From IMG/VR virus record IMGVR_UViG_3300036853_000133, positions 1 through 61,570 of that record: 61,570 bases of DNA. One strand, written 5' to 3'. Under the pieces are notes generated by a model. The model had not been told where the DNA came from and searched no databases. It worked only from the letters and a program-made list of their open reading frames with translations. The DNA is from a virus. Both the position numbers and the translations under genes were made by a program. Positions 1 through 61,570 of the stretch are shown here, one piece after another (within the stretch, counting starts at the first letter, position 1; every line of letters begins with the position of its first letter).

Positions 1-38
1 GTCCCGGTTCGAAGGGTTTCGGACTTTTTACCCCCCCC
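1..38. other. left genome end, probable part of the cos packaging site
   Basis: This short stretch after the HNH stop codon has an eight-base C run on the plus strand (G run on the minus strand) and no gene. Reading the minus strand across a joined circle, the order is HNH, this G-rich stretch, the AT-rich stretch at the right edge, then small terminase. In cos phages of the HK97 type the packaging cut lies between HNH and small terminase, so I infer that the window ends are at or near the natural termini. No repeat is shared by the two ends, so a terminally redundant genome is not supported. Confidence 0.5.
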
Positions 39-434
39 CTATAGGAGGGTACGAGTAAGTTCCATTGCCATTATTGAATTTAATTTCAGATCGAGCACTG
101 ACGCCTTGCCTTGGGCAAAGCGCCGCTCAATGCGCCGCTTGACCACGTCATGGTGCGGCCTACACGAGGGTTGCCAGTTGCGCTCGTCCCACATCAGGCG
201 CTGGTCGCCCTTATGTGGAATGATGTGGTCTACAACGTCAGTGACAGAGACGCGGCCAACCGCTTCACACCCTAAGCACAACGGATGCTCACGCCTGAAC
301 CCTCTTGCCCTGTGATCCCATCGGGTATCGTATCCGCGCTCGCGTGCGCTGCCTCGATCTATCTCGGCTTGGCGCTTGGCTTGATCTAGTGTTCCAAGAT
401 GTGAGGGCCTGAAGCTCTGGGGTTTCGATGGCAT
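39..434 (-). CDS. HNH endonuclease adjacent to terminase/cos
   Basis: A 131-residue HNH nuclease. A CxxC pair (LCLGC, about residues 53-56) precedes the HNH core: DVVDHIIPHKGD (about 66-77), then the asparagine-containing NWQPSC and the HH pair of RPHHD, followed by a basic helix. Small HNH proteins beside the terminase genes are known to be required for specific DNA cleavage and packaging in HK97-like phages. Across the closed circle the next minus-strand gene is the small terminase, which supports a packaging role. It lies downstream of the tiny membrane-protein gene at 439-588. Confidence 0.9.
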   Translation of the reverse strand: MPSKPQSFRPSHLGTLDQAKRQAEIDRGSARERGYDTRWDHRARGFRREHPLCLGCEAVGRVSVTDVVDHIIPHKGDQRLMWDERNWQPSCRPHHDVVKRRIERRFAQGKASVLDLKLNSIMAMELTRTLL

Positions 435-438
435 CTAC

Positions 439-588
439 TTAAGACAGTGAGCGTCGCATCGAGAACGCGATTTGCTTCACCAGCAGGGGCAGCAAGTCTC
501 CAAACCAAATCAGCAAAACAATCGTGGCGCCCCCTGCGAAAGTAAAAGCGAGGATACCAGCGACAATGATGATCAATATGGTTCCCAT
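439..588 (-). CDS. 49-residue membrane protein, first gene of the late transcript
   Basis: A short ORF starting ATGGGAACC and ending TAA. The product is MGTILIIIVAGILAFTFAGG... with a long hydrophobic stretch (residues 3-37) and a basic tail ending RRSLS. It is probably a single- or double-pass inner-membrane protein of unknown function. It sits directly after the terminator at 604-627 and just before the HNH gene, so it would be the first gene read when late transcription passes that terminator. A 76-codon ORF in another frame (386-616) overlaps it but has a less protein-like composition; I prefer this frame. Confidence 0.6.
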   Translation of the reverse strand: MGTILIIIVAGILAFTFAGGATIVLLIWFGDLLPLLVKQIAFSMRRSLS

Positions 589-603
589 ACCCTATGAACG
601 ACA

Positions 604-627
604 AAGCCCGGCACAATGGCCGGGCTT
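604..627 (-). terminator. hairpin terminator between early and late genes
   Basis: A perfect 9-bp inverted repeat (aagcccggc, 6-nt loop, gccgggctt) lies between the NusG-like gene and the first late gene. On the minus strand a short T-rich run follows (CTTTGTC), so it is a moderate intrinsic terminator in the direction of both operons. Its position parallels tR' between antiterminator Q and the late genes of lambda. Confidence 0.7.
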
Positions 628-656
628 ATTGACTGGGGTGACGCCGCCCAACAGTA

Positions 657-731
657 GGTCAGACGGTATCTGACCGCGCGCTAGGTCCTGATTTCCTAGC
701 GTGTCGCCTTGGCGACTCAGCCTCTCGGCTG
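657..731 (-). promoter_or_regulatory. array of four hairpins upstream of the early/late terminator
   Basis: Four consecutive inverted repeats fill the gap after the NusG-like stop codon. In minus-strand order they are: 731-718 (5-bp stem, 4-nt loop); 716-703 (6-bp stem GTCGCC, 2-nt loop); 701-679 (7-bp stem CGCTAGG, 9-nt loop); 675-657 (6-bp stem GGTCAG, 7-nt loop). The terminator at 627-604 follows. Such a chain is more than chance packing and may be an RNA or DNA loading element for the neighbouring NusG-like factor; that role is inference. I saw no convincing promoter here. Confidence 0.5.
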
Positions 732-732
732 T

Positions 733-1338
733 TCAGGCTGGCTCGATCTGGTCTACGGAGGCGTATTGCTTGGAACTTCCGTTGAAGAGTTCGCACAACA
801 ACTCGATTCGCCCGTCGTCGTCAAGCCTGATGATCTTCATAACAATATCGGCCAACGGGCCTTCCACCATCCTGACGGGCTGACCTGGCTTGTACACGGA
901 ACCAGGCTTGGCCAGCTCAGCCGAGATGCGCTCGGCCTGGCGCAGCAACTCGACATCGCGAGGGCACAGGATGACGTGTTCCCCGTTCCGAACGTAGAAG
1001 CATCGGCCGTTCTGGCGCAGCCCATCGCAATTGTAGATCGGACCGAACCTCCAGCCACGATTGAGAGGCAGGAAGAGGTAGCCACGGAACAATGGCTTGA
1101 TCACCTCGCGCTTGCGCGTCGCGCTCGTTCGGCCGGATCGAACTCCGTAGTTTACGAGCTTGGTTTCCTTCGGCACGAACGGGTCAAAGCCCATGTCTTT
1201 CAGGTTCCGTTCCGCGCGAAGCTCTTTGTTCGGCTCTGTGAGCATCACGAAATAGCGCAGATCAACAACCGGGTCGCAACGCTCGATCAATGAACGAAGG
1301 TCCGCTGACTGTTCGAGCTTTTCCGTTGCCATCAGCAT
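733..1338 (-). CDS. NusG/RfaH-like transcription antitermination protein
   Basis: A 201-residue protein with the NusG layout. Residues about 27-130 resemble an NGN domain (YFVMLTEPNKELRAERNLKD, then RGYLFLPL, the usual core strand). Residues about 149-201 form a KOW-like domain (KPGQPVRMVEGPLADIV, ending YASVDQIEPA). Specialised NusG paralogues such as RfaH and LoaP bind RNA polymerase at a recruitment site and suppress termination in long operons. Here the gene is last in the early leftward operon, directly before a hairpin array and terminator and then more than 30 kb of late genes. The inferred role is late antitermination, replacing a Q-type protein. ATG at 1338 or 1332 is possible. Confidence 0.75.
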   Translation of the reverse strand: MLMATEKLEQSADLRSLIERCDPVVDLRYFVMLTEPNKELRAERNLKDMGFDPFVPKETKLVNYGVRSGRTSATRKREVIKPLFRGYLFLPLNRGWRFGPIYNCDGLRQNGRCFYVRNGEHVILCPRDVELLRQAERISAELAKPGSVYKPGQPVRMVEGPLADIVMKIIRLDDDGRIELLCELFNGSSKQYASVDQIEPA

Positions 1339-1379
1339 GTTCCCTATGTCCCTCTTCGTTGCGTGTAAAATTCAGAATG

Positions 1380-2231
1380 TCAGCGGTGCATGCGGCTTTC
1401 TTGCAACGCAGCTAGTTCGGGATCATCATACTCGCCAGACTCGCTCGCGGTCTCTCGGCGTGGTGGAAATAGCGTTGGAAACCACCATCCGGTTCGCTTC
1501 ACGCCGTCGATGATCATCGTTTTCGTCAGCGTCCAGCGAACGCGCTCAGTCGCGAGTTTGTGCGCCATCCAAGCGTCCCACGCTGGTGTTCCCATGTAGA
1601 CGAATATCGGTTTTGCGGCATCGGGATGCAGCGCGCCTTGGGGCACTAGCGGTGGCGCATGATATTTTCGGGGCGCGGCTGCGAATTGGCTCCCCGAATC
1701 CTTTTCTTTCTTGGATGGTTTAGTCTTGGAAGGTTCATCGAGACTCTTCCGCATGCACGCAGGTGCATGCGGACCGGATGCACAGGGAGACATTTCCACA
1801 GGCTCGGAGGCTGGTTCGGAGGTATTTTTTCCGTCGGCATGGCGTGCCGACGGCTCACCAGATATTGCGTCCGCGACCTCGATTTCATCGGGCTCGCTAC
1901 TTGCCGGTTCTTCCTCATTCGCGGTCGATTGCGTTCTGTCGCTTATCCATTCGGCCGGCGCTCGATCGAAGATAATCCAGTAGTCGCTGGCGCGCTGCTT
2001 GCCGTCTTCGGCCTTGCGCAGCTCCTTCCGGATGTAGCCGTTACGGATGAGATCGCCGACGAAGTTGAACACGGCGCGCGCCGAGCATGCGGCTTCCTCG
2101 CCGATTGTGTCGGCCTTAAGCCAGCAGTAGCCGGTCCGATGATCGGCATGATTGGCGATCGACACCAGGACCAGCTTCGGCCTGGCCGGCATGTCCTGTT
2201 CCAGCGCCCATGCGACGGCTTGGATGCTCAT
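1380..2231 (-). CDS. winged-helix replication-initiation-like protein
   Basis: 283 residues from the ATG that overlaps the upstream TGA (ATGA). The N-terminal 90 residues (MSIQAVAWALEQ, then KLVLVSIANHADH, RAVFNFVGDLIRNGYIRKE) have the helix-turn-helix form of phage replication O/DnaD-like proteins that choose the origin and load helicase. A long low-complexity Ser/Glu/Pro linker follows. The C-terminal part contains a WDAWMAHK...GWWFPTLFPP segment seen in many alphaproteobacterial phage and plasmid proteins. No helicase gene is visible, so host helicase is probably recruited. Confidence 0.6.
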   Translation of the reverse strand: MSIQAVAWALEQDMPARPKLVLVSIANHADHRTGYCWLKADTIGEEAACSARAVFNFVGDLIRNGYIRKELRKAEDGKQRASDYWIIFDRAPAEWISDRTQSTANEEEPASSEPDEIEVADAISGEPSARHADGKNTSEPASEPVEMSPCASGPHAPACMRKSLDEPSKTKPSKKEKDSGSQFAAAPRKYHAPPLVPQGALHPDAAKPIFVYMGTPAWDAWMAHKLATERVRWTLTKTMIIDGVKRTGWWFPTLFPPRRETASESGEYDDPELAALQESRMHR

Positions 2232-2629
2232 CGCGCAGCCTCGATCAGCCCGAGGCGTTTGGCACAACCCAAGAGCCGGCGACCGTCGCGCATGCGGAAG
2301 TATTTGTCGCCCTTGTTGTGAAGCTCAACGAGCCATGGCTCTTCGTCGTCGGTTAGATCCAGTCGGGCTTCGAAACAGCGCTGTAATACGGTGCTCAGAT
2401 TGAAGCCTAAAAGAACATCGACGGGCATCAGATCGTCTCGAATTTGCAAGAGCTTTTCCGCTTGGCGCGTGGAGAATTTGTCGGCGCGACTGTTTCGCGC
2501 GATGCTTTCGAGGAACGTCGTCTCCCATTCGCTGAGAGCGGTGCCGTAGACGTCGAAGACCCGTCGCGCCAACTTGCGGCACGCTTCCTGGTCTGCGCTG
2601 TAAGCGCTGATTTCTCGCCATGGAGCCAT
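2228..2629 (-). CDS. uncharacterised 133-residue replication-operon protein
   Basis: Starts MAPWREISAYSADQEACRKLAR. I prefer this start because the upstream in-frame extension is Ser/Arg-rich and antisense-like. The product is an all-helical-looking acidic protein (FLESIARNSRADKFSTRQAEKLLQIRDD). It has no motif I recognise. Its stop overlaps the start of the replication protein gene, so the two are translationally coupled and may act together. Confidence 0.65.
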   Translation of the reverse strand: MAPWREISAYSADQEACRKLARRVFDVYGTALSEWETTFLESIARNSRADKFSTRQAEKLLQIRDDLMPVDVLLGFNLSTVLQRCFEARLDLTDDEEPWLVELHNKGDKYFRMRDGRRLLGCAKRLGLIEAAR

Positions 2630-2699
2630 AGACAGTAGCGTCTCTTTCTTGCGAGTGTTTTCGGTTCGAACGCTACGCAACAGGATTGAAACGGAAGTG

Positions 2700-2945
2700 T
2701 CAGCGGATCGAGACTGTGTCGCCCCTTGCAATGCACGGCGGCGTGTGCTCGCACACGAACTGCATCGGATTATTCGGATGTCGCCAGGCTCTGACGTATT
2801 GCCCGTCAGGCTGATGGATGGTGATCTTCGTGATTTTGCATTGGCAGCATGGCTTTTCGTTCTGATCGCAGCCCGATTCAGAGTCGCATGCGGCAATGCG
2901 CTTCTCGTTGTCGTAGTCCCATTTGTGGCGGGTGGATTCGCTCAT
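2700..2945 (-). CDS. small cysteine-rich protein
   Basis: 81 residues with a CDQNEKPCCQCK cluster and a later CEHTPPC. These could bind a metal ion as a zinc ribbon. ATGA overlap with the upstream gene (stop 2942) supports the start. Function unknown. Confidence 0.65.
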   Translation of the reverse strand: MSESTRHKWDYDNEKRIAACDSESGCDQNEKPCCQCKITKITIHQPDGQYVRAWRHPNNPMQFVCEHTPPCIARGDTVSIR

Positions 2946-3508
2946 CGCTCACACCTCGCAAGACGATATCCGCCGCGCGCTCTTACCGGCTGAATCTGCC
3001 AACCCGTCGAGACGATCTTGCGCGAGAGATACCAGCAGATGCCGCGCACACTTTCGCGTGAGGTCTTGATCAAGCGGGCAAGTTCATCGCCTTCAGCGAA
3101 GTAGTCCGGATCGACGCTATAGAGATTGAACAGGCGAGAGAGGATCTGGGTTTGCTGTGTGCCGCCGATAGCGATCAGGACGGAACCGCAACTGAATTCC
3201 CCGGTCATGTAATTCCAGACCGGCTGCCCTTCTGGCATCTTGGCGCACTTCGCACGCTCAGCGGCAAGCGCGTCGCTTTTGACCTTGGCTGCGCGTTTGA
3301 GCTTTCTGTCGGCCTTGGCGGCGCTAATCTGCGCAGGTTCTTGAGGCGGTTCAACGACGGGTGCAGGCTTGCCAACGGGCCGATATTCGTACCCATGGTC
3401 GCGACAGATACGTGCAACGCGGTCTTCAGGCCAGCCGAGTTGATCGCCCGTTGCGCCGGCCTTGATGCGTCGCCATGTGGCGGGGTTGTTGGGGGCGGGC
3501 TCGATCAT
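2942..3508 (-). CDS. uncharacterised protein, possible DNA-binding
   Basis: 188 residues. The N-terminus (MIEPAPNNPATWRRIKAG) is followed by a segment around GWPEDRVARICRDHGYEYR that could form an HTH. A Lys/Ala-rich central helix comes next, and the C-terminal half (LSRLFNLYSVDPDYFAEGDELARLI) looks folded. Both ends overlap neighbours by ATGA. No family assigned. Confidence 0.65.
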   Translation of the reverse strand: MIEPAPNNPATWRRIKAGATGDQLGWPEDRVARICRDHGYEYRPVGKPAPVVEPPQEPAQISAAKADRKLKRAAKVKSDALAAERAKCAKMPEGQPVWNYMTGEFSCGSVLIAIGGTQQTQILSRLFNLYSVDPDYFAEGDELARLIKTSRESVRGICWYLSRKIVSTGWQIQPVRARGGYRLARCER

Positions 3509-4314
3509 TTGCTGCCTGCCACAAGATCGATCAGCCAGAATTTGTCACAGCGCCGGATATCGACCGCGCCGACGTTCTCGACTACGAAACGGCGCACGGC
3601 TGCGTGGTGAATGTGATAGATGTCGTTCTGGCGCGTGGTGCCGCGCGTCTGCGCCTTGAGCCAGCCCTTCTCGATCCAGCCCGATACGGTTCTGACTTGC
3701 ACGCCGAAGAGCCCGGCTAGACCTGAGGCTGTATAGTGATCGTCGTCGCTGCGATCGCAGTGAAGGACGATGATCTGCCGCGCGATGGCGCCAGTGGTGC
3801 GCTTGAATCCCTTGCGAAGAAATATCTTCTCGATGTTGCCGGGAATCTTAGCTGCGTGCTGGCGCAGCAGTGCGATTTCAGGCTCCGACCATGGCCTGCA
3901 TGGGAACTTCTCGCGCGTAATCCCCAGCCGCCGCGCTCGCGCTGAGACCCATGCGGGCGGGCGAGAAAGCGAATGCGCAAGACGCGCAAGCCCTCCACGC
4001 TTGGGCGAGTTCGCATAGTAGCGGCGGATTGCATCGTCAATGAATTGCGTCGTTGTCCATCGCTCGGCGCGGCCGTCGTTCTTTGGTGCCCATAGGCCGA
4101 GCTTTCGCGCCTTCCAACGAATTGCGCCAATGCGCCTGTCAGGCAGCAATTGACGACAACGTGGTGCCCCTCCGCTGGAATAGTTCTGGCGCAATACTTC
4201 GAGTTCGAATTCAGTCCAGGGCGGGCGCCCGCCTGCCGGCTTGATCTCGATCCGCGCGAGAAACCGGTCAACTGTTTCTGTTGTCGCGACGAAGTCTGAA
4301 TGTTGATCCATCAT
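3505..4314 (-). CDS. Myb/SANT-like (GcrA-like) DNA-binding protein
   Basis: 269 residues with at least two tryptophan-led helical repeats. The first begins PPWTEFELEVLRQNYSSGG and ends GAIRWKARKLGLWAP. The second begins RPWSEPEIALLRQHAAKIP. Between them lies a segment ending VSARARRLGI. This WTxEExxLLxxL...R...RKLGL arrangement is that of Myb/SANT domains and of the alphaproteobacterial cell-cycle regulator GcrA. A C-terminal MerR/wHTH-like stretch (YTASGLAGLFGVQVRTVSGWIEKGWL) adds a further DNA-binding unit. It is likely a phage transcription regulator or replication accessory. Confidence 0.65.
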   Translation of the reverse strand: MMDQHSDFVATTETVDRFLARIEIKPAGGRPPWTEFELEVLRQNYSSGGAPRCRQLLPDRRIGAIRWKARKLGLWAPKNDGRAERWTTTQFIDDAIRRYYANSPKRGGLARLAHSLSRPPAWVSARARRLGITREKFPCRPWSEPEIALLRQHAAKIPGNIEKIFLRKGFKRTTGAIARQIIVLHCDRSDDDHYTASGLAGLFGVQVRTVSGWIEKGWLKAQTRGTTRQNDIYHIHHAAVRRFVVENVGAVDIRRCDKFWLIDLVAGSK

Positions 4315-4538
4315 GCACTCATCCGTGTGTAGCGATAGCGAACTGTGCCTCGATGCGGCTCTGATGATCGGAGAACTCGCCCGTCATCAACGAGAAGCTT
4401 CAACGCGGTCTTGATCTGCGTATGCGAGATGCGACAGCCCATGCCTTGCCAAAGCTCCAGGGAGGTTGCAGGCGGCGAGGTTGGGACCACGCTCTCGATC
4501 CGCGAGACAGTTTCCGGGAGGATGCTCGTGCTGGCCAT
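4311..4538 (-). CDS. small winged-helix-like protein
   Basis: 75 residues with a helix-turn-helix/wing pattern (ISHTQIKTALKLLVDDGRVLRSSEPHRGTVRYRYT), as in small replicative or regulatory DNA-binding proteins. The stop overlaps the start of the Myb-like gene by ATGA, so the two are probably co-translated. Confidence 0.65.
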   Translation of the reverse strand: MASTSILPETVSRIESVVPTSPPATSLELWQGMGCRISHTQIKTALKLLVDDGRVLRSSEPHRGTVRYRYTRMSA

Positions 4539-4542
4539 TCGG

Positions 4543-6027
4543 TTACTCCCTCACTTCTGCAAATAGAGTCCCTGCGCCTCTGTCTTTATCGAGAGCGGAG
4601 GCAGCTTCGAGCTTTTCCCCAAGCCACCGCATGACCTTGACGGCCATCGAGTTGCCGAAGGTTTTGTATTGCGGGCCATCAGGGCATTGCTCGGCGGGCT
4701 TGCCGCGCCATGGAATGCGTGAGTGATGATCTGGGAAGCCTTGCAGGCGGGCACATTCGACGGGCGTTAGACGACGCACGGCCCACCCTTGTTGCACAGC
4801 GATTTGACCGCCCGAATTCTGATGGCTGTCTTTGTGTCCCATGGCGCGCAATGTCGGCGCGATATCACCAACGCCGAAACCGTTACGTCCTGAGGCTTTG
4901 CAATCGAACGCTATCGCAACGGGTACAAGTGGAATGCGGCGCCCTGTCCCATCCTCACTGGCGTCGAAGCCTTCAGCGCGCAATGTGTGGGCAACCATCG
5001 GAGCGCACCCTGCGGCGCTGCCGCAGTTCATCGCGAGCGTCCCGCTGATTTCGCCAATACTGAGATTCGTGCCGCATCCTTGAAACGCGATGAATGTTTC
5101 GCTCTCGAAATCCAATCGCCCAGCGGGGCCACCATGTGCGTTGATCGCGGTTGAAATATCGATCGGTCCTAGAGTGTTGTTTCCTCCGAATGCGAGAGGG
5201 ACACATCCTCCGTCAAGATCGAAATCTGTTCCGAGTCCGCCACCGCCTTGAGTGCGCGCAGCAATAGTTCCGGCAACTCTTTCCCCCGTTTCGCGGCGCG
5301 GCGGAGAATTCCCCTGCATGCCTTTGGGCTCAAATAGTACCGCTGCGGGATCGGCCCCGTTTCCAAAATCGACGACAACGAACACACGCTCGCGTCGTTG
5401 GGCCAGGCCGAAATATTGAGCGTCGAGAACCCGCCAAGCTGCCCGTGCGAGAGGCCCGGCAACCATACCTGCGTCAGGCCATGCGGGGCGGATGTCGTCG
5501 ATCTCATTGCTGTAGGTCCACGCGTCGTTGCCTCGCTTGCCAGCGGGCTTCGGAGTTGGAAGCAAGGGATCATCTGCCCCGACAAGCGCTCCCAAGAAAC
5601 AACCGAAGGCGTTGTCGTCGGTTGAGAGGACTCCGGGAACGTTCTCCCAAACAGCGTTTCGGAGTCCGTTTTTTTCCGCAAGTTCATGAGCAAGCACCGC
5701 ATAGGCCAGAGTAAGATTGCCGCGGGCGTCCGCGAGTGAAAGCCGCCGACCCGCGAACGAGAATGCCTGACATGGTGTGCCGCCAACGAGCGCGTCGACA
5801 CGGCCCAGCGTGGCCACGTCAATGGTGGTGAAATCGCCGTGGTTTGGTACGCCGTTGCACGCCAGAGGCTCGCCTGGGAGGTTTGAGCCGAACAGGTGCG
5901 CCAGCACAGCCGATGCGAATTTATCGATCTCGGCGAAGCCCACCGGGAGCCAGCCAAGGGGATGCCAAGCTACGGTCGCAGCTTCAATGCCGGAGCAAAT
6001 CGACAGATAGCGCAGCGGTGGGTTCAT
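4543..6027 (-). CDS. dcm-like: DNA (cytosine-5) methyltransferase
   Basis: 494 residues with the ordered C5-methyltransferase motifs. They are motif I SICSGIEAATVAW (about 9-21, SAM binding), motif IV GGTPCQAFSFAGRR with catalytic Cys86, motif VI ENVPG (about 128-132), motif VIII AQRRERVFVV, motif IX RRLTPVECARLQGFPD and motif X YKTFGNSMAV. The enzyme looks complete. No partner restriction enzyme is visible, so it is an orphan methyltransferase, most simply explained as protection against host restriction or as a regulatory mark. The Gly-rich region of about 150 residues between motifs VIII and IX is the variable target-recognition region. Confidence 0.93.
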   Translation of the reverse strand: MNPPLRYLSICSGIEAATVAWHPLGWLPVGFAEIDKFASAVLAHLFGSNLPGEPLACNGVPNHGDFTTIDVATLGRVDALVGGTPCQAFSFAGRRLSLADARGNLTLAYAVLAHELAEKNGLRNAVWENVPGVLSTDDNAFGCFLGALVGADDPLLPTPKPAGKRGNDAWTYSNEIDDIRPAWPDAGMVAGPLARAAWRVLDAQYFGLAQRRERVFVVVDFGNGADPAAVLFEPKGMQGNSPPRRETGERVAGTIAARTQGGGGLGTDFDLDGGCVPLAFGGNNTLGPIDISTAINAHGGPAGRLDFESETFIAFQGCGTNLSIGEISGTLAMNCGSAAGCAPMVAHTLRAEGFDASEDGTGRRIPLVPVAIAFDCKASGRNGFGVGDIAPTLRAMGHKDSHQNSGGQIAVQQGWAVRRLTPVECARLQGFPDHHSRIPWRGKPAEQCPDGPQYKTFGNSMAVKVMRWLGEKLEAASALDKDRGAGTLFAEVRE

Positions 6028-7151
6028 TCCGCAGCCTCCCCTATGATCTCTCCTGTTTCTTGATCGGTGGGAGAGCCGTCGTCTGCGCAGCGGTCTGCCG
6101 TTCCCTTCGATTGATTGCCCCAGGTGAAGAAGTTCGTAGGCAACACGTGCTGTTCGTCTTCCCGTGCGAACAGTTCGAGCACGGGAACGCCGCCGGTCAT
6201 GTCGTTGATCATGTCGCGGTAGTAGGTTGGCTTTGCTGAGTGGCCTGCGGCGCGCTCGCGATGGTTCGAACCATGCTTCTTGCCTGAATCAGGTTTCGGT
6301 AGGCCGTTGCCTCGTTTGAAGAGGCACAGCACCTCGTCTTGATCCCAGGCGATCAGCCCTAGCCCGTGATCATCCGGCATCTCTTCGTCAGTCTTGGTCC
6401 AGATGAAGCACGTTGAGTAGGCGTCGAAGCCCCATGCTTGCGCGACCGCCCACGCGAGCGGAAGTTTTATCTTGCATCGCCCGAGTGGCGTATCGATTTC
6501 AGTTGGGTGCAGCGCCAGCAAATGCGCCCGCGGTATCCACAGGTAGAGCCAGGCGTCGGGCAGCATGCGCTGCGCAACCGGCATCGCCAGGATGTCGTCC
6601 CATGACATGGTGAGGTACGTGTTTTCGTACGCTCGATCGCCGATGCCGGCTTTCCGGCTCCATGCGGGATCGGCGTAAACCACAGGGAATTTTCGGCCTG
6701 ATGGCTTCAGCGAAGTGGCATTGGATAGCTGCTGTGCAAGTGACCGTCGCGAGGTTGCGTTGCGCGCGCCGATCAGTGACGTGATCTCGTTTCGCTCGAC
6801 ATCCGGCCGAATTGTGCCGTCCGCGACCTTGGCCTTGAACTGCTCGTCATTGAGACGCGTCATTTCGTAGAGCGTTCCCCAGCTCGCCGGCAAATGCGAC
6901 ACGTGTGTCGCTTTTGACAGTCGCTCATCGGCGGCGATGGCCATTAACCGCTGTGCCGTGCGCGCTGTAAACGGAAGCTTGCTCTGCGTGAGCACCAAGA
7001 ATTCGCCATGCGGAAGCGCCGTCTTTGCCTCGGCGACCAGCGTGCCAGCGTCGAAGATGCCCTGCACGCTCTGTTGCCAACATGAGGCAATCCGCGTCGC
7101 CCATCCATCAACGCTTGACGCATCAAAGGTTGTTGCCAAAGCAGCGCTCAT
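6024..7151 (-). CDS. MT-A70 family adenine methyltransferase with N-terminal DUF3102-like domain
   Basis: 375 residues from the ATG that overlaps the upstream HNH stop (ATGA). Residues about 15-110 (WATRIASCWQQSVQGIFDAG, then LPFTARTAQRLMAIA) resemble the DUF3102-type helical domain often placed before phage methyltransferases. From about 155 the MT-A70 catalytic domain begins. Its active-site tetrapeptide reads DPAW (161-164) instead of the usual DPPW. The rest of the fold is present (YLWIPRAHLLALHP, CFIWTKTDEEM, PVLELFARE). It overlaps the Dcm gene by ATGA. Orphan DNA N6-adenine methylation is the likely role; the changed motif leaves some doubt about activity. Confidence 0.85.
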   Translation of the reverse strand: MSAALATTFDASSVDGWATRIASCWQQSVQGIFDAGTLVAEAKTALPHGEFLVLTQSKLPFTARTAQRLMAIAADERLSKATHVSHLPASWGTLYEMTRLNDEQFKAKVADGTIRPDVERNEITSLIGARNATSRRSLAQQLSNATSLKPSGRKFPVVYADPAWSRKAGIGDRAYENTYLTMSWDDILAMPVAQRMLPDAWLYLWIPRAHLLALHPTEIDTPLGRCKIKLPLAWAVAQAWGFDAYSTCFIWTKTDEEMPDDHGLGLIAWDQDEVLCLFKRGNGLPKPDSGKKHGSNHRERAAGHSAKPTYYRDMINDMTGGVPVLELFAREDEQHVLPTNFFTWGNQSKGTADRCADDGSPTDQETGEIIGEAAE

Positions 7152-7573
7152 TCCGGCGACCGCCCTGCCATGCGCGCCAACTCCATCACTTTGGTGAATT
7201 CTTCTTCGGAGAGGTCGGGGTGCACGGCGCGGGTAGTGCGCCCACGCGCTCGCATTGCCGGAATCTCCATCGACCGATTGTCGCCAATGATGAAAAGGTG
7301 AACGATCGCGTGATGGTTCGGGCAGAGCCAAGAGAATTCTTGATCAGGGTATTTGAACCCGCGATCATACTGCGTCGTCAGTGGGATGACGTGATGAGCC
7401 TGTGCAATCCCCTTGAACCGCCCGCAGATGACGCAGGGTTGGCGCTCTCCAGGATCGAATAGCTTACGGCCCGCCCATATCCACAGATCACGCTCCGACG
7501 CGGGCGCCTGCTTGCGATGCTGGACGCGCTGATGTGTGTCGTAGATGCGCTGAACGATTTCGTCGTTACTCAT
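7148..7573 (-). CDS. HNH nuclease-like protein
   Basis: 141 residues. The HNH core is CVICG followed by AQAHHVIPLT, then SWLCPNHHAIVH, which gives paired zinc ligands and the catalytic His. It is coupled by overlaps to the MT-A70 gene downstream and the 147-residue gene upstream. It could be a free-standing homing-type nuclease or a recombination nuclease. Confidence 0.8.
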   Translation of the reverse strand: MSNDEIVQRIYDTHQRVQHRKQAPASERDLWIWAGRKLFDPGERQPCVICGRFKGIAQAHHVIPLTTQYDRGFKYPDQEFSWLCPNHHAIVHLFIIGDNRSMEIPAMRARGRTTRAVHPDLSEEEFTKVMELARMAGRSPE

Positions 7574-8009
7574 GAATGTGCCCCGCTACCCATGCCCGCA
7601 TGCGCACGAAGCGCTGTTCAGGCGTCTCCTTTGACCAGTAGCCAGCACCCTCATCGTTTTCGTAGACGATCTCTTTCGCGAGAGCGTCGGCGATCTCGAA
7701 CGTATCGGCGACCGTCTCCGGGTCATGAGGATCGATGCCGCTCATGTCGATGTTGCGTGCCTTGCCAACCGCGCCGATGGCACAAACGGACTCAGCTTCG
7801 ATCAATCCCCAATGCGCGAACGAGACACGATCTGGCGCGGCCAGTTCATTGGCAATGAGGCGCTTAACCGGCATCGCATCGAGAGCCGCGAGCATTTCCT
7901 TCAGGAAGGATTTCCCGCACTTTCCACGAATTGCGCTCTTCACGGCCCCACGCCAGCGGATCAGCGCCCACTGATCATCACAGTCTTCGCTGTATCCGGA
8001 GCGGCTCAT
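7566..8009 (-). CDS. conserved phage protein of unknown function
   Basis: 147 residues starting [21 protein letters not shown]; the longer in-frame extension is an Arg/Ser-rich shadow of the GapR gene. The segments [39 protein letters not shown] and [26 protein letters not shown] match a family I remember as widespread in proteobacterial phages but without assigned activity. ATGA overlap with the GapR gene fixes the start. Confidence 0.75.
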
Positions 8010-8296
8010 AGCAGCATCCCCAACGCCTGCAGATACGTCTCCAATATCGCTTCCTGCTCCGCTCGTTCGTCTTTGTCTTGCTTGCGGAGTTTCACGACCG
8101 CACGCAGGGCTTTGACGTCGTAGCCATTGGCTTTTGCTTCCGCATACACGTCGCGAATATCGTCGGAGAGGGCTTTCTTTTCTTCTTCGAGACGTTCGAT
8201 GCGTTCTACGAAGGCTTTGAGTTGGTCTTTGGCGAAGCGATGGGCGCGGTCTTCGGCAACGGCTTTGGATGCGCCGGATGCGGTTTGGGTTTGCAT
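8006..8296 (-). CDS. gapR-like: GapR family (DUF2312) DNA-binding protein
   Basis: 96 residues with the DUF2312/UPF0335 core [36 protein letters not shown] and [23 protein letters not shown]. In Caulobacter, GapR encircles overtwisted DNA ahead of replication and transcription and stimulates type II topoisomerases. A copy in a phage replication operon beside its own sliding clamp suggests help for fork progression or a shift of topoisomerase activity toward phage DNA. A strong Shine-Dalgarno (GGGAGGG) precedes the chosen ATG. Confidence 0.88.
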
Positions 8297-8307
8297 GCTC
8301 GCCCTCC

Positions 8308-9405
8308 CTAAACGTGGCACGGCATGATGACGCCAACGATATCGGCGTCATCCGGACTCTCGACGCGAATAGGATCGCCGGGACCGTCTATGAACAGACG
8401 AAGACGCGTGCCTCCGATCGCACTAACGACGGCCTGAATATCATCGAGACGCATTCCCACCTCGCCGGGATCGCGCCCCGAACAATCGCAATCGATATGC
8501 TCTGCGCCTTCGCCGAACTTTGAGCGCAGAACAACGTCGATTGACTCGACATCATCTCGCCAACTCAGCTTGACGACGGTCGTGAGTTCGGGATCGCGTG
8601 CCGTCAGGAGTCGACCAAGGCCTGCGTCGATATCTTCCCGCATGACCGCGATCACGGGGGCGGCTGCATCTGGGATAACGCGTGGATAGTCCGGATAAGT
8701 CCCGTCAATGAGCTTGCTGACATAGCGGCGCCCCGCAGCCTGAATTGCGATCAGATTCTTCGTTACTTCGATCTGTGCTTCATCGATTGCGCCGGCCGTG
8801 CGAACGAATTCAGCGCATGCTTTTTCAGGAACTATGACGCCCTCGAACTTAGGCGATTGAGCATCGGAGAAAACGCGCACGAGCGTGTGACCGTCAGTCG
8901 CGACAGCCGCGAGTCGGTCATTCATACGATGAAGGTAGATTCCGCACAGATACGCCCGACTGACTTCCTGGGAGATGCAGGCGTCAGGCGTCTTGAACAG
9001 GCGTGCAACCTGTTTGCCGGTCAGTGAGAACGTAACGGGGTCTTTGGGAGTCAGGACCAGCGGGAAATCAGCCGCCGGCAATAATCCAAACTGATAGCTC
9101 GATCGTCCGCAACGCACGCGAGCTAACACGTTGTCTGTGTCGCAGACGACCTGTGAACCGTCGGGCCAACCCATAATTAGGCGCGAGAAGCGATCCGAGG
9201 GCATCGCAACCGCGCCTCCGGATGTGACTTCAGCCGGGATCGTTGCCTGGCTACAAGAGTCCAGATCGTGGCCCGTGATCTTGATCGATTGTCCTTCCGC
9301 CTCGATCAGAAGGTGCGACAGAATCGGGATATTATTGCCCTTCGCGCGTGCCGAAACGACGTGCAAGGCCTCCTTGAGTGCGTCACGCTCGACAAGAAAT
9401 TTCAT
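8308..9405 (-). CDS. dnaN-like: DNA polymerase III beta sliding clamp
   Basis: 365 residues, the normal length. The clamp pattern runs throughout: [36 protein letters not shown] at the N-terminus, [26 protein letters not shown] in the middle, and a C-terminal VIMPCHV in place of the usual V(M/L)PM(R/K)(V/L). The clamp tethers the replicative polymerase. No phage polymerase is visible, so this copy may redirect host Pol III, or resist host factors that act on the host clamp. Confidence 0.92.
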
Positions 9406-9411
9406 GATGCC

Positions 9412-9738
9412 TCAGATCTTCCGACCGATGGCGTCATGCAAACCAAGCATGGCGCGGTTGAATTCATCAGGTCGCGGGATGTCGAAGGTCAGCTTGCCAA
9501 CCGGACGGTCAAGCGCGTCGCAGACCCTGTGCGCGGCATCCGTCGCGGCGGTCAGGCTTTCCTCTTCCTCCGCTTTAAGGCGCTGAATTTCGTTGTTTTT
9601 TTCTTCGATCTCATCTTCGTGAGCGCTTTGGGCGGACTTTATCGCCTCTTTGGCGTCATCAATCGCCGAGGTGACCGCGCGTTGTGCCGCGTCGAGTGCA
9701 TCAAGGACACCTTCAAGTCTGGTATCACTACTTGCCAT
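9412..9738 (-). CDS. coiled-coil protein upstream of the clamp gene
   Basis: 108 residues starting MASSDTRLEGVLDALDAAQRA. Residues about 10-70 form an acidic/basic heptad-rich helix (IDDAKEAIKSAQSAHEDEIEEKNNEIQRL), a clear coiled coil. Function unknown. It ends six bases before the clamp start, so both are on one transcript. Confidence 0.65.
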   Translation of the reverse strand: MASSDTRLEGVLDALDAAQRAVTSAIDDAKEAIKSAQSAHEDEIEEKNNEIQRLKAEEEESLTAATDAAHRVCDALDRPVGKLTFDIPRPDEFNRAMLGLHDAIGRKI

Positions 9739-9976
9739 TACCAACCTCCAATGTTGATCTTGTCCGCACACAGGCGTGATGGATGGATGAGGCGAGATCG
9801 TTTGCGTAGACGTCATGAATTGCATTGCAGATGTCGACGCTGGCGCAGTCGCTCTCATCGCAACAGTTCGGACATTCCGGCGGTGCTGTCGCCCTGACGT
9901 GGTTGTGTGTCCGTTCGATCATCTCGTTGAGTGAGGGGTGATCGCGATGGGGTTTGAAGGGATTGCGATGCATCAT
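9728..9976 (-). CDS. small cysteine-containing protein
   Basis: 82 residues starting MMHRNPFKPHRDHPSLNEMIER. It has a CPNCCDESDC cluster that could bind zinc and a helical C-terminus. The start overlaps the stop of the HD gene (ACATGATG). Function unknown. Confidence 0.6.
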   Translation of the reverse strand: MMHRNPFKPHRDHPSLNEMIERTHNHVRATAPPECPNCCDESDCASVDICNAIHDVYANDLASSIHHACVRTRSTLEVGNGK

Positions 9977-10629
9977 GTGGCCTCCGCACGCGCGAGCGCG
10001 AGTTGCTTTGCGAACGAGGGCAACAGCTTCATGCATCGCGACAGATACTGTTTCTGCGCGACCTCCCATGGCCACGGGAGAAGGATGCGCTCCGCAAGCG
10101 TCATGACGTTTTCATAGGGTGCCCAATTCGGATGCTCGATGCCCTGCATCAGGTCGCGCCATTCCGTCACGAACATCACCTTGTCCCAGTACTTCACGTT
10201 CGTGATGATCTCGGGATCTTCAGGAGGCCAGGCGAGGCCTGCAGCTTCGTGAATGGCAACGTCGTGGCGATATTCTATATTCTTGATGACAGCCAGGACG
10301 TACTCGGCATCGATTCCGCATTGTGCTTCGCACTCTTCTGCGATGGCTTTTTTGTAGGGCGTCGTTTTGTCCTTCAGTACGTGTTCGTGGCCATCGTGGA
10401 CGTGGAAGTAGGCCGCAAGCAGCCGATCGCCGGTCAAGCGGATGATGGCGTCACTTCCGCGACATTGATGTTCGGCGACCGAATAGAACTTGCCGGGCGT
10501 TGCGCCGTTGAAGCGCGCTTCTTTTGCAGTCTGTTCGGCAATTACATTCCAATCGATATCGTTTGCGTGCGGGGCACGAAGATCGATGCCGCGACCGTTG
10601 GCAAGCGTGAGGATGGTTTGCGCCGACAT
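9973..10629 (-). CDS. HD-domain phosphohydrolase (YfbR-like)
   Basis: 218 residues. It opens with LTLANGRGIDLRAPHANDIDW and carries the HD metal ligands: His54 in YSVAEHQ and His78-Asp79 in YFHVHDGHEH. This resembles the YfbR/HD-type 5'-nucleotidases common in phages, which hydrolyse deoxynucleoside monophosphates. Likely roles are adjusting nucleotide pools during replication or removing a normal dNMP in favour of a modified one; the latter would fit the hypermodification gene at 22.7 kb. Confidence 0.75.
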   Translation of the reverse strand: MSAQTILTLANGRGIDLRAPHANDIDWNVIAEQTAKEARFNGATPGKFYSVAEHQCRGSDAIIRLTGDRLLAAYFHVHDGHEHVLKDKTTPYKKAIAEECEAQCGIDAEYVLAVIKNIEYRHDVAIHEAAGLAWPPEDPEIITNVKYWDKVMFVTEWRDLMQGIEHPNWAPYENVMTLAERILLPWPWEVAQKQYLSRCMKLLPSFAKQLALARAEAT

Positions 10630-10641
10630 GTTTTATGATTC

Positions 10642-10923
10642 TCAGATGAACTGCGCCGGCTTCCTGTTCGGGTATTCCCGATGCAGGAATTCCGCGATGT
10701 CTTTGTCGATGGGTGTTTGATGAATGCGGGTGCGGACACGCGGGGCGTTGCGCCAGTCAGGCTCTTCCAAGTTTCGGAAGAATGCACGCAAGAGCATGCG
10801 AATGATGGCGTAGATGATCGCGCCGATCAGAAGGGCCGCAGCGATGACGCCTGCGCAGATGAGTGCAATCGTGACAAACAGCGCCCAATCGACGTTGATG
10901 CTGGCTGCTGCAATAAGTGCCAT
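10642..10923 (-). CDS. small inner-membrane protein
   Basis: 93 residues starting MALIAAASINVDWALF. One long hydrophobic segment (VTIALICAGVIAAALLIGAIIYAIIRMLL, about residues 15-45) is followed by a basic cytoplasmic tail. Function unknown. Confidence 0.6.
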   Translation of the reverse strand: MALIAAASINVDWALFVTIALICAGVIAAALLIGAIIYAIIRMLLRAFFRNLEEPDWRNAPRVRTRIHQTPIDKDIAEFLHREYPNRKPAQFI

Positions 10924-11045
10924 GTGCGCAAACCTTCGATACGGCAAGAGACCGTCAGTCGTCTTGTCGGGATGAAGCTGTTACGCGAGGCTCACGCTTA
11001 CATTTACTGGCAGGGAGGAAACGAAAAGTAGAAATCAGATTTGGT

Positions 11046-11288
11046 TCAGTCCGAGAGCAGTGCCCGCGGTTTCGTGAGTGCCATCACCCTCACGCATCGC
11101 CCGTTGAATGAGACCTCTTCAACGAGCTTGGCGGTGAGAAGCGCCTTCAGTGTCGGGTTTTCGAAGTTGATCATCTCGTAGCCGCCGGGCTCGCGTGCCC
11201 TGCGAAGCGCATAGGCGGCGCCGCATTCGCCTAAGAGGCCGCAACGGTTCGCCTTAGCGTGTGGGCATGCCTTGAGGATGCACGTCAT
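11046..11288 (-). CDS. small cysteine-containing protein
   Basis: 80 residues starting MTCILKACPHAKANRCGLLGEC. It is preceded by a very strong Shine-Dalgarno (GGGGAGGGCGGC then ATG), which fixes the start against a far longer in-frame ORF. It contains five cysteines in the first 25 residues and a folded-looking C-terminus (INFENPTLKALLTAKLVEEVSFNGR). Function unknown. Confidence 0.65.
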   Translation of the reverse strand: MTCILKACPHAKANRCGLLGECGAAYALRRAREPGGYEMINFENPTLKALLTAKLVEEVSFNGRCVRVMALTKPRALLSD

Positions 11289-11794
11289 GCCGCCCTCCCC
11301 TGAAAAGTCGCCGGGCAATGCATGTGCTGCAGACACAATGCACCCTTGACCGCGTCCGGGTCCGCGTTCGTCAGCAATACCGCCGAACAGACAGCGCTGA
11401 CGTTCGCCGTTCCATTCAGCCCGTGTACGGCGATCAACCGCACGCAGCTTCGCTCTTTCGCGCTGGGGTATGGTGAAATAGATCTCGCGGCCCGGGCATG
11501 TCCGGGGATGCAGTCCGGCGCCGTTGGCTCTCCGGAGGAAACGGTTTCTGCACCACGCCCCGCTAGCGTGTTCGGAAGCGATCCGAACAATCCGCGAGAA
11601 CTCCCGGGTGAGACTGGACCGCTCGCTACCCATCCCGGCTTGATCGTGGCTTTGGTGGTACATGTCGCCGTCTGGACGCAGCCTCTGGCTCCCACATCCC
11701 GCCACGATCGCACGGGCCAAAGCCTCGTCCGTCCGCTCACCCGAACTGAATTCTGCGATGTGGGAGCCAAGCGCGAAGCTTGCAGCCGCCCCAC
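11285..11794 (-). CDS. uncertain ORF, C-terminal part plausible
   Basis: The last 55 codons (VRLIAVHGLNGTANVSAVC through TNADPDAVKGALCLQHMHC) have high third-position GC and end in an ATGA overlap with the next gene, both signs of real coding. The first 110 codons are Pro/Ser/Arg-rich and compete with an equally open minus-strand frame that runs through the whole region. A start further downstream, for example GTG at 11443, is possible. I cannot decide which frame is used in 11500-12229. Confidence 0.3.
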   Translation of the reverse strand: MGRLQASRLAPTSQNSVRVSGRTRLWPVRSWRDVGARGCVQTATCTTKATIKPGWVASGPVSPGSSRGLFGSLPNTLAGRGAETVSSGEPTAPDCIPGHARAARSISPYPSAKERSCVRLIAVHGLNGTANVSAVCSAVLLTNADPDAVKGALCLQHMHCPATFQGRAA

Positions 11795-12229
11795 ATCGCA
11801 CGCCCGTTCGTGGACATTTATAGGCCGTCTTGAACGGAGCCGAAGTCATCCAGCCTTGACGTTCCGCTGGTGCGGAAACGAACGGAATGCAGACGCACTG
11901 CTCTTCGCCGCAGATTTCGCATGCTGCATTCGAATTGAATCGAGCGACCGCTAGCCCTTTGATGCGGTCACGCACCCTTCCCTGTCGCTCAATACGCGTT
12001 GAAGCGAAACGCGAGTCGGTTGACCTGGGTTGATGGATGGCGAGTCTGTCGCTCGAACTGAATTGGTCCGGGGAACCTACGACGCCCCGGCTCGCCGCCG
12101 CTTTCGCGGGCAAGTCCAAATGATCTTTTCCGTAGTTCCGAAGCTGTGCAATTTTGGAGAGCGTTACGATCTCTTCATTCGTGCCTCCTGGGTTATCCCG
12201 CGACGGGACGGGGAACGTGGTTGCGGCAA
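11795..12229. other. stretch without a confident gene
   Basis: No frame stands out. One minus-strand frame is open throughout (including CEICGEEQCVC and TNEEIVTLSKIAQLRNYGKDH) but lacks a credible start. A perfect AGGAGG ribosome site at about 12192 precedes an ATG whose frame stops after four codons. A 12-bp inverted repeat (ggctcccacatc) lies just downstream at 11687-11698 and 11757-11768. A decayed gene or a frameshifted gene are both possible. Confidence 0.4.
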
Positions 12230-12406
12230 TCAGTCGCTTGCGCAGGCAATGCCGCGAGGCCACCAGATATGCAGCGCAATCGGGCCGGCGCGAAGCGTGA
12301 AGCCGTTGCCGAAGTTGATCTTGCCCCAGCGTTTGCCGTGGCCGCGATAGCCGACGATCAGCGCCAGCTTCGTTTGGTTGCCCTTCGGGCCGATGGCGAG
12401 TCTCAT
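12230..12406 (-). CDS. 58-residue hypothetical protein
   Basis: Starts MRLAIGPKGNQTKLALIVGY and ends ACASD-stop. The ATG overlaps the upstream TGA (ATGA) as in the other genes of this operon, and the codons look typical of the neighbourhood. The product is small and basic with a WGKINFGNGFTLRAGP segment. Function unknown. Confidence 0.6.
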   Translation of the reverse strand: MRLAIGPKGNQTKLALIVGYRGHGKRWGKINFGNGFTLRAGPIALHIWWPRGIACASD

Positions 12407-12828
12407 GATCTGCCTCGATCTGTGATGGCGAGAACTTTGCGGCCGACCTCGGCTTCACGCTCCCGGTCAAGCCACCATGCGGCGTTACAGCCATCCATGA
12501 ATGCGTCGTGAAACGGCGCTCCGTGATCGGAGCGGAAGAGAATGCGCAGGAATTCGACGGGCGGCTTGCGGCGCTGGCCTGGGTCGCGCGTGACGAAAGC
12601 GTAGCAACTGGTGCGTGGCCAGCCAGTGGCAAGGTGCAGAAGCTGTCCGGTTTCCTTGTTGCCGAAAACCGCTGTGGCGCAGCCGTAAAACCAATCGTCA
12701 GAACCTTTCGCTCCCGCTTCCGGAACAGGCATTTCGATCCGTAATCCCGATTCCGGACGACGATCGATTCCGCTTTCGGGAGCGGCATTGATTGCGGCGA
12801 TCTGCGCTTTCGACAATGGTTGATGCAT
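12403..12828 (-). CDS. hypothetical protein, first gene of the left operon block
   Basis: 141 residues starting MHQPLSKAQIAAINAAPESG, preceded by ACGGGGA as ribosome site. The middle (DDWFYGCATAVFGNKETGQLLHLATGWPRTSCYAFVTRD) looks folded and contains two cysteines. The C-terminus is acidic/basic helical. Function unknown. Confidence 0.65.
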   Translation of the reverse strand: MHQPLSKAQIAAINAAPESGIDRRPESGLRIEMPVPEAGAKGSDDWFYGCATAVFGNKETGQLLHLATGWPRTSCYAFVTRDPGQRRKPPVEFLRILFRSDHGAPFHDAFMDGCNAAWWLDREREAEVGRKVLAITDRGRS

Positions 12829-12866
12829 GATGATTTTCCCCGTTGATGATCTGAAGTTCTCGCGCT

Positions 12867-12905
12867 CCGAGCGCTGCCAGCCACAGTCCCCGTGGCAACG
12901 CTCGG
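12867..12905. repeat. inverted repeat upstream of the left operon block
   Basis: Arms of 13 bases (CCGAGCGCTGCCA and TGGCAACGCTCGG) match at 12 positions around a 13-nt loop. The repeat lies between the divergent starts at 12828 and 13026. It could be an operator or a 5'-UTR hairpin. No clear promoter was found beside it. Confidence 0.5.
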
Positions 12906-13025
12906 ATGCGCGTAGCTCCAGCCGACATGACACGGGGATGCATCATGCCGGCTGGACCCGTCGTCAGCCTGGCCGGGCTGGGACGGGAATTGGAACGCAA
13001 CGCAACGCAGTGGAACGGACACAAC

Positions 13026-13217
13026 ATGCGAACGGGCACGAAGGTCGGACTGATACTGATCGGATTGATCTGGCTCGCCGTGTCGACGGGCATCAGCGCG
13101 CACTTCGTCATGAAGGCGCAGAGCGAGGCTGCTCAAACGAAATTCATGGACCCGCTGCGTGTGTATCGCGGGCGCGTACCGGCGGGCGCCAGATCCCAAG
13201 GCGGTCTTTGGGTCTGA
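13026..13217 (+). CDS. small single-pass membrane protein
   Basis: 63 residues starting MRTGTKVGLILIGLIWLAVSTG. One transmembrane segment (residues 8-27) is followed by a short soluble tail. The gene points against the left operon. There is no strong ribosome site, so it is moderately supported. Confidence 0.5.
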   Translation: MRTGTKVGLILIGLIWLAVSTGISAHFVMKAQSEAAQTKFMDPLRVYRGRVPAGARSQGGLWV

Positions 13218-13243
13218 GCGTCCGCCGGCAGTCTCCAACGCAT

Positions 13244-13388
13244 ATCGGCCGACATCTGAGGTCGCTGGGAGGCAGGCTCCCAGACATCGGCCGATCTCTC
13301 TCGCCTGGAGGGCGGAGGGAGACGATTGGAATGCGCATCGGCCGACGCCTGGGAGGTGCTGGGGGGCGGGACTCAGACGCCGGCCGAT
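13244..13388. repeat. two tandem stem-loop units built on ATCGGCCGA
   Basis: ATCGGCCGAC at 13244 pairs with ATCGGCCGAT at 13286; between them lies an inner hairpin CTGGGAG-GCAGG-CTCCCAG (13265-13283). A second unit has ATCGGCCGAC at 13337 and CCGGCCGAT at 13380, with the flanking CGCCTG/CAGACG extending the stem through G-T pairs. Four near-copies of one palindromic core in 145 bp suggest a protein-binding iteron array or a duplicated RNA structure. Confidence 0.6.
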
Positions 13389-13732
13389 CTCCTGCGTGGG
13401 GACGCGCGGAGAAGATTCAAATTGGATCGATTGCGGTAAGTCCGGCTTGTGAAGTTCCAAGCCTGAATATCGAGCTGCCTGAGGCCCGGAACGTTCCACT
13501 CCGGGGTGACGGCAAGAGCGCGGGCGGACCAGTGCACGGGTTCGCTCGCGTGCGGGCGGGCTTTGATGCTCGAGCAGGTCGAAGTGTCGCTGCGGCAGGG
13601 CTGTTAATTCTGGGGAAAACTCGGAACCAGCAGTGGTATTCGGAATGTGAAAGTGACAGCCGCAAGCGATTGGAAACCCTTGCGGCAGTGTCATTTGATA
13701 CGATGCCGGCAACCCCTTACCCGGCTCAGATG

Positions 13733-13748
13733 TGGTCAATATTGACCA
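13733..13748. promoter_or_regulatory. 16-bp perfect palindrome, operator-like
   Basis: TGGTCAATATTGACCA is a perfect palindrome 70 bp upstream of the plus-strand gene at 13818. Its right half supplies TTGACC, which could be a -35 element, although no good -10 follows. A dimeric repressor site is the simplest reading. Confidence 0.5.
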
Positions 13749-13817
13749 GTCAGGGCACGGGAAAATTTCACAACCTACACCCGTGGAACGCTGTTGCTTT
13801 GAAACGGGTGCGTCATC

Positions 13818-14114
13818 ATGGGAGCCAGTCGCGAGTTTGCCACGCAGTACACGGAACCGACGATCATCCACGACATCTTTGCAAGCGGAGCTGCACATGC
13901 GGTCGCCATCAACGGCGGATGTGTGCGGCTGACCTGGTACGTCGATATCCCGCTGTTCACCCCGGATGGGGTTCTGGAACATCGCATCGTCGATCGCGTG
14001 GTGATTCCACAGGAAGCCATCCCTGGATTGATGCTGATGCTCGGCAGCGCGATGGTCACCCAAACAGAAGGGTTGTTTTCGATCGCTCGACGGGTGCCGA
14101 AGATCGGTCACTGA
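13818..14114 (+). CDS. hypothetical protein, 98 residues
   Basis: The product (TIIHDIFASGAAHAVAINGG, VRLTWYVDIPLFTPDGVLEH, VDRVVIPQEAIPGLMLMLGS) reads as an ordinary folded protein, unlike the antisense frame. It resembles small proteins of unknown function I associate with Hyphomicrobiales, without a named family. It converges with and slightly overlaps the HTH gene at 14108-14341. Confidence 0.65.
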   Translation: MGASREFATQYTEPTIIHDIFASGAAHAVAINGGCVRLTWYVDIPLFTPDGVLEHRIVDRVVIPQEAIPGLMLMLGSAMVTQTEGLFSIARRVPKIGH

Positions 14115-14341
14115 GCGGCCTCCGCACCAACGCGGGCGCCCCCGCCTCCAACGAACGCCATGATCGGAACGACTCCGCCCGTCGCTTCGCTGAGCTTCAC
14201 GGCCATGTTGAGCGAGGGCGTCTTCTTGCCGCTCAGGATTTCAGACAGGTAGGGCTCCGATAGCCCGGCAGCTTCGGCAAACCGAGCCTGCGAGGTGTTC
14301 TTTGCGATCCAGGCCTGAAGTGGATGCGGCGAATCATTCAT
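14108..14341 (-). CDS. Cro/C1-type HTH regulator, first leftward early gene
   Basis: 77 residues with an XRE-type HTH (QARFAEAAGLSEPYLSEILSGKKTPSLNMAVKLSEATGG, about 18-56). The predicted leftward promoter TTGACT-N18-TAAGTT (14378-14349) would start transcription at or one base from the ATG, giving a leaderless mRNA. It is divergent from the second HTH gene. By position it is the Cro-like or early regulator of the leftward operon. The Gly-rich C-terminus is too short for a classical CI cleavage domain. Confidence 0.8.
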   Translation of the reverse strand: MNDSPHPLQAWIAKNTSQARFAEAAGLSEPYLSEILSGKKTPSLNMAVKLSEATGGVVPIMAFVGGGGARVGAEAAQ

Positions 14342-14348
14342 GACCGAA

Positions 14349-14401
14349 AACTTAGCTATCGGCGAACATATAAGTCAAGAACGAAATTCGCTATCGGCGA
14401 A
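14349..14401 (-). promoter_or_regulatory. leftward early promoter with two operators (PL/OL)
   Basis: On the minus strand TTGACT (14378-14373), an 18-bp spacer and TAAGTT (14354-14349) form a good sigma70-type promoter. Operator O1 ttagctatcggcgaa (14352-14366) covers the end of the spacer and the first three -10 bases. Operator O2 ttcgctatcggcgaa (14387-14401) lies 8 bp upstream of the -35. The operators are 15-bp hyphenated palindromes of the form TTMGC-N5-GCGAA and their centres are 35 bp apart. O2 also sits just upstream of the divergent repressor gene. Confidence 0.8.
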
Positions 14402-14435
14402 TGGACCGTTCTCGCATACACTTCGACACTCGGGA

Positions 14436-14768
14436 ATGCCGCGACCGAACCGCAATTCCCGATCGAAGCCGCCCCGGCGCCTGTTCCTGGGTCTCTGGCT
14501 CAAGCGCTTGAACCGCAAGCAGGCCGAGATTGCGGAGGCGGCCGGGATCACTCCGACCTACGTTTCTGAGCTAGTCAATGATCCGGGCAAGAACCCGTCT
14601 CCCACGGTTTTGCTCGATATTTCAGAGGCTTTGGGCCTCACGGTGAATGACCTCTACAATATGCCCCCAGCCATCGAGGCAACCGAAGCCGCAGGCAAGC
14701 TCAACCCGGCTCAGCTCGCGACACTCGGGCGGCTTTTGGATGAGATGAAGCCGATCAAGCGGCGGTAA
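14436..14768 (+). CDS. HTH repressor between the operator pairs
   Basis: 110 residues from ATG 14436 (after CACTCGGGA); an upstream in-frame ATG at 14340 would run through both operators and is less likely. The HTH spans about 24-65 (LKRLNRKQAEIAEAAGITPTYVSELVND, then SPTVLLDISEALGLTVNDLYN). The C-terminal KLNPAQLATLGRLLDEMKP may mediate dimerisation. It lacks the LexA/CI self-cleavage domain, so induction by RecA would need another route. The gene is bracketed by two operator pairs, as cI is in lambdoid phages, so I infer it is the immunity repressor. Confidence 0.75.
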   Translation: MPRPNRNSRSKPPRRLFLGLWLKRLNRKQAEIAEAAGITPTYVSELVNDPGKNPSPTVLLDISEALGLTVNDLYNMPPAIEATEAAGKLNPAQLATLGRLLDEMKPIKRR

Positions 14769-14824
14769 TCTGATTTCATTTCCTTGAGAACGATCCGGGA
14801 ACATCAGACCTGTGGACAAATGAG

Positions 14825-14877
14825 TTAGCTAGTGGCGAATATTTCGCTTGACGGCTAGCTTCGCTATCAGCTAAGTT
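14825..14877 (+). promoter_or_regulatory. rightward early promoter with two operators (PR/OR)
   Basis: TTGACG (14848-14853), an 18-bp spacer and TAAGTT (14872-14877) form the rightward promoter. Operator O3 ttagctagtggcgaa (14825-14839) ends 8 bp upstream of the -35. Operator O5 ttcgctatcagctaa (14860-14874) covers the first three -10 bases. A weaker ttcgc...gctag site lies between (14843-14858). The geometry is identical to the leftward promoter, including the 35-bp spacing. Confidence 0.8.
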
Positions 14878-14925
14878 TCTCCCACGAACCCAAAACTGAT
14901 TCACGCCTGAGGGGTTCGGGGGAAG

Positions 14926-15132
14926 ATGAAGATGGCCGAGCGCACGCCCCACACTGTCACTTTTCGCCGCGCCCCGAACATGGACCGCGAGATGGTCACC
15001 AAGTGCAGCGTCAACGAGGCGCACGCGTTCTGCGACAATCAGGCGCGCATGAATATTCTGCACCACACCATTTCCATCGCGGATGCCGATGGCAAGGTTG
15101 TCTACCGCGGCCCCGCCCCTGAGGCCGCGTGA
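14926..15132 (+). CDS. hypothetical protein, first gene of the rightward operon
   Basis: 68 residues (MKMAERTPHTVTFRRAPNMDREMVTKC...). A GGGGGAAG ribosome site lies just upstream; it is spaced better for the second ATG at 14932. It is the first gene after the rightward promoter and overlaps the next gene by TGATG. Function unknown. Confidence 0.7.
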   Translation: MKMAERTPHTVTFRRAPNMDREMVTKCSVNEAHAFCDNQARMNILHHTISIADADGKVVYRGPAPEAA

Positions 15133-15461
15133 TGCGCATCATCTGTTTCAATTGCTGCCAAATCTTTACAGCGCGGAGAGGTCCAGCCCTTCGATGCCCC
15201 GATTGTGCGGCTCTATTCCGCGAAACGGTGAGTCACGTCCGTGTCGTTGTTAAGGCCGCGATCCAAGGAGGTGCTCTCGTTCGACGTCCTTGCGAGGCTT
15301 GTTCTGACATCAAGGCGGACGCTCACCACGACGATTATCGTTATCCGTTGCGAGTGCGTTGGCTCTGTCGAACTCACCATCGGCGATTTCACGTGGCCGA
15401 AGCGCATGCCCATTTTGTGGCAAGCCGCAGTGCCAGCATACAGAACGGAGCAATCTCATGA
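15132..15461 (+). CDS. HNH-like zinc-finger protein
   Basis: 109 residues with an N-terminal CFNCC...CPDC zinc ribbon. The C-terminal part contains CEACSDIKADAHHDDYRYPLRVRWLCRTHHRRFH, the metal-binding core of small phage HNH-like proteins (CxxC, then HHDDY, then CxxHH). A nuclease role is possible but the catalytic geometry cannot be judged. Confidence 0.7.
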   Translation: MRIICFNCCQIFTARRGPALRCPDCAALFRETVSHVRVVVKAAIQGGALVRRPCEACSDIKADAHHDDYRYPLRVRWLCRTHHRRFHVAEAHAHFVASRSASIQNGAIS

Positions 15462-15544
15462 TCTTCCAACTCTGGCCCACTCTTCTCATCGTCATCGCGC
15501 TGGCTGAGATTGTCTATCTATGTGTGAAGCCAAGGGGTGTGTGA
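15458..15544 (+). CDS. 28-residue transmembrane peptide
   Basis: MIFQLWPTLLIVIALAEIVY followed by LCVKPRGV. It is a single hydrophobic helix. ATGA overlap with the preceding gene and TGATG overlap with the next support translation. Function unknown. Confidence 0.6.
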   Translation: MIFQLWPTLLIVIALAEIVYLCVKPRGV

Positions 15545-15798
15545 TGGCCATCCGTCATGAAGTGCTCGCTCGCTTCGTCTTGAATGCGATCAAGGACGCC
15601 TTCGCTTCAGGGGCCGGATCGCGGCACGGAATGCACGTTCGTGGAATCGATATTTACGGCAATGGAGACGTTCGGTTCGACCTTGATGACGGCAGCCGGG
15701 TTTTGGTCGAAGTCCAACACAGGGTTCCGCCTGGATACTTCGGAACGCCCCGCGACGACGGGACTGCTGTTGATCCCGATGGCGAGCCGGGAGCCTGA
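15544..15798 (+). CDS. hypothetical protein, 84 residues
   Basis: Starts MAIRHEVLARFVLNAIKDAF at the ATG overlapping the previous stop. A beta-rich middle (GIDIYGNGDVRFDLDDGSRVLVEV) and a Gly/Pro-rich acidic end follow. No family recognised. Confidence 0.65.
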   Translation: MAIRHEVLARFVLNAIKDAFASGAGSRHGMHVRGIDIYGNGDVRFDLDDGSRVLVEVQHRVPPGYFGTPRDDGTAVDPDGEPGA

Positions 15799-15800
15799 AC

Positions 15801-16022
15801 ATGCCGATCTTCGCAAACCTCACCCCACACGAACGCGCCGCGCTCGCCCGCGCTGCAGATCAGGTTCACGGCGCGCTTGAGCGCCCATGGATCACAGCAA
15901 TGAATGCGGAGCGCGTCGAGATCGAGAACGCGCCCTGCAAGAATGATCGGTTCACGGCCGTTGAACACGATGGATCGTGCCTGCGCTGTGGCGCGGAACA
16001 GGGCGAGGTTTGCCGGTCATGA
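15801..16022 (+). CDS. hypothetical protein with C-terminal Cys pair
   Basis: 73 residues. An N-terminal helix (MPIFANLTPHERAALARAAD) precedes an ENAPCKND...CLRCGAEQGEVC segment, which could bind zinc. Its last codons and the next start lie inside a 22-bp sequence that recurs at the next gene junction (16233-16254). Confidence 0.6.
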   Translation: MPIFANLTPHERAALARAADQVHGALERPWITAMNAERVEIENAPCKNDRFTAVEHDGSCLRCGAEQGEVCRS

Positions 16023-16254
16023 CCATCAAGCTCAGCAACGCCATGCGGCTTATGCTCAAGTGTGCTCCGGAAGACTGGAGCCGGGCGCCGAATGGATCGT
16101 CCGTTGATGCCTTGCGGCGGCGAGGGCTTGTCGAATTCCGGTCAAAGCCAAACGAGTTTGGCACCATGGCTACTATCCAGTGGCGCATTACCGAGACAGG
16201 CCGCGAGGTCGACGGGCGCAAAACAAATCAGAGCGAGGCTTGCCGGTCATGACC
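16003..16254 (+). repeat. 22-bp direct repeat at two successive gene junctions
   Basis: The sequences at 16003-16024 and 16233-16254 match at 21 of 22 positions (gcgagg, t or c, then ttgccggtcatgacc). Each encodes the last residues of one gene (EVCRS or EACRS), its TGA stop and the start of the next gene. This is a possible recombination joint for inserting small genes between conserved stop/start borders. Confidence 0.6.
16019..16252 (+). CDS. small winged-helix-like protein
   Basis: 77 residues starting MTIKLSNAMRLMLKCAPEDW. The pattern SSVDALRRRGLVEFRSKPNE...IQWRITETGREV is that of a winged-helix domain found in small phage and plasmid regulators. ATGA overlaps at both ends. Confidence 0.6.
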   Translation: MTIKLSNAMRLMLKCAPEDWSRAPNGSSVDALRRRGLVEFRSKPNEFGTMATIQWRITETGREVDGRKTNQSEACRS

Positions 16255-16431
16255 GCAGAGCAACGCAAGGCGCTTCAGGTCACAGCCGCATGGCTGAAAC
16301 TCGTCTCCGACCGTTTCGAACTAGATCGCCGATTAACGGAAGCCACGATCCGACACGAGGGCGAAGTCATCGGCACATATTCAATATCGCAAGCTCTCGA
16401 CATGGCGAATGAGGCATTGGAGCCGAAATGA
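16249..16431 (+). CDS. hypothetical protein, 60 residues
   Basis: Helical protein MTAEQRKALQVTAAWLKLVS followed by an acidic half (SISQALDMANEALEPK). It overlaps both neighbours by ATGA. Function unknown. Confidence 0.6.
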   Translation: MTAEQRKALQVTAAWLKLVSDRFELDRRLTEATIRHEGEVIGTYSISQALDMANEALEPK

Positions 16432-16874
16432 GTTTCAAACCACGGAGAATGAAGATGTCTGTGAAACGCCCCGACCCGATCGACATCGAGGTTGGACACA
16501 GGATTCGCATCGAGCGCAACGCGAGGGGCATGAGCCAGACCGTGCTCGCCAACAAGCTCGGCGTGACGTTCCAGCAAGTCCAGAAATACGAGAAGGGCGT
16601 CAACCGCGTCGGTGCTGGCCGGTTGACCAAGATCGCCGAAGTGCTCGGCATCACGGTCGGCACGTTTTTCACCGGCAAGGAAGTTCTCGATACCGAGCAC
16701 AGTGTTGCCAAGGACAACGGCGAGGCATCGCCGCTGCGCTTGCTGACGATTGCCGGCGCGTTCCGCTTGTTGCGGGCTTATTCGCAGATCGAAGACGCAG
16801 CGTTGCAGCGCTCGATCGTGGATCTGGTGGAGCGGATTTCCACGGGTGGGGCGACGGTTTCAGAAGCTGCCTGA
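16428..16874 (+). CDS. XRE-family transcriptional regulator
   Basis: 148 residues with the HTH of a family abundant in alphaproteobacteria: IDIEVGHRIRIERNARGMSQ, then VLANKLGVTFQQVQKYEKGVNRVGAGRLTKIAEVLG (about 19-75). The C-terminal half (LRLLTIAGAFRLLRAYSQIEDAALQRSIVDLVERI) is probably a dimerisation helix bundle. It lies in the middle of the rightward operon and may regulate it or host genes. Confidence 0.85.
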   Translation: MSFKPRRMKMSVKRPDPIDIEVGHRIRIERNARGMSQTVLANKLGVTFQQVQKYEKGVNRVGAGRLTKIAEVLGITVGTFFTGKEVLDTEHSVAKDNGEASPLRLLTIAGAFRLLRAYSQIEDAALQRSIVDLVERISTGGATVSEAA

Positions 16875-16919
16875 ATTCCAATTCCTGCGCCTGCGGAGAA
16901 CAGATAGAGAGGACTGACA

Positions 16920-17456
16920 ATGCGCCTGACAAAAGAAGTGCGCGACCAAATTCATGACGCGGCGTTGAATGCGAGCTTCAAGAAGGAGACCGAAGCACTC
17001 ACCAGGCAGGAAACCAAGCTCACTGCGCTTTGCTACAAGAGCTTGTTCCTGGCATCTGCGCGGGCCGCCGCAGCCGCGATGCCGAAGGGATGGATTCCCC
17101 AGGCGAACAGCTTCCTTCTGAATATTAGCGGCGAGCAGATACGCCTGACGTCGAAGGAGTTGTTTCTGGTCCCGACGACGCACCACCATCACGAATCCTA
17201 CGTGCTCAAGAACGCTGACCTCGCGGCCGAAGTCCGCGCATGGGCATACGCGAAGGAAGACCTCCGCACCCGCCGCAAGCAGGCCGGCGCCGCGTTGTCC
17301 GGCATGCTGCTCTCAGTCAGCACCATCAAGAAGTTGTTCGAAGTCTGGCCCGAAGGTCAGGCGTTCTACAAGAACGTGGCGCCGTCGCCGATCAATCTCC
17401 CGGCTGCTCACGTCGGCGAGGTGAACAAGCTACTGAAGCTGAAAGCCGCAGCCTGA
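16920..17456 (+). CDS. Nmad5-like putative nucleotide-modification-associated protein
   Basis: 178 residues opening MRLTKEVRDQIHDAALNASF and closing VWPEGQAFYKN...LPAAHVGEVNKLLKLKA. The ends and the SVSTIKKLFEVWPEG segment match what I remember of the Nmad5 family, found in phage loci with DNA base modification genes. The biochemical role of the family is unknown. The assignment is from memory and could be wrong. The ParB-like gene follows. Confidence 0.5.
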   Translation: MRLTKEVRDQIHDAALNASFKKETEALTRQETKLTALCYKSLFLASARAAAAAMPKGWIPQANSFLLNISGEQIRLTSKELFLVPTTHHHHESYVLKNADLAAEVRAWAYAKEDLRTRRKQAGAALSGMLLSVSTIKKLFEVWPEGQAFYKNVAPSPINLPAAHVGEVNKLLKLKAAA

Positions 17457-17515
17457 TTTCCATTTTGTACCTGCGTCGCGACACGGCTGCGTAAAGCCGA
17501 GCAAGGAATGAAACC

Positions 17516-18784
17516 GTGGCGATCAAAGAACATTTCGAAGGCAAGCGCGACCTGGGCCTGATCGATCCGCGGAAACTGTCGGTTGATCCTGGCTACAACG
17601 TTCGCGATCTGGACAAGCCGGAAGCGCGCGAGGGCTTGGACTATCTCAAGTCGCTGATCCGCGCATCTGGCGTACAGGCGCCACTACGCATTCGCGAAGA
17701 CGGAGTCCGCGCGGACGGCAGCGCAAACCTGCTGATCGTGCGCGGACATCGCCGCCACAAGGTGGTGATGGAGCTGATTGCCGAAGGTCATCCGATCAAG
17801 CTAGTTCCCGTCACCCAGGAGCCGCGCGGCACCACGCCGGCCGAACGCAACTGGGACTTAATCGATTCCAATTCCGAAGAGCCGCTGAAGGGGTTCGAAC
17901 GCGCCGACGCGCTTTATCGTCAGATCCACACGTTCGGATGGACGGAAGAAGAAATCCTGCGCCGTACCGGCAAGACCAAGCAATGGCTCGATCAGCAGCT
18001 TGAACTTCGCACGGTCGCGCCGGAGTCGCGCAAGATGGTTGACGAAGGCAAGTCATCGTTGACTCTGGCGCGGCAGACCACACGCGAGCATGGTGACAAA
18101 GCGCCGGAAATTCTCAAGAAAGCCGCTGAAGCCAGCCCGAACAAACGCGCCACGCCACGCGCGGTGGCTAAAGTAACCGGCAAGCGCCCGGCGCAATCCC
18201 GCGAGATGACCACCCTCGCGCTCGACTATATGGCCATAGCGAATGAGATCGAAGACGCGGCGAAACTTGCCGGCGGCGTAGACAAGCTCGGACCGGAACG
18301 GACCAAGGCGCTTCTGACGAAGACGCTCACCACGCTCGCGAAGTCGAAGGGACAGAAGGTCGAAGAGCCGAGAGCTTCCGAACCGTCCGCAGAAACCGGA
18401 GCGCCAGTCTCAGGCGCACAGTCCCTCGATCAGCTTAAAGAAGAGATCACTCTGCTGACGGAGCCGAAGCCGGAAGACGACGCGATCGCCGAACAGCGGC
18501 GTCGCGATGCTGCGGAATTCGAAGCCGCGGCGCCGAAGGTGCTGCCGTACGCAAGCTCGAAAGTTGATAAGCTTCTTGCAGGCTTCATCGCAGCCGATGC
18601 TGCGGCCTTGGCCCGGCAATACGCCCAACTTCTCAAAGAATTCGAAGATGCTCGCGGCTACGGCCAGCACACGGATGCACAGGAACAGCTTTGCATCGCA
18701 TCCGATGTGATCGGACAGCTTCGCTTCCCCGACGATTGGGAGAATGCAAAGGCCACCGCAGAGCTGTCTCAGGTGGCCGCGTGA
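17516..18784 (+). CDS. ParB/Srx-domain protein
   Basis: 422 residues with a GTG start. The N-terminal ParB-like fold runs from LIDPRKLSVDPGYNVRDLDK through VQAPLRIRE to LLIVRGHRRHKVVMELIAEG, whose GHRR motif is the ParB nucleotide-binding signature. It continues with an HTH-like region (WTEEEILRRTGKTKQWLDQQLEL). The C-terminal half is long and charged. It could act as a CTP-dependent DNA-binding protein or, as in many phages, have another role near DNA-modification genes. No ParA partner or centromere-like repeat array was found, so plasmid-style partition is not supported. Confidence 0.8.
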   Translation: MAIKEHFEGKRDLGLIDPRKLSVDPGYNVRDLDKPEAREGLDYLKSLIRASGVQAPLRIREDGVRADGSANLLIVRGHRRHKVVMELIAEGHPIKLVPVTQEPRGTTPAERNWDLIDSNSEEPLKGFERADALYRQIHTFGWTEEEILRRTGKTKQWLDQQLELRTVAPESRKMVDEGKSSLTLARQTTREHGDKAPEILKKAAEASPNKRATPRAVAKVTGKRPAQSREMTTLALDYMAIANEIEDAAKLAGGVDKLGPERTKALLTKTLTTLAKSKGQKVEEPRASEPSAETGAPVSGAQSLDQLKEEITLLTEPKPEDDAIAEQRRRDAAEFEAAAPKVLPYASSKVDKLLAGFIAADAAALARQYAQLLKEFEDARGYGQHTDAQEQLCIASDVIGQLRFPDDWENAKATAELSQVAA

Positions 18785-19068
18785 GAACTTGGCCACCAAC
18801 ACCCTTCATGATCAGGGCACTCGTAGCCATTGTTGCTGGCGGCGGTCGGGTCTGGCCGATGAAGGGCGGATGGTGGACCGTCGACAAGGTCACTCACTTG
18901 CTCATCGAACCGGAGCCGCAATCATCCTCTGGAATCGTCGGAACATTGACAATTCGTGCGCTGGAGAGGCGCGGAGCGCTAAAGCGCGCGATGGTCGAAC
19001 AACGTGACTGGCTGGACGCGCGCGACGTTACCGATGTCGGCCGAAAGCTCGCGCAGGATTTGTCATGA
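18781..19068 (+). CDS. hypothetical protein
   Basis: 95 residues if it starts at the GTG overlapping the ParB-like stop (GTGA); ATG 18808 is an alternative. The C-terminal part (TIRALERRGALKRAMVEQRDWLDARDVTDVGRKLA) resembles a small winged-helix protein. Function unknown. Confidence 0.55.
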   Translation: MRTWPPTPFMIRALVAIVAGGGRVWPMKGGWWTVDKVTHLLIEPEPQSSSGIVGTLTIRALERRGALKRAMVEQRDWLDARDVTDVGRKLAQDLS

Positions 19069-19154
19069 TCACCACAGGCGCCATCACCATCGTCCTCTCT
19101 ATCGGATGTGCGGTCGGCGCCGTTCTCGTGAACAAGTTTGTTGAGTGGGAGTAA
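19065..19154 (+). CDS. 29-residue membrane peptide
   Basis: MITTGAITIVLSIGCAVGAV followed by LVNKFVEWE. It is a single hydrophobic helix. ATGA overlap with the preceding gene is the main support. Confidence 0.5.
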   Translation: MITTGAITIVLSIGCAVGAVLVNKFVEWE

Positions 19155-19160
19155 CAGTCA

Positions 19161-19535
19161 ATGCGTAGCCGAACCGAACAGCATCAGATCCCCGCGCCCG
19201 TCCTCTTCCCCATCCCGCCGATGCCGGCGGCACGTGAGATAGCGCAACTCCCGTTCGCGCAAGGCGATACGCTTCTCTGCGCAGGTATGACGCGTGAAGC
19301 CTCGATCGAGTTGCTGCGCCTGTGTCCTGGCCTGATGGCATCGGCAATGTTGCCGAAGCTGGAGATGCGCAAGCGTGAAGGCGGACCCGATCAGGCAACA
19401 GTCTTCGATTGGCTTGTTGCACAAGGCTACGCCTGGCGACCACCTGGAATGAATACGACAGAGGTTCGGTTGACACCGGGCGGGCAGGAGAAGGCCCGTG
19501 GTGTGTTGATCTATGTGGCGAGTGGGCATTGGTGA
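19161..19535 (+). CDS. hypothetical protein
   Basis: 124 residues. It has a Pro-rich N-terminus and a C-terminal segment (QATVFDWLVAQGYAWRPPG...VRLTPGGQEKARG) resembling a small winged-helix domain. GGGAG ribosome site upstream. Confidence 0.6.
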   Translation: MRSRTEQHQIPAPVLFPIPPMPAAREIAQLPFAQGDTLLCAGMTREASIELLRLCPGLMASAMLPKLEMRKREGGPDQATVFDWLVAQGYAWRPPGMNTTEVRLTPGGQEKARGVLIYVASGHW

Positions 19536-19539
19536 AGAC

Positions 19540-19902
19540 ATGAAAGACGCCATCGCAGCCGCGCTCAAGCCCTATGGATACGAATGGCTCGTATCGGCAA
19601 CCGGCATCGCTGGCCCCGGCAGCGTGATCGTTGTCTTCGCCGGCAAAGGTGACTTCTACACGGCATGTCTCACGCATGACGATCAGGTTGTCTGGGTCAT
19701 GACGTGCGGCGGCCAGGAAGTCGACGCCAACACGGACGAGTGCAACGCGCTCCATCAGCGAACGAGAGACCTTTACCGAGTTTCTGATTCAGGCTCCGCC
19801 AAACAATATTGCGTACCCAGGTTTGAGGCGGACCTGAAGAGCCCCGGCGCGGGTGCACGTAGCGTATCAGCGTCCGCGCCGGGGGATTCTTTGGAGGTGT
19901 AG
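19540..19902 (+). CDS. hypothetical protein
   Basis: 120 residues starting MKDAIAAALKPYGYEWLVSA. The strand-rich part (GPGSVIVVFAGKGDFYTACLTHDDQVVWVMTCGG) looks folded. The last 45 residues are low complexity and may be extended past the usual domain. Function unknown. Confidence 0.5.
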   Translation: MKDAIAAALKPYGYEWLVSATGIAGPGSVIVVFAGKGDFYTACLTHDDQVVWVMTCGGQEVDANTDECNALHQRTRDLYRVSDSGSAKQYCVPRFEADLKSPGAGARSVSASAPGDSLEV

Positions 19903-19929
19903 AGGTGACATCCCAACAACGCGGCACAG

Positions 19930-20658
19930 ATGTCTGACCTATTTACATCGATAGCACCGAAGGAAGGTCGCCCGCTGAGCGTCATGCTCGCACGCGATCC
20001 CGAGGTTTTGCAGGTGATGCTTGATTTCTATGCTTGGCCAGAGGCGAGGGTCTTGGACGTAACGGCCAACGAAAGGCGTATGTGGAAGGGAATCGCTCAC
20101 CCTGGGGGCGTCACTTTTGCTGACATCGACCCGGCCATGAATCCAGACATCATAGCGGACTTTCGGGCGCTCCCCTGCGAACCGTCAAGCTATGATGTGA
20201 TTGTCTTCGACCCTCCCCACCTGCCTGCGGCGGCGGCCAGCCCGGAATCGCTAAAGAAGTTTGTGGGAAATTATGGGCTCGGGCACGCGCCGAGAGGCGA
20301 CAATATCGCTCAGTATTTTGAGCCGTTTCTCAAAGAAGCTGACCGCGTGCTGCGTCCAGAGGGTCTTGTATTCGCCAAGCTCAAGGACTTTGTGCACAAC
20401 CACGCCTATCAATGGATGCTCGCCGACTTCATCTACGCCGTTCGCGCGCAGACCGGGCTAACTCCGTGCGACTTGATCGTGAAGCGTGACCCGAACGGCG
20501 GTGGCCTCAAGTCATCTAAGTGGCAAAAAGCTCACCACGTCCGCAACGCCCATTGCTGGTGGATTGTGGTGAGAAAGGGACGCTGCGAAACACGGCGTCG
20601 CGTAGCAATATCGCAGGTAAACAAGCCGGAGGGAAGCCATGAGCACAAGCGCAGATGA
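19930..20658 (+). CDS. class I DNA methyltransferase (DPPH motif)
   Basis: 242 residues. SAM-binding motif VLDVTANERRMWKG (about 41-54) is followed by an acidic strand VTFADIDP. The catalytic motif DPPH (94-97) sits in YDVIVFDPPHL, the (D/N)PP(Y/F/W/H) class of amino-methyltransferases. The helix-strand EADRVLRPEGLVFAKLKDF follows. It probably methylates adenine N6 or cytosine N4. The C-terminal 25 residues overlap the next gene and are basic. Confidence 0.8.
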   Translation: MSDLFTSIAPKEGRPLSVMLARDPEVLQVMLDFYAWPEARVLDVTANERRMWKGIAHPGGVTFADIDPAMNPDIIADFRALPCEPSSYDVIVFDPPHLPAAAASPESLKKFVGNYGLGHAPRGDNIAQYFEPFLKEADRVLRPEGLVFAKLKDFVHNHAYQWMLADFIYAVRAQTGLTPCDLIVKRDPNGGGLKSSKWQKAHHVRNAHCWWIVVRKGRCETRRRVAISQVNKPEGSHEHKRR

Positions 20659-20911
20659 GGATTGGCGCGAAGACCCGAGTGCGGACGAGCGATGGAATGC
20701 TGGCCTCGATTACGCAATGACCCGGTTCTGTCACGTCCTGGGGGTCGATCCGAAGGATGTAACTTGGGATGCTGCGACCGAAGAGCTTGACGGTGACGTA
20801 TGCGCCGTCATTGGGAACATCCTCCGGGTTAAATTTGGCGACGATTTTGACCCTACTGCGCCCGGCGTAGCGATAACGCAGGGGAGCGTAGCACATGACG
20901 TATCCGTATGA
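20639..20911 (+). CDS. hypothetical protein
   Basis: 90 residues, acidic (MSTSADEDWREDPSADERWN), with a good GGAGGGAAG ribosome site inside the end of the methyltransferase gene. Function unknown. Confidence 0.6.
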   Translation: MSTSADEDWREDPSADERWNAGLDYAMTRFCHVLGVDPKDVTWDAATEELDGDVCAVIGNILRVKFGDDFDPTAPGVAITQGSVAHDVSV

Positions 20912-21122
20912 AGAATTTGGCGACCCTGTTGCCAACGCGCGGGACTCCTACCGGGAAGAAAACGAGCGGTTACGCGCAACTCTACGAGCGATAGAGAACA
21001 TGCCTGCAACAATGGCCAACGATTCCGAAAGCTTGCGGCACACAATCAAGACGATTCGATACATGGCGAGAGCCGCAATAACCAGTGGTCAACAATCCAC
21101 CGTCTCTCAGCAGAAGGAGTGA
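20895..21122 (+). CDS. hypothetical coiled-coil protein
   Basis: 75 residues with a heptad-rich helix (YREENERLRATLRAIENM). Overlaps both neighbours. Function unknown. Confidence 0.55.
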   Translation: MTYPYEEFGDPVANARDSYREENERLRATLRAIENMPATMANDSESLRHTIKTIRYMARAAITSGQQSTVSQQKE

Positions 21123-21124
21123 CC

Positions 21125-21463
21125 ATGCCCACAGACGGCCGCGCATCCGGCAATTCTCTGTCTCCATCATGCATTCGAAGCGGAGATGGACCAGAGGTCG
21201 CATGCGCGGCTGGGCAGGCTTGTGTCTCTACTCCCAAATACAAACCGATCCCTGCCGATCATCGCGCGTGTCTCTCTCGGCTGATCGAAATGGGCCGCAT
21301 GATCCGAAGGCATGATGGAAGCTACGGCACACCATCGAAGATGATGATTCCGAACGCCATCGCAACCGCACTCAAGGCAAGACGGATGATCGTTGCTGGG
21401 TTCAACAGTGAAGTTGTTCCGACAGAGCTTGGGCGACGGTTCAATGAGGAGAAGAACACATGA
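21125..21463 (+). CDS. hypothetical protein
   Basis: 112 residues from ATG 21125, spaced well behind AAGGAG; a GTG at 21119 overlapping the previous stop is possible. The C-terminal half (SRLIEMGRMIRRHDGSYGTPSKMMIPNAIATALKARRMI) looks like a small folded domain. Confidence 0.55.
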   Translation: MPTDGRASGNSLSPSCIRSGDGPEVACAAGQACVSTPKYKPIPADHRACLSRLIEMGRMIRRHDGSYGTPSKMMIPNAIATALKARRMIVAGFNSEVVPTELGRRFNEEKNT

Positions 21464-21738
21464 GCGCCGAAGCATGGAATGCGATGTCCACCATCGTCTT
21501 CATACTTGCGATTCTCGCTTATGTCGTTTGGTCACGATGGCTCGACTATAAGAGCGGAAAATCTTTTCACCACGTGACCGTACCACACATGGGACAGTCT
21601 CCAGTATTTGAAGTGCTCCAGATATCGCCAGACTGCGACAGCCCCAATCTGTCGATCGACTTTAGGACCTATGAAGATCGTGAGCGCGCGATGGAATGGT
21701 TCAAGTTGATGATGCCGGGGGATCCCAATGCGTCATAG
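21460..21738 (+). CDS. membrane-anchored small protein
   Basis: 92 residues. A transmembrane helix at about 9-25 (MSTIVFILAILAYVVWSRWL) is followed by a soluble domain. ATGA overlap upstream. Function unknown. Confidence 0.6.
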   Translation: MSAEAWNAMSTIVFILAILAYVVWSRWLDYKSGKSFHHVTVPHMGQSPVFEVLQISPDCDSPNLSIDFRTYEDRERAMEWFKLMMPGDPNAS

Positions 21739-21994
21739 CGCCATCGCGTTCATCATTCCGATCGCAGCCGGGCAAGAGCCATACGTTCAGGTCATCGAGG
21801 ACGATCACGACGCCTTCGATTCCGCTGACTGCTCCATCTATTCCGATGAAACCGGAGACACCGGAAGCGTCATCGAGATGATCGAGAACTCTCTCGTGTG
21901 CGATTGCGGGAATGACATCTTCGTCTTCAATCGATGCACGGGGTGTGGATCTCCTGCGCCGTGGGCAAGCAAGTTTGGGTGTGGGCTGGCATGA
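21728..21994 (+). CDS. small protein with zinc-ribbon-like C-terminus
   Basis: 88 residues. An acidic N-terminal half precedes CDCGNDIFVFNRCTGCG, a four-Cys zinc-ribbon pattern. It overlaps the Dam-like gene by ATGA. Confidence 0.55.
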   Translation: MRHSAIAFIIPIAAGQEPYVQVIEDDHDAFDSADCSIYSDETGDTGSVIEMIENSLVCDCGNDIFVFNRCTGCGSPAPWASKFGCGLA

Positions 21995-22749
21995 CGATGG
22001 GCTCGCATCAAACCACGATCGGCAAGAACGACGCGCGTTTCACACCGCGCTATGTGTTCGAACCGCTCGGGCCATTCGATACCGATGTCTGCTCAGGCGA
22101 TCCGCGCCCATGGGATATCGCCGAGATCAACATCACGGCCGCGCAGGACTCGCTGCTACTCGATTGGCGCGAGCTTGGACGCAAGTGGTGTAATCCGCCA
22201 TTCAATCGCTACCAGGTTGGCGCCTTCGTCGCGAAGATGTGCGAGGCGAACCACGGCACGCTGTTACTCCACGTCCGCACGGAAACCGAATGGTTCAAGC
22301 CGATCTGGGATCGCGCCTCCGCGCTGCTGTTCCTCGCCGGCCGCGTGATCTTCTGCAAGGCGGACGGGACGCCATGCACGATCGAGAACCCGGAGGCCAA
22401 ACACTACGGCAAGACTGCCAACTCAGGCGCTCCGGTTGTCCTGTGTGCCTTCGGCGACTTCGACGCCGACGTGCTGGCCGCGCAGCCTCGCGACTTCGGC
22501 GCCTTCGTGCCGCTCATCTTCCAGCGTGGCGTTCTCGTCCTCCCGATGCCGGATGACCGAAGTTGGCGCGAGACGGTCAACGCGTGGCTACAGCGCCAGA
22601 ACGGCCCGGTACGCGTGTCAGATCTTTACCGGGTGTTTCAGGGACATCCGAAAGCACAGGGCTCGCCCTACTGGCGTGAGCAAATCCGCAAGGTGCTGCA
22701 GCTCGGAGCCGGCAAGAGTGTCGGGCGGGATCAATGGGTGGCGGCATGA
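21991..22749 (+). CDS. phage Dam-like DNA N6-adenine methyltransferase
   Basis: 252 residues from the ATG overlapping the previous stop. It follows the phage DNA N-6-adenine-methyltransferase (Dam) family: NDARFTPRYVFEPLGPFDTDVC, then the catalytic NPPF (68-71) in KWCNPPFNRYQVGAFVAKMCE, and LLLHVRTETEWFKPIWDRASALLFLAGRV. An extra C-terminal region of about 60 residues (YRVFQGHPKAQGSPYWREQIRKVLQ) has a wHTH look. It is the fourth DNA methyltransferase of this genome. It overlaps the putative hypermodification gene. Confidence 0.85.
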   Translation: MTMGSHQTTIGKNDARFTPRYVFEPLGPFDTDVCSGDPRPWDIAEINITAAQDSLLLDWRELGRKWCNPPFNRYQVGAFVAKMCEANHGTLLLHVRTETEWFKPIWDRASALLFLAGRVIFCKADGTPCTIENPEAKHYGKTANSGAPVVLCAFGDFDADVLAAQPRDFGAFVPLIFQRGVLVLPMPDDRSWRETVNAWLQRQNGPVRVSDLYRVFQGHPKAQGSPYWREQIRKVLQLGAGKSVGRDQWVAA

Positions 22750-23627
22750 GCAACGCTCCGAACTACGCCCCACTGTTCTACTGGGTCCGCGAGCGCGAAT
22801 ACATTCGCAAGCGGAAAGAAAGTGACCCAGGCGAGTTCAAGTCCTGGACCACGGACATCATCCTCAAGATATATCGCTTCTGCAATGTTCGTCGCGAAGA
22901 CGACCGCGGCACGATCTGGATTCGAAAGAACATCCGCGAGCCGTTCGCCGATCATCCGTACCTATGGCTGATGCTCTGCATTGCCCGGCAGATCAACTGG
23001 CCCGACACACTGGCGGAATTGATCGCGGACGGCGGCGCATGGCCGGACAGCACCAACTTCGATTTTGCACCACGCATGACGCAAGTGCTGAACGACCGCA
23101 AGGCGCGCGGCGAGAAGGTCTATACAGGCGCCTACATGATCTCGGCGCCGGCCACGAAGCGGCAGGACAAACAGTCCTATATCGCAGAGACCGTGATCGG
23201 CGATCTGTGGAATCGGCGAGATTTCTTCGCGCGCCTCTTACGCCGCAAGCCCGCATTGCGCGAAGTTCACGAAGGCATCACGCGCTCGAACGGCTGGGGG
23301 CAGTTCATGGCCTATCAGGCCGTGGTCGACATGCGGTTCACAGCGCTACTGCAGGATGCCGAAGACGTATCACGCTGGGCTGCTGCAGGCCCTGGCACGC
23401 TGCGCGGATTGAACCGCATCCACGGCCGCGCCGTCGACTACTCCCTATCCCAAAGCCAGGCGCTCACGGAGATGCGCGCCATCTATGCCGTCGTCCAGCA
23501 AGAGACCGGCGTCACGATGGACTTCAGCGACGTCCCGAACATCCTCTGTGAGACGGACAAATATCTGCGCGTGAAGAACGGCGAAGGCAAGCCGCGGGCG
23601 CTGTATGTGCCGGGGCGTGGATCATGA
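22746..23627 (+). CDS. putative DNA base (thymine) hypermodification protein, HMUDK-helical/aGPT-Pplase-like
   Basis: 293 residues. Diagnostic segments are FYWVREREYIRKRKESDPG, WTTDIILKIYRFCNVRREDDR, ADHPYLWLMLCIARQINWPDTLA and the C-terminal half with YTGAYMIS...RRDFFARLL. From memory this is the family annotated as putative DNA base hypermodification proteins, related to the helical domain of 5-hydroxymethyl-dUMP DNA kinases and to alpha-glutamyl/putrescinyl-thymine pyrophosphorylases. These act on hydroxymethyluracil in phage DNA. No dUMP hydroxymethylase or P-loop kinase is seen here, so substrate supply is unexplained. Overlaps with the Dam-like gene upstream and HNH-like gene downstream indicate co-expression. 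Confidence 0.65.
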   Translation: MSNAPNYAPLFYWVREREYIRKRKESDPGEFKSWTTDIILKIYRFCNVRREDDRGTIWIRKNIREPFADHPYLWLMLCIARQINWPDTLAELIADGGAWPDSTNFDFAPRMTQVLNDRKARGEKVYTGAYMISAPATKRQDKQSYIAETVIGDLWNRRDFFARLLRRKPALREVHEGITRSNGWGQFMAYQAVVDMRFTALLQDAEDVSRWAAAGPGTLRGLNRIHGRAVDYSLSQSQALTEMRAIYAVVQQETGVTMDFSDVPNILCETDKYLRVKNGEGKPRALYVPGRGS

Positions 23628-24019
23628 CCTATTCCCGCCGCGAGTTCTCAACCGAGACAAAGCGCCAAGCTGTTCGGCGCAGCGGCGGTATCTGTGAATG
23701 CCACCTGCTTGCGAAGGCTGGCGTACCGGGATTCAGGCTTGATGGATGTGGGGTTCAGATTGGAATCGGCAACTGTTTCTTCGAACACATAGAGCCGAGT
23801 TACTTCGCAGGCCGGAACGATCTGGACAATATCGCTGCTATCTCGCGCACGTGCTGGAAGACGAAGACAGCGAAGTATGACCTCCCGAAGATCGCAAAGG
23901 TGAAGCGCCAGCAGAATATGCGGTTCGGGATCAAATCTGATTCAGGTCCGCCGATACCTGGCTCCAAGCGTTCTGCGTTTCGCAAGAAGGTGAATGGACA
24001 AGTGGAGTGGCGGACGTGA
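23624..24019 (+). CDS. HNH-like endonuclease
   Basis: 131 residues. It has Cys ligands near CECHLL, an FEHIEPSYFAGRNDLDNIAAISRTCWKTKT core and a basic C-terminus (IPGSKRSAFRKKVNG) typical of HNH proteins that I associate with alphaproteobacterial phages. The H-E-H-like sequence replaces the standard HNH order. It may cleave unmodified DNA. Confidence 0.75.
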   Translation: MTYSRREFSTETKRQAVRRSGGICECHLLAKAGVPGFRLDGCGVQIGIGNCFFEHIEPSYFAGRNDLDNIAAISRTCWKTKTAKYDLPKIAKVKRQQNMRFGIKSDSGPPIPGSKRSAFRKKVNGQVEWRT

Positions 24020-24438
24020 CGGACAAAGACTTCACTCTCGACCCGCGCAAACTCCCCTCGTGGCTGCGCGAGCGTGCGAATGGCCATTCGCCAAAGTTTG
24101 CTATCGCTGTCTACGCGCGGCCTGCCGCATGGCTTGCGTTCGCGGATATCATCGAGTCCGCCCAGGCGGTGGCGCGGCCGGCGAGCGAATACGATCCGAG
24201 TATGGGGCCTGTGCTGTGGTGGAAATTCCCCATCACCGAACCGCCCTACGTCGGAGCGCCCGACGACTGCGGCATGACTGTTGAAGTCGACATTCGTCAT
24301 TACGTTGGTGGCGAGGGCGAGGTTAAGACTACATCGGCACGAACCGATGTCGGCGGATGGCCGGGTTATCATACGCACTTCACACTGATATCCTTCCCCA
24401 CCCCTCCATCAGCAGAGAAGAGCGGGGGTGAGAAGTGA
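24016..24438 (+). CDS. hypothetical protein
   Basis: 140 residues from the GTG overlapping the previous TGA (an upstream GTG at 24007 is possible). Beta-rich acidic middle (CGMTVEVDIRHYVGGEGEVKTTSARTD). Function unknown. Confidence 0.55.
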   Translation: MTDKDFTLDPRKLPSWLRERANGHSPKFAIAVYARPAAWLAFADIIESAQAVARPASEYDPSMGPVLWWKFPITEPPYVGAPDDCGMTVEVDIRHYVGGEGEVKTTSARTDVGGWPGYHTHFTLISFPTPPSAEKSGGEK

Positions 24439-24614
24439 CGCAAGAGATCATCGCCACATGCAAAGCACTGCGCGTCTTTCGCCACGGAAAGCCGGATCAG
24501 ATCCGCTGGGCCGCAGAGAACACGATCTATCTTCTGCGCAGCATCGTCCGCGGAAGAGTATCGCCGGAGTTGTTTGCTTCGCTTCGTGAGAAGATCGAGC
24601 AGATGCGCGTGTAG
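24435..24614 (+). CDS. 59-residue helical protein
   Basis: GTG start overlapping the previous TGA. The product (MTQEIIATCKALRVFRHGKP, then WAAENTIYLLRSIVRGRVSPELFASLREKIEQMRV) is a basic helical protein. Function unknown. Confidence 0.5.
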   Translation: MTQEIIATCKALRVFRHGKPDQIRWAAENTIYLLRSIVRGRVSPELFASLREKIEQMRV

Positions 24615-24641
24615 GGGCCGTCAACGCGGCAGGAGGAACCG

Positions 24642-24995
24642 ATGGGTTTCAAACCAGACTTCAGATCGAAGAGAGACGATCTGCCGGACGACTTCAACAG
24701 CCTACCAGTACGCGAGCGCGAACGCATGATGAAAGAACGGGTTCGGTTGCTGCACGTCTATGGCCAATATTGCTGGCACGGAGAGTGTCGGATCGTCGGG
24801 AATAAGAACGCGCTCACGGTGCTCCGCGACGCGATTGATGAGGCAATTCGCAAGGGTCGCGCTGAGACAGGCGCGATGGTGGCGGACGGAGAGGGCTACA
24901 CCGTTGAGGTCGAGATGTGCGACGCCGAATGGGAATCCGACAAATGGAAACGGCAGCCAATGCCCTATACGGCGGACTACGCCCGAGGCCGCTGA
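24642..24995 (+). CDS. hypothetical protein
   Basis: 117 residues with a strong AGGAGG ribosome site. The N-terminal half is charged and helical; the C-terminal part (GYTVEVEMCDAEWESDKWKRQPMPY) is beta-like. Function unknown. Confidence 0.6.
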   Translation: MGFKPDFRSKRDDLPDDFNSLPVRERERMMKERVRLLHVYGQYCWHGECRIVGNKNALTVLRDAIDEAIRKGRAETGAMVADGEGYTVEVEMCDAEWESDKWKRQPMPYTADYARGR

Positions 24996-25022
24996 CTGCC
25001 ACGCATACCGGAGATGACTGCC

Positions 25023-25286
25023 ATGAAAATAGAATGGATCGACGGCGGCCGTGAACCGAAATGTCCGCCAAACCCAGCGCATCCAAACGGCATCGACATT
25101 GATGCATCCGGCGGCGCCGAAGCGGCGTGCGGCGCGGAGTTGCGTCCGTATCCAGCGCCGCGCTGCGGTCACTTCCTCGTCACTTGCGAAACTTGCGGCC
25201 AGAGCATGGCAATTACCACCGCCGGGCGCCCCGATGATCCGCGTTCCGTGAAGATCGCCTGCCATCTCGTCAAACTAGGACACTGA
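25023..25286 (+). CDS. small conserved cysteine-containing protein
   Basis: 87 residues starting MKIEWIDGGREPKCPPNPAH. Segments PYPAPRCGHFLVTCETCGQSMAITTAGRPDDPRSVKIAC match a small protein I know as common in Rhizobiales genomes and phages, with a zinc-ribbon look. Unknown function. ATG 25014 is an alternative start. Confidence 0.65.
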   Translation: MKIEWIDGGREPKCPPNPAHPNGIDIDASGGAEAACGAELRPYPAPRCGHFLVTCETCGQSMAITTAGRPDDPRSVKIACHLVKLGH

Positions 25287-25289
25287 CCC

Positions 25290-25550
25290 ATGGCTACCTT
25301 TACCGCTACCGCACTTTCTCCCGCCGCAGTCGAGATGCTCGGGCAGCTATACGTCAGCGGCCCAACCTGGGACGGCAACGTCTGCAGCAAGAACGGCCGC
25401 GGGGAGCTTTGCCGAGCTGGGCTTGCGTGGCACGAACATGGCTATGCTTCACTCACACCGGAGGGCGTGCGTTTGGCGGCAGAATGGAGCATCGCGGACC
25501 TGAAACACAGGAACGACGGTCGTTGGCTCAAGAAGCGGCGCGAGTCCTGA
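25290..25550 (+). CDS. small winged-helix-like protein
   Basis: 86 residues. The pattern AAVEMLGQLYVSG...RGELCRAGLAWHEHGYASLTPEGVRLA suggests a small winged-helix domain, as in several other genes of this operon. Confidence 0.6.
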   Translation: MATFTATALSPAAVEMLGQLYVSGPTWDGNVCSKNGRGELCRAGLAWHEHGYASLTPEGVRLAAEWSIADLKHRNDGRWLKKRRES

Positions 25551-25578
25551 TCTGCCGCGCATATGGGGAAGCACTGCC

Positions 25579-25773
25579 ATGACGGGTGAGGACACGGTCT
25601 ATGTTGTGGGATGTGGCGCTGGCGCACGGCAATACCACATCATGGATGGCAAGCACGTTCCGGTTTTCCCTGCGACGGTCGGAAAGTGCCAAGCTCCGAA
25701 CGGCAGCGGCCGCACGACGGCAGACTGCCCTGGCAAGGAATGCCGTCGAACGGGCCAATGCCAAGTCGCGTAG
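25579..25773 (+). CDS. small cysteine-rich protein
   Basis: 64 residues with CQAPNGSGRTTADCPGKECRRTGQC near the C-terminus, a possible zinc site. Function unknown. Confidence 0.5.
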   Translation: MTGEDTVYVVGCGAGARQYHIMDGKHVPVFPATVGKCQAPNGSGRTTADCPGKECRRTGQCQVA

Positions 25774-25796
25774 TGGTAATGCGTCGGGAGCGCGAC

Positions 25797-25886
25797 ATGA
25801 TTGAATGCTGCAATAAGCCGTCGCAGTGCGCCTACGGATCAGGCGGGTATTGCCCTTGGACCGCACTTTGGTTCTGGGCGTGGTGA
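25797..25886 (+). CDS. 29-residue Cys/Trp-rich peptide
   Basis: MIECCNKPSQCAYGSGGYCP followed by WTALWFWAW. It has a GGGAG ribosome site 6 bases upstream of the ATG and a TGA stop. Four cysteines in a short peptide suggest metal or redox binding. Evidence for translation is limited. Confidence 0.4.
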   Translation: MIECCNKPSQCAYGSGGYCPWTALWFWAW

Positions 25887-25903
25887 ACAGGAGGTAATGA
25901 GCC

Positions 25904-26209
25904 ATGCAGCACGATTGGGTTCCCTCGACGCTTGGACACGGCAACCAGATGTGCAAGCGCTGCTGGGTGACAGACATGGAGGCCGCCGCGATCGGCATGA
26001 CCGAGTGCGACGCGCCAGCGCCGAAGGCCGCGAATGAAAACGCTCAGGAGCGCGTCTGGACCCAGGATGAGATCGACGCTGACGCCGAGCTGCCGTTCAT
26101 CTGCCCCGTAACGTGCCAGCCTTGCACGACTGAGCAGGACGAGTTTTGCGAGGACTACGGTTGCGCGCGCAAGGCTGGGATTGATGTCGATCGCGACCTA
26201 ATCGCGTAG
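25904..26209 (+). CDS. small protein with several cysteines
   Basis: 101 residues with a strong AGGAGG ribosome site. CKRCWVTDMEAAAIG near the N-terminus and CPVTCQPC...C in the C-terminal part could bind metal. Function unknown. Confidence 0.6.
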   Translation: MQHDWVPSTLGHGNQMCKRCWVTDMEAAAIGMTECDAPAPKAANENAQERVWTQDEIDADAELPFICPVTCQPCTTEQDEFCEDYGCARKAGIDVDRDLIA

Positions 26210-26256
26210 CCCACTATGAGGCAGGCAACACCAGATAGCATCAGGCCGCAATTGAG

Positions 26257-26709
26257 ATGACTAAGACCACACCCTCACGAGACGATTTCGATCCCAACCA
26301 GCCCATCCGTTTGGCGCTGGCGGCCGAGATCGTCTATGGCGAGGGTGGTATGACGGCCAGTGGATTGAGGCGGGAGGCAGCGCGGGGACGGCTTGTAATA
26401 GAACGCACGGCGGGCAAGGATTACACCACCTTGGCCAACATCGACAGAATGAGGGAGGCATGCCGGCTCGATCAAAAGGCCCGCGCCTGTGGTGGCGAAA
26501 GCCCCGGCGCAGCAAAAGAACCGGCAAAATCACCCACCCAGGCGTCTGGATCATTCGCGATGGAAAGCGTCAGACGAGCACAGGCTGCGGCCACAACGAT
26601 CTTGACGGAGCTGCAAGGAAGCTCGCCGAGTATATCGCCCGAAAGCACGTCGTCACAACGACGAAGGGCGGGCCGCGTGATCCCGCTGAAATCCCCGTCG
26701 CCGACGTGA
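26257..26709 (+). CDS. xis: excisionase-like HTH protein
   Basis: 150 residues. The N-terminal domain (PIRLALAAEIVYGEGGMTASGLRREAARGRLVIERTAGKDYTTLANIDRM) is an excisionase/MerR-like HTH found directly upstream of tyrosine integrases in Rhizobiales. The C-terminal tail, ending VIPLKSPSPT, is read in a second frame for 250 bp inside the integrase gene. Both products look conserved in my memory, so the overlap appears genuine. It controls the direction of recombination. Confidence 0.75.
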   Translation: MTKTTPSRDDFDPNQPIRLALAAEIVYGEGGMTASGLRREAARGRLVIERTAGKDYTTLANIDRMREACRLDQKARACGGESPGAAKEPAKSPTQASGSFAMESVRRAQAAATTILTELQGSSPSISPESTSSQRRRAGRVIPLKSPSPT

Positions 26710-27641
26710 TTGCGCTTTATGCAAAGAACGTCGTGCCGGGGCACGCAAGACCAAAGGAAACCGCACAGCGGCTCGCACGCGTTCTGACGTTCTTCGGCGG
26801 CGATATGCTCGTCTCGATCAACGGCGATCGCTGCCGCGCCTACGTCAAGTCCAGATCCACAGATGCTGCCGCTCGAAAGGAACTGGAAGACCTCCGCGCC
26901 GCAATCAACCATCATCGCAAGGAAGGCCATTGCGAGAAACTGATTTCGATCGTGCTGCCGGCCCGGCGCGTGAACCGGGAACAATGGCTGACCCGGCAAG
27001 AGGTCGCCAAGATGGTCTTTGCGGCCTGGCAATATCGGGAGATTCAGAAGGGCACACGAACGGACCGGCGATCGCGCCAGCATGTCGCCAAGTTCATTCT
27101 GGTCGGATGCTATACCGGCACGCGGGCGGGCTCGATCTGCGCCGCCGCCCTCCAGCCAACGCCGGGGCATGGATGGATCGATACCGAGCGCGGCGTGTTC
27201 TACCGCCGCCCTAGGGGGCGCAGGGAGACTAAGAAACGTCAGCCAGCCATTCCGCTGCCGGCCAAGCTGATGGCACACATTCGGCGCTGGAAACGGCGCG
27301 GACAACGGTTCTGCGTGGAGTGGAATCGAGAGCAGGTCCGGGATGTCGACAAGGCGTTCCGGCGCAATGCCTCCGAAGCCGGGGTCAAGGCCACCCCACA
27401 CACACTACGACACACGGCCGCTACCTGGCTGATGCAGGAGGGAGCGGACCCATGGCAGGCTGCGGAATATCTCGGAATGACGCTGAAAACGCTACTGGAC
27501 AACTACGGTCATCATCATCCGGAGCATCTGCGCGGGCCAAGAAACGTATTCGATCGGCCGCCACAGCAACGCCACAACATCCAGTCAACAGACCAAGAAC
27601 AAACGTCATCGAACGTGGTGAAAATCAGTGGCAAACATTGA
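26460..27641 (+). CDS. int: tyrosine recombinase (phage integrase)
   Basis: 393 residues. An N-terminal arm-binding region is followed by a core-binding SAM-like domain (DVIALYAKNVVPGHARPKETAQRL) and the catalytic domain. Catalytic residues are Arg222 in GCYTGTRAGSI, His314 and Arg317 in PHTLRHTA, Trp332 at the second-His position and nucleophile Tyr349 in LLDNYGHH. It looks complete. The attP with a tRNA 3' end begins about 30 bp downstream, as usual for tRNA-targeting integrases. Confidence 0.95.
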   Translation: MPARSKGPRLWWRKPRRSKRTGKITHPGVWIIRDGKRQTSTGCGHNDLDGAARKLAEYIARKHVVTTTKGGPRDPAEIPVADVIALYAKNVVPGHARPKETAQRLARVLTFFGGDMLVSINGDRCRAYVKSRSTDAAARKELEDLRAAINHHRKEGHCEKLISIVLPARRVNREQWLTRQEVAKMVFAAWQYREIQKGTRTDRRSRQHVAKFILVGCYTGTRAGSICAAALQPTPGHGWIDTERGVFYRRPRGRRETKKRQPAIPLPAKLMAHIRRWKRRGQRFCVEWNREQVRDVDKAFRRNASEAGVKATPHTLRHTAATWLMQEGADPWQAAEYLGMTLKTLLDNYGHHHPEHLRGPRNVFDRPPQQRHNIQSTDQEQTSSNVVKISGKH

Positions 27642-27673
27642 ACATTTAAGCATACCCTGTTGTTCGGGACGAG

Positions 27674-27708
27674 GGGGTCGCAGGTTCAAATCCTGCCACT
27701 CCGACCAA
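27674..27708 (+). other. attP: attP core: 3' end of a tRNA gene
   Basis: The 35 bases give a perfect T-arm (gcagg-ttcaaat-cctgc, 27681-27697), the 3' acceptor strand cactccg (27698-27704), discriminator A and CCA. The matching 5' acceptor (CGGAGTG) and D-arm are absent upstream, so this is a fragment, not a tRNA. An acceptor of this type would fit a proline tRNA; the identity is uncertain. Integration here would restore the host tRNA. Confidence 0.85.
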
Positions 27709-27773
27709 TACTTAGCCGATACTTACGGCTTTCCCGCCACACCCTGCGCCACACCTTCAAGGCGCCGATGGCC

Positions 27774-28040
27774 ATGCCACAGCCACCCCGCCGCTTCCCC
27801 AAGCCCTGGCAACTCGTCGAAAACCATGAGTCCTTCGAGGTCCAGGACGCGAATGGGTTCCCGCTCGCCTATCTGTATTTCGAGGATGACTTCAAACGGA
27901 ACTGGGCCTCGATCAGAGGGCGGATGACCAAGGATGAAGCTAGACGGATCGCGAATGCGATTGCGAGATTACCTGAGTTGTTGACGTTGGAAAAACAGAT
28001 GAAGGCCGGCGGGGACTTCGATCAGGGCAGTGAGACTTGA
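27774..28040 (+). CDS. conserved small protein next to attP
   Basis: 88 residues starting MPQPPRRFPKPWQLVENHES. The sequence continues FEVQDANGFPLAYLYFEDD and MTKDEARRIANAIARLPELL. I recognise it as a small protein very common in Bradyrhizobium and relatives, usually chromosomal, with no known function. It may have been captured from a host flank. In-frame codons upstream encode RHTLRHTF, reminiscent of an integrase motif. Confidence 0.75.
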   Translation: MPQPPRRFPKPWQLVENHESFEVQDANGFPLAYLYFEDDFKRNWASIRGRMTKDEARRIANAIARLPELLTLEKQMKAGGDFDQGSET

Positions 28041-28094
28041 TGTTGCTGAATCTTATTTTGGATGCCCGATAACCCGGAAGGGAAGGAAGAGCAG

Positions 28095-28352
28095 ATGACT
28101 GCAATCGATCACTGGAAATTCTTCAACTGGGCGAACATTATCGGCGAGGCCAAGATGCTGCATGAACAAGCGCTGGCGAGCACGGCCGCAGCGATCACTC
28201 CGGAAATGCGAACGCTGGAATACTGGACGGCACATTGCGCGCACGCCAACATGGCGGCGTGTATGGAGTCGCGAGCCAGCGTATCCATGATCCAGTCAGA
28301 GCCATATGACTGGCGCAAAGACCCGACAAAGAACGCCGGTAACGGTTACTGA
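28095..28352 (+). CDS. hypothetical protein
   Basis: 85 residues starting MTAIDHWKFFNWANIIGEAK with a GGGAAGGAAGAG ribosome site. Helical, with several Cys/His. Function unknown. Confidence 0.6.
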   Translation: MTAIDHWKFFNWANIIGEAKMLHEQALASTAAAITPEMRTLEYWTAHCAHANMAACMESRASVSMIQSEPYDWRKDPTKNAGNGY

Positions 28353-28361
28353 CCCAAACCC

Positions 28362-28598
28362 ATGCCCCTGTTCTGGATCGTCCACATCATCAACAACAAC
28401 CCTACCGTCTTCATCCAGGAGGCAACCGGAGTTGAGATCGCAAGACTGAAGGCGAGCATTGCAGGGTTCAATGAAGGGACGTTCTCAGAAGCTCACATGC
28501 TCGATGCAAAGAGAGCGAAGAAAGTCCCGAAGAAGATGATCGGGCGTGTGTTGGATCAGGATGAAGCGAATGCGTTGTTGAAGCGGATTGGAAAATGA
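28362..28598 (+). CDS. hypothetical protein, last rightward gene
   Basis: 78 residues (MPLFWIVHIINNNPTVFIQE, then AHMLDAKRAKKVPKKMIGRVLDQDEANALLKRI). It seems familiar from Bradyrhizobium genomes; function unknown. It ends at the late terminator. Confidence 0.6.
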   Translation: MPLFWIVHIINNNPTVFIQEATGVEIARLKASIAGFNEGTFSEAHMLDAKRAKKVPKKMIGRVLDQDEANALLKRIGK

Positions 28599-28601
28599 AA
28601 A

Positions 28602-28630
28602 AGCCCGACCGCCATCTCTGACGATCGGGC
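28602..28630 (-). terminator. intrinsic terminator of the late leftward operon
   Basis: On the minus strand GCCCGATCG (28630-28622), a 10-nt loop and CGGTCGGGC (28611-28603) are followed by TTTTTCATTTT. This is a strong rho-independent terminator for the late operon, which ends at 28724. It has no T run on the plus strand, so it serves mainly the late genes. Confidence 0.85.
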
Positions 28631-28723
28631 CAAGTATGCGGGGACGCGAAAGCAGACCACAGACAGTGGACTGCTATGCCCGCTAGGGGCTACGGACGGC
28701 GACACGTGATCGCCGAATTAGAT

Positions 28724-29317
28724 TCATCCTCCCGCCCCAGCAATAAAGCAAATCACTCCATCCGGATAAACATACTCCCGCTCTGGCGGAGGTGCACAGA
28801 GATGATTGCGCCCGTCAGGGCTGTCACGTCCGGTCTCGATCTTGGTTGCTGGGATGTTGAGCCACTTGCCGTCTTCACGGCGCTTGGCCTGGATGCGACC
28901 GCCTGAGCTGCGCATTTGCGTGGCGTAGCAATCAGCCTTGTTGCAGCAGGAGATGCTTGGATTGTCCGGACGATTCCATGTGCTGTAGAACTTCGCGACA
29001 TCGCCCGTAAGCGTCTCTGTGGGATGGTGATGCGGCATCTCCTGTGCGAAGGCCTGAGCCCGCATCAACAGCACAGCGACAAGCGCCAGCACATGAACTG
29101 CTGCGGATGTGCGCTTCGCAATGTAGGGCGCAAGCTGCGCCATACGCTCGATCACTTCTGATCGAAGTTGCTTCGCTTCGTCTGTCGATCCGTGGTGAAG
29201 GTCATCGAGCAACAACTTCCATTGGACGTGCCGCAGGAAAGCGATTTCGGTTTCAGATTGAGATTCGATTTCGGCCGCCGCTTCGGCCCAGACTTGCCGG
29301 GTGGGTTTCTTTTTCAT
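28724..29317 (-). CDS. hypothetical protein with a central membrane/signal segment
   Basis: 197 residues starting MKKKPTRQVWAEAAAEIESQ at the ATG overlapping the upstream stop. The N-terminal 75 residues are helical. A hydrophobic stretch (VHVLALVAVLLMRAQAFAQ) looks like a signal or anchor. The C-terminal 110 residues (FYSTWNRPDNPSISCCNKADC, YVYPDGVICFIAGAGG) form a cysteine-containing domain I recognise as a conserved secreted-type phage protein of unknown function. It may be two genes fused. It lies in the lysis region. Confidence 0.6.
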   Translation of the reverse strand: MKKKPTRQVWAEAAAEIESQSETEIAFLRHVQWKLLLDDLHHGSTDEAKQLRSEVIERMAQLAPYIAKRTSAAVHVLALVAVLLMRAQAFAQEMPHHHPTETLTGDVAKFYSTWNRPDNPSISCCNKADCYATQMRSSGGRIQAKRREDGKWLNIPATKIETGRDSPDGRNHLCAPPPEREYVYPDGVICFIAGAGG

Positions 29318-29709
29318 GGATGCGGCCTCGCCGACATCCACGCGGGAAGGTTTTCGGAGATCCGGCCGAGAGCCCACGCGACGAAGCCGCCGAAAACGGA
29401 ATAGAAGACGATCAAGAGCTTCTTGGCGCCGCGGGCCTCAGCCTTCGTATTGCGATAGTCTTTAGCCTCATCGATCGCCGTTGCGATGTCCGCACGTTTG
29501 TCGCGGAAGTCCTCCACCAGGGGCTTCATGTAGGCAACATCCCGCGCCACGTTGCGCATGGACTCGCCCGTCGCATCCACGATGATGTGGACCTTGCGAT
29601 GCTCTTCTGTGGTGTCTTCCTTAAGCTCTCGAACGGCCGACACCAGGTTCTTGATGTCGGAACGCATCTCGCCGATTTCGAGGCTGATCTGGTGAAGCTC
29701 ACCCGTCAT
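29314..29709 (-). CDS. coiled-coil membrane-anchored protein
   Basis: 131 residues starting MTGELHQISLEIGEMRSDIK. A long coiled coil (about 5-60) is followed by a C-terminal transmembrane helix (LLIVFYSVFGGFVAWALG). This resembles DUF1515-like lysis-region proteins. Role unknown, possibly holin-associated. Confidence 0.6.
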   Translation of the reverse strand: MTGELHQISLEIGEMRSDIKNLVSAVRELKEDTTEEHRKVHIIVDATGESMRNVARDVAYMKPLVEDFRDKRADIATAIDEAKDYRNTKAEARGAKKLLIVFYSVFGGFVAWALGRISENLPAWMSARPHP

Positions 29710-29993
29710 AGCGGTCACCCGGCGACCGCAGCCCTACCCCTAACTCAGTACCAATACGTAGGAAGTGTGCAATACAGCACACTCCGATTTCCGGATTCGT
29801 GATTTGATGCTGGTCAGCCATCGCTTGCCCCTCAACGGCTCGCTGTGGTGGTGACAGCCCTGGAAGGGGCTGGTTACGGGGTGCTCGGATGTTCGTAGCA
29901 ACCGGGCGCCCCACTGGATTTTCAGAAAACTCCTTACACGTTTAGATGGTTTCGCGAGTCAGTGATTCCTCTTATTGCCGTTTGGGCAGGACG
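29710..29993. other. gap in the lysis region without a confident gene
   Basis: A 40-codon ORF (29821-29699, minus) starting MADQHQITNPEIGVCCIAHF overlaps the next gene and is only weakly supported. A short inverted repeat around agccctggaaggggct (about 29857-29872) is the only structure seen. Confidence 0.4.
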
Positions 29994-30350
29994 CTACGCG
30001 CCCTCATATGGATAAAACCCAGGCCGCTCCGTGTGGCTCACAGCCCAGTTGGGGCGGCGCCATCCGAACATGCGACACACTCGCGTCGTCATGTTCTGGA
30101 CCGCAAACCACATCAGCAAGACGAGCACGAAGGGAACAGCCAAAAGGTAGAGGCTCAGCGGCGCACATAAGAACCCAACCAGCATGACCGCGATATCGCC
30201 AGACGCCTCCCCTGCATGCGCCGGAGTCGGCATCAACATATTAACAACCCAGAACCCGAGCGCTACCGCAGCGGTCCACAGGATCACGTTCCAATAGAGA
30301 TTCACGAAGCCGGCAACACAATTGCCATGGCGTGTGTCGCTACTGAACAT
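29994..30350 (-). CDS. multi-span membrane protein of the lysis region
   Basis: 118 residues with about three hydrophobic helices (VILWTAAVALGFWVVNMLM, ASGDIAVMLVGFLCAPLSLY, LLAVPFVLVLLMWFAV). Small size and position make it a holin candidate, but other membrane proteins here compete for that role. Confidence 0.6.
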   Translation of the reverse strand: MFSSDTRHGNCVAGFVNLYWNVILWTAAVALGFWVVNMLMPTPAHAGEASGDIAVMLVGFLCAPLSLYLLAVPFVLVLLMWFAVQNMTTRVCRMFGWRRPNWAVSHTERPGFYPYEGA

Positions 30351-30353
30351 GGC

Positions 30354-30518
30354 TTAGAGCCTCCCTAGCAGCAGCAAGATCAGAATGATCACGATGATGA
30401 GGCTGAGTCCGCCACCGCCGTAATACCCCGTTCCATAGAATGGTCCGCCGCCGATGCCGCTGAAGCCACCCAGCAGAGCGATGATGAGAATAATGAGTAT
30501 GATTGTGCCGAGACTCAT
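30354..30518 (-). CDS. DUF3309 family membrane protein
   Basis: 54 residues: MSLGTIILIILIIALLGGFS, then a Gly/Tyr-rich turn (GIGGGPFYGTGYYGGGG) and a second hydrophobic helix ending LLLLGRL. This is the DUF3309 layout, a family common in proteobacterial chromosomes and unusual in a phage. A GGAGGCGGCA ribosome site precedes the ATG. Confidence 0.8.
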   Translation of the reverse strand: MSLGTIILIILIIALLGGFSGIGGGPFYGTGYYGGGGLSLIIVIILILLLLGRL

Positions 30519-30531
30519 TGCCGCCTCCTAT

Positions 30532-31248
30532 TCATTTCGCTTGCGGATTGACCGGCGCATAGAGCACCTGAGGCGCTGGCGTCGGATGGCTATTGATCAC
30601 AGCAAACGCCAGCGATCCGAGTGCAATGAAGAACATGAGTGCGCCGAACACGATTCCAGCGATGCTTGCGACCTGAGATGTGTTTTGCGTTGTAGCGACA
30701 GCGCTCTCTGTCTTCTGTTGCGTCATGCCCTGCGTGCGCGCTTCGATGACTGTCAGCCGCACCTTGAGGTCGTCGTTTTTCTCATCCGATTTCTTCTCGG
30801 CAGCCTCAATGCGCTTGCCTTGCTCATCGAACTGCTTGGTGAAGTTGTTCTCGGTTTTCGTGATGGCCTTGTCGGCGGATGCAAACGCAGCATCGACAGC
30901 CTTGATGCTGTCCTTCTCGGTCTTTTCCGTGCGCGCATCGCGCTCACGAAACTGCGTCTTGATCCCCTCGAACTTCTCCAGGGTCAGATCGCGCAATGCC
31001 GTCACTTCGTGCTGGATATCCATCGTGGTTGGTGTTCGATCGGCGAAGGCCTGCAAGAGCAGGATGGCTTTATCCATCCCGTTCAAGCGGGTTTCGAGCA
31101 ATTCACGCAGCCAGAAATTCTCCCGCAGAAGCTGCTGCGTTGTCAGGGCAGATGGGTCCTGCTTGGGCGCAACATTGGTGTTGTAGCGCAGAGCCCCATT
31201 GTCGGCGGACTCTGCGCTTGGTGCGCGAGGAATTTCCGAACCAGGCAT
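30532..31248 (-). CDS. long coiled-coil protein with C-terminal membrane anchor
   Basis: 238 residues. A helix LRENFWLRELLETRLNGMDKA begins a long charged coiled coil (about 40-180, with FEGIKTQFRERDARTEKTEKDSIKAVDAA). One transmembrane helix (IAGIVFGALMFFIALGSLAF) lies near the end. Proteins with this layout are common in actinobacterial and alphaproteobacterial phages near lysis genes; function unknown. TGATG overlap upstream. Confidence 0.65.
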   Translation of the reverse strand: MPGSEIPRAPSAESADNGALRYNTNVAPKQDPSALTTQQLLRENFWLRELLETRLNGMDKAILLLQAFADRTPTTMDIQHEVTALRDLTLEKFEGIKTQFRERDARTEKTEKDSIKAVDAAFASADKAITKTENNFTKQFDEQGKRIEAAEKKSDEKNDDLKVRLTVIEARTQGMTQQKTESAVATTQNTSQVASIAGIVFGALMFFIALGSLAFAVINSHPTPAPQVLYAPVNPQAK

Positions 31249-31550
31249 CAGTCTTCCTCGCCTTCTTCCTTCTCGGGAAGCGGAGCGTGAAGCTTGGCCC
31301 GCGCCGTCGCGATCCGCGCATCGAGCGCAGCGAGTTGCGCGTCAGTCGGCAATCCGCCGGAGAACGTGTCCTTCAGATCGGTGACTAGATTGGCGATGTT
31401 CTTGCCCTGGCTGAGCGCGAGCTGCGCGACGTCGATCACGCTTGAGACCGTGCTGACATAGGGGATCAGGTTGACGACCGGCAGATCGGTCGCAGCCTTG
31501 ATGGTGCCGAGCGCGGTACCGACTGCATCGAGAAGATTTTTGATGTCCAT
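31248..31550 (-). CDS. hypothetical lysis-region protein
   Basis: 100 residues, helical (MDIKNLLDAVGTALGTIKAA) with a moderately hydrophobic middle and an acidic tail ending EEGEED. Function unknown. Confidence 0.6.
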   Translation of the reverse strand: MDIKNLLDAVGTALGTIKAATDLPVVNLIPYVSTVSSVIDVAQLALSQGKNIANLVTDLKDTFSGGLPTDAQLAALDARIATARAKLHAPLPEKEEGEED

Positions 31551-31564
31551 TGGTGGTTTCCTTG

Positions 31565-32029
31565 TTACTGAACGGTTGCGACGGATGCCGCAGACGTGTT
31601 GATGACGCCTTGGAAGTTAGTCACGGCCGCCCACGCCTCGCGGACCACCGTCACGGCGCTGATCGTGGGATTGCGCGCAATGAAGTCTTCCGCTTTGGCG
31701 ATCGCAGCCGATGCCTGATCGTCCGCGACTCCAAGCTTCCTCACGATGGATCGGCGGCTTTTGCAGACCGGGCCGGCAATCGGATCGGCCATCAGGGTCT
31801 TGAACGGCCGCGCGTAGCAGTAGTCGCGATAGCCGTTCGCAAGATCGAGCGCTGCGGCATAGACCGACTTCACCTGATAGATATTGACAGGCGTTGCCGG
31901 GTTGGCGATCGGCGCCGTGATCGAGGTCCCGCCCTTGAAGACGGATACGCCGCCAGAGTCGAACGTGAGGCATCCGCCGAGCGAAAGCGCGATGGCAATG
32001 ACAGCGAAGATACTGAGCAAGCGTTTCAT
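31565..32029 (-). CDS. putative lipoprotein
   Basis: 154 residues. Signal MKRLLSIFAVIAIALSLGGC carries a lipobox (LGGC), so the mature protein should be lipid-anchored at Cys20. The rest is soluble and helical (VKSVYAAALDLANGYRDYCY). It could act as an outer spanin with one of the adjacent anchored coiled-coil proteins; that is inference from position and lipobox only. Confidence 0.65.
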   Translation of the reverse strand: MKRLLSIFAVIAIALSLGGCLTFDSGGVSVFKGGTSITAPIANPATPVNIYQVKSVYAAALDLANGYRDYCYARPFKTLMADPIAGPVCKSRRSIVRKLGVADDQASAAIAKAEDFIARNPTISAVTVVREAWAAVTNFQGVINTSAASVATVQ

Positions 32030-32043
32030 GGTCACTCCTTTGG

Positions 32044-32547
32044 TTACGTGGATTGAATTGCGTTGGCGCGATCCTGCGTCAGCAGATTCTTGCTGACGAG
32101 ATATGTGATCTCATCCGGATCGGGTTTCATCTTGACCGGGCCTGAGACGATGGCGGAGAGCTTCGCGTCGGACGGATCGGAGCCGGATGCGGACGTGATG
32201 GCGCTACGCTCCGCATCGGTCATCCTGTTCCACCACGGCGTTCCGTTCGCAGGTGGAGGCGGAGGCACAACAACGGGCGCGACCTTGTCCGCGAGAGCCC
32301 CGGCGACTTTCGCCTGCGTCTCATCCTTCTTGTCGCTGCCTGAACTGGAATTGAATTGGTAGCCGATGGCATCCGCTGCCATTTTGATGAACAGCGTGAC
32401 GAAGCCTGCGAGCAGCCCGATCTGGCTCGCGTCACCACTTGGTGGATGCAACATCCACAACACGACCATGAATGCCGATGTACACACGAGAAAAAACGCA
32501 AGCGCGCCCTTGAGCGTGAGGTTCTCCCACTTCATCGGTTCATCCAT
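32044..32547 (-). CDS. two-span membrane protein, holin candidate
   Basis: 167 residues with two hydrophobic helices near the N-terminus (LKGALAFFLVCTSAFMVVLWML and IGLLAGFVTLFIKMAADAIG). A Pro-rich linker and an acidic C-terminal domain follow. It is near the endolysin genes, so holin or lysis-accessory is likely. Confidence 0.55.
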   Translation of the reverse strand: MDEPMKWENLTLKGALAFFLVCTSAFMVVLWMLHPPSGDASQIGLLAGFVTLFIKMAADAIGYQFNSSSGSDKKDETQAKVAGALADKVAPVVVPPPPPANGTPWWNRMTDAERSAITSASGSDPSDAKLSAIVSGPVKMKPDPDEITYLVSKNLLTQDRANAIQST

Positions 32548-32582
32548 GGTCAGTGATTGACCGGCATCCGGCCGGCGACGGT

Positions 32583-32780
32583 TCAGATGGGTAGAGACAA
32601 CACATAGCCAAAGTAGATAGCCAGAAGGATTCCAGTCGCGGCGAGAATGCCGAACACAAACTTCTCTTTGCGCTCACGCGATCGCTTGCGTTTGGCGACG
32701 AACGCTCGGTTATTCACGCGGCAGCGTTCGTCCTCATCGTCAATGTGATCGGCGGGCATCGGCTTGAAGTTGCGCTGCAT
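32583..32780 (-). CDS. small single-span membrane protein
   Basis: 65 residues starting MQRNFKPMPADHIDDEDERC. A very basic segment precedes a C-terminal transmembrane helix (FVFGILAATGILLAIYFGYVL). The start lies at the amidase stop. Another holin or antiholin candidate. Confidence 0.6.
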   Translation of the reverse strand: MQRNFKPMPADHIDDEDERCRVNNRAFVAKRKRSRERKEKFVFGILAATGILLAIYFGYVLSLPI

Positions 32781-33622
32781 CACGCGACCTTCGGCGCAAC
32801 ATCGCACGCGCAGCCTTCATGATGACCAAGATCATCATGGATCGCAGCGATCGTTGCCGGGTCAGCGGCGCGCGTCATCGTCAGACCCTTGCGATGCTGA
32901 TAGGCGCCGATCGCCGTTAATGTCTTCGGCCCGATATATCCATCCGCATTGAGCGGAGGGTTGGCGCCGAGCGCGTTGAGCGAGAGCTGCAGCCATTGTG
33001 TAGACTCAGTCCCAGTCGAGTCGGTCTCGATCGGATGATCGCCAGCGTCGCCGCCCATGTAGGAGGCAACGCGTCTGCGAAACGCCTCCATCGCAACGAT
33101 ACGCTGCGCTCGCGTCCCGACGCTGAAGGCTGGATCCGGCTTGCGACCAACCGGGATCGCCCATTCCAGATGTCCAACGCACATGATCGGTTTTGCGTTG
33201 ATGTGCTTCAGGATCGCGGCGACGCCCTTTGCGTAGGACTCCATCTGCACCGCAGGCCACGGGTTGTCGTTCGGCAACCCGGTGTTCTCGGCCTCGATGC
33301 CGATCATTTCCGAGTTGCCGTTGTGCACGCCCTGCCACACGCCTGCGCCGGCATGCGAGCACTTGCCGGCGGCGATGACGTGGAACGTGCCGTCACGGCC
33401 GAGCACGAGCTGCGCGAGCGGGCCTGAGAGATCGGGGCGCCCATTCGTCACGATGCCGATCGACGGAGCGTTGCCCTTCGGCGATCCTGCCGTGTGATGG
33501 CAGATCACGCCCTTGATCGTGCCGACGTCGCCATGTCCGCATGTCTGCCATCCTGGCTCTTCGATGACGGGAAGCCCCGCCGCTTTGAGCACTGAGGGCA
33601 ACCAGGTGAGAGAATACGTCAC
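32780..33622 (-). CDS. N-acetylmuramoyl-L-alanine amidase endolysin
   Basis: 280 residues. An Amidase_2 domain spans about 20-180 with zinc ligands in ICHHTAGSP (His42/43), the SHAGAG motif and GHLEWA...GRKPDPAF. A C-terminal peptidoglycan-binding domain spans about 200-250 (TQWLQLSLNALGANPPLNADGYIGPKTLTAIGAYQ). It cuts the amide between MurNAc and the stem peptide. It overlaps the lysozyme gene by ATGA, so two lysins are made together. Confidence 0.9.
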   Translation of the reverse strand: MTYSLTWLPSVLKAAGLPVIEEPGWQTCGHGDVGTIKGVICHHTAGSPKGNAPSIGIVTNGRPDLSGPLAQLVLGRDGTFHVIAAGKCSHAGAGVWQGVHNGNSEMIGIEAENTGLPNDNPWPAVQMESYAKGVAAILKHINAKPIMCVGHLEWAIPVGRKPDPAFSVGTRAQRIVAMEAFRRRVASYMGGDAGDHPIETDSTGTESTQWLQLSLNALGANPPLNADGYIGPKTLTAIGAYQHRKGLTMTRAADPATIAAIHDDLGHHEGCACDVAPKVA

Positions 33623-34149
33623 GATGCTCGCTCCGATTTTGGAAACGCGATCTCTTCCGGCTTCGTCGTGTTTGGGTCGCCGCGCCAGATTTTGACCTTC
33701 GACAGATCGCCGTAGTTGCCATGCAGAAACAGGGCGATCTCGTTCATGCGCCGCTTGGCCAGGCCTTCGTTGAACTTGCCGGCCTTCGGACCTGACTCGT
33801 TGCGATTGATCGTGAGCAGCACCGCCATCGCTTCGAGCCGATCGCCGGCATTGATCAACTCGATGACCGGCAGGACGTGCGAGCCCTTGTTGTAATACGC
33901 ATCCACCAGCGCATCGAACTCATGTTGCTCGACGGGGACCGTCAGCTTCTTGGTGATGTACACCTCACGCGGCACGAGATCAGCCGCCAGCAGCTTCAGC
34001 GCATCATCCAGGCTGATCTGATCGCCGGGTTTCAGGGCGGGGTCATTATGACCCGCGCCCCAGCTCATATGCTTGCCGTCCGGATAGGCGACGAGCACGA
34101 TGGCTTCCCCTCTTGCGAGGAAGACGACCCCGTTGCGTGAAGTCTTCAC
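33619..34149 (-). CDS. phage lysozyme (GH24-type muramidase)
   Basis: 176 residues. VFLARGEAIVLVAYPDGKHMSWGAGHN aligns with the T4 lysozyme active site: Glu15 and Asp24 are present, and Ser29 lies near the usual Thr. VEQHEFDALVDAYYNKGS is the second conserved block. No signal peptide or SAR helix is evident, so export depends on a holin. It is paired with the amidase gene. Confidence 0.85.
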   Translation of the reverse strand: MKTSRNGVVFLARGEAIVLVAYPDGKHMSWGAGHNDPALKPGDQISLDDALKLLAADLVPREVYITKKLTVPVEQHEFDALVDAYYNKGSHVLPVIELINAGDRLEAMAVLLTINRNESGPKAGKFNEGLAKRRMNEIALFLHGNYGDLSKVKIWRGDPNTTKPEEIAFPKSERAS

Positions 34150-34150
34150 G

Positions 34151-34432
34151 TCAGCCGTTCGCGCTCGGATCGAACTTGGTGCCGGCCGGGATCGCGGTCT
34201 TGAGGCCCTCGACGACCGCGCTCTGATCCGTCACTGCGGTTTCGAGCGCCGCGAAGTCCGCATCCGCTGCGCCGCCGGCCGCGATCTGCGCCTTGAGCGC
34301 CGCGATCTCGGCAGCGATCGTGGACTGCCCTTCCTTCAACGCATCGGCCGCCGTGGCGACGGATTTGAGGGCATCGGTATTGGCAGTGATTTGCGCAAGG
34401 ATAGCAGCGGAGCGTGCAGACATGTCGTTCAT
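34151..34432 (-). CDS. small coiled-coil protein
   Basis: 93 residues starting MNDMSARSAAILAQITANTD. It is Ala-rich with heptads throughout (LKEGQSTIAAEIAALKAQIA). It resembles short trimeric-type coiled coils found near tail or lysis genes. Function unknown. Confidence 0.6.
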   Translation of the reverse strand: MNDMSARSAAILAQITANTDALKSVATAADALKEGQSTIAAEIAALKAQIAAGGAADADFAALETAVTDQSAVVEGLKTAIPAGTKFDPSANG

Positions 34433-34520
34433 CCTTTCAAGGATCATGAGAGTGTCCCGCGAGGGACGGCGGAGGTAGTTTCGGAATCGATGTGAGAGCC
34501 TGCGCATGACGCACATCCTG

Positions 34521-34748
34521 TCAGCGAAACAAAACTAAGATCGCGAGCAAGAAGACGATCGCCGCTGCGATCATGATTCCATCGAACCATCGACGCCGCC
34601 GACGCGCGCGCAAATTGTCTTCCGCGATATAGGAATCATCGATGCAGGGTGGATCGTCCCGCATGGTGTCAGGGTTCTTCATGTGCCACCAGCAGGGATC
34701 CCCCTTGGCTGGACTTCCGCAATGACGGCAGGCACGAGCGTTATTCAT
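34521..34748 (-). CDS. zinc-ribbon membrane protein
   Basis: 75 residues. ACRHCGSPAKGDPCWWH is a CxxC...C/H zinc-ribbon. A basic stretch and a C-terminal helix (GIMIAAAIVFLLAILVLF) anchor it. It follows the 42-residue membrane protein at once. Confidence 0.6.
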   Translation of the reverse strand: MNNARACRHCGSPAKGDPCWWHMKNPDTMRDDPPCIDDSYIAEDNLRARRRRRWFDGIMIAAAIVFLLAILVLFR

Positions 34749-34877
34749 TCAGCCCATCCACCAAGCGGCGTACAGAAACGTCGTCACAAGCCAGGCCCTA
34801 CCGACATCGCTGAGATTGACGGCCGTGAAACTCACAAATAGCGAATAGAGCGTGGCCGCGCTTGCAAGGGTCAGCAT
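34749..34877 (-). CDS. 42-residue membrane protein
   Basis: MLTLASAATLYSLFVSFTAV, then NLSDVGRAWLVTTFLYAAWWMG: two short hydrophobic helices. It begins 3 bases after the upstream stop. Function unknown. Confidence 0.55.
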   Translation of the reverse strand: MLTLASAATLYSLFVSFTAVNLSDVGRAWLVTTFLYAAWWMG

Positions 34878-34879
34878 CG

Positions 34880-35677
34880 CTACGCGCCGCGCGGGTTCAC
34901 AATCGTGTAGCCGGCGATCGAGCGCGGATGAATCCGCGTCCGCCGTCCACCTGAATTGCTGTCGTGAACGAGCCAAACATGACCGGCGATATGACGTTCC
35001 AGGACAAACACGTGCCCGCGCCGCGCGGCAACCATCTTTGGAGCTGGCGCTGCCCGCGGGAACCGGAGCCAATTCGCCGCGAGGTTCAAGGCAGGAATGA
35101 TCCGGCCGAACAGATGCAGAGAGGCGCCGCAGCCGCAGAACCGCGACGGACAGCCCTGTGGGCGACCGCCTAGAACCTGAGCCCCAGCCCTCCCCACCTC
35201 CCGCGTCATTCCACCCCACATCGTCTGTGGAGACACGTCGCCTGGCTCTGCGATCGGGCGCCGTTCCCGCGGCACTGGCACATCGCCACGCCAGCGCTGT
35301 CCCCCACGTGTCCCCCATTTGGGGGACGGACGATGCCGTGACTTGCCCACCCGCTTGCGCTGACAGGCCGGCGGAGGGCAGCGCATTGACCCCGAAACCT
35401 CCGGCCCGAGCTGCGTGTGCGCTGAATACCTATCCCCGCTGAACTGTGTCACACCGGGATAGGGCGAAGGCCTGGCATGGGCCGAAATCGCGCCGCAGAT
35501 GCATGCGCCGATGACGATGCAACACACCACCAGGGCAATGAATGCGCCTCTGAACGCGCCTCGGCTGGCGTGCCGGGGATCGCCATCGCGCCAGTGATCG
35601 TTGTCCCGGAGCACGAAAAAGCCAGCGAAAAACCCGATGGCGCATAGCACAGCGATCACGGCGAGAATCCGCAGCAT
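34880..35677 (-). CDS. membrane-anchored protein with CHAP/NlpC-like C-terminal region
   Basis: 265 residues. Two N-terminal hydrophobic helices (LRILAVIAVLCAIGFFAGFF and FIALVVCCIVIGACICGAIS) precede a basic Pro-rich linker. The C-terminal 90 residues (SRFCGCGASLHLFGRIIPAL, then HVFVLERHIAGHVWLVHDSNSGG, IAGYTIVNPRG) carry a Cys and later His in the order of small CHAP/NlpC-type peptidases. The assignment is tentative. It could be a third cell-wall enzyme. Confidence 0.5.
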   Translation of the reverse strand: MLRILAVIAVLCAIGFFAGFFVLRDNDHWRDGDPRHASRGAFRGAFIALVVCCIVIGACICGAISAHARPSPYPGVTQFSGDRYSAHTQLGPEVSGSMRCPPPACQRKRVGKSRHRPSPKWGTRGGQRWRGDVPVPRERRPIAEPGDVSPQTMWGGMTREVGRAGAQVLGGRPQGCPSRFCGCGASLHLFGRIIPALNLAANWLRFPRAAPAPKMVAARRGHVFVLERHIAGHVWLVHDSNSGGRRTRIHPRSIAGYTIVNPRGA

Positions 35678-35754
35678 GCAGGGAACCTCTCAAGGTGGTG
35701 GAAGGGGCTTGGAAACTCAACTAGGATGGGCGCCCGAACCCAGGGACCGCATCA

Positions 35755-36036
35755 ATGAAAGTTTTTCCGCTGAGCGGGCAAAACCAAATGGAGGGGAGCA
35801 TTCCATCCCCTCTCGCCGCTTGGCTGTGGTGGCGATCCGGCGGCAAGCCTCCGACCGATTGGCATCAATACCGGCAACCGCTCTGGCGCCTGTGCTCGGG
35901 TCGTTATCTGATCTCGATCGCGGGCGAACCATTACGCGATCTCGCGGTCATGCGCCGATTCCACGCGGGCAAATGGCAGTATCGCCGCGAGACGCCGGAA
36001 GAGCAGGAAGACAGCTTCAAGGGCGAGATCTGGTGA
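35755..36036 (+). CDS. small plus-strand protein upstream of the acyltransferase
   Basis: 93 residues. The C-terminal two thirds (PTDWHQYRQPLWRLCSGRYL, MRRFHAGKWQYRRETPEEQE) look like a real folded protein. It runs against the surrounding late genes and directly precedes the acyltransferase, so the pair looks like one inserted unit. A later ATG (35788) is possible. Confidence 0.5.
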   Translation: MKVFPLSGQNQMEGSIPSPLAAWLWWRSGGKPPTDWHQYRQPLWRLCSGRYLISIAGEPLRDLAVMRRFHAGKWQYRRETPEEQEDSFKGEIW

Positions 36037-36052
36037 ACGCGGAAACAAAAGA

Positions 36053-37195
36053 ATGAACGTCGCCGCAAACACGAAATTACCGATCTCCCCCTATATCCAG
36101 GCAAATCCGACACTGTCGGCCCTCACGTCATTGCGGTTCATCGCCGCTGCCATGATCGTAGCGCTTCATGCCCAAGGCCATTTCGGCATCCCGGCAGGGA
36201 TCGCAAGCACCTATTCGCTCGGCGCAGGTGTAACGATCTTCTTCGTGCTGTCTGGGTTCATCCTGACTTACGTCTACCCGAACCTGCGTGCAAGCGGCGC
36301 GACGCGGCGTTTTCTGGTCGCGCGTGTTGCTCGAATCTGGCCGCTGCACGTAGCCTCCAGCCTATTCGTCATGTGGCTGTTCGGCTGGTTCCAACTCGAT
36401 CAGCAAAACGCCGCTTGGCGTATCGTGATCAACTTGACCATGACGCAGGCATGGATTCCGCTGGCGCAAATCGGTTCGATCAACGGACCGGCATGGACGA
36501 TCTCGACCGAATTCGGTTTCTATCTCCTGTTCCCGTTTCTGATCGCCGACTTCGCCAAGACTTGGTGGTGGAAGCTGTTGATATCCGCCGGTCTCGCTGG
36601 CGTCATGGTTGGTATCACCGCGGCATTTTCGATGCCCTTCGGAGGGAATGAGGGAGTGAACGGGGCCGCGCTTGTCTACATGCACCCCTTCGGCCGCCTG
36701 CTTGAGTTCGTCATCGGCATGTGCACCGCGTTGGCGTGGAGAAGTTTTAAGCCGGCGCGGTCGATGAATGTCTGGTACGGCACCGCGATCGAAATTTCTG
36801 CCGTCGGTGCACTGTTCCTGAGCATCCAGCATCTAACCTTAGGGGACATCAACAATCCGCTGATCCGATGGTACCATACTTCGCTTGAGCCAGCCATGCC
36901 GGCCGCAGCGCTGATCTTCGTGCTCGCCTCCCGCTACGGATGGATCAGCCGCGCGCTCGAATTCAAATGGATCGAGACGCTCGGAGAGGCATCGTATGCC
37001 ATCTACCTCTTACATATGCCGCTGCTTTTGTACTATTGGGGCGTGATCGCGCCATCTCAGGTGCCGCAGTGGGCGCAGCTTTCGATATATTTGTGCGTAC
37101 TTCTAACGGTATCGTTTGTCTTCTGGCAGGGTATCGAGAAGCCAGCGCGCAGAACACTTGTGCGCACGTTTGGCTGCGGCACTCAGTACAACTGA
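36053..37195 (+). CDS. oac-like: acyltransferase family 3 (O-acetyltransferase-like)
   Basis: 380 residues with about ten hydrophobic helices. The N-terminal signature of family 3 membrane acyltransferases is clear: LTSLRFIAAAMIVALHAQGHFG, TIFFVLSGFILTYVY, RFLVARVARIWPLH, and later NGPAWTISTEFGFYLLFPFL, ASYAIYLLHMPLL. Catalytic His and Arg residues of these motifs are present. Homologues in P22-like and Shigella phages acetylate O-antigen and alter phage adsorption. Orientation against the late operon is typical of a moron expressed in the lysogen. Confidence 0.9.
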   Translation: MNVAANTKLPISPYIQANPTLSALTSLRFIAAAMIVALHAQGHFGIPAGIASTYSLGAGVTIFFVLSGFILTYVYPNLRASGATRRFLVARVARIWPLHVASSLFVMWLFGWFQLDQQNAAWRIVINLTMTQAWIPLAQIGSINGPAWTISTEFGFYLLFPFLIADFAKTWWWKLLISAGLAGVMVGITAAFSMPFGGNEGVNGAALVYMHPFGRLLEFVIGMCTALAWRSFKPARSMNVWYGTAIEISAVGALFLSIQHLTLGDINNPLIRWYHTSLEPAMPAAALIFVLASRYGWISRALEFKWIETLGEASYAIYLLHMPLLLYYWGVIAPSQVPQWAQLSIYLCVLLTVSFVFWQGIEKPARRTLVRTFGCGTQYN

Positions 37196-40100
37196 TAAAT
37201 GTTGAGTTTGGAAATCTCCGCTCCGCCAAGAAAGAGTGGCGAGGGTCCGCTGGAAAATCCGAATAGCTCAATGTAATCGGACGATCCGTTCATCTCTACC
37301 AGAGCCGGAACGGACAACTGCATTGCGTCTGTTGCCGATGTTGGCAGAATGAATTTGTTATACTCCGTCCCGTTTTTATAGATAGCGATTCCGCCATAAG
37401 AACCAGCACCGACAGCGGTGTTCGTTGATCCGACAACAGAGAAGACACCCGCCACGTTCGGCTGAAAGCGATAGTTTGTTGCATTGTCGAACCATCCGTT
37501 GGGGTCAGACACTTCGGTATTGAGTTGGATCTTGACCCACGAACCGGCGGATGGCGTCTGATTGGTCGATCTATATGCATTCAAAACCAGAGCAGACTTG
37601 CCAGCATGCGTGATCGTGTTGCTCGCACCATCGATCGTCTTGTTTGTAACCGTGGCGGTGGATGCCGCTCCAAGCAGCGTGTCTGTTGCGCTGGCTGGAA
37701 GTGTGAAAACACCAGACCCTGCAACAGATGGCGCCTTTATTGATGATGTGCCGCTCGTGAGCCCATTGAGTGCAAGTCCGTTTCCGTCAAGAGACGCGTA
37801 CACACTTCCAAAGCCACGCCCGGACCAGCGGTGCGTTGTCTGGCCCCAGTTCATAAGCGCGCCAGCGGCACTACCCATCGATCCGACAAGCGTGTTGTCG
37901 AAGTCGTAGAAATAGACATTCGAGGCGCCGGTATCCCGCTTGGCGAACGCGCTCGATCCAAACCAATATCCGTCCGTCGTACTCGCAGACGACGCACTAC
38001 TGCCTGTAATGACCTTAGTAGAAGTCACATTCCGAATGGTCGTATCACCACTGGCATCGCGCGACACCAACGTGCTTGCCGTAGCCGCATTGGCGACCCC
38101 TGTGCCTGTCGGAAGACCATTGATGACAGGAGTCGTTAGTGTCTTGTTGGCGAGGGTCTCAGATCCCGACAAAGTCGCCAGGGTGCCCGTGGTGGGCAAC
38201 GTGACGTTTGTCGTTCCTGTCACCGTGAGCGTTAACGCGAACGCACCGGAGGTGACGAGATTTCCACCGAGCGTAATCGTGTTCGATCCATTATTGACCC
38301 CAGTACCGCCCTGCGCCGATGTCGCGACACCGGAGAGGTTACTGAATGCCGGCTGCGCCTTGCTGATTGCTCCGGTCAATGGGTTGATGGCAGTCAGAAA
38401 GTTATTCGAGGCCCCGCTGTCTCCGACCACGGTGGTACCGACCACACCAGCGCTGTTCTTGTCGTGAAACCTCAAATCAGTGCTGTCACCCCAAACATTG
38501 AGCGACCCGGACGCGGGAGAAGACGGCGCAGCAACATTCGTCCAGGTCCACCCAGACGATCCAAGTGATGCGTATGTGCCGCCATATCCGCGAGATGACC
38601 AACGATGTGTCGTCTGCCCCCAATTAATGAGCGGAGTCGCACTACCTCCCAACGCGCCAATCAGTGTATTGTCGTAGTCAAACAATTCAACACCCAGCGC
38701 GCCGCTGTCTCTCTTTGCGAACGCGCTGGCGCCAAACCAGAACCCGTTCTTTGTGTCTCCAGAGGATGAACTGTTGCTGGCCCGAACCGCAGTGTCCGTC
38801 GTTGTGACATTCAGGATGCGACCGAGCAGGCCGGGTGCTCCGATCTGCGGAGCGATGAAGTTAGCGCTCGGCGCACCGCTGGTGTAATTGGCCTCTCCGA
38901 CCTGGTAATCGTTATTTGCGGTCGTATCCTCAATCGTGTTTTGCCCAACTGTAACGCCCGTCGTCAGTGACCCATCCAAGATGACGCTAGCTGAGAGCGT
39001 CGTATCACCGATGTTGCAGTTGCGCAGTTTGTTGCCCTGCGCCGAACCACCGGTCGTTCCCACGAAATAGATGCAGGTGCCGAACGGTGAATCAATCAGA
39101 TTTCCGACCACGCTCGTATTGATCGACGGCGGACCATTGTCCGATGAAACGCTGATGCCGACATCGCCGCTGGTTGAGTCAAACGTCAGATCGTTATTCG
39201 AAATGATGACATTCACACCGGAATCCGTGTGGACCCCTTCGGTGGCTGTGTACCTGATCACATTCCCGGTAATGGAAACACGCGCGCCAAGACCCGAACT
39301 TATGCCGAAATGGCCGGATCCGAGAATTTGATTCTTGCTGACCACAACATCGCTGGCGCCGATGAGTACTATCGCTTGGCTATTCACTGACGCGCTTTTG
39401 TAGAGCGTATTACCCGAAATCGTCAGTCCATTCGGCCCGTTCGACGTATAGGAGTGCGCTCCGCTCTGCGATCCGCTGGTGTTGATCGCGGCGCCGCCCG
39501 ATGTCAGGCTCAGCGTAAACGTATTGGCTGTGGGGACCGTCTTGACATAGTAGACGCGGCCCGACACCAGCGGCGTGTAGAGCGACCCGGTTGAATAGAT
39601 GATGACCGTATCGCCAACGGCGAGCCCATGTGTTGTCTTGGTAAAGACCGCTGGACTTGCCGATGTTACGGTGAACGTCGAGGCAGCAGAGCCATCCGAC
39701 GTTGCAAAGATGCCGCGACCGAATGTTGTGCTTTCGAATCTGTTGTCGAGAACCTGAGTATTTGAACTGCGTCCAACAAGAACCGGAAAGATACCGCTCA
39801 GCGACGAATTCTTGACGACCGCGTCCACCGTCCCCGAGAACAAGACGCCATTCGTGGTCGTATACGTCGAGACATCCACGCTGATCGTGAGATTGTCGAT
39901 TGTGAATCCGGACGTATTGCCGGTGACGCTTACGACCGCCGTGCTGGACGCGTAAGTTCCTCCTGCAATGATGGTGCAATTGCGCAAGCTGCGCGCGGTG
40001 ATCGGAACAACGATTCGCTCGCTGTAAAAGACGCTCCCGGGATTGCAATAGACATCCGACGACGCTGCGAGTGCATTGGCAAATGCCGTTGCATTGCTTG

Positions 40101-40449
40101 CTGCCACGCCGGCCGCGTTGCTATTCGCAACGGCGCCATAATCAACAGGCGTAACACCGCGTTCCTGAAGAGAGGCAGAAACAGTGCGGGTCGTGCCACC
40201 CGTGCCGCTCGGAATCCAGGATACCGACGCCGCCGATGCAGAGCCGCAGACGGGATCGGCGGCAACGCCTGCACCGATCATTGGAACGCCGGCAAGACAT
40301 GGTCCCAAAGTCTTGAACGAACCAGATCCAGCGCCGCGGCTGACAGGAATGCCGTGCTCGGCCACACCCATCTGCGCGAGAACAGGAGACGCAGCAAAGA
40401 CCAGCGCAAGCACAGTGATCGCACGCAGTGCGCGTGTCATGAACGCCAT
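37183..40449 (-). CDS. tail fibre/tailspike-like protein with signal peptide and beta-helix
   Basis: 1088 residues. The N-terminus MTRALRAITVLALVFAASPVLAQ reads as a Sec signal. A pectate-lyase-type right-handed beta-helix follows (about 105-540: TIIAGGTYAS, VVKNSSLSGI, ITGNVIRYTATEGVHTDSG repeats). Two copies of a 70-residue module lie at about 570-640 and 865-935 (WFGASAFAKRDSG/WFGSSAFAKRDTG, NWGQTTHRWS). A C1q/TNF-like jelly-roll C-terminus (about 960-1088) ends NIYQLY. Beta-helix tailspikes bind or cleave surface polysaccharide. It converges with the acyltransferase gene, 13 bp overlap. Confidence 0.85.
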   Translation of the reverse strand: MAFMTRALRAITVLALVFAASPVLAQMGVAEHGIPVSRGAGSGSFKTLGPCLAGVPMIGAGVAADPVCGSASAASVSWIPSGTGGTTRTVSASLQERGVTPVDYGAVANSNAAGVAASNATAFANALAASSDVYCNPGSVFYSERIVVPITARSLRNCTIIAGGTYASSTAVVSVTGNTSGFTIDNLTISVDVSTYTTTNGVLFSGTVDAVVKNSSLSGIFPVLVGRSSNTQVLDNRFESTTFGRGIFATSDGSAASTFTVTSASPAVFTKTTHGLAVGDTVIIYSTGSLYTPLVSGRVYYVKTVPTANTFTLSLTSGGAAINTSGSQSGAHSYTSNGPNGLTISGNTLYKSASVNSQAIVLIGASDVVVSKNQILGSGHFGISSGLGARVSITGNVIRYTATEGVHTDSGVNVIISNNDLTFDSTSGDVGISVSSDNGPPSINTSVVGNLIDSPFGTCIYFVGTTGGSAQGNKLRNCNIGDTTLSASVILDGSLTTGVTVGQNTIEDTTANNDYQVGEANYTSGAPSANFIAPQIGAPGLLGRILNVTTTDTAVRASNSSSSGDTKNGFWFGASAFAKRDSGALGVELFDYDNTLIGALGGSATPLINWGQTTHRWSSRGYGGTYASLGSSGWTWTNVAAPSSPASGSLNVWGDSTDLRFHDKNSAGVVGTTVVGDSGASNNFLTAINPLTGAISKAQPAFSNLSGVATSAQGGTGVNNGSNTITLGGNLVTSGAFALTLTVTGTTNVTLPTTGTLATLSGSETLANKTLTTPVINGLPTGTGVANAATASTLVSRDASGDTTIRNVTSTKVITGSSASSASTTDGYWFGSSAFAKRDTGASNVYFYDFDNTLVGSMGSAAGALMNWGQTTHRWSGRGFGSVYASLDGNGLALNGLTSGTSSIKAPSVAGSGVFTLPASATDTLLGAASTATVTNKTIDGASNTITHAGKSALVLNAYRSTNQTPSAGSWVKIQLNTEVSDPNGWFDNATNYRFQPNVAGVFSVVGSTNTAVGAGSYGGIAIYKNGTEYNKFILPTSATDAMQLSVPALVEMNGSSDYIELFGFSSGPSPLFLGGAEISKLNIYQLY

Positions 40450-40498
40450 GATCTAACCTCTTCAGATGATTTCAGAAATTGAATGGATCGAGCGCGCA

Positions 40499-40978
40499 CT
40501 AGGGCGCGAGGTACCAGCCGCCGAGCGCGGTTGAAGGATAGAGGCTTGCGCCGCCGTTCTGCGTCGCGCTGGAGAAGATATTATAGTTCGCATTCCCCAT
40601 GATGGTTTCAGATCCATCGGGCGTCAGCGTGATCGTATGATCGGTCACCGCTGTTGACCAATCAGATATCCTGAGCGGAATTCCCTGTTGATCCGCTACA
40701 GCAGGAAGTGCCAGTGCGGTCGTAGACGGTGCTGCACGCTGTACGGCGATTGCAGTCGTCTTAGCCGCAATCGTGGCTGAAGCGCCCGTGACCAGAATAG
40801 GTTCGGCTCCGACAGGCAGCAATGCAAAGATTGTCTCCAGCGCCGACTCAACATCGTCGCCCCATTGCTCAATGTCCTGCAATTCCGGACTATGTAATCC
40901 TGACGCCGGAACTCCAGCAGTATTGTATTTTCGCCAGACCTCAGCCGCGAGCGCTATAAAGCTATCGAGAATGCCCAT
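40499..40978 (-). CDS. tail-associated protein with shared docking domain
   Basis: 159 residues. The N-terminal 45 residues (AEVWRKYNTAGVPASGLHSP, then DIEQWGDDVESAL) are paralogous to those of the gene at 41549-42319. The C-terminal part (ISDWSTAVTDHTITLTPDGSETIMGNANYNIFSS) is a short beta domain seen at the ends of phage tail-fibre-like proteins. Probably a fibre or decoration attached to the tail tip. Confidence 0.65.
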   Translation of the reverse strand: MGILDSFIALAAEVWRKYNTAGVPASGLHSPELQDIEQWGDDVESALETIFALLPVGAEPILVTGASATIAAKTTAIAVQRAAPSTTALALPAVADQQGIPLRISDWSTAVTDHTITLTPDGSETIMGNANYNIFSSATQNGGASLYPSTALGGWYLAP

Positions 40979-40987
40979 GGAGATATC

Positions 40988-41548
40988 TCAACCCAGGACT
41001 TCTGGCCAGATGGCCTTCAGCGCGTCCGGCGTCATTGCATTATCGATATCTGGATGCGCGGTTATATCCCGCAATGTCTGCTTTTCTGCTGCGATGGTAC
41101 GCTTCTGGTCTATATCGCCAGCCTCGTCCGCACGCTGATATGCGACATCGAGTTCTCTCAATTTTGGCCCACGAGCAGATCGCATGCGGTCGCGATGAAT
41201 CTCACGCGCCTTTGACATGTCGATTGATACCAACCGACCCACATCACGAGTCCAAGCCGCACGGAACGTGCGATCGGCCGGAATCAGACTGTCATCGATG
41301 ATGAGTGCCTCTCTGGCCGTCGATGGAACGTCCTTTTCCATAATACGCCGGACGAATTTATCTTCAGTCTCCGCCCATTCAGGCGCAAGATCGACGGTCT
41401 TATAGCGCCTCACAAGCTGATCAAACGGACGCGGCTCGAATTGAACGCGTTTTCCGTCATATGTAATAGCGCGGCAGAGTCGTGCCCAGGGCGCTGGACG
41501 CACGATGCAGACGCGACCATCAGTCGATGTATAGATGATGGCTTTCAT
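40988..41548 (-). CDS. conserved tail-region protein of unknown function
   Basis: 186 residues (MKAIIYTSTDGRVCIVRPAP, then MEKDVPSTAREALIIDDSLIPADRTFRAAW). I recognise this as a frequent protein of rhizobial phage tail regions, possibly a fibre chaperone or assembly protein by position. Helical C-terminus. Confidence 0.65.
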   Translation of the reverse strand: MKAIIYTSTDGRVCIVRPAPWARLCRAITYDGKRVQFEPRPFDQLVRRYKTVDLAPEWAETEDKFVRRIMEKDVPSTAREALIIDDSLIPADRTFRAAWTRDVGRLVSIDMSKAREIHRDRMRSARGPKLRELDVAYQRADEAGDIDQKRTIAAEKQTLRDITAHPDIDNAMTPDALKAIWPEVLG

Positions 41549-42319
41549 TCACTGATCTCCGAACGCCACGAAGTTATAGGCATTCGGGTCGCCAGATGCG
41601 GCGGCACCCGCAGAAAACGTAACTGCTAAGACGCGGCAATGATCAGTGGCCTTCTCGGCTCCCGCAAACGACTGCCCATGTGTAAAGATACCGGAACTCT
41701 CCGTACCCACGAGGCTGCAATAGTTCGCGCTCGAAAAGTGTGTCGTGAAATTGACCGTTGCATCTCCTGGTCCGTTGTCTCCGATAGAGGACACATTGAA
41801 AGATACGATGTTGTTGCCGGTGACGCCAAAATAAGCCCAGACCTTCGCGGCACTCGGATGCCGATGCTGAACGCCCGGCGTGACAGCAACACCGTTGCTG
41901 GAGGCTGTTTCCTGATCCGATGCGGATGCCTTGGGAAATTCAGAGGTCCAATTGCTTCCCGTGAACGTCAGTCGTGCGGCTTCATCGACGATATAGATCG
42001 CATTTCCGATGGATGGCGTGCGATTGCTCCACAGGACTCCATCCCATTCGGCGATATCATGCTGTAAGTATGTCGACCAATCTCCGTCCGGCGATGATCC
42101 TACGATATATCGCGCTCCCGTGGCAGGGGACACGGGCGGAGTCGAAAGCGAGCGTGTGATGACAGATATTCCAAATCCAACATCCAGAAGGCTCTCGACG
42201 TCGCCAGCCCAAGACTGAATCTCGTTCTGATCCGGAGAATGCAGCCCGGAACTCGGGACGGCATCCGTCACATGCTTGCGCCAAATCTCGACGCCGGATT
42301 GGATCAGATTGAGTGTCAT
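41549..42319 (-). CDS. DUF2793-like tail protein with shared docking domain
   Basis: 256 residues. The N-terminus (IQSGVEIWRKHVTDAVPSSGLHSPDQNEIQSWAGDVESLL) matches that of the 40499-40978 product. A DUF2793-like middle (TPPVSPATGARYIVGSSPDGDW, WDGVLWSNRTPSIGNAIYIVDEAARLTFTGSNW) and a beta-rich C-terminal domain follow. Tail-tip or fibre protein. Confidence 0.7.
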   Translation of the reverse strand: MTLNLIQSGVEIWRKHVTDAVPSSGLHSPDQNEIQSWAGDVESLLDVGFGISVITRSLSTPPVSPATGARYIVGSSPDGDWSTYLQHDIAEWDGVLWSNRTPSIGNAIYIVDEAARLTFTGSNWTSEFPKASASDQETASSNGVAVTPGVQHRHPSAAKVWAYFGVTGNNIVSFNVSSIGDNGPGDATVNFTTHFSSANYCSLVGTESSGIFTHGQSFAGAEKATDHCRVLAVTFSAGAAASGDPNAYNFVAFGDQ

Positions 42320-42340
42320 CGAAAATCCTACGGGAAAGGA

Positions 42341-44227
42341 TCAGGCCGGATCGACCGCGTCGAACGGCGCAACAACCGCGCTCGTAAAGGCTGATGGCGA
42401 CCCGCTGGGTGCGAAGGCGCGGATCTCGACGTCGAGCGTATAGGCTGGAACGAATGAGCTAGAAATGCTGGTCAGGAACACGGTCTTCACCCGACCGCTC
42501 GTCAATGTTCCGCTCTGCCTTGGAAGCTGCGTAAATGGCGAGCCAGAACCCGTGATGCGATATTGTGCCTGGTAAGTGATATCGGAGCGAACGGGATCAT
42601 CCACTTTGCAGACGATACTGATCTGGGTGCCACTGATCGCCTGCATGTTTGCGGCGAGACCGGTGGGAAGCGGCGGAGGCGGAGACACCAACTTATCGGG
42701 AATCGTCGGTGCCGCGCCTTGTTCCGTTGCAGCATTCCATTCATCGATCGTATCAGGGTCAACCGATATCCAATCGAACGTCACCTGCGCATTGATAAGG
42801 TCGATCTTCATGCCCTGCACTTCGGCCACGAGTCCGTCAAAGACGCCATCGACATCCACCGCATCGATCGTGATCCAGCGCTCGCCAAGACCTTGAAGAC
42901 CATAGAGTGTCGTCTTGATCGATCCGCGCAACGGCGCGTTGACCTTGGCAAGCTTGCGTTTGGAGAGTCTCCTGCCTTGCGAATGTGATTGCACCCACGG
43001 CATGTCGAAGGGCTGCGAACGCGTCTTTCCGCGCGCAGAAATATTCTCTTCGTCGCGCCATGGCTGACCGGGAAGAGTCTTATAATCAGCCAAAGGCTCG
43101 GTGTAGGAGAACGTTATCTCATTCACCAATTCCTCATCCGCGATGCCATCTTGAATGGTAAAGCCGCGGACATGTCGCGAGGGGATCGTAAACTCAGGCT
43201 CGCGATATTTTCCAACCACACAGACTAGACCGCCGGCCCCATCCTCAGAAATCCATCCGTCGCAAGTATCAAGAATTCCCGCAATCACGTTCACTGGATC
43301 GGTATCAAGCGAAAAAAAACCATTCGATGCGTAGCGCGGTTCGATCCCACCATCAGCAAGCAATATCGGTTCGTCGCAAACGTCTGCTTGCGCATTCAAG
43401 GCCTCAATCACCGGGTCGATCAGGATTGACCTTTCAAAGCCCATGCCGATGTCGGCGTCTGTCAGAAACCTTACGAGCTGGAGCACCGGATTTGAGGTTG
43501 ATGTCCATGTCCCGTCATTGTCCACAGACTGTGTTTCATCACGCGGATCATAAACCGGCGTGCAATCTGCAATGATCGAGAGCTGCGGCAGACCACGCGG
43601 GTAGACTTGCGTGAAAGCATCGATGCTGACGCCATGGCAGATCAACAGCGCGGATGCCAACCCGTTGCCCAGATGACTACCGGAGGTCCAGATTTCGGGC
43701 AGCGCTGTGACCGCTGGTCCGTAAGATGTTTCAGATTCAACCCCTAAGCGCGCTTCGATATAGATGACGTCGTTTGCATAACGCCCGTCACCTTGTTCCT
43801 GGACCGTTCCCCCGACGCGTTCCACCACGTCGTCATGCAGGTAATAACCAACGATGTTGAAGATGCGGCCATGGTGAAACACAGTGATGTCGTAAGAATC
43901 CCCATTCTTCTCTTCAAACAACACATAGGTGCCAGCCAATCGCGCGCGGCCGAATGCGACGATCCGTGGCGCAATGGATTGCCGAATCGGAACATGACCG
44001 TTCTCGGCAGGGTTCGCCGATCCAGAAGCAAGCCCAGAGGTCGATTGGTTGCCCGCGTTCTTGGAGAGCAGCGCTTGAATGCCAATCGTTCCGGCCAGGA
44101 TGATGCCTGTCCCAAGGATCGTCGCGCCACTCACTCCTGCAATCGATATCGCGGTAATAGCCGCAGCCGTTTCAGCACTCGCAAGCGCGATGCCTTCAAT
44201 CGCCAATGCACCGACTACTGCTGGCAT
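42341..44227 (-). CDS. tail tip/host-specificity protein (J-like)
   Basis: 628 residues. Ala/Ile-rich hydrophobic N-terminus (residues 5-55), then baseplate hub-like domains (RIVAFGRARLAGTYVLFEEKNGD, GYYLHDDVVERVGGTV, EITFSYTEPLADYKTLPGQPWRDEENIS). A Pro linker and fibronectin-III-like C-terminus (about 530-620) follow. Equivalent to the central tail-tip protein J; it should contact the receptor. Confidence 0.75.
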   Translation of the reverse strand: MPAVVGALAIEGIALASAETAAAITAISIAGVSGATILGTGIILAGTIGIQALLSKNAGNQSTSGLASGSANPAENGHVPIRQSIAPRIVAFGRARLAGTYVLFEEKNGDSYDITVFHHGRIFNIVGYYLHDDVVERVGGTVQEQGDGRYANDVIYIEARLGVESETSYGPAVTALPEIWTSGSHLGNGLASALLICHGVSIDAFTQVYPRGLPQLSIIADCTPVYDPRDETQSVDNDGTWTSTSNPVLQLVRFLTDADIGMGFERSILIDPVIEALNAQADVCDEPILLADGGIEPRYASNGFFSLDTDPVNVIAGILDTCDGWISEDGAGGLVCVVGKYREPEFTIPSRHVRGFTIQDGIADEELVNEITFSYTEPLADYKTLPGQPWRDEENISARGKTRSQPFDMPWVQSHSQGRRLSKRKLAKVNAPLRGSIKTTLYGLQGLGERWITIDAVDVDGVFDGLVAEVQGMKIDLINAQVTFDWISVDPDTIDEWNAATEQGAAPTIPDKLVSPPPPLPTGLAANMQAISGTQISIVCKVDDPVRSDITYQAQYRITGSGSPFTQLPRQSGTLTSGRVKTVFLTSISSSFVPAYTLDVEIRAFAPSGSPSAFTSAVVAPFDAVDPA

Positions 44228-44230
44228 GAA

Positions 44231-44641
44231 TCAATGCATCTCCAAGTGCCAGACAGCGCAGACGGGAAATGGCGCAGCAGCGATGCTATTCCCATCTGCG
44301 GTCTTGATTGCCCATAGATCCTCGCGCAAACAGATCGCCCCCATCAGGCCGGCGTAAGTCTCCACAATTCCGACATCACCGCGCTGAATCCCATGCGATT
44401 GCGCTATTCCGATCGCGGTCATGCAATGATCCGTATGCGCAACAATCCCACCCGCATGCTTGATGATCCGATATGCGCCGCGTGCGCTGTGATAACTTCC
44501 GCGCCATCCCGACGCCGGATCGCGATCCGTCTTGCGCAGCACCCAGTCCGCAACAGACATGAGACAATCGCACTCGCCCCAGACAAAGGCGCGTGATCTT
44601 AGTTCGGTCAGAAAAAGCGATAACGTATCAGGCGCAGCCAT
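44231..44641 (-). CDS. NlpC/P60-like tail peptidase (DUF6950-type)
   Basis: 136 residues. FVWGECDCLMSVADWVLRKTD carries the catalytic Cys26, as in NlpC-type cell-wall peptidases placed in tail-tip modules of GTA and lambda-like phages. It acts in local wall penetration during DNA entry. It overlaps the preceding tail gene by one base pair region. Confidence 0.75.
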   Translation of the reverse strand: MAAPDTLSLFLTELRSRAFVWGECDCLMSVADWVLRKTDRDPASGWRGSYHSARGAYRIIKHAGGIVAHTDHCMTAIGIAQSHGIQRGDVGIVETYAGLMGAICLREDLWAIKTADGNSIAAAPFPVCAVWHLEMH

Positions 44642-45240
44642 CAGCTAAACCGCGGCCACACCTTGTTCGAGTCCTGCGCATAGAGTGACGTGCGCTCCAA
44701 GAACCGATCCCCGGGATGACGCAACTGCTGATCCTGATCGGTCAGATAGGAGAGACCGCGCCGACGACGCCCGGTAAAGCGAGATCCGACAGAGAGCGAT
44801 ATCGTGCGGACAATCCCCCCTTCCGCGGTTTCCTGGTTGCGTGTGATATAATCTGCGATGCCACGAAACACCCATTTCGGAGACCCGAGCTGCTGCCAGG
44901 ACGCTCCGAACAGACAAACACCAAGCGCACAAGCCGCACCTTGAATGCTGCGTGCGTCTTCCACAGCAGCTTGCATCGCGCGACCAGACACGCCGGACAC
45001 CATGAATTCAACGCGTGTTGCAACACCATTGATGAGTTGGTCGACGTCCGGGACGTTATTTAGCTCTCCGAACCCGGTATAGATCGCTCCGTTAGCATCC
45101 ATCGCATTCGACGCAACGCGACACGGTCCAACCCCAAGCCAGAGACGAACAACCGGGTCGGTTTCCAGCCGAAAGAAAATCCCAATACGCTGTGTTGAGC
45201 TATCGATTGCGTCGACCTCGTCATCATTGAGAGCAAGCAT
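44641..45240 (-). CDS. minor tail protein
   Basis: 199 residues. IGIFFRLETDPVVRLWLGVG and GELNNVPDVDQLINGVATRVEFMVSGVS resemble distal tail/hub proteins. The position before the peptidase and tip protein matches the L-K-J-like order of lambdoid and GTA tail modules. Confidence 0.65.
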   Translation of the reverse strand: MLALNDDEVDAIDSSTQRIGIFFRLETDPVVRLWLGVGPCRVASNAMDANGAIYTGFGELNNVPDVDQLINGVATRVEFMVSGVSGRAMQAAVEDARSIQGAACALGVCLFGASWQQLGSPKWVFRGIADYITRNQETAEGGIVRTISLSVGSRFTGRRRRGLSYLTDQDQQLRHPGDRFLERTSLYAQDSNKVWPRFS

Positions 45241-45243
45241 GAT

Positions 45244-45978
45244 TCAAGGCACCGGAAACGGCGGGAAGGATTCGATGAAGTTCACGGTCGGACGCGATAC
45301 GTTCGGGCTTTCAAACGTCGCATCCATCGCGTTGCCCGTCGCAAGCCGCATGACAACCTTCGGGCTTTCGAAATTCAGAAATATGCCGGCGGGAGTATCG
45401 GCACGAAGTGGCGGTGTGATCGTGACATTCCACGTGCCGTCACCATTGTCCTTGACTGTACGCACCCGATAGAGCCGATCGCGCAATACCGGATGATTGA
45501 TCGAGAAGTGCTCGCCGCCCTGAAGATCGCCGCCATAGGCGATATCGACCTTGATCGATGTCGCACCCAGCAAAGCTGCAACACTAAGTGTCGCATCGAT
45601 CACGCCGACATGATATCCAACGCCAGAGGCGAACGGCACATCGTCCGTATGCATGACATCCGGATACGATGTCAGCAAACCTCCGCCTCCAGCTGGAAAC
45701 GGCGCATCGTGACTGCATTGCAACGGCACCACGATCGGCGACGCACCTCCATCACATATCGCTGATACCGAACGCCAAGACCGCCGATGTTCCGGATGCC
45801 GTAAATTGAAATTGGACAGCGTTGCCTTCCACGCCCCGCCACCATCTATCCGCGTCACCGGGCTGACCCCCGACGCGGTCTGCCCAGACCCCACAAGCTG
45901 GCTGGTGATCTCCCATGACCACTGCGCGGCCTTGAGCAGCGATGACGGAAAATGAAAGAGCGCGACAGTGGTCATCAC
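45244..45978 (-). CDS. minor tail protein (distal tail)
   Basis: 244 residues, beta-rich (WSWEITSQLVGSGQTASGVS, WKATLSNFNLRHPEHRRSWRS). Between tape measure and hub genes, so probably the distal tail protein. ATGA overlap with the tape-measure gene. Confidence 0.6.
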   Translation of the reverse strand: MMTTVALFHFPSSLLKAAQWSWEITSQLVGSGQTASGVSPVTRIDGGGAWKATLSNFNLRHPEHRRSWRSVSAICDGGASPIVVPLQCSHDAPFPAGGGGLLTSYPDVMHTDDVPFASGVGYHVGVIDATLSVAALLGATSIKVDIAYGGDLQGGEHFSINHPVLRDRLYRVRTVKDNGDGTWNVTITPPLRADTPAGIFLNFESPKVVMRLATGNAMDATFESPNVSRPTVNFIESFPPFPVP

Positions 45979-47969
45979 GTACCCAGCAAATTCAAGCGGC
46001 GTTGACGGCCAGGCATGCCCGCATTGGTGATCTGAACAGCCTGCGCAACAGCCGCACGCGCCGCAGCCGCGGACATTCGTGCAATCGTCTCATCCCCGTT
46101 CGCACCTTTGAGATCGACCGACATGCTGATATTGATCGGGCCTGAGTTTCCCCCGCCTGCCATCGCGACATTGTTCGGAATGATCTGCGCGCCCTTCGGC
46201 ACGTTCATCAGCTCCGGACCCCCCTCACCCACCCACGAAAGACCACCTGGCCAATTGTCGGTGCCGCCGGCATTGTGGCCGATCCCGCCCTGTCCGAGCA
46301 CGGCGCCACCAGGAAGAACACCTCCGCCCGCCCCGCCAAGAAGAGACCCCAGCGCATTCGCAAGCGGACCCACAATCGCCTGACGAATCGCAAGCCGTGC
46401 AAGATCACGCAGGATCGAGTTCGCCATGTCGCGAAAGCCGTCCGAAACAGATTTCGTCCCCGTGACGATATCGGCAAGTCCATCCGTGACCGTATTCACG
46501 CCGCTGGTTGCGAACTCATCGAGCCCCTTGCGGGCATTGCGGGCATCAAGCTCAAGCTGTTTGAGCCCCGGTAGGTAAGCTTGCCGAACCGTCAACGCGT
46601 CTGCCGCGTCTTTCGATTCACGCAAGATCACAACAGTCGCCCTCTGGACCTCGTTCTCGGTCAACCCGAACTTCACCTTGTCCTGCGCGAGCTGCGCGAG
46701 CTTCACATCAACGATCTGCTGTTCGGTCGCGACTGCAAGACGCTCGCGTGTTGCCAGCGCAGACGCCTTCATGGTCAGATTGAATGCAGCCAGCGCCCGC
46801 GATGCCGTGCCGTCGCTCAATCCACCCTTCTCCGCAGCCGCTGCGATCTCAAGGCGCTTCTGTTTCCATTGCTCGCCTTGCGTGATCGCATCGCCGATCA
46901 GCGCGAGATTCTTGCGCAGAATCTCCAGTTCTACGGACGGAGAACCTGCCCCCGTAGCTGCCGGCACAACCTCAGGAGTTCCTCCGGTCCTGATCCTGAG
47001 CGGTCCACCTGGCAGCGCGTCGAAGCGATCTGCGAACGACGCCGGCTGCGCCTCGCCGGTTGCTTTCGATCTCTCCTTTGCGGCCGTGATGCGCTCGACC
47101 AATTGCGCAATTGCGAGCAGGACTGTAGCAGAATCCTTCTCAAGGGTCAGGATCGCATCGGAAAACATCCCTCCCCAGATATTCTTGGTCTTCTTCTCGA
47201 TCGCCTCGATCTCAACGCGGAGCTGCGCCGCGCGCTCGATCTGTTTTTCATCAATCTTCGGGTTGTTCGCCTCCAGCCCGGTCAAGCCGCCTTGCTTGCC
47301 CAAAGTATCCAGGAGACGCACGCCGGCAAGCCCGGCCTTGCCGCCCGCCGCCTTTGCGATATCAAGCTTGTCCGTCTGGTTGTTGAGCTTGATGAATGCC
47401 GCGACCAGAAGATCAACGGCCTTCGCGCTGTCTTTAGTAGTCGACAGTTGCCGCAGTAGACCGGTGTCCACCTTCAGCAGCGCTTCGTAAAGCGGCCCCT
47501 GCCCTTCGCGAAGCTGGCCCAGATTGGCAATGAACTTGATGAAGAATGCCGATGTCTCCTCGAAATCCAGACCAACTGTCTTGCCGGCCGAACCGAGCTG
47601 CTTGAATTGATTGATCGACAGCCCGGCAGTGTCCGCGCCTTCCTTCAGCAGCTTGGCTTTATCGGCGAACTCCCCGGTCTTGCTTGCGAGAAATGTAATC
47701 GCTCCAGCGACGACGCCGATCGCAACTGCTGCAGCCGCACCTTTGCCGCCGAGCGACGACAGCAGATCGCCGAGAAAACCGATATTGCCCCTTGCTTGTG
47801 ACGAGACCGCGTTGAGTTTGTTGTTGATCGTCGTATTCAACGCAGAGAACTTGCCTTCGATCTCCTTGGTGCGCTTGTCGGCTATATCGACAGCGCCCTT
47901 CATATCCTTCTCGAACTTCGTCAGTTGCGCCGAAAGCGCGACCACGAGCGCTGCTGTATCATCAGCCAT
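45975..47969 (-). CDS. tape measure protein
   Basis: 664 residues. The N-terminus MADDTAALVVALSAQLTKFEKDMKGA is typical of alphaproteobacterial tape measures. Long helical stretches, hydrophobic segments (AAAAVAIGVVAGAITFLAS) and a lambda-H-like C-terminal part (GFRDMANSILRDLARLAIRQAIVGPLANALGSLLGG) follow. At about 0.15 nm per residue the tail would be near 100 nm. Longest minor tail gene, directly after the assembly chaperones. Confidence 0.88.
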   Translation of the reverse strand: MADDTAALVVALSAQLTKFEKDMKGAVDIADKRTKEIEGKFSALNTTINNKLNAVSSQARGNIGFLGDLLSSLGGKGAAAAVAIGVVAGAITFLASKTGEFADKAKLLKEGADTAGLSINQFKQLGSAGKTVGLDFEETSAFFIKFIANLGQLREGQGPLYEALLKVDTGLLRQLSTTKDSAKAVDLLVAAFIKLNNQTDKLDIAKAAGGKAGLAGVRLLDTLGKQGGLTGLEANNPKIDEKQIERAAQLRVEIEAIEKKTKNIWGGMFSDAILTLEKDSATVLLAIAQLVERITAAKERSKATGEAQPASFADRFDALPGGPLRIRTGGTPEVVPAATGAGSPSVELEILRKNLALIGDAITQGEQWKQKRLEIAAAAEKGGLSDGTASRALAAFNLTMKASALATRERLAVATEQQIVDVKLAQLAQDKVKFGLTENEVQRATVVILRESKDAADALTVRQAYLPGLKQLELDARNARKGLDEFATSGVNTVTDGLADIVTGTKSVSDGFRDMANSILRDLARLAIRQAIVGPLANALGSLLGGAGGGVLPGGAVLGQGGIGHNAGGTDNWPGGLSWVGEGGPELMNVPKGAQIIPNNVAMAGGGNSGPINISMSVDLKGANGDETIARMSAAAARAAVAQAVQITNAGMPGRQRRLNLLGT

Positions 47970-47977
47970 AAACGAAC

Positions 47978-48130
47978 CTATGCATCGCCGTGCGCGGCTT
48001 TCGCAGCTTCGAATTCTTCAGCGGTAGGCGCCTCAACCGCTTCTGCGTCTTGCGATTCGTTCCAGCCATCAACGCAGGCTGCATATTGAAAGAGGCTCAT
48101 TTCCCCGATCTGTTTCGGCGAAAAGCCCAT
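47978..48130 (-). CDS. second tail assembly chaperone-like protein
   Basis: 50 residues: MGFSPKQIGEMSLFQYAACV, then an acidic half (AVEAPTAEEFEAAKAAHGDA). It sits between chaperone gene and tape measure, where GTA-like modules have a short TIGR02216-type protein. It starts by TGATG overlap, so coupling replaces the frameshift used by lambda G/GT. Confidence 0.65.
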   Translation of the reverse strand: MGFSPKQIGEMSLFQYAACVDGWNESQDAEAVEAPTAEEFEAAKAAHGDA

Positions 48131-48528
48131 CACTGCGCCGTTTCGGTAGAAGGCGGCGACGGAGAGTCTTTGGCTCCCCGGCGCTTCCGACGCCGCCCTT
48201 CTTTTCCCACCGGTTCTTCCGGATCGCCCGCGAGCGCATTGAGTAGGATCGCCTGAGCGATCAGAACATTTGCTGTCAGGCGCCCTTCGCGCACGTTCTC
48301 GTCAACGAGCTTGCGCGCAGCGCCGCCATCCACGCCCGCGCCGATGAGACCGATGCGGATCGTTTCCTGCAAATCCTCAACGCGCCACATGCCTGTTTGC
48401 AGACGCACCAGGATTTCGTAAGGGCCGGAATCGCGCTTGACCTGCAGCGACAGAAGCTCCGCGATGCCTAGACGAAACTTCCGCTCATCCCCGGCCCAGA
48501 CGAGATCAACCGATCCGTCAAAGCTCAT
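48130..48528 (-). CDS. tail assembly chaperone (GTA gp10-like)
   Basis: 132 residues starting MSFDGSVDLVWAGDERKFRL; earlier in-frame codons are a shadow. RLGIAELLSLQVKRDSGPYEILVRLQTG and TIRIGLIGAG match the GTA TAC family. Overlaps the tail tube gene by ATGA. Confidence 0.8.
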   Translation of the reverse strand: MSFDGSVDLVWAGDERKFRLGIAELLSLQVKRDSGPYEILVRLQTGMWRVEDLQETIRIGLIGAGVDGGAARKLVDENVREGRLTANVLIAQAILLNALAGDPEEPVGKEGRRRKRRGAKDSPSPPSTETAQ

Positions 48529-48968
48529 GAGCCAGGAACGAAGGCAGAGAGCGCACCATCCGATTCCAGAGAAATGCTCGCTTGGGCATTGTCGTTGCGA
48601 TCGCCGTTGATCTCCCATCCGGTCAGATGGAAGGCGCCGCTCCAGTGCCCCATCGTGCCGAGATAGATCCGCACGTTGCGCGAGTCGACGTCGCGGAACC
48701 ATGCGTCATAGAAGCTGATCACTGCCGCCTTGTTGTCAAGCGTACCGGCGCCATCGATCGAAGCACTCAGGGCGTCCTTGATCGCCTCCGACCATGCAGG
48801 GTCTTCCGGATTGTCGCAATCCGGGATGATCACCTTGTTGGTACTGGACGCGAATTTGATTCCGCGCTTGGTGTTGATGAGGCAAGGATGCGCAAACACC
48901 TCCGGCGATGAACCATCGCCAACCTTGATATAGAGCTGTGTTCCCCGAAGCGGAGTAATCGCGACCAT
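48525..48968 (-). CDS. major tail (tube) protein
   Basis: 147 residues (PLRGTQLYIKVGDGSSPEVF, TNKVIIPDCDNPEDPAWSE, AAVISFYDAWFRDVDSRNVRI, LTGWEINGDRNDNAQASISLES). This is the pattern of HK97/GTA-type tail tube proteins. Position before the chaperones fits. Confidence 0.85.
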   Translation of the reverse strand: MVAITPLRGTQLYIKVGDGSSPEVFAHPCLINTKRGIKFASSTNKVIIPDCDNPEDPAWSEAIKDALSASIDGAGTLDNKAAVISFYDAWFRDVDSRNVRIYLGTMGHWSGAFHLTGWEINGDRNDNAQASISLESDGALSAFVPGS

Positions 48969-48978
48969 GACGGTCTCC

Positions 48979-49386
48979 TTAGATGTTGTGGGTGATCAGA
49001 TAGCGGAACTGAATTGCCGCATGCCGCGTCTTGCCGTCAGGATCACGCAGGTACTGGCATTGCTGAAACTGGATAACCGACACTTCAAATCCCGATAGCG
49101 CAATCGGTATCTTCAGAGCTGTGCGAATGGCAGCGGCGATTGATTTGACTTCAGGATACCCAACCGCACGCGACCATGCGTCGACCTGAATGAATATCTC
49201 AGAGCCATCGCCGCAATCTTCCGTATCGTCACCAATGATCTGCCCGTCACCCACAGTCACATATGGAAACGTCGGTACCGGCGGAACCTCATCGTAAATC
49301 CTGCCGGCGACAACGGCAGGAAGCGCGCCATTTGCTCTGAGCGCAGCGAAGACCGCGCCCTGCAGAAGAAGGCTTGGATCGCTCAT
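48979..49386 (-). CDS. tail completion protein (DUF3168-like)
   Basis: 135 residues: LLLQGAVFAALRANGALPAV, YVTVGDGQIIGDDTEDCGDG and the C-terminal AAIQFRYLITHN are typical of DUF3168 tail terminator proteins. Overlaps the upstream gene by ATGA. Confidence 0.8.
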   Translation of the reverse strand: MSDPSLLLQGAVFAALRANGALPAVVAGRIYDEVPPVPTFPYVTVGDGQIIGDDTEDCGDGSEIFIQVDAWSRAVGYPEVKSIAAAIRTALKIPIALSGFEVSVIQFQQCQYLRDPDGKTRHAAIQFRYLITHNI

Positions 49387-49784
49387 TCTGCCGATCTCTT
49401 CTTGATCGATGCCGTGATCTTGCGCTTCATCGCCGAGACGATCTTCCTTTTGCGCAGACGATAGGTCGGAAAGAAAAACGGCTTGGCCGGCATCTTCTGC
49501 GTGCCGAATTCATCTGCCCTCGCGTAGTCGTAGGGCTTCGATGATATAGCTGTTCGAACCGTCAACCTACCGCCAGCGACAACACGAACCTGCGTATCGA
49601 TCTTGCCTGGTATGACATTGACGGAATGCTCAAGGTTTCCTGTTTCACCCTTCGGGGCGACGCTTTCGATCAACGCTGCAAGGCCGAGCGCCTGATTGTG
49701 CAACTCGCTGACCGCGCCGTCATGAACCTCTTGCTTTAGGTTATCGATCAGCTTCTTGAATCGTTCAACGCTGGCGTTCGCCAT
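49383..49784 (-). CDS. HK97 gp10-like tail/neck protein
   Basis: 133 residues: helical N-terminus, IESVAPKGETGNLEHSVNVI and YARADEFGTQKMPAKPFFFPTYR, the core of the HK97 gp10 family (head-tail joining). Basic C-terminus. Confidence 0.8.
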   Translation of the reverse strand: MANASVERFKKLIDNLKQEVHDGAVSELHNQALGLAALIESVAPKGETGNLEHSVNVIPGKIDTQVRVVAGGRLTVRTAISSKPYDYARADEFGTQKMPAKPFFFPTYRLRKRKIVSAMKRKITASIKKRSAE

Positions 49785-50137
49785 TATGTCGCAACCCCAG
49801 CGTCACATTCCATGTCGATGAATTTGTCTTTCTCATCCGGGTTCACGATCGAGCGGATATTGTATATCGTCCCCGAGCGCACATCGCGTGCACGCCATTC
49901 CGACTTGACCATGCGCATATTGGATGACGATCGAACCGTGATGACCACCGGCTGAGACCCGGCGAGCCTCGCGGCCTGGATCGTCTCTCCGCCTCGCGCC
50001 GGCTTGATCCGTGCCGCCGCCCTGAAGCGCTCGACCCAATCCGCCTGCGAATTTCCGTATCCATCCGATTGCAGCGCACGCTGATCGAATGCAACGATCT
50101 CCCGCAACCCGCCGGCCGTTGTTCTATCCTGCGCCAC
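49784..50137 (-). CDS. head-tail adaptor
   Basis: 117 residues. LREIVAFDQRALQSDGYGNSQADW and VRSGTIYNIRSIVNPDEKDKFIDMEC match the phage head-tail joining (Gp16/adaptor) family. Confidence 0.82.
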   Translation of the reverse strand: MAQDRTTAGGLREIVAFDQRALQSDGYGNSQADWVERFRAAARIKPARGGETIQAARLAGSQPVVITVRSSSNMRMVKSEWRARDVRSGTIYNIRSIVNPDEKDKFIDMECDAGVAT

Positions 50138-50140
50138 GAT

Positions 50141-50326
50141 TCAGCGGCCAACGGGAAGAGCTTTGATGCGGTCAGATTGCGCCGGCTTTGTCATCCTGGC
50201 CTTGCCGGCCGCAATCGCCGCGTCGCCACAAGCCTGAGGAACGGCCATTTCCATGCCCTTCTTGTACGCAATTGTCGTTCTGGGGTTTGGATGCCAATCG
50301 AAGTCGGCGATGAATTTAACGCGCAT
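50141..50326 (-). CDS. small conserved phage protein
   Basis: 61 residues starting MRVKFIADFDWHPNPRTTIA. The VKF..DFDWxPxPxxTIAYK pattern with AIAAGKA is a short protein frequent in the head-connector region of rhizobial phages. Function unknown. Confidence 0.7.
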   Translation of the reverse strand: MRVKFIADFDWHPNPRTTIAYKKGMEMAVPQACGDAAIAAGKARMTKPAQSDRIKALPVGR

Positions 50327-51170
50327 GCTCGCCCCTGTAGCGTTCGAAAGCAGCAACGATCGAATGCCTGTCGTCGCTCTCCCATACCAAACGCTGCGTT
50401 TCCAGTGCACCAGGCACTTGCCCGCCGCGATCAATCCCGCTTGCAAAGAAATGAGAGCTACGCGCGGCAGGATTATTCGACTCATCATTGATCGGCCGAA
50501 AGATCAGGCAGGGCGCCCCAAGACCAATCGCCAGCCATGCCGGTCCGCTCGATACGAACAGATTGCAGAACGCAGACGCGTATAGATTGGCCCGCGCAAC
50601 TATGCCTGTTGAGGCTTGCGGTATAGTACGGAACCCGCCGATAGGCGTATGCGCCTGAAGGCTGTCCCGCACGAATAACACCTTGAACCCACTCCGCTGG
50701 ATCTCCCCTGCGGCATCAATCCATTCCTCTTTGTCACTGTTGCGCTCAGGCCAATGCTCACACTCACGAAGCGTGATCGTGACAAATCCCTTCTCGGCAA
50801 CCGGACAAGGAGCGCGCAGCGTCGCACCCGTCTTCGACATAGCCTCGACAAAGACTCCAAGCCCGTACAGACGATCAAGGTTTCCGATCGATGGAGCCTT
50901 CAGAGCCCCGCGTTCGCTGCGCTGTGCGCTAAGACACGACGGCAATAGCGAGCACATTGGCATGACGAGGTTGTTCAGCAGGCCTTCACGCTCGGCAACC
51001 GAAAACGGCCACAATCGATCACGCCGAAAACCGCCAACCGTACCTGGAAGAAACTCGACGCTGCAATGGGTTTCCTGACGCCTGATCCGCTCGCACTCCA
51101 CATGCAGCAGGAACGACACGAAGTCATATGTCGGGGGACACAGCGCAAGATCGTAATAAGCCGTCAGCAT
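50316..51170 (-). CDS. uncharacterised protein, possible glycosyltransferase-like fold
   Basis: 284 residues. The C-terminal region NLFVSSGPAWLAIGLGAPCLIFRPINDES has the nucleotide-sugar-binding feel of GT-B enzymes (heptosyltransferase-type FVSxxS...A..LGxPxL). The rest is unassigned. It is the last gene of the inserted glycan cassette and overlaps the small connector-region gene. Confidence 0.5.
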   Translation of the reverse strand: MLTAYYDLALCPPTYDFVSFLLHVECERIRRQETHCSVEFLPGTVGGFRRDRLWPFSVAEREGLLNNLVMPMCSLLPSCLSAQRSERGALKAPSIGNLDRLYGLGVFVEAMSKTGATLRAPCPVAEKGFVTITLRECEHWPERNSDKEEWIDAAGEIQRSGFKVLFVRDSLQAHTPIGGFRTIPQASTGIVARANLYASAFCNLFVSSGPAWLAIGLGAPCLIFRPINDESNNPAARSSHFFASGIDRGGQVPGALETQRLVWESDDRHSIVAAFERYRGEHAR

Positions 51171-52217
51171 TCAGGACCGACCTGAAGCAGATCGCGCATG
51201 CATCAGCAATCTGGAACTCGTGACCTCGACATCATGCCATTGCGCTTCATCGCTCACTTGGCGCTTGATCCGAAGCGCAGTTTCCGAGAACTTGATCTGC
51301 TGCGGATCGGCCCGATCCCCGACGAACCGGCGCAGGATCGCGTTTCTATTGCCACCCCGCATCCGTGAATCAACATGCGTGTCGTGCAGCGAGAACACCA
51401 TCACGTCATCTGAATCCACTGCATGCACGACCTTGCCGTTCTTTGCGATCTCTGACGTGTAGTGCCCATCGAGCGTGCCGTTCGTGATTCCCCGCTTGTA
51501 GTGCGCATCGTCGCGCTTTACCCGCAACACCAGCGCCGTCTGATGATAGGCCCGAACGACAGCCCCGTCTTCCCCGACCCGAAACAGCAGATATGATGGA
51601 AAATGTGTGAACGATGGCGCATCCCAATAACGATAGCTTGCCTCACGATGCAGCGAAGACAGACAGATATCCGCGAGCGCCCGCGGCGTTACATCGATCG
51701 TATCACCCGATCGCCATCCCTCAAGCGCAGCTTTGCCAACCTGCAAATCGACCGGCATGCAAAACCCGAGAACCGCATCGACATCGTCGCCTAACAACCG
51801 GACCGCACCAGGCAGCGCACCATTTGCCCAGACGAAATCCGCATAATTGAAGATCAGCGCGTCATGCTCGCCGGCCCGTACCATCGCGAGGTTCTGCAAC
51901 AGCGTCAGGAACCCGTACTTGCGAGCGTCCGTGTTGCTTGGTCCGTCACCCAGATCGAGATCTTCAAACCAGTCCCACGCAATCGTGCAATGCTCAGCAA
52001 GCCTCGCGATCACCGGCATTGCGTTCAGCTTCTGATAGTCCGCATACGATGTCGCGATATGAACCGTGATCGCGTTGTCGCGCGCAAGCGCCGGAAGATT
52101 CCCAGACGCAAGCAGACTTGCAAACGAAAACCGCGCCAACAGTTCAACGTTCTTGTCACCCCATGCGGCGACAGACAGGCAGATATTCACGACGCCATCT
52201 TCAAAACGCGATGCCAC
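51171..52217 (-). CDS. glycosyltransferase-like protein
   Basis: 348 residues. VNICLSVAAWGDKNVELLARFSF, NAITVHIATSYADYQKLN, HDALIFNYADFVWANGALPG and a VFSLHDTHVDSRMRGGN end. It resembles GT-A-type transferases with an acidic NYAD site in place of DxD. The tentative role is sugar transfer. It overlaps the GT2 gene by 31 bp. Confidence 0.5.
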   Translation of the reverse strand: MASRFEDGVVNICLSVAAWGDKNVELLARFSFASLLASGNLPALARDNAITVHIATSYADYQKLNAMPVIARLAEHCTIAWDWFEDLDLGDGPSNTDARKYGFLTLLQNLAMVRAGEHDALIFNYADFVWANGALPGAVRLLGDDVDAVLGFCMPVDLQVGKAALEGWRSGDTIDVTPRALADICLSSLHREASYRYWDAPSFTHFPSYLLFRVGEDGAVVRAYHQTALVLRVKRDDAHYKRGITNGTLDGHYTSEIAKNGKVVHAVDSDDVMVFSLHDTHVDSRMRGGNRNAILRRFVGDRADPQQIKFSETALRIKRQVSDEAQWHDVEVTSSRLLMHARSASGRS

Positions 52218-53311
52218 CCCGGAACGTCCACACCCGAACCGATCGCGCTCAAGACCTCGACAAGCGGAAGATCAGAGGCCTCGATCAGTTTGCGATTCTC
52301 ACGCGAGAGCGGCACGCCCTCCATCGCCTTCAAAAAGTCATCGGCCGAGATCGGCGGCAGCATGATATCGCTGATATCGCCCATCGCGTTCGTGGCGAAC
52401 CATCCCCACTTGTGCGCGATCTTGTTGCACATGAAGAGCTTGAACACCGCACGCATCATCGCATTGCGCAGCTCTATGAATTCCACATTGTCGCCGAACG
52501 CCGCGTTGATCGAGGCGACGCAATCCTGCAGATGCGCGAGCTGCGTTCCACGATGGCTGGCGTTGTTGCGGTCGACCGCCGTCATCACGCACGGCTCATC
52601 GAGATAATACACATCGCCCTGCGTCGCGGCGCCGGCCAGGATCGCGTATCCCGCCTGCCAGCGCACGCCGTCAGCGCGACCGAGCGAGCCCGACGCCTTG
52701 AACTTCACGGTATCGAACACCGTCGCGCCGATGACGATGTTGCGGTTCTTCGGATCTTGCGCGAAGAGCCTGAGATATTCGGTTCCGCGGATGAACCCCG
52801 GCGGGAAGAGCGTACCCCAGAACACCTGCGTCTTGTCGACGTCCAGGAACGAGTAGCTGACGTAATCCTCATTCGGAGCGAGCTTCGGCACGGGATGCGG
52901 ATAGCAATGCACCATGCCACCTTGGACGAACGCGATCGAGCGATGTTTGGTGAACGCTGCGACCGCTCTGCTGATCAGGTTCGTTGGCAACCAATAGTCG
53001 TCATCGCAGAGATAGACGAACATGTCGCCATCGCAGAATTCTTCCAGGAAACGCTTGATGATCGCAAGGTCGCCCGACTTCGAACCGACATTGACCTCGT
53101 TGCGAACGTAGCGAAGACGCGGGCTCACGAACTCGGCCACGACATGCGGCGTGTCATCCGCCGAACAATCGTCGATCACGACAACGTCAATGTTGTCGTA
53201 GTCCTGCGCCAGCACCGACGCCAGTGCGCGACGCAGCAGCGCTGACCGATTGAATGTCGTGATCAGAACAGAGACTTTTGGCGCCACGTTCGGAGCTTTG
53301 ACCGGATTCAT
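52187..53311 (-). CDS. family 2 glycosyltransferase
   Basis: 374 residues. The GT2 N-terminus is clear: KVSVLITTFNRSALLRRALASVLAQDYDNIDVVVIDDCSADDT (about 12-55), with the metal-binding CDDDY (DxD-type) near 103. The C-terminal half (about 220-374) is a separate helical region. It would transfer a sugar from a nucleotide-sugar donor. ATGA-coupled to the O-methyltransferase gene upstream. Confidence 0.88.
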   Translation of the reverse strand: MNPVKAPNVAPKVSVLITTFNRSALLRRALASVLAQDYDNIDVVVIDDCSADDTPHVVAEFVSPRLRYVRNEVNVGSKSGDLAIIKRFLEEFCDGDMFVYLCDDDYWLPTNLISRAVAAFTKHRSIAFVQGGMVHCYPHPVPKLAPNEDYVSYSFLDVDKTQVFWGTLFPPGFIRGTEYLRLFAQDPKNRNIVIGATVFDTVKFKASGSLGRADGVRWQAGYAILAGAATQGDVYYLDEPCVMTAVDRNNASHRGTQLAHLQDCVASINAAFGDNVEFIELRNAMMRAVFKLFMCNKIAHKWGWFATNAMGDISDIMLPPISADDFLKAMEGVPLSRENRKLIEASDLPLVEVLSAIGSGVDVPGWHRVLKMAS

Positions 53312-54081
53312 GCGTGCGAGAACCCCAAAACGCGCGCCAGATGTTGCGCCGGGAGCGGATGATCCTCAACTCCCGCTGCTGCGCGATACACGATCAGCAA
53401 ACCATTGCCGATCGGGAGCAGTAGCGTTCCGATGTCGGACCTGCCCTGATAGTGGTTCAGCAGATCGCGACAACCCACGCCCTTCGCCGTCGTCGGCTCC
53501 TTGTTGAGCGCATCGCCATGAAAAAAGACATCGTCGACAACGAGCATCCCACTTTCGCTCAACAACGCCTCGCACGTCTGCGCGGCCACCAGATAGTCTT
53601 GCTTGCCGCCATCGAGAAAGATCAGATCGAACTTGTGCGGCAACATCGCAAGGCTGGCCAGCACCGATCTTCCTTCCCCCTCCATCAGCGTGATGCGGTC
53701 CGACAGACCGTTGGCGGAGAAATTCTGTTCGGCCAGATGTGCGAACTCCGAGCCGCATTCGATCGTCACGATACGCGCATCCTCACCCGCAGCCTTGACC
53801 AGATGCATGGTCGTGTGACCGATGAAGGTCCCGATCTCGAGGATCGACTTTGCACCCGTCGCCTTGATGAGGAACACCAGCAGCGACAACGCCGCGGGCG
53901 TGCTGCTCATTTCCTCAAAGCCGACATGCGCTGGTGTCTTCAGACGGAATTGGTCCGGCGAACGACCCGCTGAAAACTCCATCACAGATCGCGCGATCGC
54001 CAGGCTGTATCCTCCACCCTCGAAAAGGCGCGAAAAATACGGCTGCGTCGGCAGCACCTTGTCGCAATAGCGGATCGACAT
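53308..54081 (-). CDS. class I SAM-dependent O-methyltransferase
   Basis: 257 residues starting MSIRYCDKVLPTQPYFSRLF. SAM-binding motif ILEIGTFIGHTTMHLVKAAG, acidic strand IVTIECGSEFAHLAEQN and FDLIFLDGGKQDYL match the catechol/caffeoyl-CoA-type O-methyltransferase family. Likely methylates a sugar or small molecule linked to the adjacent GT2 product. First gene of the glycan cassette in transcription order. Confidence 0.85.
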   Translation of the reverse strand: MSIRYCDKVLPTQPYFSRLFEGGGYSLAIARSVMEFSAGRSPDQFRLKTPAHVGFEEMSSTPAALSLLVFLIKATGAKSILEIGTFIGHTTMHLVKAAGEDARIVTIECGSEFAHLAEQNFSANGLSDRITLMEGEGRSVLASLAMLPHKFDLIFLDGGKQDYLVAAQTCEALLSESGMLVVDDVFFHGDALNKEPTTAKGVGCRDLLNHYQGRSDIGTLLLPIGNGLLIVYRAAAGVEDHPLPAQHLARVLGFSHA

Positions 54082-54092
54082 GCAAAACCCTG

Positions 54093-54704
54093 TCAGCGAT
54101 AGACGCGCAGCTTGTCGCAAAGAGATTTCACGCCAGGCGCCAGATTGGACAGCGCTCCCACCGTCGTCTCTTCGCGGTTTTCGTACCAATGCCCGACCAG
54201 CAGAAGCACAGCGGCACGGGCGAGATATGGCAAGCGCAAATCCGGATCGTCGCCCGTTCCGGTATGGCCCGGCACGTCAAACCCCGCATCGAAGGTCACG
54301 AACACCGTATCGCGCCGCTCATTGAGAAGCGTTGGCCATGAATACGACCGCACGAACGAGACCGTTCCCTTGCCCTGCGTGTTCCGCCGCCACATCCATT
54401 GATCCGCGGCGATCGTCTGTTCCGCGCCGTTCGCATCCAAATATTTGACGCTCTCGACATCGCGCACGGGCGCTGCCGGCAGATCGAGGTCATGGCAGCA
54501 ATGACACGGCCAGCCTTCCATCCGGAACTGAACGGTTGCCGGCGCAAGCCTAAGGTTGGTCTCACTCTCCACGAACTCGATCGCGGTCCTCAGATAGACC
54601 TCGATCATCACATCGTCATCGGTAAAATCAGCCGTGCGCGTGTGCGCCTTGGCTTCCGCCATCGACACTGCAAGTTCTGAGGCCGGTATGATCGTTGCCA
54701 GCAT
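54093..54704 (-). CDS. HK97 gp6-like head-tail connector
   Basis: 203 residues from ATG 54704 (ATG 54719 also possible). IIPASELAVSMAEAKAHTRTADFTDDDVMIEVYLRTAIEFVE and ARAAVLLLVGHWYENREETTVG are diagnostic for the gp6-like connector family. It forms the ring under the portal. The 5' end overlaps the frameshifted frame ending at 54628. Confidence 0.85.
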   Translation of the reverse strand: MLATIIPASELAVSMAEAKAHTRTADFTDDDVMIEVYLRTAIEFVESETNLRLAPATVQFRMEGWPCHCCHDLDLPAAPVRDVESVKYLDANGAEQTIAADQWMWRRNTQGKGTVSFVRSYSWPTLLNERRDTVFVTFDAGFDVPGHTGTGDDPDLRLPYLARAAVLLLVGHWYENREETTVGALSNLAPGVKSLCDKLRVYR

Positions 54705-55577
54705 CGAGCGCAGCCTCAAGTGTTGCGAACGGAAACGCAGTCAGTGCGGAATCAGGATTGGCGTTGAAGACTCTCACACCAAGCACATCAAGATCAGGCG
54801 CCGCTGCATGGAAGGCGCGGCGCCAACGAAACAGATTCGCCTCACTCGGATTGTTCAGGCCGCGCTGGTGACGGCCGTGCCAGTGAATTCCGCGGTCAAG
54901 CCGCATGTCGAAGCCGACAAGGATGATCTTCGAGGCTCCGAACTGAACCACAATATTGAGCGCCTGGAACCCTGAGTTACCGCCATCCCCAACAACACCA
55001 GCACGGGCCGTGAGTATCCGATCCGATTGCTCTTCAACCGTGATGTTGTTCAGCGCCAGAAATTGAGTGCATGCGCCGTTGTCGTTGGTGATCTTCGTTC
55101 CTGAAAACTCCGGAACTCCCTCTCGCGCCTTCCACCAATTGCCGTCGCATCCGTAGAGAACATCAGCCCATGGACACAGCCGCCACGATTCGTTGATGGC
55201 TATAAATCGAGCGCACCCGCGGAACGCTTCGAGGTTTGCCGACGCGGCTGACGGACCTGATCCGACGATGATGGCGCACTCGCCGCGCCAGTCTCGCCAC
55301 CAGCCGAAGCTAAAGGGCCGGATGTGGCCGCCTTGTTCTGTGGCGCCGGCTCCATCTTGTTGACCGGCAAGGGCGCCATCTTGTCGGCGCGAATTTCATC
55401 CAGCTTCGACGCAGGAAGCGGAACAGCAAGACCTGCGCGCTCCATCTCGTTAGCGCGGGGCTCAGTGGCACAGAAAAATTCAGAGCCGGCATCAATGTAC
55501 CAGGTTCCGTCCGGCTGCTGGACGCCCTCGCCTGGACTGCCGTTGTAGGATTTCAGGGCCTTCATTCGGATTCGCAT
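54628..55577 (-). CDS. predicted -1 frameshift fusion: capsid-region protein plus MptE/DUF115-like domain
   Basis: Predicted 316-residue product. Residues 1-89 come from the 55200-55577 gene; a -1 slip at 55317-55311 then enters the frame ending at 54628. The second part begins SFGWWRDWRGECAIIVGSGPSA and continues with RFIAINESWRLCPWADVLYG, GGNSGFQALNIVVQFGASKIILVGFDM and GIHWHGRHQRGLNNP. This is a Rossmann-like phage protein with the GxGPSA motif of MptE/DUF115-type domains, some of which occur in Maf flagellin glycosyltransferases. The downstream frame has no ATG, GTG or TTG before GTG 54951, which is inside the conserved domain. Either frameshifting, a non-standard start or a sequencing indel must explain it. 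Confidence 0.6.
55200..55577 (-). CDS. small capsid-region protein, zero-frame product
   Basis: 125 residues (MRIRMKALKSYNGSPGEGVQ, PDGTWYIDAGSEFFCATEPRANEMERAGLA). The first 60 residues look like a conserved head-region protein. From about residue 85 the sequence becomes low-complexity Ser/Ala/Gln because it is an out-of-frame reading of the downstream domain. ATG 55565 is an alternative start. It lies just after the major capsid gene. Confidence 0.7.
   Translation of the reverse strand: MRIRMKALKSYNGSPGEGVQQPDGTWYIDAGSEFFCATEPRANEMERAGLAVPLPASKLDEIRADKMAPLPVNKMEPAPQNKAATSGPLASAGGETGAASAPSSSDQVRQPRRQTSKRSAGALDL
55311..55317 (-). promoter_or_regulatory. candidate -1 ribosomal frameshift heptamer C-CCT-TTA
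   Basis: In the zero frame codons 87-89 read GGC CCT TTA, so CCCTTTA has the X-XXY-YYZ phase required for simultaneous -1 slippage (Pro CCT to CCC, Leu TTA to TTT). The next codon after slipping is AGC of the open downstream frame. About 28 nt further a hairpin TGGCGC-ggcgagt-GCGCCA could slow ribosomes, though its spacing is longer than usual. Confidence 0.6.
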
Positions 55578-55653
55578 TCACGCCTCCTGCCAAAATCAGG
55601 TCCGCCCGAAGACGGACCTGACTGCTTGGTTCATTCGTCGAAACGAATGCGAC

Positions 55654-57012
55654 TTACGTCGTCGCCTGGAAAGTGCCGTAGATGAAGGCTTGCGGCCGAT
55701 AAATCGCGAGGGCGAGCCGCTCTTCCGCGCGGATCGTGACGAGGTTCTTCACGAAGTTGTCGTTGTCTTCGGTCGACACCTCGACGTTCGCGTCTTCGCG
55801 ATCGAACACCTGGGCACCCAGCTTGAACGCGCCGGTCAAGAACTTGGTCACGGTCATTGCCGGGGTTGCAACGACAGGGCGGCCCCAAAGCGTCGGAGAC
55901 GTGACGGTCTGCGGGTTGGTGAAGATATAGCGCCCCTCGTTGTCTTTCGTCAGCTCGATACGCGCCCAGTCGGTCGGGTTGATGACGATGCCGGTAGCCG
56001 GCAGCAACGCCAATTCAGACTGAAGGATCGCCAAACGAATGGCGTCGATGCGGTTCGGAGTTTCCGGCGCGAACGCCGCCGAATATGCGGTCGCCTGCGT
56101 GACAAGGCCGCTGAGATGATTGCCAAGGCCAGAGCCCAGCAGCAACTCGGCTTCCTCCACGTAGGCGAGACCGTAACGCAGACGGCCGTCGATCTGCGAC
56201 TGCAACTGCGGAAGATCGTCCAGGATCTGCTTGGATGCGCGAATCCAGTGCGCGATCGTCGCGACGTTGGCGGTCACGAGCTGATCGACAAGCGTCGACT
56301 CCGGCTTCGTGACGCCTTCCGAGACGACCGCGGCGTTGTTCGTGAACGAGGTCTCCTGCACGTATTGCACCGCATTCGAGTTGGTGCGACCAGGCGTGAG
56401 AAGATCGCGCACCGTCATGCGACGTTCCGGCGGGATGAGTACGCCGGGCTGACGATCCGGGGCCACAACGGCGCCGGTCATCGACGCAGTCGTGATCGCC
56501 TTCACGTCGATGCGAACGCGACCGCGGGCCTTGCTGCTCTCCGCAGCGAACTGCTTGACCTTGTCGTTAGCGACGAACTGTTCGCCCGGGGACATCTCCT
56601 CGATCGTGCGTTCGTGCTTGTGGCCGCCAGCCATCTTCTGTTCGAGTTCAGATGTGCGCGCCTTCAGCTCGTTGATCGTATCCGGCATCTTCGCCAGATC
56701 CTCGATCTGCTTGCGCAGCTCGCCCTGCTCGGCGATGGCCTTGTCGGTCTTCTCCTTGAGGTCGCCCGTGATCTTGTCGCCGGCCTCGCTCTTGGTCTTG
56801 TACTCCTTGCCGAATTCCTTGACCTGGCCGGTGACCTCATCGAGCTTCTTCGTCAGCGCAATGATGTCGTCGGCCGTGAAGCCGCCGCCGCTTCCGTCTT
56901 CGGCCTTGAAACAGATTTGCGGACGGCCAATCTGCCGCATTCCTGTCGGCACGGCACAAAGCCATGCGGCGCCGCCCGACATCAGGGCCGCGTGCAAAAT
57001 CAGATTCTTCAT
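55654..57012 (-). CDS. major capsid protein (HK97 fold)
   Basis: 452 residues from ATG 57012. Residues about 40-150 are a charged coiled-coil scaffold (delta) domain (KKLDEVTGQVKEFGKEYKTK). The HK97 shell domain follows: LIPPERRMTVRDLLTPGRTN, ETSFTNNAAVVSEGVTKPES, VATIAHWIRASKQILDDLPQL, GIVINPTDWARIELTKDNEG, GAFKLGAQVFDREDANVEVS. The first 25 residues are hydrophobic (MKNLILHAALMSGGAAWLCA), odd for a scaffold; another start may be used. Confidence 0.92.
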   Translation of the reverse strand: MKNLILHAALMSGGAAWLCAVPTGMRQIGRPQICFKAEDGSGGGFTADDIIALTKKLDEVTGQVKEFGKEYKTKSEAGDKITGDLKEKTDKAIAEQGELRKQIEDLAKMPDTINELKARTSELEQKMAGGHKHERTIEEMSPGEQFVANDKVKQFAAESSKARGRVRIDVKAITTASMTGAVVAPDRQPGVLIPPERRMTVRDLLTPGRTNSNAVQYVQETSFTNNAAVVSEGVTKPESTLVDQLVTANVATIAHWIRASKQILDDLPQLQSQIDGRLRYGLAYVEEAELLLGSGLGNHLSGLVTQATAYSAAFAPETPNRIDAIRLAILQSELALLPATGIVINPTDWARIELTKDNEGRYIFTNPQTVTSPTLWGRPVVATPAMTVTKFLTGAFKLGAQVFDREDANVEVSTEDNDNFVKNLVTIRAEERLALAIYRPQAFIYGTFQATT

Positions 57013-57028
57013 CGCTGTGAGTCCTTTT

Positions 57029-57751
57029 TCAGATTTCCAGTTGGGTGAAGCTGTCGACGCGCTTGCGGAAATCCGCGAGCGCCTTTGCGACAGCAGGATT
57101 CGCCTCATCACCCCCAGACTCACTCCGGATGGCCTTCGCATAACCGACAGAGGCGATCTGTACGGCCATACTCTTCGGGACCCCTGCCTCACGCAGGATG
57201 TCCTCAAATTCCTTGGTGGGAAGCGGCTCGCCGTCGCGTAGTTTTCGCGCCAGAATTTCCAGCTTGCCCCATGCGTCGCTCTTCACAGCCTCTACCAATG
57301 CGCGGCGATTGGCCGGAAACGAAACGATGGATACTTCCATCAGATCGAGCTTGATCAGCTTGCGCGGCTCACCATCCTTCGATGGCTCAACATCAACTTC
57401 CCGGTATCCGATCGACATGCCGCGAACGGCCTTCGCCTTGAGCAACGCATGCGTCTTGTCAGCAGTTGGGACATTTTGATTGATCAGCAGCCCGCCTTCG
57501 GAATAGAGCCCCTTGCCATCGTCGGAGAAGTCATCCCAGACGCCGATCGGCTCATCCGAATTGTGCTGCCATAGCATCAACGGATAGCTTCCTTCGCGCT
57601 TATGACGCGCGAGAGAGTCCGAGAACGCGCCGGGAAGCACGACCTCGTTGTAACTGTCCCTGACGTTGAACACGGAAGCATAGCCCTTCAGCTTCCCGGC
57701 TTCGTCAAGAGCCTTGACTTCGAACCCGAATGCTTTGGTTTTCATCGTCAT
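57029..57751 (-). CDS. prohead protease (S78/HK97 type)
   Basis: 240 residues. KGYASVFNVRDSYNEVVLPGAF, LMLWQHNSDEPIG with the catalytic His of the QH motif, AVRGMSIGYRE with the catalytic Ser, and LMEVSIVSFPANRRA. It cleaves the capsid delta domain during maturation. ATGA-type overlap with the portal gene. Confidence 0.92.
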   Translation of the reverse strand: MTMKTKAFGFEVKALDEAGKLKGYASVFNVRDSYNEVVLPGAFSDSLARHKREGSYPLMLWQHNSDEPIGVWDDFSDDGKGLYSEGGLLINQNVPTADKTHALLKAKAVRGMSIGYREVDVEPSKDGEPRKLIKLDLMEVSIVSFPANRRALVEAVKSDAWGKLEILARKLRDGEPLPTKEFEDILREAGVPKSMAVQIASVGYAKAIRSESGGDEANPAVAKALADFRKRVDSFTQLEI

Positions 57752-58995
57752 GGCGTGGGCTCCGGAATTGGCTCGCCTGGCGCGTGTTGCACCCGTGCAA
57801 CACGATTGCCGACTTGCGTGAGCGGAATGAGCGTGGAATTGACGAGAGCGACATCGCCGCCGTCGACAGGCAGACGATTGAGTTTCTTGCGACCCTCGTT
57901 CGGCGTCATCTGCGCGTTCTGAATCTGGCTGTTGATCAGCGCCGCGCGAGCCGCGCTATCAGCACGCAACAGACTGTCGCGATCAAACTCGGCGTAATAC
58001 TTGCGACGATCGCCCGGCAGCAGCAGGCGCTTGTTGATCGATGACTCGATATTGCGCAGGAACGAGTCGAGCCCAAGCGTCAGCCACGCAAGGATTATGT
58101 TTTCAACACCCGACCCCCACATGGTCTGGCCATCGGAGGCGTGACCCAACAGAATCGGAGGAACGCCCATGAACCGCGCAACGTCTTCTATGTTGTGCTT
58201 GCGCGAGAGCAACATTTCCGCATCCTTCGGCGGAATGTTGATCGTCTTGAAATCGAATGAGGGCGGCAGGATTCCGTAATGCGCCTTCGCATCATTGCCC
58301 GTGATCGGGTCGATGAAGACTTCTTTGAAATCCTTTCGCTGCGTTTCGTTGGAGAGCGGCCCGGTAAAGAACCCCGACAACCGCATGCCCTGAGCGAACG
58401 TCTTTCCAACTGCCTCTTCTGTCGCAAGCGAAATACTCAGCGCCTGTCGCGCAGCCGTCAGAGGTGAGAGCCCCAGATCACCACCAAGGTTGAATCCCTT
58501 GGTGTGAAACACCTTATCGCGCGGCAAATCGTCGCTGTAGGGCCGCCCAGGAATGCAATACCAAAGACTGCCGTCCGAACGCCGGTAGGGTCTCGTCGTG
58601 AACGGCAGCGGCTCCAGCGTTACAAGGCGATCGCCACTGAATTTCTTTTCCGCAAATGCATTGCCGGAAATGCACAGCGCGGCAGACTGGCATCCCCAGA
58701 ACTCAAGGGGCGTCTGATCGATATTCGGACTGAGCGATATCAGCTCCGCAACGTAGTGGTCCGGAGCCGGCTTGCGATTGTCATCAGCGATGCGCTCATA
58801 GAACTTGAGCGACATGGCGCCAGTGACTTCAGCATAGAGCTTGACCGACCGCCACCAGGCGGAAATCTCCATCGCATTGTCGTGCGTGACGGGTTTCCCA
58901 GCCCAGTTTCCATAGCCCAACTGCTCGCGAATCTTCGCCCATTCAGAGACGTTCGCTAGTCCGAACTTCTGCGCTGCCCATGATAGAAGGCCCAT
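57748..58995 (-). CDS. portal protein (HK97 family)
   Basis: 415 residues: MEISAWWRSVKLYAEVTGAM, FHTKGFNLGGDLGLSPLTAARQALS, NIEDVARFMGVPPILLG and TPNEGRKKLNRLPVDGGD are the conserved portal blocks. Forms the dodecameric DNA gate and binds the large terminase. Confidence 0.94.
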   Translation of the reverse strand: MGLLSWAAQKFGLANVSEWAKIREQLGYGNWAGKPVTHDNAMEISAWWRSVKLYAEVTGAMSLKFYERIADDNRKPAPDHYVAELISLSPNIDQTPLEFWGCQSAALCISGNAFAEKKFSGDRLVTLEPLPFTTRPYRRSDGSLWYCIPGRPYSDDLPRDKVFHTKGFNLGGDLGLSPLTAARQALSISLATEEAVGKTFAQGMRLSGFFTGPLSNETQRKDFKEVFIDPITGNDAKAHYGILPPSFDFKTINIPPKDAEMLLSRKHNIEDVARFMGVPPILLGHASDGQTMWGSGVENIILAWLTLGLDSFLRNIESSINKRLLLPGDRRKYYAEFDRDSLLRADSAARAALINSQIQNAQMTPNEGRKKLNRLPVDGGDVALVNSTLIPLTQVGNRVARVQHAPGEPIPEPTP

Positions 58996-59035
58996 CAGCG
59001 AATAACCTTCATCGCGGGATCGGAAATGTGCGCGA

Positions 59036-60853
59036 TCAACCAGGCTTCATGGACTTCAGGAAGTCGTCCAGGCTTTCGCCCTTCGGACCCATCGCGAGGG
59101 CCTCTGCCATGACGGCAGCGACGATTCCATCGATCGATTGCTCGGAGCGCTTCTTCGCCGGCACAAAGTTCATGTTTTCGTCAAAGCGCACGTGGCAGTG
59201 CTGGATCATCCAGCGTGCGATCGGGTTGCCGCCGTGGTCGATCGCGCCGCCAAGAATCTTGCGCTCGAATTCCTTGGTCGGCGGCCCAAGCGTCTTCGTC
59301 CCGAATCGCAACTCAAGGAACAGATCTTCAGGCAACGGCCGATCATCGGTCTGCGGATTAACGAGTTCGGTATAGAACGGCAACGCCTGGAACGGATCGT
59401 ATCCGACCTTAGTCACATTCCACCGCGCGAGGCTCTTGCGAACTTCCGTGATGGCATAGCGAAGCTCAAAGACCTCACCGGGAATGGAAACCAAAAGACC
59501 GGACTTGACCCAATACGCGAACTCGTTCTGCAGGTTCTCCGCCCGACCGCGCCTCGCGATCGTCGCTTCGGGCAAGAAGAATTTCCACAAAAACTTCGGG
59601 CGCTCGCCATGCTTTAGAGGTTCGAACCGCCAGCACATCGCCGCGAAGTCGAAGTTCTTCGTGGAGTCGAATGTCAAAACACAGGAGCGACCGTCCGCGA
59701 TACGATCCTCAGACCCCGTGTCGTACCAACGCCGCCACGCCTCCTTGTCTTTGACGTCGTCGCGACATGCGTCCCACTTCGAAACCGGTATCCACCGGAC
59801 CAGATCCTCAATCCACTGATTGAGGTGATATCGGCGGAACTCAGCTTCTGCTCGCGGACTCTCCAGCGCCTTGGAACGCTCTCCATGCAAGAACTTCATC
59901 GTCGGCGAGAGGCCGATTGACGGATTCACGCGAGCGATAAGCTTGTCGTCCTTCCAATCTTCCTCATCACCCGCGGCGAAGAGCACCACCATGATCGACG
60001 GATCATCGAGACGACCGTCGAGTAGCTTCTCGGATTCCTGATAGAGTTCGCGCCCAACAACCTGCGTCTTCAATCCGGCTGTTCCGGCATAGAGACGCAT
60101 CGGTTGGAGCTGCGCACCTTCGCCTTGCCGGAGCGCGTCGGCGAGCGCACGTGAGGCCCACTCTTCCATTTCGTCGCCGACCGTGACGGCCGGGGCGCGA
60201 CCTTGCTTGCCCTTCGCCTTGCCCGGCATCAACCGGAACGGCGCCTTGATCTTCTGGACCCAGAGCTGGCGGTTGAGAACGCGAACTGACTTCTTCATCG
60301 TCGGCGAGTTGCCGACCATATCTCCCATTTTGTCGAAGACTTCGCGCGCCTGACTCTCGTCGTGGGCGAACACGAACCCGGTAGCGCGATAGGTGCCCTC
60401 GTAATACCAGAAGTACAGCGCGAGCGCAGCGAAGAATTCCGACTTTCCGTTCTTGCGCGGCACCCAGAGCCGCAATTCCTGGAACAGTCGGACGTGAACG
60501 GTCGTCGGCTTCAGCGTCTCAGGATCGAGTATCTCAGTCGGCGCCTTCCAGCCAACCAGAAGGCGGACCGTAACCTCTTGCCAGAACAGCAGGCGAAACG
60601 GCTTGCCTGCGAATCGCAGCGTCGTGAGCGTGAACCAGCGAGGAAACTGCTCAACGACGCGATCGGCTTTCTTGGCATCGAACCACGAGCCAGGAACACG
60701 CGAAGCACGCTGCCAGTTCTGGCGCGCCCAACCCCAGCCGAATTCATCGGCTGCCTGCGTAATCCATTCCGGCTCAGGATGAAGGCAGGGAGGCGACGCA
60801 GACAGCAGTGACGTTTCGTGTTCGGTCGAAGACGCGACCTCGATCAATTCCAT
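59036..60853 (-). CDS. terL: terminase large subunit
   Basis: 605 residues. ATPase domain with a Walker-A-like PRKNGKSEFFAALAL (about 133-147), Walker B acidic VGDEMEEW (about 226-233) and an RNaseH-like nuclease with CVLTFDSTKNFDFAAM and KVGYDPFQALPFY. The C-terminal conserved ARWMIQHCHVRFDENMNFVPAKK follows. Motor and nuclease of packaging. Confidence 0.95.
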   Translation of the reverse strand: MELIEVASSTEHETSLLSASPPCLHPEPEWITQAADEFGWGWARQNWQRASRVPGSWFDAKKADRVVEQFPRWFTLTTLRFAGKPFRLLFWQEVTVRLLVGWKAPTEILDPETLKPTTVHVRLFQELRLWVPRKNGKSEFFAALALYFWYYEGTYRATGFVFAHDESQAREVFDKMGDMVGNSPTMKKSVRVLNRQLWVQKIKAPFRLMPGKAKGKQGRAPAVTVGDEMEEWASRALADALRQGEGAQLQPMRLYAGTAGLKTQVVGRELYQESEKLLDGRLDDPSIMVVLFAAGDEEDWKDDKLIARVNPSIGLSPTMKFLHGERSKALESPRAEAEFRRYHLNQWIEDLVRWIPVSKWDACRDDVKDKEAWRRWYDTGSEDRIADGRSCVLTFDSTKNFDFAAMCWRFEPLKHGERPKFLWKFFLPEATIARRGRAENLQNEFAYWVKSGLLVSIPGEVFELRYAITEVRKSLARWNVTKVGYDPFQALPFYTELVNPQTDDRPLPEDLFLELRFGTKTLGPPTKEFERKILGGAIDHGGNPIARWMIQHCHVRFDENMNFVPAKKRSEQSIDGIVAAVMAEALAMGPKGESLDDFLKSMKPG

Positions 60854-60859
60854 GACGCA

Positions 60860-61486
60860 TCAGTTCGGCCGATCGACTGGAGGCATTGAGTCAAATTCTG
60901 ATCCCGCTCCGATTCCGTCGTCATCGTGAACTGGCGCGGCTTCATCGCCAGTATTCGGCGATCGCCCGAGCGGACCCCACTCATCCGATCCGCCTCCGGC
61001 AGAGGCGAACTCGCGCTCCAGAACCGCACGATCAAGTGCGGTCAGTCCGAAGCGTTTCGAAAGCTCAAGCACCCGCTGTGACGCCACATCGCGGATCCCG
61101 ACCGCGGGGTTCGTCCAAGGACGCATCCCGCCAGCCGTGGCCTTGGCCATCTTGGAGAAGCCGTTCTTCTTCACGTCGGAGTCGGCTGCAAAGAACTCCG
61201 CCTGGTAGACGCAGTACATCGCGAACGTCAGGCGATCGAGGGCGCCGAGAAAGTGGTTCTTGTGCAGCAGCGCTGCGCACGCATGCCAGATCGCGAGAAC
61301 ATCCTTATAGAGCGGTGCCAGCATGAACGGCGGCGCGGCAAGCTGATCGCCGCCATCGGCCGGGATATCCGCGAGCAGCTTTGCGCGGGCGTCCGCCTCT
61401 TCGATAAAACGCTCTACCTTTGTCCTGCGCTTGCCAGGATTGCCCTTTTCCCGCTGATCACGCGGGTTATCTCGCCGACGACCCAT
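60860..61486 (-). CDS. terS: terminase small subunit (P27-like)
   Basis: 208 residues. Basic N-terminus (MGRRRDNPRDQREKGNPGKR), helical middle (YKDVLAIWHACAALLHKNHF, DRLTFAMYCVYQAEFFAADS) and the LSKRFGLTALDRAVLE segment of P27-type small terminases. It recognises the packaging site, which should lie in the AT-rich stretch just upstream. Confidence 0.88.
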   Translation of the reverse strand: MGRRRDNPRDQREKGNPGKRRTKVERFIEEADARAKLLADIPADGGDQLAAPPFMLAPLYKDVLAIWHACAALLHKNHFLGALDRLTFAMYCVYQAEFFAADSDVKKNGFSKMAKATAGGMRPWTNPAVGIRDVASQRVLELSKRFGLTALDRAVLEREFASAGGGSDEWGPLGRSPNTGDEAAPVHDDDGIGAGSEFDSMPPVDRPN

Positions 61487-61570
61487 CTGCCTTGCCGGGC
61501 AAGCCCGACCCTCCGTATTTGGTCTCGCAAAAAAAATATCCGCCGGATTTCGCGTAAAAATTTTCGATTT
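61487..61570. other. right genome end, probable terminase recognition region
   Basis: Upstream of the small terminase ATG there is a hairpin cgggcaagcccg (61497-61508), an A8 tract (61530-61537), the hyphenated palindrome atccg-c-cggat (61539-61549) and aaaatttt near the very end. A-tracts and small palindromes next to terS are usual in cos/pac sites. Together with the G-run end at position 1 this supports natural termini here. Confidence 0.5.

Follow-up and report, generated by a model that had tools for sequence, protein, structure and literature searches.

How does transcription pass from the early to the late genes of a temperate phage whose early operon ends in a NusG-like gene and whose late genes begin directly behind a terminator-like hairpin? 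This question is raised by the window, the stretch of 61,570 bases of viral DNA, an IMG/VR record, that we analysed as a whole. Its layout points to a little-studied form of late-gene switching by reading through a stop signal.

Early operon, NusG paralogue and late unit

The early unit of the window lies on the minus strand. It starts at 14.3 kb with a Cro-like gene (14108..14341(-); phrog_35, 1.2e-7), continues with genes for a beta clamp, two methyltransferases and an O-like replication initiator (1380..2267(-); phrog_270, 5e-14, and nine more replication/helicase-loader families), and ends, directly downstream of the initiator gene, with an ORF for a NusG-like protein of 201 amino acids (733..1338(-)). 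Around the repressor and Cro-like genes, a repeat search found four 18-nt operator-like repeats (14349..14874, no strand assigned), arranged as two pairs with a spacing of 35 bases within each pair. No E. coli-type promoter match was found on the Cro side.

The preliminary description had called the last early gene a NusG/RfaH-type factor, which is borne out both by its place in the operon, behind the Cro-like and initiator-like genes, and by its protein matches. The protein exceeds the gathering score of Pfam NusG (E = 2.3e-6), which identifies its NGN domain, and matches phrog_6386, 'transcription antiterminator' (3e-11). Its predicted structure (AlphaFold, 53 sequences; mean pLDDT 84.9) shows an NGN domain and a beta-barrel C-terminal domain. 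Among second-look structure matches, this model came closest to RfaH bound to the ops-paused elongation complex (100 residues at an rmsd of 1.9 Å, Z 12.0), and the modelled C-terminal beta-barrel aligned with the C-terminal domains of NusG and RfaH (Z about 9), which marks it as a predicted KOW domain. Pfam KOW itself found no match in the window protein and was present in 19 of 57 aligned family members, 55 of which matched Pfam NusG. In the NCBIfam ranking, UpxY (1e-9) was followed by RfaH (1e-7) and LoaP (0.002), all under the curated subfamily cut-offs (38.6 vs 100, 32.0 vs 144.5 and 18.3 vs 125 bits, respectively). The housekeeping nusG model was absent at E ≤ 0.01, and the protein matched NusG-type families only, with no match to the Q sequence family. 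Judged from sequence and predicted fold, the product is a NusG paralogue. No direct relatives were found in the viral contigs, genome contigs or phage records searched; the nearest NusG relative, from locus L142, is 31% identical. A profile scan with the NusG alignment found no conserved stretch.

Beyond the boundary, the late genes follow on the same strand. The first late ORF (439..588(-)) encodes a hydrophobic protein of 49 amino acids with no PHROG match, and the second an HNH endonuclease (39..434(-); phrog_2323, 4.2e-29) that adjoins the record end. From the other end of the record, the order continues with the small terminase (60860..61486(-); Terminase_4, 3e-10), the large terminase (59036..60853(-); phrog_9, 3.5e-104), portal, protease, major head, neck, tail and lysis genes, until tandem terminator-like hairpins found by hairpin search close the unit (28603..28675(-)). 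A first late gene immediately after the terminator and a late block of about 33 kb had both been claimed, and both were recovered: the ATG of the 49-residue ORF lies 15 nt past the terminator stem, and the unit, running from 604 to 1 and then from 61570 to 28603, measures about 33.57 kb. Two further features lie inside it. One is an O-acetyltransferase gene on the plus strand (36053-37195(+)), likely a surface-modifying cargo gene; the other, immediately after the major head gene, is a strong terminator-like hairpin of 13 bp (55594-55623(-)).

The record end between the HNH and small terminase genes recurs in relatives. In the related contig L017, a leading sequence that we take to be sequencing adapter gives way to a base identical to the window end, and 14 of 115 related loci likewise begin 560-940 bases before the large terminase gene. 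On the evidence of these coinciding ends, the record end is a physical (cos) DNA end, so that late transcription would cross cos, as in lambda.

The hairpin array behind the NusG gene

The preliminary description had placed four hairpins and a terminator in the 130 bp behind the NusG gene, and four perfect hairpins and a terminator-like hairpin do lie within 130 nt of its stop codon. In minus-strand order, these are a 5-bp hairpin evident from both fold and sequence (718..731(-); CAGCC-GAGA-GGCTG) and, from the fold, a second 5-bp hairpin (703..716(-)), a third of 7 bp with a 9-nt loop (679..701(-)) and a fourth of 7-8 bp (657..675(-)), with the loops GAGA, CAAG, a 9-mer and a 3-mer. The terminator-like hairpin, located by stem and fold search (597..627(-)), has a 9-bp stem (627-604) followed by TGTCGTTC (minus strand, 5'→3'), with a weak U-tract. 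The 145-nt hairpin stretch folds at -65.5 kcal/mol (z = -3.7), and none of 200 shuffles was equally stable; the first 100 nt past the NusG coding sequence, with the stop codon included and the terminator stem left out, gave z = -3.56. Scanning each strand in 4,096 windows at a step of 15, we found five disjoint perfect hairpins per 135 nt in no minus-strand sliding window and in one on the plus strand, at the same place. The hairpin cluster behind the NusG gene is the densest in the genome.

Our terminator scan of the window did not list the stem 627-604 because few T's follow it; the terminator criterion applied to this stem also counts the T's that close it. Its sequence is nearly the same as that of the first terminator of related phages. 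A search with the exact 30-nt terminator pattern found no match in viral contigs, and Rfam gave no match in the window at gathering thresholds. The four hairpins had no homologue among the leaders retrieved from related loci and, as the closest NusG relative is only 31% identical, they gain no support from comparison.

NusG genes, terminators and leaders in related loci

A scan with the large terminase returned 9 loci, and in all 7 with enough upstream DNA a NusG-like gene precedes the HNH, small terminase and large terminase genes. A wider terminase profile added further viral and genome loci, the latter mostly from Alphaproteobacteria. Iterated HMM searches then placed a NusG-like gene in 54 of 115 related-terminase loci, a set that contains duplicates (for example, L020/L097 and L059/L108), so that the locus counts are not independent. 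All 54 genes lie on the terminase strand, with their stop codons 1.1-2.3 kb upstream of the terminase gene; they were found in 49 of the 88 loci with at least 3.5 kb of upstream DNA and in 5 of the 27 with less. The remaining loci with enough upstream DNA have other genes in this place. Across 39 loci without NusG (for example, L058 and L113), other conserved small genes precede HNH in the NusG slot, presumably with the label DUF6362 for the other gene found there; they may be other late regulators. L009 and L030 carry a NusG-like protein in which inspection by eye revealed no recognisable KOW domain beyond the NGN domain, and no strict terminator lies behind the gene.

Applying one strict terminator rule to the 54 NusG loci and the window, we found a terminator at most 350 nt after the NusG stop codon in 33 of 55 loci, often two or three of them, compared with 115 of 1,978 other windows (p = 2.8e-25, with relatedness ignored and control windows that are mostly coding) and with 1-5 of 55 in each of ten Markov shuffles. 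The other 22 loci, the inspected Mesorhizobium-like leaders among them, had no strict terminator. A fairer but weaker comparison is that of the 350 nt before HNH, where 28 of the 54 NusG loci and 12 of the 38 lacking the gene had a terminator (p = 0.059). As NusG-less loci have them too, terminators before HNH are a general mark of the early/late boundary, not one peculiar to NusG loci. Under a lenient rule (ATG, GTG or TTG; ORF of at least 40 residues), the median distance from a terminator stem to the nearest start codon downstream is 13 nt (40 loci).

The short distance behind the terminator bears on the source of late transcription. In the window the first late ATG follows the stem by 15 nt, and in several other loci HNH-like starts follow it by 15-18 nt, which leaves no room for an intervening promoter. 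Neither strand gave a promoter-like match in 1-3000 or 60900-61570, although the consensus used was that of E. coli. Both observations weigh against the possibility that the terminator merely ends the early operon, with the late genes served by a downstream promoter of their own, for example inside HNH or close to cos, and with the NusG paralogue aiding the late-unit polymerase or acting on the host. Such an arrangement would fit the boundary terminators of the 12 NusG-less loci, and a promoter of a different type might lie unseen in the 150-nt small ORF or in the cos gap, but it does not account for a leader that, in one group of loci described below, covaries as RNA and stays with NusG. We therefore consider it unlikely. 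We also considered, and rejected, the idea that a promoter might lie within the 3' portion of NusG; the small peaks of synonymous-codon identity seen there were judged to be due to a conserved TTC codon.

Leader sequences differ among NusG clades. In group A (the Bradyrhizobium group), the window's own clade, the leaders of the 8 loci inspected mostly show, in this order, a stem-loop, a GCGAAGC hairpin and a first terminator, whose stem, AAGCCCGGCC, is close to that of the window. The motif G(C/T)GCG(N)AAGC or GAGC recurs in 16 of 40 leaders outside group B, compared with 130 of 3,625 windows, and is absent from the window leader; as a set, leaders outside group B are more stably folded than random segments (p = 1.4e-6). 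Short direct repeats occupy the stretch from NusG stop to terminator in two loci, ATCACG five times in L019 and CCCCGATCACA in L136.

Group B is a single clade, mostly from Rhizobium and relatives, including Sinorhizobium. Here, 115-185 nt after the NusG stop codon align across 16 loci and 5 phage records (phi2LM21, phi3LM21, Nsp-JY10, Rivra and PPF1). One helix of the predicted fold is long-range; the fold also has inner hairpins, a hairpin that contains an inner stem, and a short hairpin of the form GC-GNAA-GC. Of the cells, 90.8% were paired, compared with 20.9-44.4% when the structure was slid by 1-3 columns, a figure that favours this structure because it was derived from the same alignment; double-change cells numbered 64, compared with a shuffle mean of 22. 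The folding energy of the first 100 nt in group B was not distinct from that of controls, so the case for this element rests on covariation, and the compensatory changes favour RNA over non-template DNA as the signal in group B. Searched against 100 sources (1.3 Mb), the covariance model matched at 22 sites, each immediately downstream of a NusG gene; 21 of these sites had gone into the model, and the sole new match, L037, lies near L069 in the protein tree. The model found no match in the Bradyrhizobium group, the Mesorhizobium-like group or the window, whose leader stayed without a match at E ≤ 1. Thus, the comparison with related phages that had been proposed for the hairpins yielded a covarying leader in the Rhizobium/Sinorhizobium group, and no relative of the window's own four among the retrieved leaders.

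The late modules that follow this leader vary. In phi2LM21, phi3LM21 and PPF1, the next recognised gene after the leader encodes a minor tail or neck protein instead of HNH, and phi3LM21 has a phrog_15 large terminase that shows no similarity to that of the window or of L100; the NusG-like proteins of phi2LM21 and phi3LM21 match phrog_6386. That NusG protein and leader stay paired before different late modules speaks against a role in packaging and points to the leader as a target in cis of the NusG paralogue. As far as alignments can tell, the group B leader is a covarying RNA element tied to the NusG gene, not to the late module.

These observations also bear on two other readings of the hairpins. 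As they lie no more than 0.75 kb from the cos end, they might be part of the packaging (cos) site, but the DNA end is two genes away, between HNH and small terminase, and in the Rhizobium group the leader also persists where the terminase is unrelated, so that we see next to no prospect of this. They might otherwise form an mRNA 3' end, a small RNA or a NusG autoregulatory site with no role in late transcription. Precedent for a small RNA exists in the same gap: a Bradyrhizobium phage carries an MmgR/suhB-family small RNA (RF00519, 67.7 bits, gathering 41; L005:8459-8538(+)) between the first terminator behind NusG and HNH, and similar sequence was seen by eye in L006, L022, L023, L098 and others. 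The MmgR-like core is absent in the window, which also has no Rfam match at gathering, and the NusG-leader pair recurs before unrelated late modules; we rate this reading as highly improbable.

A proposed late switch and its relation to known systems

Overall, we consider it probable that the window encodes a processive-antitermination late switch, at the position of Q and built on a NusG paralogue. In this model, for which we infer the early promoter, binding, loading site, read-through and processivity, a polymerase from a Cro-side early promoter would transcribe the early operon including its last gene, that of the NusG paralogue. In the absence of the paralogue, the terminator downstream of its gene would halt polymerase. 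After its synthesis, the paralogue would bind the elongating polymerase as it passes the leader, with the hairpin-rich leader RNA or the matching non-template DNA as loading signal, and would displace or bypass the function of host NusG/NusA. The polymerase would then pass the terminator and transcribe the late unit of roughly 33 kb.

In lambda, Q is the last early gene and is followed by a terminator and the late genes, transcription reads through cos, and Q loads at a promoter. The window regulator likewise is the final early gene, with a terminator before the late genes, as for lambda Q, phage 21 Q and AlpA. However, Q-type factors are unrelated to NusG and load at their own promoter, as reported for AlpA and phage 21 Q (PMC7969949, in the part available); the window leader contains no sigma70-like match, although the consensus used was that of E. 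coli.

RfaH, the source of the nearest solved structures for the window NGN domain, also antiterminates long operons. Its targets are distant operons, whereas the putative target in the window adjoins the NusG gene, and the C-terminal domain of the window model is a predicted beta-barrel, not the helical form of free RfaH. The GC-GNAA-GC mini-hairpin of other leaders, not the window's, recalls the ops hairpin loop as described in the accessible text of PMC5995543; no ops-like element with up to 2 mismatches was found in the window leader (604-732). For LoaP, which acts on the dfn and mln operons of Bacillus velezensis, the sections seen of PMC12691694 describe a leader with a small RNA hairpin and then an intrinsic terminator before a very long operon. 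Both systems thus combine a NusG paralogue, a leader hairpin with terminator and a very long operon, but LoaP recognises a UNCG-loop hairpin, of which there is none in the window leader, and serves Gram-positive antibiotic operons, not a phage late unit. Loading on an elongating polymerase is closer to the behaviour of RfaH and LoaP than to that of Q, to judge from the portions available of PMC12691694, PMC5995543 and PMC7969949, and by analogy the proposed switch, started from an early promoter, would resemble them more closely. A Q-like late switch made of a NusG paralogue and its cognate leader, as first suggested, is thus supported in part: comparison strongly favours it through gene order, terminators, the covarying leader and the close late ORFs, and it is qualified by the terminators before HNH in loci that lack NusG, by the window hairpins, which have no homologue among the retrieved leaders, and by a probable mechanism nearer to RfaH/LoaP than to Q.

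A leader can also act by itself. HK022 put RNA suppresses termination in a phage through hairpins and needs no phage protein (PMC9378689, as far as seen), and the strong hairpins directly upstream of the window terminator would suit an antiterminator RNA of this kind, for which the NusG paralogue would be unneeded. Yet in every locus seen the group B element comes with a NusG gene, a pairing that an autonomous put-like RNA would not need, and leader sequences vary between NusG clades; we think such a put-like leader very unlikely and prefer the NusG-dependent switch.

In the literature searched, which covered few subscription journals, we found no description of a phage NusG paralogue as a late switch. 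The parts seen of a NusG review mention phages for N, Rho and silencing (PMC7819879). phiLM21-like prophages carry a named 'transcription antiterminator' beside HNH before the late genes, annotated by similarity in a description that, in the part available, does not mention leader, terminator or mechanism (PMC12429752). Late-transcription switching in Alphaproteobacteria phages was little described in the same literature. On balance, we lean towards the broader view that in many temperate phages of Alphaproteobacteria the late genes are controlled by a phage NusG paralogue with its own leader RNA as target. Next to N/Q-type proteins and put RNA, this would be a third design, in which protein and leader have co-diversified into several specificities, with a hairpin array in the window and a covarying multi-helix element in the Rhizobium group. 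If true, this would be a widespread answer to late switching and would offer naturally occurring pairs of protein and RNA in which target choice by NusG paralogues can be studied, as small test systems for a laboratory reporter strain, each consisting of the protein and a leader of about 130-200 nt.

Follow-up and report, generated by a model that had tools for sequence, protein, structure and literature searches.

Glycosylation of virion proteins has been reported in mycobacteriophages (Freeman et al. 2023, as cited in PMC12691614 and PMC12619734), and PMC12619734 places the reported glycans at the C-terminal ends of capsid and tail-tube subunits. In other phages a domain is added to a structural or assembly protein by low-level frameshifting; the T7/T3 coat extension, Lactobacillus A2, Listeria PSA, and lambda gpG-GT are the cases in the accessible text of PMC5009743. 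The window analyzed here, the complete 61,570 nucleotides of the virus record IMGVR_UViG_3300036853_000133, has predicted features of both kinds. The gene content, recurrence, Maf-like fold, frameshift signature, and lack of strongly hydrophobic segments described below were all established by computation. A search of the literature, mostly what is openly accessible, found no description of this arrangement of frameshifted MptE-like, glycosyltransferase (GT), and methyltransferase (MT) genes.

The cassette in the head-neck block

The first-pass annotation had placed an O-methyltransferase, a GT2 glycosyltransferase, and two further proteins between the gp6-like connector and the head-tail adaptor, and all four are found there. 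They form a compact, co-directional group on the minus strand, which also carries all other features of the window given coordinates here. On one side lies the gp6-like head-tail connector (54093–54719; PF05135, phrog_442) and, beyond it, the HK97-like major capsid protein ORF (55654–57207; PF05065, E = 4.7e-57), listed with a TTG start. On the other side is the head closure (Hc1) protein (49784–50137; PF05521, E = 7e-17), separated from the cassette by a single small ordinary phage gene (50141–50488; phrog_29233, E = 5e-13) whose true start is probably internal to the ORF. Elsewhere the window carries genes for an integrase, a C5 DNA methylase, and an MT-A70 protein, and an acyltransferase gene (PF01757) in the opposite orientation adjoins the tail beta-helix gene.

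Two of the products can be classified from sequence. The 257-residue SAM-dependent O-methyltransferase (53308–54081, with ATG at 54081) scores 90.8 bits against PF01596 (cut-off 22) and matches PDB O-methyltransferases at E = 2e-17 in a PDB sequence search; it is a family-3 O-methyltransferase by this measure, a class that does not imply a substrate. The 374-residue protein (52187–53311) is by the same kind of measure a GT2 glycosyltransferase, scoring 79.9 bits against PF00535 (cut-off 23.3) and matching SpsA at E = 1e-10. Their genes join through an ATGA overlap. The GT2 gene also overlaps that of a 348-residue protein (51171–52217), for which GTG 52190 is the likely start because a homologue in a very different phage (25% identity; L002:7022-7936) suggests such a start; the overlap would then be GTGA. 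The stop codon of this gene abuts the start of the last, TGA|ATG, which encodes a 284-residue protein (50316–51170).

The 348- and 284-residue products have no Pfam match. The former also lacks NCBIfam and PDB sequence matches, and a profile comparison with the GTx family gave none; nor did it find matches when used alone to search viral contigs and phage records, and the same was true of its L002 homologue. An AlphaFold model from the two-row alignment has a pLDDT of 29. The 284-residue product is a probable, though putative, GT-B-type glycosyltransferase: it is 44% identical to its L002 homologue, and matches TIGR04372 at E = 0.0032 (17 bits, below the curated cut-off of 45). A profile comparison with the alignment of a GT9-like cassette family (A8) gave a probability of only 8.6 (E = 0.004). 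Searches of phage records with this protein and with the GT2 protein returned no match, and among 397 genomes of the order Hyphomicrobiales a relative of the 284-residue protein occurs in 1 and a relative of MptE in 4. In L002 the MptE-like, 348-like, and 284-like genes stand in a row.

None of the cassette proteins has a strongly hydrophobic segment (maximum 19-residue mean below 1.8), and neither Pfam nor hydrophobicity reveals in the cassette a GtrA/GtrC-type membrane protein such as accompanies Gtr-type seroconversion. Late, cytoplasmic action of these enzymes is supported by the position of the genes together with this predicted solubility.

An MptE-like domain in the -1 frame

A small ORF (55200–55577) directly downstream of the capsid gene encodes, in the zero frame, an N-terminal domain and a Ser/Thr-rich tail. 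Of 35 control loci that lack MptE, 7 have the same N-terminal domain at this place. In the -1 frame the gene runs on into an MptE/Maf-like glycosyltransferase domain (54628–55317; phrog_4603, 229 residues from the slip codon), and a slippery heptamer, C_CCT_TTA, stands in phase for a -1 shift at 55311–55317. The first ATG, GTG, or TTG of the MptE-like frame comes no earlier than 54951. Indeed, when these three codons are considered, none lies ahead of the GPS motif in the window or in 14 of the 17 loci that share the layout. In the annotations of phages D3 and S20, the MptE-like gene begins only beyond that motif.

The 17 loci, which include the isolated phages D3 and S20, were drawn from 26 distinct MptE-bearing groups and are partly related (L013 and L015 are 84% identical in MptE). 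L014, a near-copy of L013, was left out of the count, as were L018, a natural in-frame fusion of the small protein with the MptE-like domain, and seven loci in which that domain is not a -1 extension of a small ORF (L019, L020, L028, L031, L128, L002, and L009). An X_XXY_YYZ heptamer occupies the junction in phase in 8 of the 17 and in either other phase in none. A synonymous-codon null gives a mean of 1.1 in-phase heptamers, and 0 of 3000 runs reached 8. The heptamers are of three kinds, coding for different residues; the D3 junction carries CCCAAAG. The other 9 junctions have no canonical heptamer in the tested window. RNA structure on the 3′ side is inconsistent, with fold z values from -3.5 to +1.8 over 10 loci. 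A Shine-Dalgarno-like stimulator upstream, AAGGCGG, was considered but is not claimed, because it may only mirror a conserved QNKAA-type motif that is present in the MptE-free locus L051 as well. The zero-frame tail has an excess of Ser and Thr beyond what the overlapping frame explains in 16 of 17 loci, against 8 of 17 for a matched control region (paired p = 1e-4).

These features are best read as predicting that the MptE-like domain is made by programmed -1 frameshifting from the small post-capsid gene. The frameshifted MptE-like protein noted in the first-pass annotation is real, but its frame break has the appearance of a conserved programmed event and not of damage.

The suggested link to Maf flagellin glycosyltransferases is borne out at the level of predicted fold. 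The MptE profile retrieves from PDB sequences only chance-level matches, plus sialyltransferases at E ~0.8, and PF01973 scores 21.2 bits on the domain against a cut-off of 34.6, so that it is named here Maf-like and not a member of the family. A structure model of the L018 homologue, with pLDDT above 90 across most of the domain, supports a Maf-like fold: its closest match is Maf 5mu5 (Z = 14.9, 185 residues aligned, 3.3 Å), followed by CstI (Z = 12.1), CstII (11.6), and HPPK (11.5). Foldseek places HPPK, which is not a glycosyltransferase, first. Genes of this kind are currently filed as 'alpha-2,3-sialyltransferase', 'PmgO', or hypothetical.

Recurrence of the cassette with MptE

The head-tail block had been described as normally uninterrupted. 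This holds for MptE-free capsid relatives, in which the connector and closure genes, where both were detected, are less than 150 bp apart in 21 of 28 loci, but it does not hold for phages that bear MptE. Of 26 MptE-bearing groups, 25 have enough sequence to judge (L055 ends soon after gp6), and in all 25 the head, neck, or tail block includes genes for a GT, a methyltransferase, or both. The tally was made by hand, some labels (GT9, GTx) are local profiles named from depositors' annotation, and the methyltransferase of L128 was assigned by visual inspection of its sequence, which resembles that of L127. The association spans unrelated phages: S20, the D3 group, Caulobacter CcrBL9, and IMG/VR and prophage loci. 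One gene of the S20 cassette encodes a GT-D enzyme that belongs to the SP_1767 family of glycosyltransferases (E = 1.2e-27). The position raised for comparison in the first-pass annotation recurs, filled with different genes, and the enzymes are non-orthologous between phages. Outside the 26 groups are a remote MptE match in L080 and the P1-like phages, which are an exception in that an MptE relative has no annotated GT or methyltransferase gene nearby.

In a capsid-anchored set, from which 40 of 80 loci were first dropped (major capsid protein at least 90% identical, or less than 4.5 kb downstream), cassette genes occur in 3 of 3 loci with MptE and 2 of 37 without (Fisher p = 0.001). Because the local HMMs came from families seen beside MptE, a blind Pfam scan was added. 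Among 84 extra ORFs from 35 capsid-related loci without MptE or GT/methyltransferase labels it found no GT or methyltransferase match, and among 63 ORFs from 18 MptE-bearing loci it found Methyltransf_23 in 9, FkbM in 3, GT9 in 2, GT2 in 2, and GT-D in 1.

Target of the cassette and relation to known systems

The reading that appears probable, if well short of certain, is that the cassette is a soluble module for modifying glycans, which the phage expresses late, and that it is led by the MptE/Maf-like enzyme and acts on a virion protein. The lead enzyme would be made as the -1 extension of the small post-capsid protein, and the GT2, the probable GT-B enzyme, the O-methyltransferase, and the 348-residue protein would extend and cap the glycan during head assembly. 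The acceptor is most likely a virion protein, and the best single candidate is the Ser/Thr-rich tail that the small protein has when no shift occurs. This tail cannot be the sole acceptor everywhere, because L018 lacks one and the MptE-like frame does not extend a small ORF by a -1 shift in L019, L020, L028, L031, or L128. The timing, sugar, acceptor, and benefit of the cassette, be it virion shielding or surface change, we infer. A more elaborate version is offered tentatively, as a conjecture that is more doubtful than the module itself: one overlapping gene may supply both the acceptor and its enzyme. In-frame translation would yield a Ser/Thr-tailed head protein, a -1 slip would place the Maf-like domain on the same anchor, and a few enzyme copies could glycosylate the tails of their neighbors on the assembling head, after which the cassette would extend and methylate the glycan.

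Other targets deserve consideration. The cassette might instead act on glycans of the host surface (LPS, capsule, or exopolysaccharide), either in the lysogen or toward the end of infection, and so prevent superinfection or help to release the progeny. Toolkits for decorating polysaccharides also combine a GT2 with an O-methyltransferase, the integrase makes it probable that the phage is temperate, the 284-residue protein is weakly like TIGR04372, and relatives resemble LPS heptosyltransferases. The genes nevertheless lie within the head-neck block and do not form a separate unit, neither hydrophobic segments nor GtrA/GtrC-type proteins accompany them, and the acyltransferase beside the beta-helix gene is a likelier site for a change of the host surface. 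Since the frameshift link to the post-capsid protein would also be left unexplained, a host-glycan target seems rather unlikely. Somewhat less likely again is selfish cargo, or a set of genes with some other late role such as tRNA or small-molecule methylation, that occupies a permissive gap by chance. It is true that YrrM (E = 6.5e-14) and a tRNA 5-hydroxyuridine methyltransferase are also among the matches of the methyltransferase, and that fibre-like or unrelated ORFs fill this gap in other phages (L117); the tight tie of differing GT and methyltransferase sets to the MptE-like gene, and the company that the MptE-, 348-, and 284-like genes keep in L002, are not what chance occupancy predicts.

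Modification of phage DNA by glycosylated or methylated bases is very improbable. Viral glycosyltransferases that hypermodify DNA do exist (Pyle 2024, as cited in PMC12619734). The window also carries the C5 DNA methylase and MT-A70 genes noted above, but no thymidylate-synthase-like gene was found in the record by a search that was positive in 9 of 14 control genomes. DNA-modifying genes usually sit among replication genes. Least credible of all is that the broken MptE frame reflects a sequencing error or gene decay, with the cassette as unrelated cargo. An indel is possible in one metagenomic record, yet this explanation is already contradicted by the same layout in 17 distinct loci, isolated phages among them, by the in-phase heptamers, and by the in-frame fusion found elsewhere.

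The case for the virion-directed module suggests that MptE-bearing phages, D3 included, sugar-coat their own particles. If so, D3 would be a genetically tractable Gram-negative model of phage virion glycosylation, frameshifting in phage heads would reach from structural domains to an enzyme, and a set of genes now filed under scattered names would be accounted for. Sugar-coated virions are relevant to host range, to immune recognition in phage therapy, and to counter-defence.

A close counterpart of the window is Pseudomonas phage D3, in which orf6.5/orf7, orf12, and orf13 likewise comprise a small gene with an MptE-like -1 extension and, in the neck block, genes of GT9-like and methyltransferase type. 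In D3, however, the cassette sits between the head closure gene and gp10, the genes are annotated as unrelated ORFs, and the annotated orf7 start follows the GPS motif. Maf (PDB 5mu5) and the GT42 enzymes CstI and CstII are the nearest folds to the phage domain; the MptE-like domain is shorter, phage-encoded, apparently made by frameshifting, and below the PF01973 cut-off. Whereas the domains added in the frameshift products covered by the accessible text of PMC5009743 are Ig-like or chaperone domains, the one added here is enzyme-like, resembling a glycosyltransferase. Compared with mycobacteriophage virion glycosylation, the system proposed here differs in being led by an MptE/Maf-like enzyme through frameshift fusion to the post-capsid protein, and in drawing on methyltransferases and non-orthologous glycosyltransferases.

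The gene block and its setting

The window is an IMG/VR virus record of 61,570 bases. Its structural genes lie on the minus strand, in the order terminase-like ORF, portal, protease, capsid, a small ORF of 125 aa (55577-55200, −), an MptE-like frame ending at 54628 (−) and a gp6-like connector (54719-54093, −). The cassette follows at 50316-54081 (−); 3′ of it come the head-closure protein (50137-49784, −) and then gp10-like and tail-terminator genes. It encodes an O-methyltransferase (PF01596), a GT2 enzyme (PF00535) and proteins of 348 and 284 aa, for which a Pfam search gave no match, each gene overlapping or abutting the next. The first-pass annotation had described such a cassette between connector and head closure, and its anatomy is correct, since the genes, flanks and overlaps are found as described.

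Elsewhere the window encodes a tyrosine-type integrase (26460-27641, +; PF00589), from the presence of which the phage is probably temperate. Also present are a phage-encoded homologue of the DNA polymerase III beta sliding clamp (8308-9405, −; two domains above the Pfam cut-off), a C5 cytosine DNA methylase adjoining an MT-A70/DUF3102 gene (4543-7331, −), and a 1021-aa ORF (11046-14111, −) without a Pfam match at E 0.001.

A recurrent association with glycosyltransferases and methyltransferases

The capsid protein, chosen independently of the cassette finding, served as the anchor for comparison; 80 viral loci were fetched with it, and 40 non-redundant loci were retained. Both gp6 and head closure were detected in 28 of the 37 loci lacking an MptE-like gene behind the capsid gene, and in 21 of these 28 the gap between them is shorter than 150 bp. 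Cassette genes occur in all three capsid-anchored loci with an MptE-like gene versus 2 of the 37 without (Fisher p 0.001); all three have a GT9-like gene and two a methyltransferase as well. Among individual loci, large ORFs of structural or, by eye, fibre-like appearance rather than enzymes occupy the gap in L117 (12345-16949). In L112, where no MptE-like gene was detected, a 256-aa ORF (10678-11448), Rossmann-like by eye and without a Pfam match, separates gp6 from head closure. GT9 and methyltransferase genes stand directly behind the capsid gene in L096 (4442-5931) and L118 (2196-3688), neither with a detectable MptE-like gene.

A blind Pfam scan was added so that the comparison would not favour families found earlier. 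For the 35 other control loci it took in every unlabelled ORF of at least 130 aa within 4.5 kb of the capsid gene; these 84 ORFs matched 22 families, none of them a glycosyltransferase or methyltransferase. The same kind of scan on 63 ORFs from 18 MptE-positive loci found methyltransferase families in many (Methyltransf_23 in nine, Methyltransf_24 in seven, FkbM in three), together with GT9, GT2, GT-D and hexapeptide acetyltransferase. NCBIfam labels two ORFs of these loci NanM-like sugar O-methyltransferases and one a NeuD-like acetyltransferase; the GT-D gene of the isolated phage S20 matches the SP_1767-family glycosyltransferase (E 1.2e-27, under the model's cut-off).

Searches recovered the MptE-like gene from 76 phage records, 18 viral contigs, 4 genome contigs and further loci. 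Both the accompanying genes and the insertion joint vary: the genes separate gp6 from head closure in the window, S20, L013, L015, L026, L029, L030, L032 and L127; come immediately after MptE in L011, L019, L031, L064, L077, L097 and L128; separate head closure from gp10 in phage D3, its relatives and L028; and follow a tail gene in Caulobacter phage CcrBL9. The CcrBL9 row (L009, 4025-8514) reads MptE-like gene, three unassigned genes, methyltransferase, GT9 gene. In L002, where head gene order differs, MptE-like, 348-like and 284-like genes are consecutive; these three window genes therefore travel together. Glycosyltransferase and/or methyltransferase labels are present in 25 of 25 MptE-positive groups with enough sequence (26 distinct groups in all), and the MptE-like gene and these enzymes form a recurrent module. 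P1-like phages are a counter-example, having an MptE relative without annotated neighbours of either kind; in RCS47 (L010, 3929-4591) it is PmgO, a putative morphogenetic protein.

The −1 junction

The MptE-like frame of the window is −1 relative to the small ORF, and ATG, GTG and TTG are all absent from it before 54951, a point well inside the domain. The small ORF carries an in-phase heptamer, C_CCT_TTA, at 55317-55311 (−). This layout is common to 17 distinct loci, 14 of which have no start codon before the GPS motif. An X_XXY_YYZ heptamer lies in phase 30-66 nt upstream of GPS in eight of the 17, and in either other phase in none. With the −1 protein kept identical and each locus's own codon usage, 1.1 would be expected, and 0 of 3000 simulations reached eight. 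The heptamers are of different kinds, namely CCCTTTN in four loci, GGGAAAA in three and CCCAAAG in D3. Because the residues they specify also differ, they do not reflect a single conserved amino-acid motif. Of the nine junctions without a heptamer, six have CCCTAY and one CCCTTC. All 10 loci tested use CCC as the junction proline codon, although it accounts for 4-36% of their proline codons; RNA folding downstream of the junctions showed no consistent structure. For D3 and S20, annotation places the start of the MptE-like gene downstream of GPS. D3 orf7, annotated from 5951, past the motif at about 5873 (L126, 5391-9443), probably extends orf6.5 in the −1 frame.

In 16 of 17 loci the zero-frame tail of the unshifted product is richer in Ser+Thr than expected if the −1 protein were encoded by random synonymous codons. 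No excess is seen in a matched region farther along, in which the zero frame does not code (8 of 17, combined p 0.64). A paired comparison of the two gives p 1e-4, these p-values being a guide only because related loci are not independent. Among MptE-negative relatives, the small domain stands by itself after the capsid gene in 7 of 35.

Function and precedents

In the relative L018 the small and MptE-like domains are naturally fused in frame. A structure model of this fusion, built with 21 sequences, has a mean pLDDT of 83.5 and exceeds 90 across most of the MptE-like part. It best matches the Maf glycosyltransferase 5mu5 (Z 14.9, 185 residues, 3.3 A, 17% identity), followed by the sialyltransferases CstI (Z 12.1) and CstII (Z 11.6) and by HPPK (Z 11.5); Foldseek alone places HPPK first and Maf third. 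Since this fold group is common to glycosyltransferases and a pyrophosphokinase, a Maf-like fold is not in itself proof of glycosyl transfer; the accompanying glycosyltransferase and methyltransferase genes make that activity likely.

As late genes, the cassette would supply its enzymes while heads assemble, presumably in the cytoplasm because strongly hydrophobic segments, sought in the cassette products, were not found. Frameshifting would tether the Maf-like domain to the small post-capsid protein; the domain would probably act on a virion protein, and the cassette enzymes would elaborate the glycan. We infer the acceptor and the sugar, and even which way the benefit runs. The main rival is a role at the host surface, for which the window's separate acyltransferase gene (PF01757), adjoining a tail beta-helix gene, is the better fit. 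That gene (36053-37195, +), on the strand opposite to the beta-helix protein (37183-40449, −), looks like a lysogenic-conversion O-acyltransferase. Modification of DNA by the cassette enzymes is unlikely.

We found no description, in the literature searched, of the combination of a conserved frameshift delivering an enzyme domain with variable glycosyltransferase/methyltransferase cassettes in the head-neck block. Its elements have precedents: virion glycosylation is cited as established in mycobacteriophages (Freeman 2023, cited in PMC12691614 and PMC12619734), and head and tail proteins extended by frameshifting are described as already known (PMC5009743).

Follow-up and report, generated by a model that had tools for sequence, protein, structure and literature searches.

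How can a phage make a protein domain whose reading frame offers no start codon ahead of it? The question is raised by the window, a stretch of 61,570 nucleotides (positions 1 to 61,570 of the metagenomic virus record IMGVR_UViG_3300036853_000133 from IMG/VR). Between its genes for an HK97-type major capsid protein and a gp6-like head-tail connector, just after the former, lies a small ORF (the 0 frame), which is overlapped in the -1 relation by a second frame encoding a glycosyltransferase (GT)-like domain; the connector gene overlaps the 3' end of this -1 frame (Table 1). The first-pass annotation had proposed that the two frames are joined by programmed -1 frameshifting. On re-reading the minus strand we agree that the -1 frame has no ATG, GTG or TTG before position 54951, and the slippery heptamer C-CCT-TTA was found in the claimed zero-frame phase at 55317-55311, where CCCTTTA reads GGC CCT TTA in the 0 frame and CCC TTT in the -1 frame. 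Tandem slippage at this site is computed to give a product of 89 + 227 = 316 residues with the junction TSGPL-SFGWW, the same fusion as had been claimed, and the two motifs pointed out downstream, GSGPSA and WHGRHQRGLNNP, are both present and conserved among homologues. Judging from comparison of these sequences across the family, a conserved programmed -1 ribosomal frameshift very probably links the small head-region protein to the GT-like domain.

Table 1. Features of the frameshift locus and its neighbours, in window coordinates.
Feature	Position	Strand	Evidence or remarks
Preceding gene, HK97-type major capsid protein	55654..57207	-	Pfam Phage_capsid, E 5e-57
0-frame ORF, small head-region protein	55200..55577	-	125 aa: N-domain, disordered linker, basic tail; stop TAG 55200-55202
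N-domain, residues 1-55, small beta-rich fold, phrog_2616/DUF7210-like	55413..55577	-	AlphaFold2 model
-1 frame, open	54628-55395	-	First ATG/GTG/TTG is GTG at 54951
SD-like AAGGCGG, candidate stimulator	55328..55334	-	Ends 10 nt upstream of slip; duplex with anti-SD about -6.9 kcal/mol
Slippery heptamer C CCT TTA, 0-frame phase	55311..55317	-	Sequence; in-phase motif in relatives
-1 frame past slip, predicted MAF/GT42-like glycosyltransferase domain	54628..55316	-	phrog_4603, E 5e-47
Predicted GC-rich stem, weak candidate stimulator	55245..55310	-	Downstream of slip; window z -0.9
Next gene, gp6-like head-tail connector	54093..54719	-	Pfam Phage_connect_1, E 2e-6; phrog_442, E 4e-24

The domain encoded by the -1 frame matches phrog_4603, labelled alpha-2,3-sialyltransferase, and gives a weak match to MptE-like in Pfam; when the domain profile was run by sequence against solved structures, no meaningful match came back. 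Modelled by AlphaFold2 with a 60-sequence alignment, it forms one compact domain (pLDDT 92 over 229 residues) whose structural neighbours are the Magnetospirillum MAF glycosyltransferase (5mu5, Z 14.9), Campylobacter CstII of family GT42 (1ro8, Z 13.2) and the Methanocaldococcus MptE-type HPPK (8sd5, Z 12.1). This refines the description of the domain as MptE/DUF115-like, the model being closer in fold to the MAF (DUF115)/GT42 glycosyltransferases than to MptE alone. With GT42 sialyltransferases, MAF and MptE it shares the predicted fold over most of the domain (Z 12 to 15), the GxGPS motif and the phrog_4603 label, at just 11-16% identity. That it transfers a sugar is something we infer more weakly. 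In the model the first strand begins at residue 14 while the first candidate start falls at residue 123, deep inside the fold, so initiation at GTG 54951 would yield half a domain. Among related loci pN/pS is about 0.49 for the positions of window residues 40-107, which lie ahead of any start codon; by this sequence measure, the start-less region is under constraint at the protein level.

Single-sequence scans of viral and genome contigs found no homologous loci. A five-sequence profile search gave 80 + 34 = 114 loci, to which phage records were then added, and the set analysed comprises 98 non-redundant loci. We called a layout strictly frameshifted if the 35 codons preceding the domain contain no start and a long ORF overlaps in the -1 relation, as is the case in 48 of the 98. 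For slip-site counts we used 53 loci, namely these 48 without L122 and with six more (L003, L020, L069, L112, L113 and L124) in which the start is distant or doubtful, or the upstream ORF is shorter. When an HMM of the roughly 40-residue N-domain was run over the three forward frames of the loci, it found the N-domain immediately ahead of the GT-like domain in 39 of 98; the two stand in the -1 relation in 38 of these and share one frame in the remaining locus, with no case of +1. The in-frame case is a natural fusion within one ORF (L058), matching phrog_2616 at residues 1-39 and phrog_4603 at 81-267. The -1 relation and the missing start also recur in isolates, including the classic Pseudomonas phage D3, PMG1, S20, Paracoccus denitrificans DSM 413, Ensifer, Filomicrobium and Bordetella. 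Aligning homologues, a check suggested by the first-pass annotation, found the in-phase slippery motif and the missing start conserved in divergent isolates and viral contigs.

These counts bear on the main alternative that had been named, a sequencing error of one base in CCCTTT, and on its close variants, an assembly error or a recent indel there, any of which would split one ORF or bring two ordinary genes into this arrangement. CCCTTT is homopolymer-like, the window comes from a metagenomic record, and one related record, Pseudomonas phage PACT201, looks error-ridden in this region. Against this, the same -1 relation and missing start are found in dozens of independently sequenced loci, isolates included, and a one-base error cannot explain why 38 of 39 loci hold the -1 relation, with a single in-frame case and none in +1. 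The conserved frame and site exclude such an error as a general explanation, and we consider it extremely unlikely here. In PACT201 (L010) the frames break repeatedly in the head region, apparently through many indels, and the record was excluded from use.

Could the GT-like domain instead be translated separately, from a non-standard start or by re-initiation? Many homologues in an alternative layout do have an ATG that overlaps the stop of the previous gene, with a normal start near the core of the domain. The first-pass annotation had named homologues with a normal ATG as a case against frameshifting; they exist, but behind another gene, which among the upstream ORFs examined mostly resembles the gp6 connector and not the N-domain. 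In a quick tree of the GT-like domain the two layouts are interleaved, with at least 15 changes between them, four of which are forced by well supported branches. For the frameshift layout, separate initiation is improbable: it would neither hold the -1 frame in 38 of 39 loci nor keep CCCT or CCCTTT, or swap in other in-phase slippery motifs, and none of the 48 strict loci offers an ATG, GTG or TTG in the 35 codons ahead of the domain. Re-initiation would come too late for the whole fold, since the 0 frame runs on to a stop well within the domain. This stop has a signature of its own, as codons of the form xTA in the -1 frame, which make a 0-frame stop, are enriched about 10 to 34 codons past the core (17% versus 7% in the 53 loci), which hints that selection may also act on where the short product ends.

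A programmed frameshift should leave its mark at the slip site. The chance of one strict heptamer within about 30 codons is roughly 1 in 8, unremarkable by itself. We scored the interval 22 to 6 codons ahead of the core in the 53 frameshift-layout loci. CCCT occurs in the slip phase in 36 of them, compared with 0 and 2 in the other two phases, and CCCTTT in 17, compared with 0 and 0. In other windows of the same loci the background was 5.1% for same-phase CCCT and 0/530 for CCCTTT; unlike a single heptamer, the in-phase recurrence of CCCTTT at this place does stand out from chance. Binomial P values for these counts assume independent loci, though the loci are related, and the contrast between phases is the fairer measure. 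The -1 frame of Tetraselmis virus S20 begins right at the heptamer (TGA|CCC TTT) and has no start before the domain. D3 and PMG1 carry C CCA AAG at the equivalent place, and other loci have GGGAAAA (L111), GGGAAAG (L112) or AAAAAAA (L094) in the same phase. About 25 of the 53 have solely the weaker C_CC.Y tetramer, and a mostly gamma- and betaproteobacterial group has C CCY alone. Relatives thus differ in motif yet retain the frame relation, which is the pattern expected under selection for frameshifting. No recognisable slip motif was found within the scored interval in seven of the 53 loci (L023, L035, L044, L049, L055, L088 and Psp6); of these seven only Psp6 has such a site farther upstream (TTTTTTG).

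The long A run of L094 also brings up transcriptional, rather than ribosomal, slippage as the source of the frame change. Long homopolymer runs are the usual substrate of transcriptional slippage; CCCTTT, CCCAAA and GGGAAA contain none, and the phase of the motif fits tandem tRNA slippage, which makes a transcriptional origin most improbable. The ribosomal reading agrees with published measurements in E. coli (PMC4066793), where C_CC.A_AA.G had the top efficiency among 64 heptamers, C_CC.U_UU.N heptamers shifted, and the tetramers C_CC.U and C_CC.C shifted weakly. The CCCTTT motifs are, however, moderate in E. coli, whose tRNAs may not match those of the host.

Candidate stimulators flank the slip site on both sides. 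Upstream, the family mean of the anti-SD pairing energy has two dips, one 9 nt and one 18-22 nt ahead of the slip, where it reaches about -3 kcal/mol, compared with about -1 elsewhere, and strong anti-SD matches number 32 at the site versus 9 to 25 of 46 in control windows; part of this SD-like signal may stem from purine-rich linker codons. Downstream, a stem does fold where a GC hairpin had been claimed, but it is less striking than stated, at -23.5 kcal/mol just 0.9 SD below dinucleotide shuffles. Across 44 loci the downstream region folds with a mean z of -1.10, versus -0.66 to 0.00 at control offsets, and in loci without the frameshift layout the mean z is -0.32. RNA structure therefore lends modest support to frameshifting.

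The layout, its phase, its conservation, the missing starts and the natural fusion can be read directly in the sequences, while the occurrence and rate of slippage are judged from conservation and the published E. coli motif data. On this basis we propose that most ribosomes would finish the 125-aa protein at the 0-frame stop, and that a minority would re-pair one base back at C CCT TTA, onto CCC TTT, and from there read the -1 frame, probably aided by the SD-like AAGGCGG. The predicted frameshift product would consist of N-domain, linker and MAF/GT42-like glycosyltransferase domain. In four loci (L117, L123, L125 and L127) the GT-like frame runs in-frame into a further C-terminal region, which matches phrog_6804 in the two scanned (L123 and L125); from sequence, the predicted frameshift product of these loci would bear two enzyme-like domains.

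What the N-domain contributes is less clear-cut. AlphaFold2 modelled the 0-frame product with a pLDDT of about 95 over residues 1-50 and lower values beyond, the remainder being disordered. Of 33 N-domain family members, 30 match phrog_2616, and some match phrog_2322, labelled head-tail connector, and DUF7210/DUF7302; in Pfam these DUFs fit some family members alone, and nothing was found for the window's own N-domain. Among solved structures the model matches lambda gpFI in its C-terminal domain (Z 5.8; 45 residues at 22% identity), in a tie with GINS B domains and with ribosomal and other small folds. The genes share their place after the capsid gene, whereas in the window the domain is N-terminal with the linker behind it. 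In lambda, gpFI was found bound to the gpE lattice (PMC4856287). The 'structural protein' labels of PAJU2 ORF010 and the Eowyn homologue have no traceable experiment behind them and were left out as evidence.

The N-domain also occurs on other proteins. In two loci a second copy lies downstream of the GT-like domain, fused in-frame in L043 to a protein matching phrog_6804, a family in which one of the D3-like relatives carries the annotation glycosyltransferase family 9, and heading another protein in-frame in L047. In BFVD the N-domain model finds its best match in a phage protein that bears the name glycosyl transferase family 1. From these cases the N-domain looks like a reusable N-terminal module of glycosyltransferase-like proteins. 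We also considered window genes 51171-52217 and 50316-51170 as likenesses of the N-domain partners in L047 and L043, but BLASTP gave no support. Between the connector and the tail genes, the window encodes an O-methyltransferase, a family 2 glycosyltransferase and two further proteins (50316-54189, minus strand); comparable enzyme cassettes come after the GT-like domain in S20, PMG1 and P1.

If it acts as gpFI does, the N-domain would bind the head lattice and bring a limited dose of enzyme to the assembling head, a dosing by frameshift that we liken to Gag carrying Pol. The place of the gene after the capsid gene, the gpFI-like fold and the presence of the N-domain on other glycosyltransferase-like proteins speak for such delivery of the 316-aa protein, to which we give about an even chance; GT-domain homologues that lack the N-domain, the nonessential P1 pmgO and a gpFI likeness tied with unrelated small folds count against the proposal. 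A competing view accepts the fusion and places its role away from the capsid: the small protein would be a regulatory or packaging factor, the GT-like domain would have its targets in the host cell (surface sugars, for instance), and the frameshift would merely set its level. GT-like homologues indeed stand alone in Caulobacter phages, in layouts that lack the N-domain and in P1, where the gene has its own start and lies among 'pmg' genes; the fold match of the N-domain is also weak. Against this view, the locus is part of the head gene cluster, head-tail connector is the label of some N-domain family members, and the N-domain is joined to several glycosyltransferase-like partners; we rate this competing view a serious contender, slightly short of even. 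More broadly, tailed phages may widely use a Gag-Pol-like device in which a capsid-binding domain carries GT-like enzymes, at a dose set by frameshifting, to modify the head during assembly, with the same anchor also fused in-frame to other enzymes. We offer this idea tentatively and lean somewhat against it. Gag-Pol itself serves as a working analogy, a particle-building domain plus an enzyme at a -1-frameshift dose, without homology; on the phage side head binding and enzyme activity are predictions.

Frameshifting that adds domains to phage head proteins is known. The added domains are mostly Ig-like, as in Lactobacillus phage A2 and T3 gene 10, and T7 gene 10B is a further case of -1 frameshifting (PMC5009743); an enzyme-like one, which the first-pass annotation had also taken to be new, does look new. 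These systems share with the window a head-region protein made in a short form and a rarer, C-terminally extended form by -1 frameshifting, but in those systems it is the major capsid protein that receives an extension, Ig-like or short, whereas here a separate small protein gains a GT-like, Rossmann-type domain. An Ig-like extension was rejected for the window since the modelled domain has an alpha/beta GT42/MAF-like fold. The G/GT tail chaperones likewise have a -1 slippery site in a phage morphogenesis gene, and differ in gene, in place (here the head) and in domain content; we rejected a tail assembly chaperone identity because the gene lies between capsid and connector and not between tail tube and tape measure. 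Elsewhere in the window, a probable tail assembly chaperone ORF contains G GGA AAA in 0-frame phase (48202-48208, minus strand, in region 47969-48800), and the -1 frame continues from there, upstream of a gene resembling tape measure genes; this site is a candidate G/GT frameshift of the classical kind. P1 pmgO and P7 hdmB belong to the same GT-like family but have their own start codon and another gene neighbourhood; pmgO was nonessential in a CRISPRi screen (PMC10695390). In the papers searched on phage frameshifting, PmgO/PmgP, D3 and virion glycosylation, we found no prior report of a frameshift-added GT-like domain on a small head-region protein. The passages found in the GeneTack and Sharma surveys (main texts) do not mention this frameshift either.

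The finding would add a conserved recoding event to phage head genes, one that is unannotated even in D3 and PMG1. The public records of D3, PMG1 and S20 list separate genes, and since the GT-like gene is started at internal codons in D3 orf7 (L004) and S20 TVGG_00049 (L002), the annotated domain is truncated there; members of the family that bears the label 'alpha-2,3-sialyltransferase' are often given an internal start or overlooked. The CCCTTT, CCCAAA, GGGAAA and AAAAAA variants across relatives offer ready material for testing what drives -1 frameshifting in bacteria. Should the fusion reach the head, a phage would have in it a simple means of supplying its own capsid with an enzyme in low copy.
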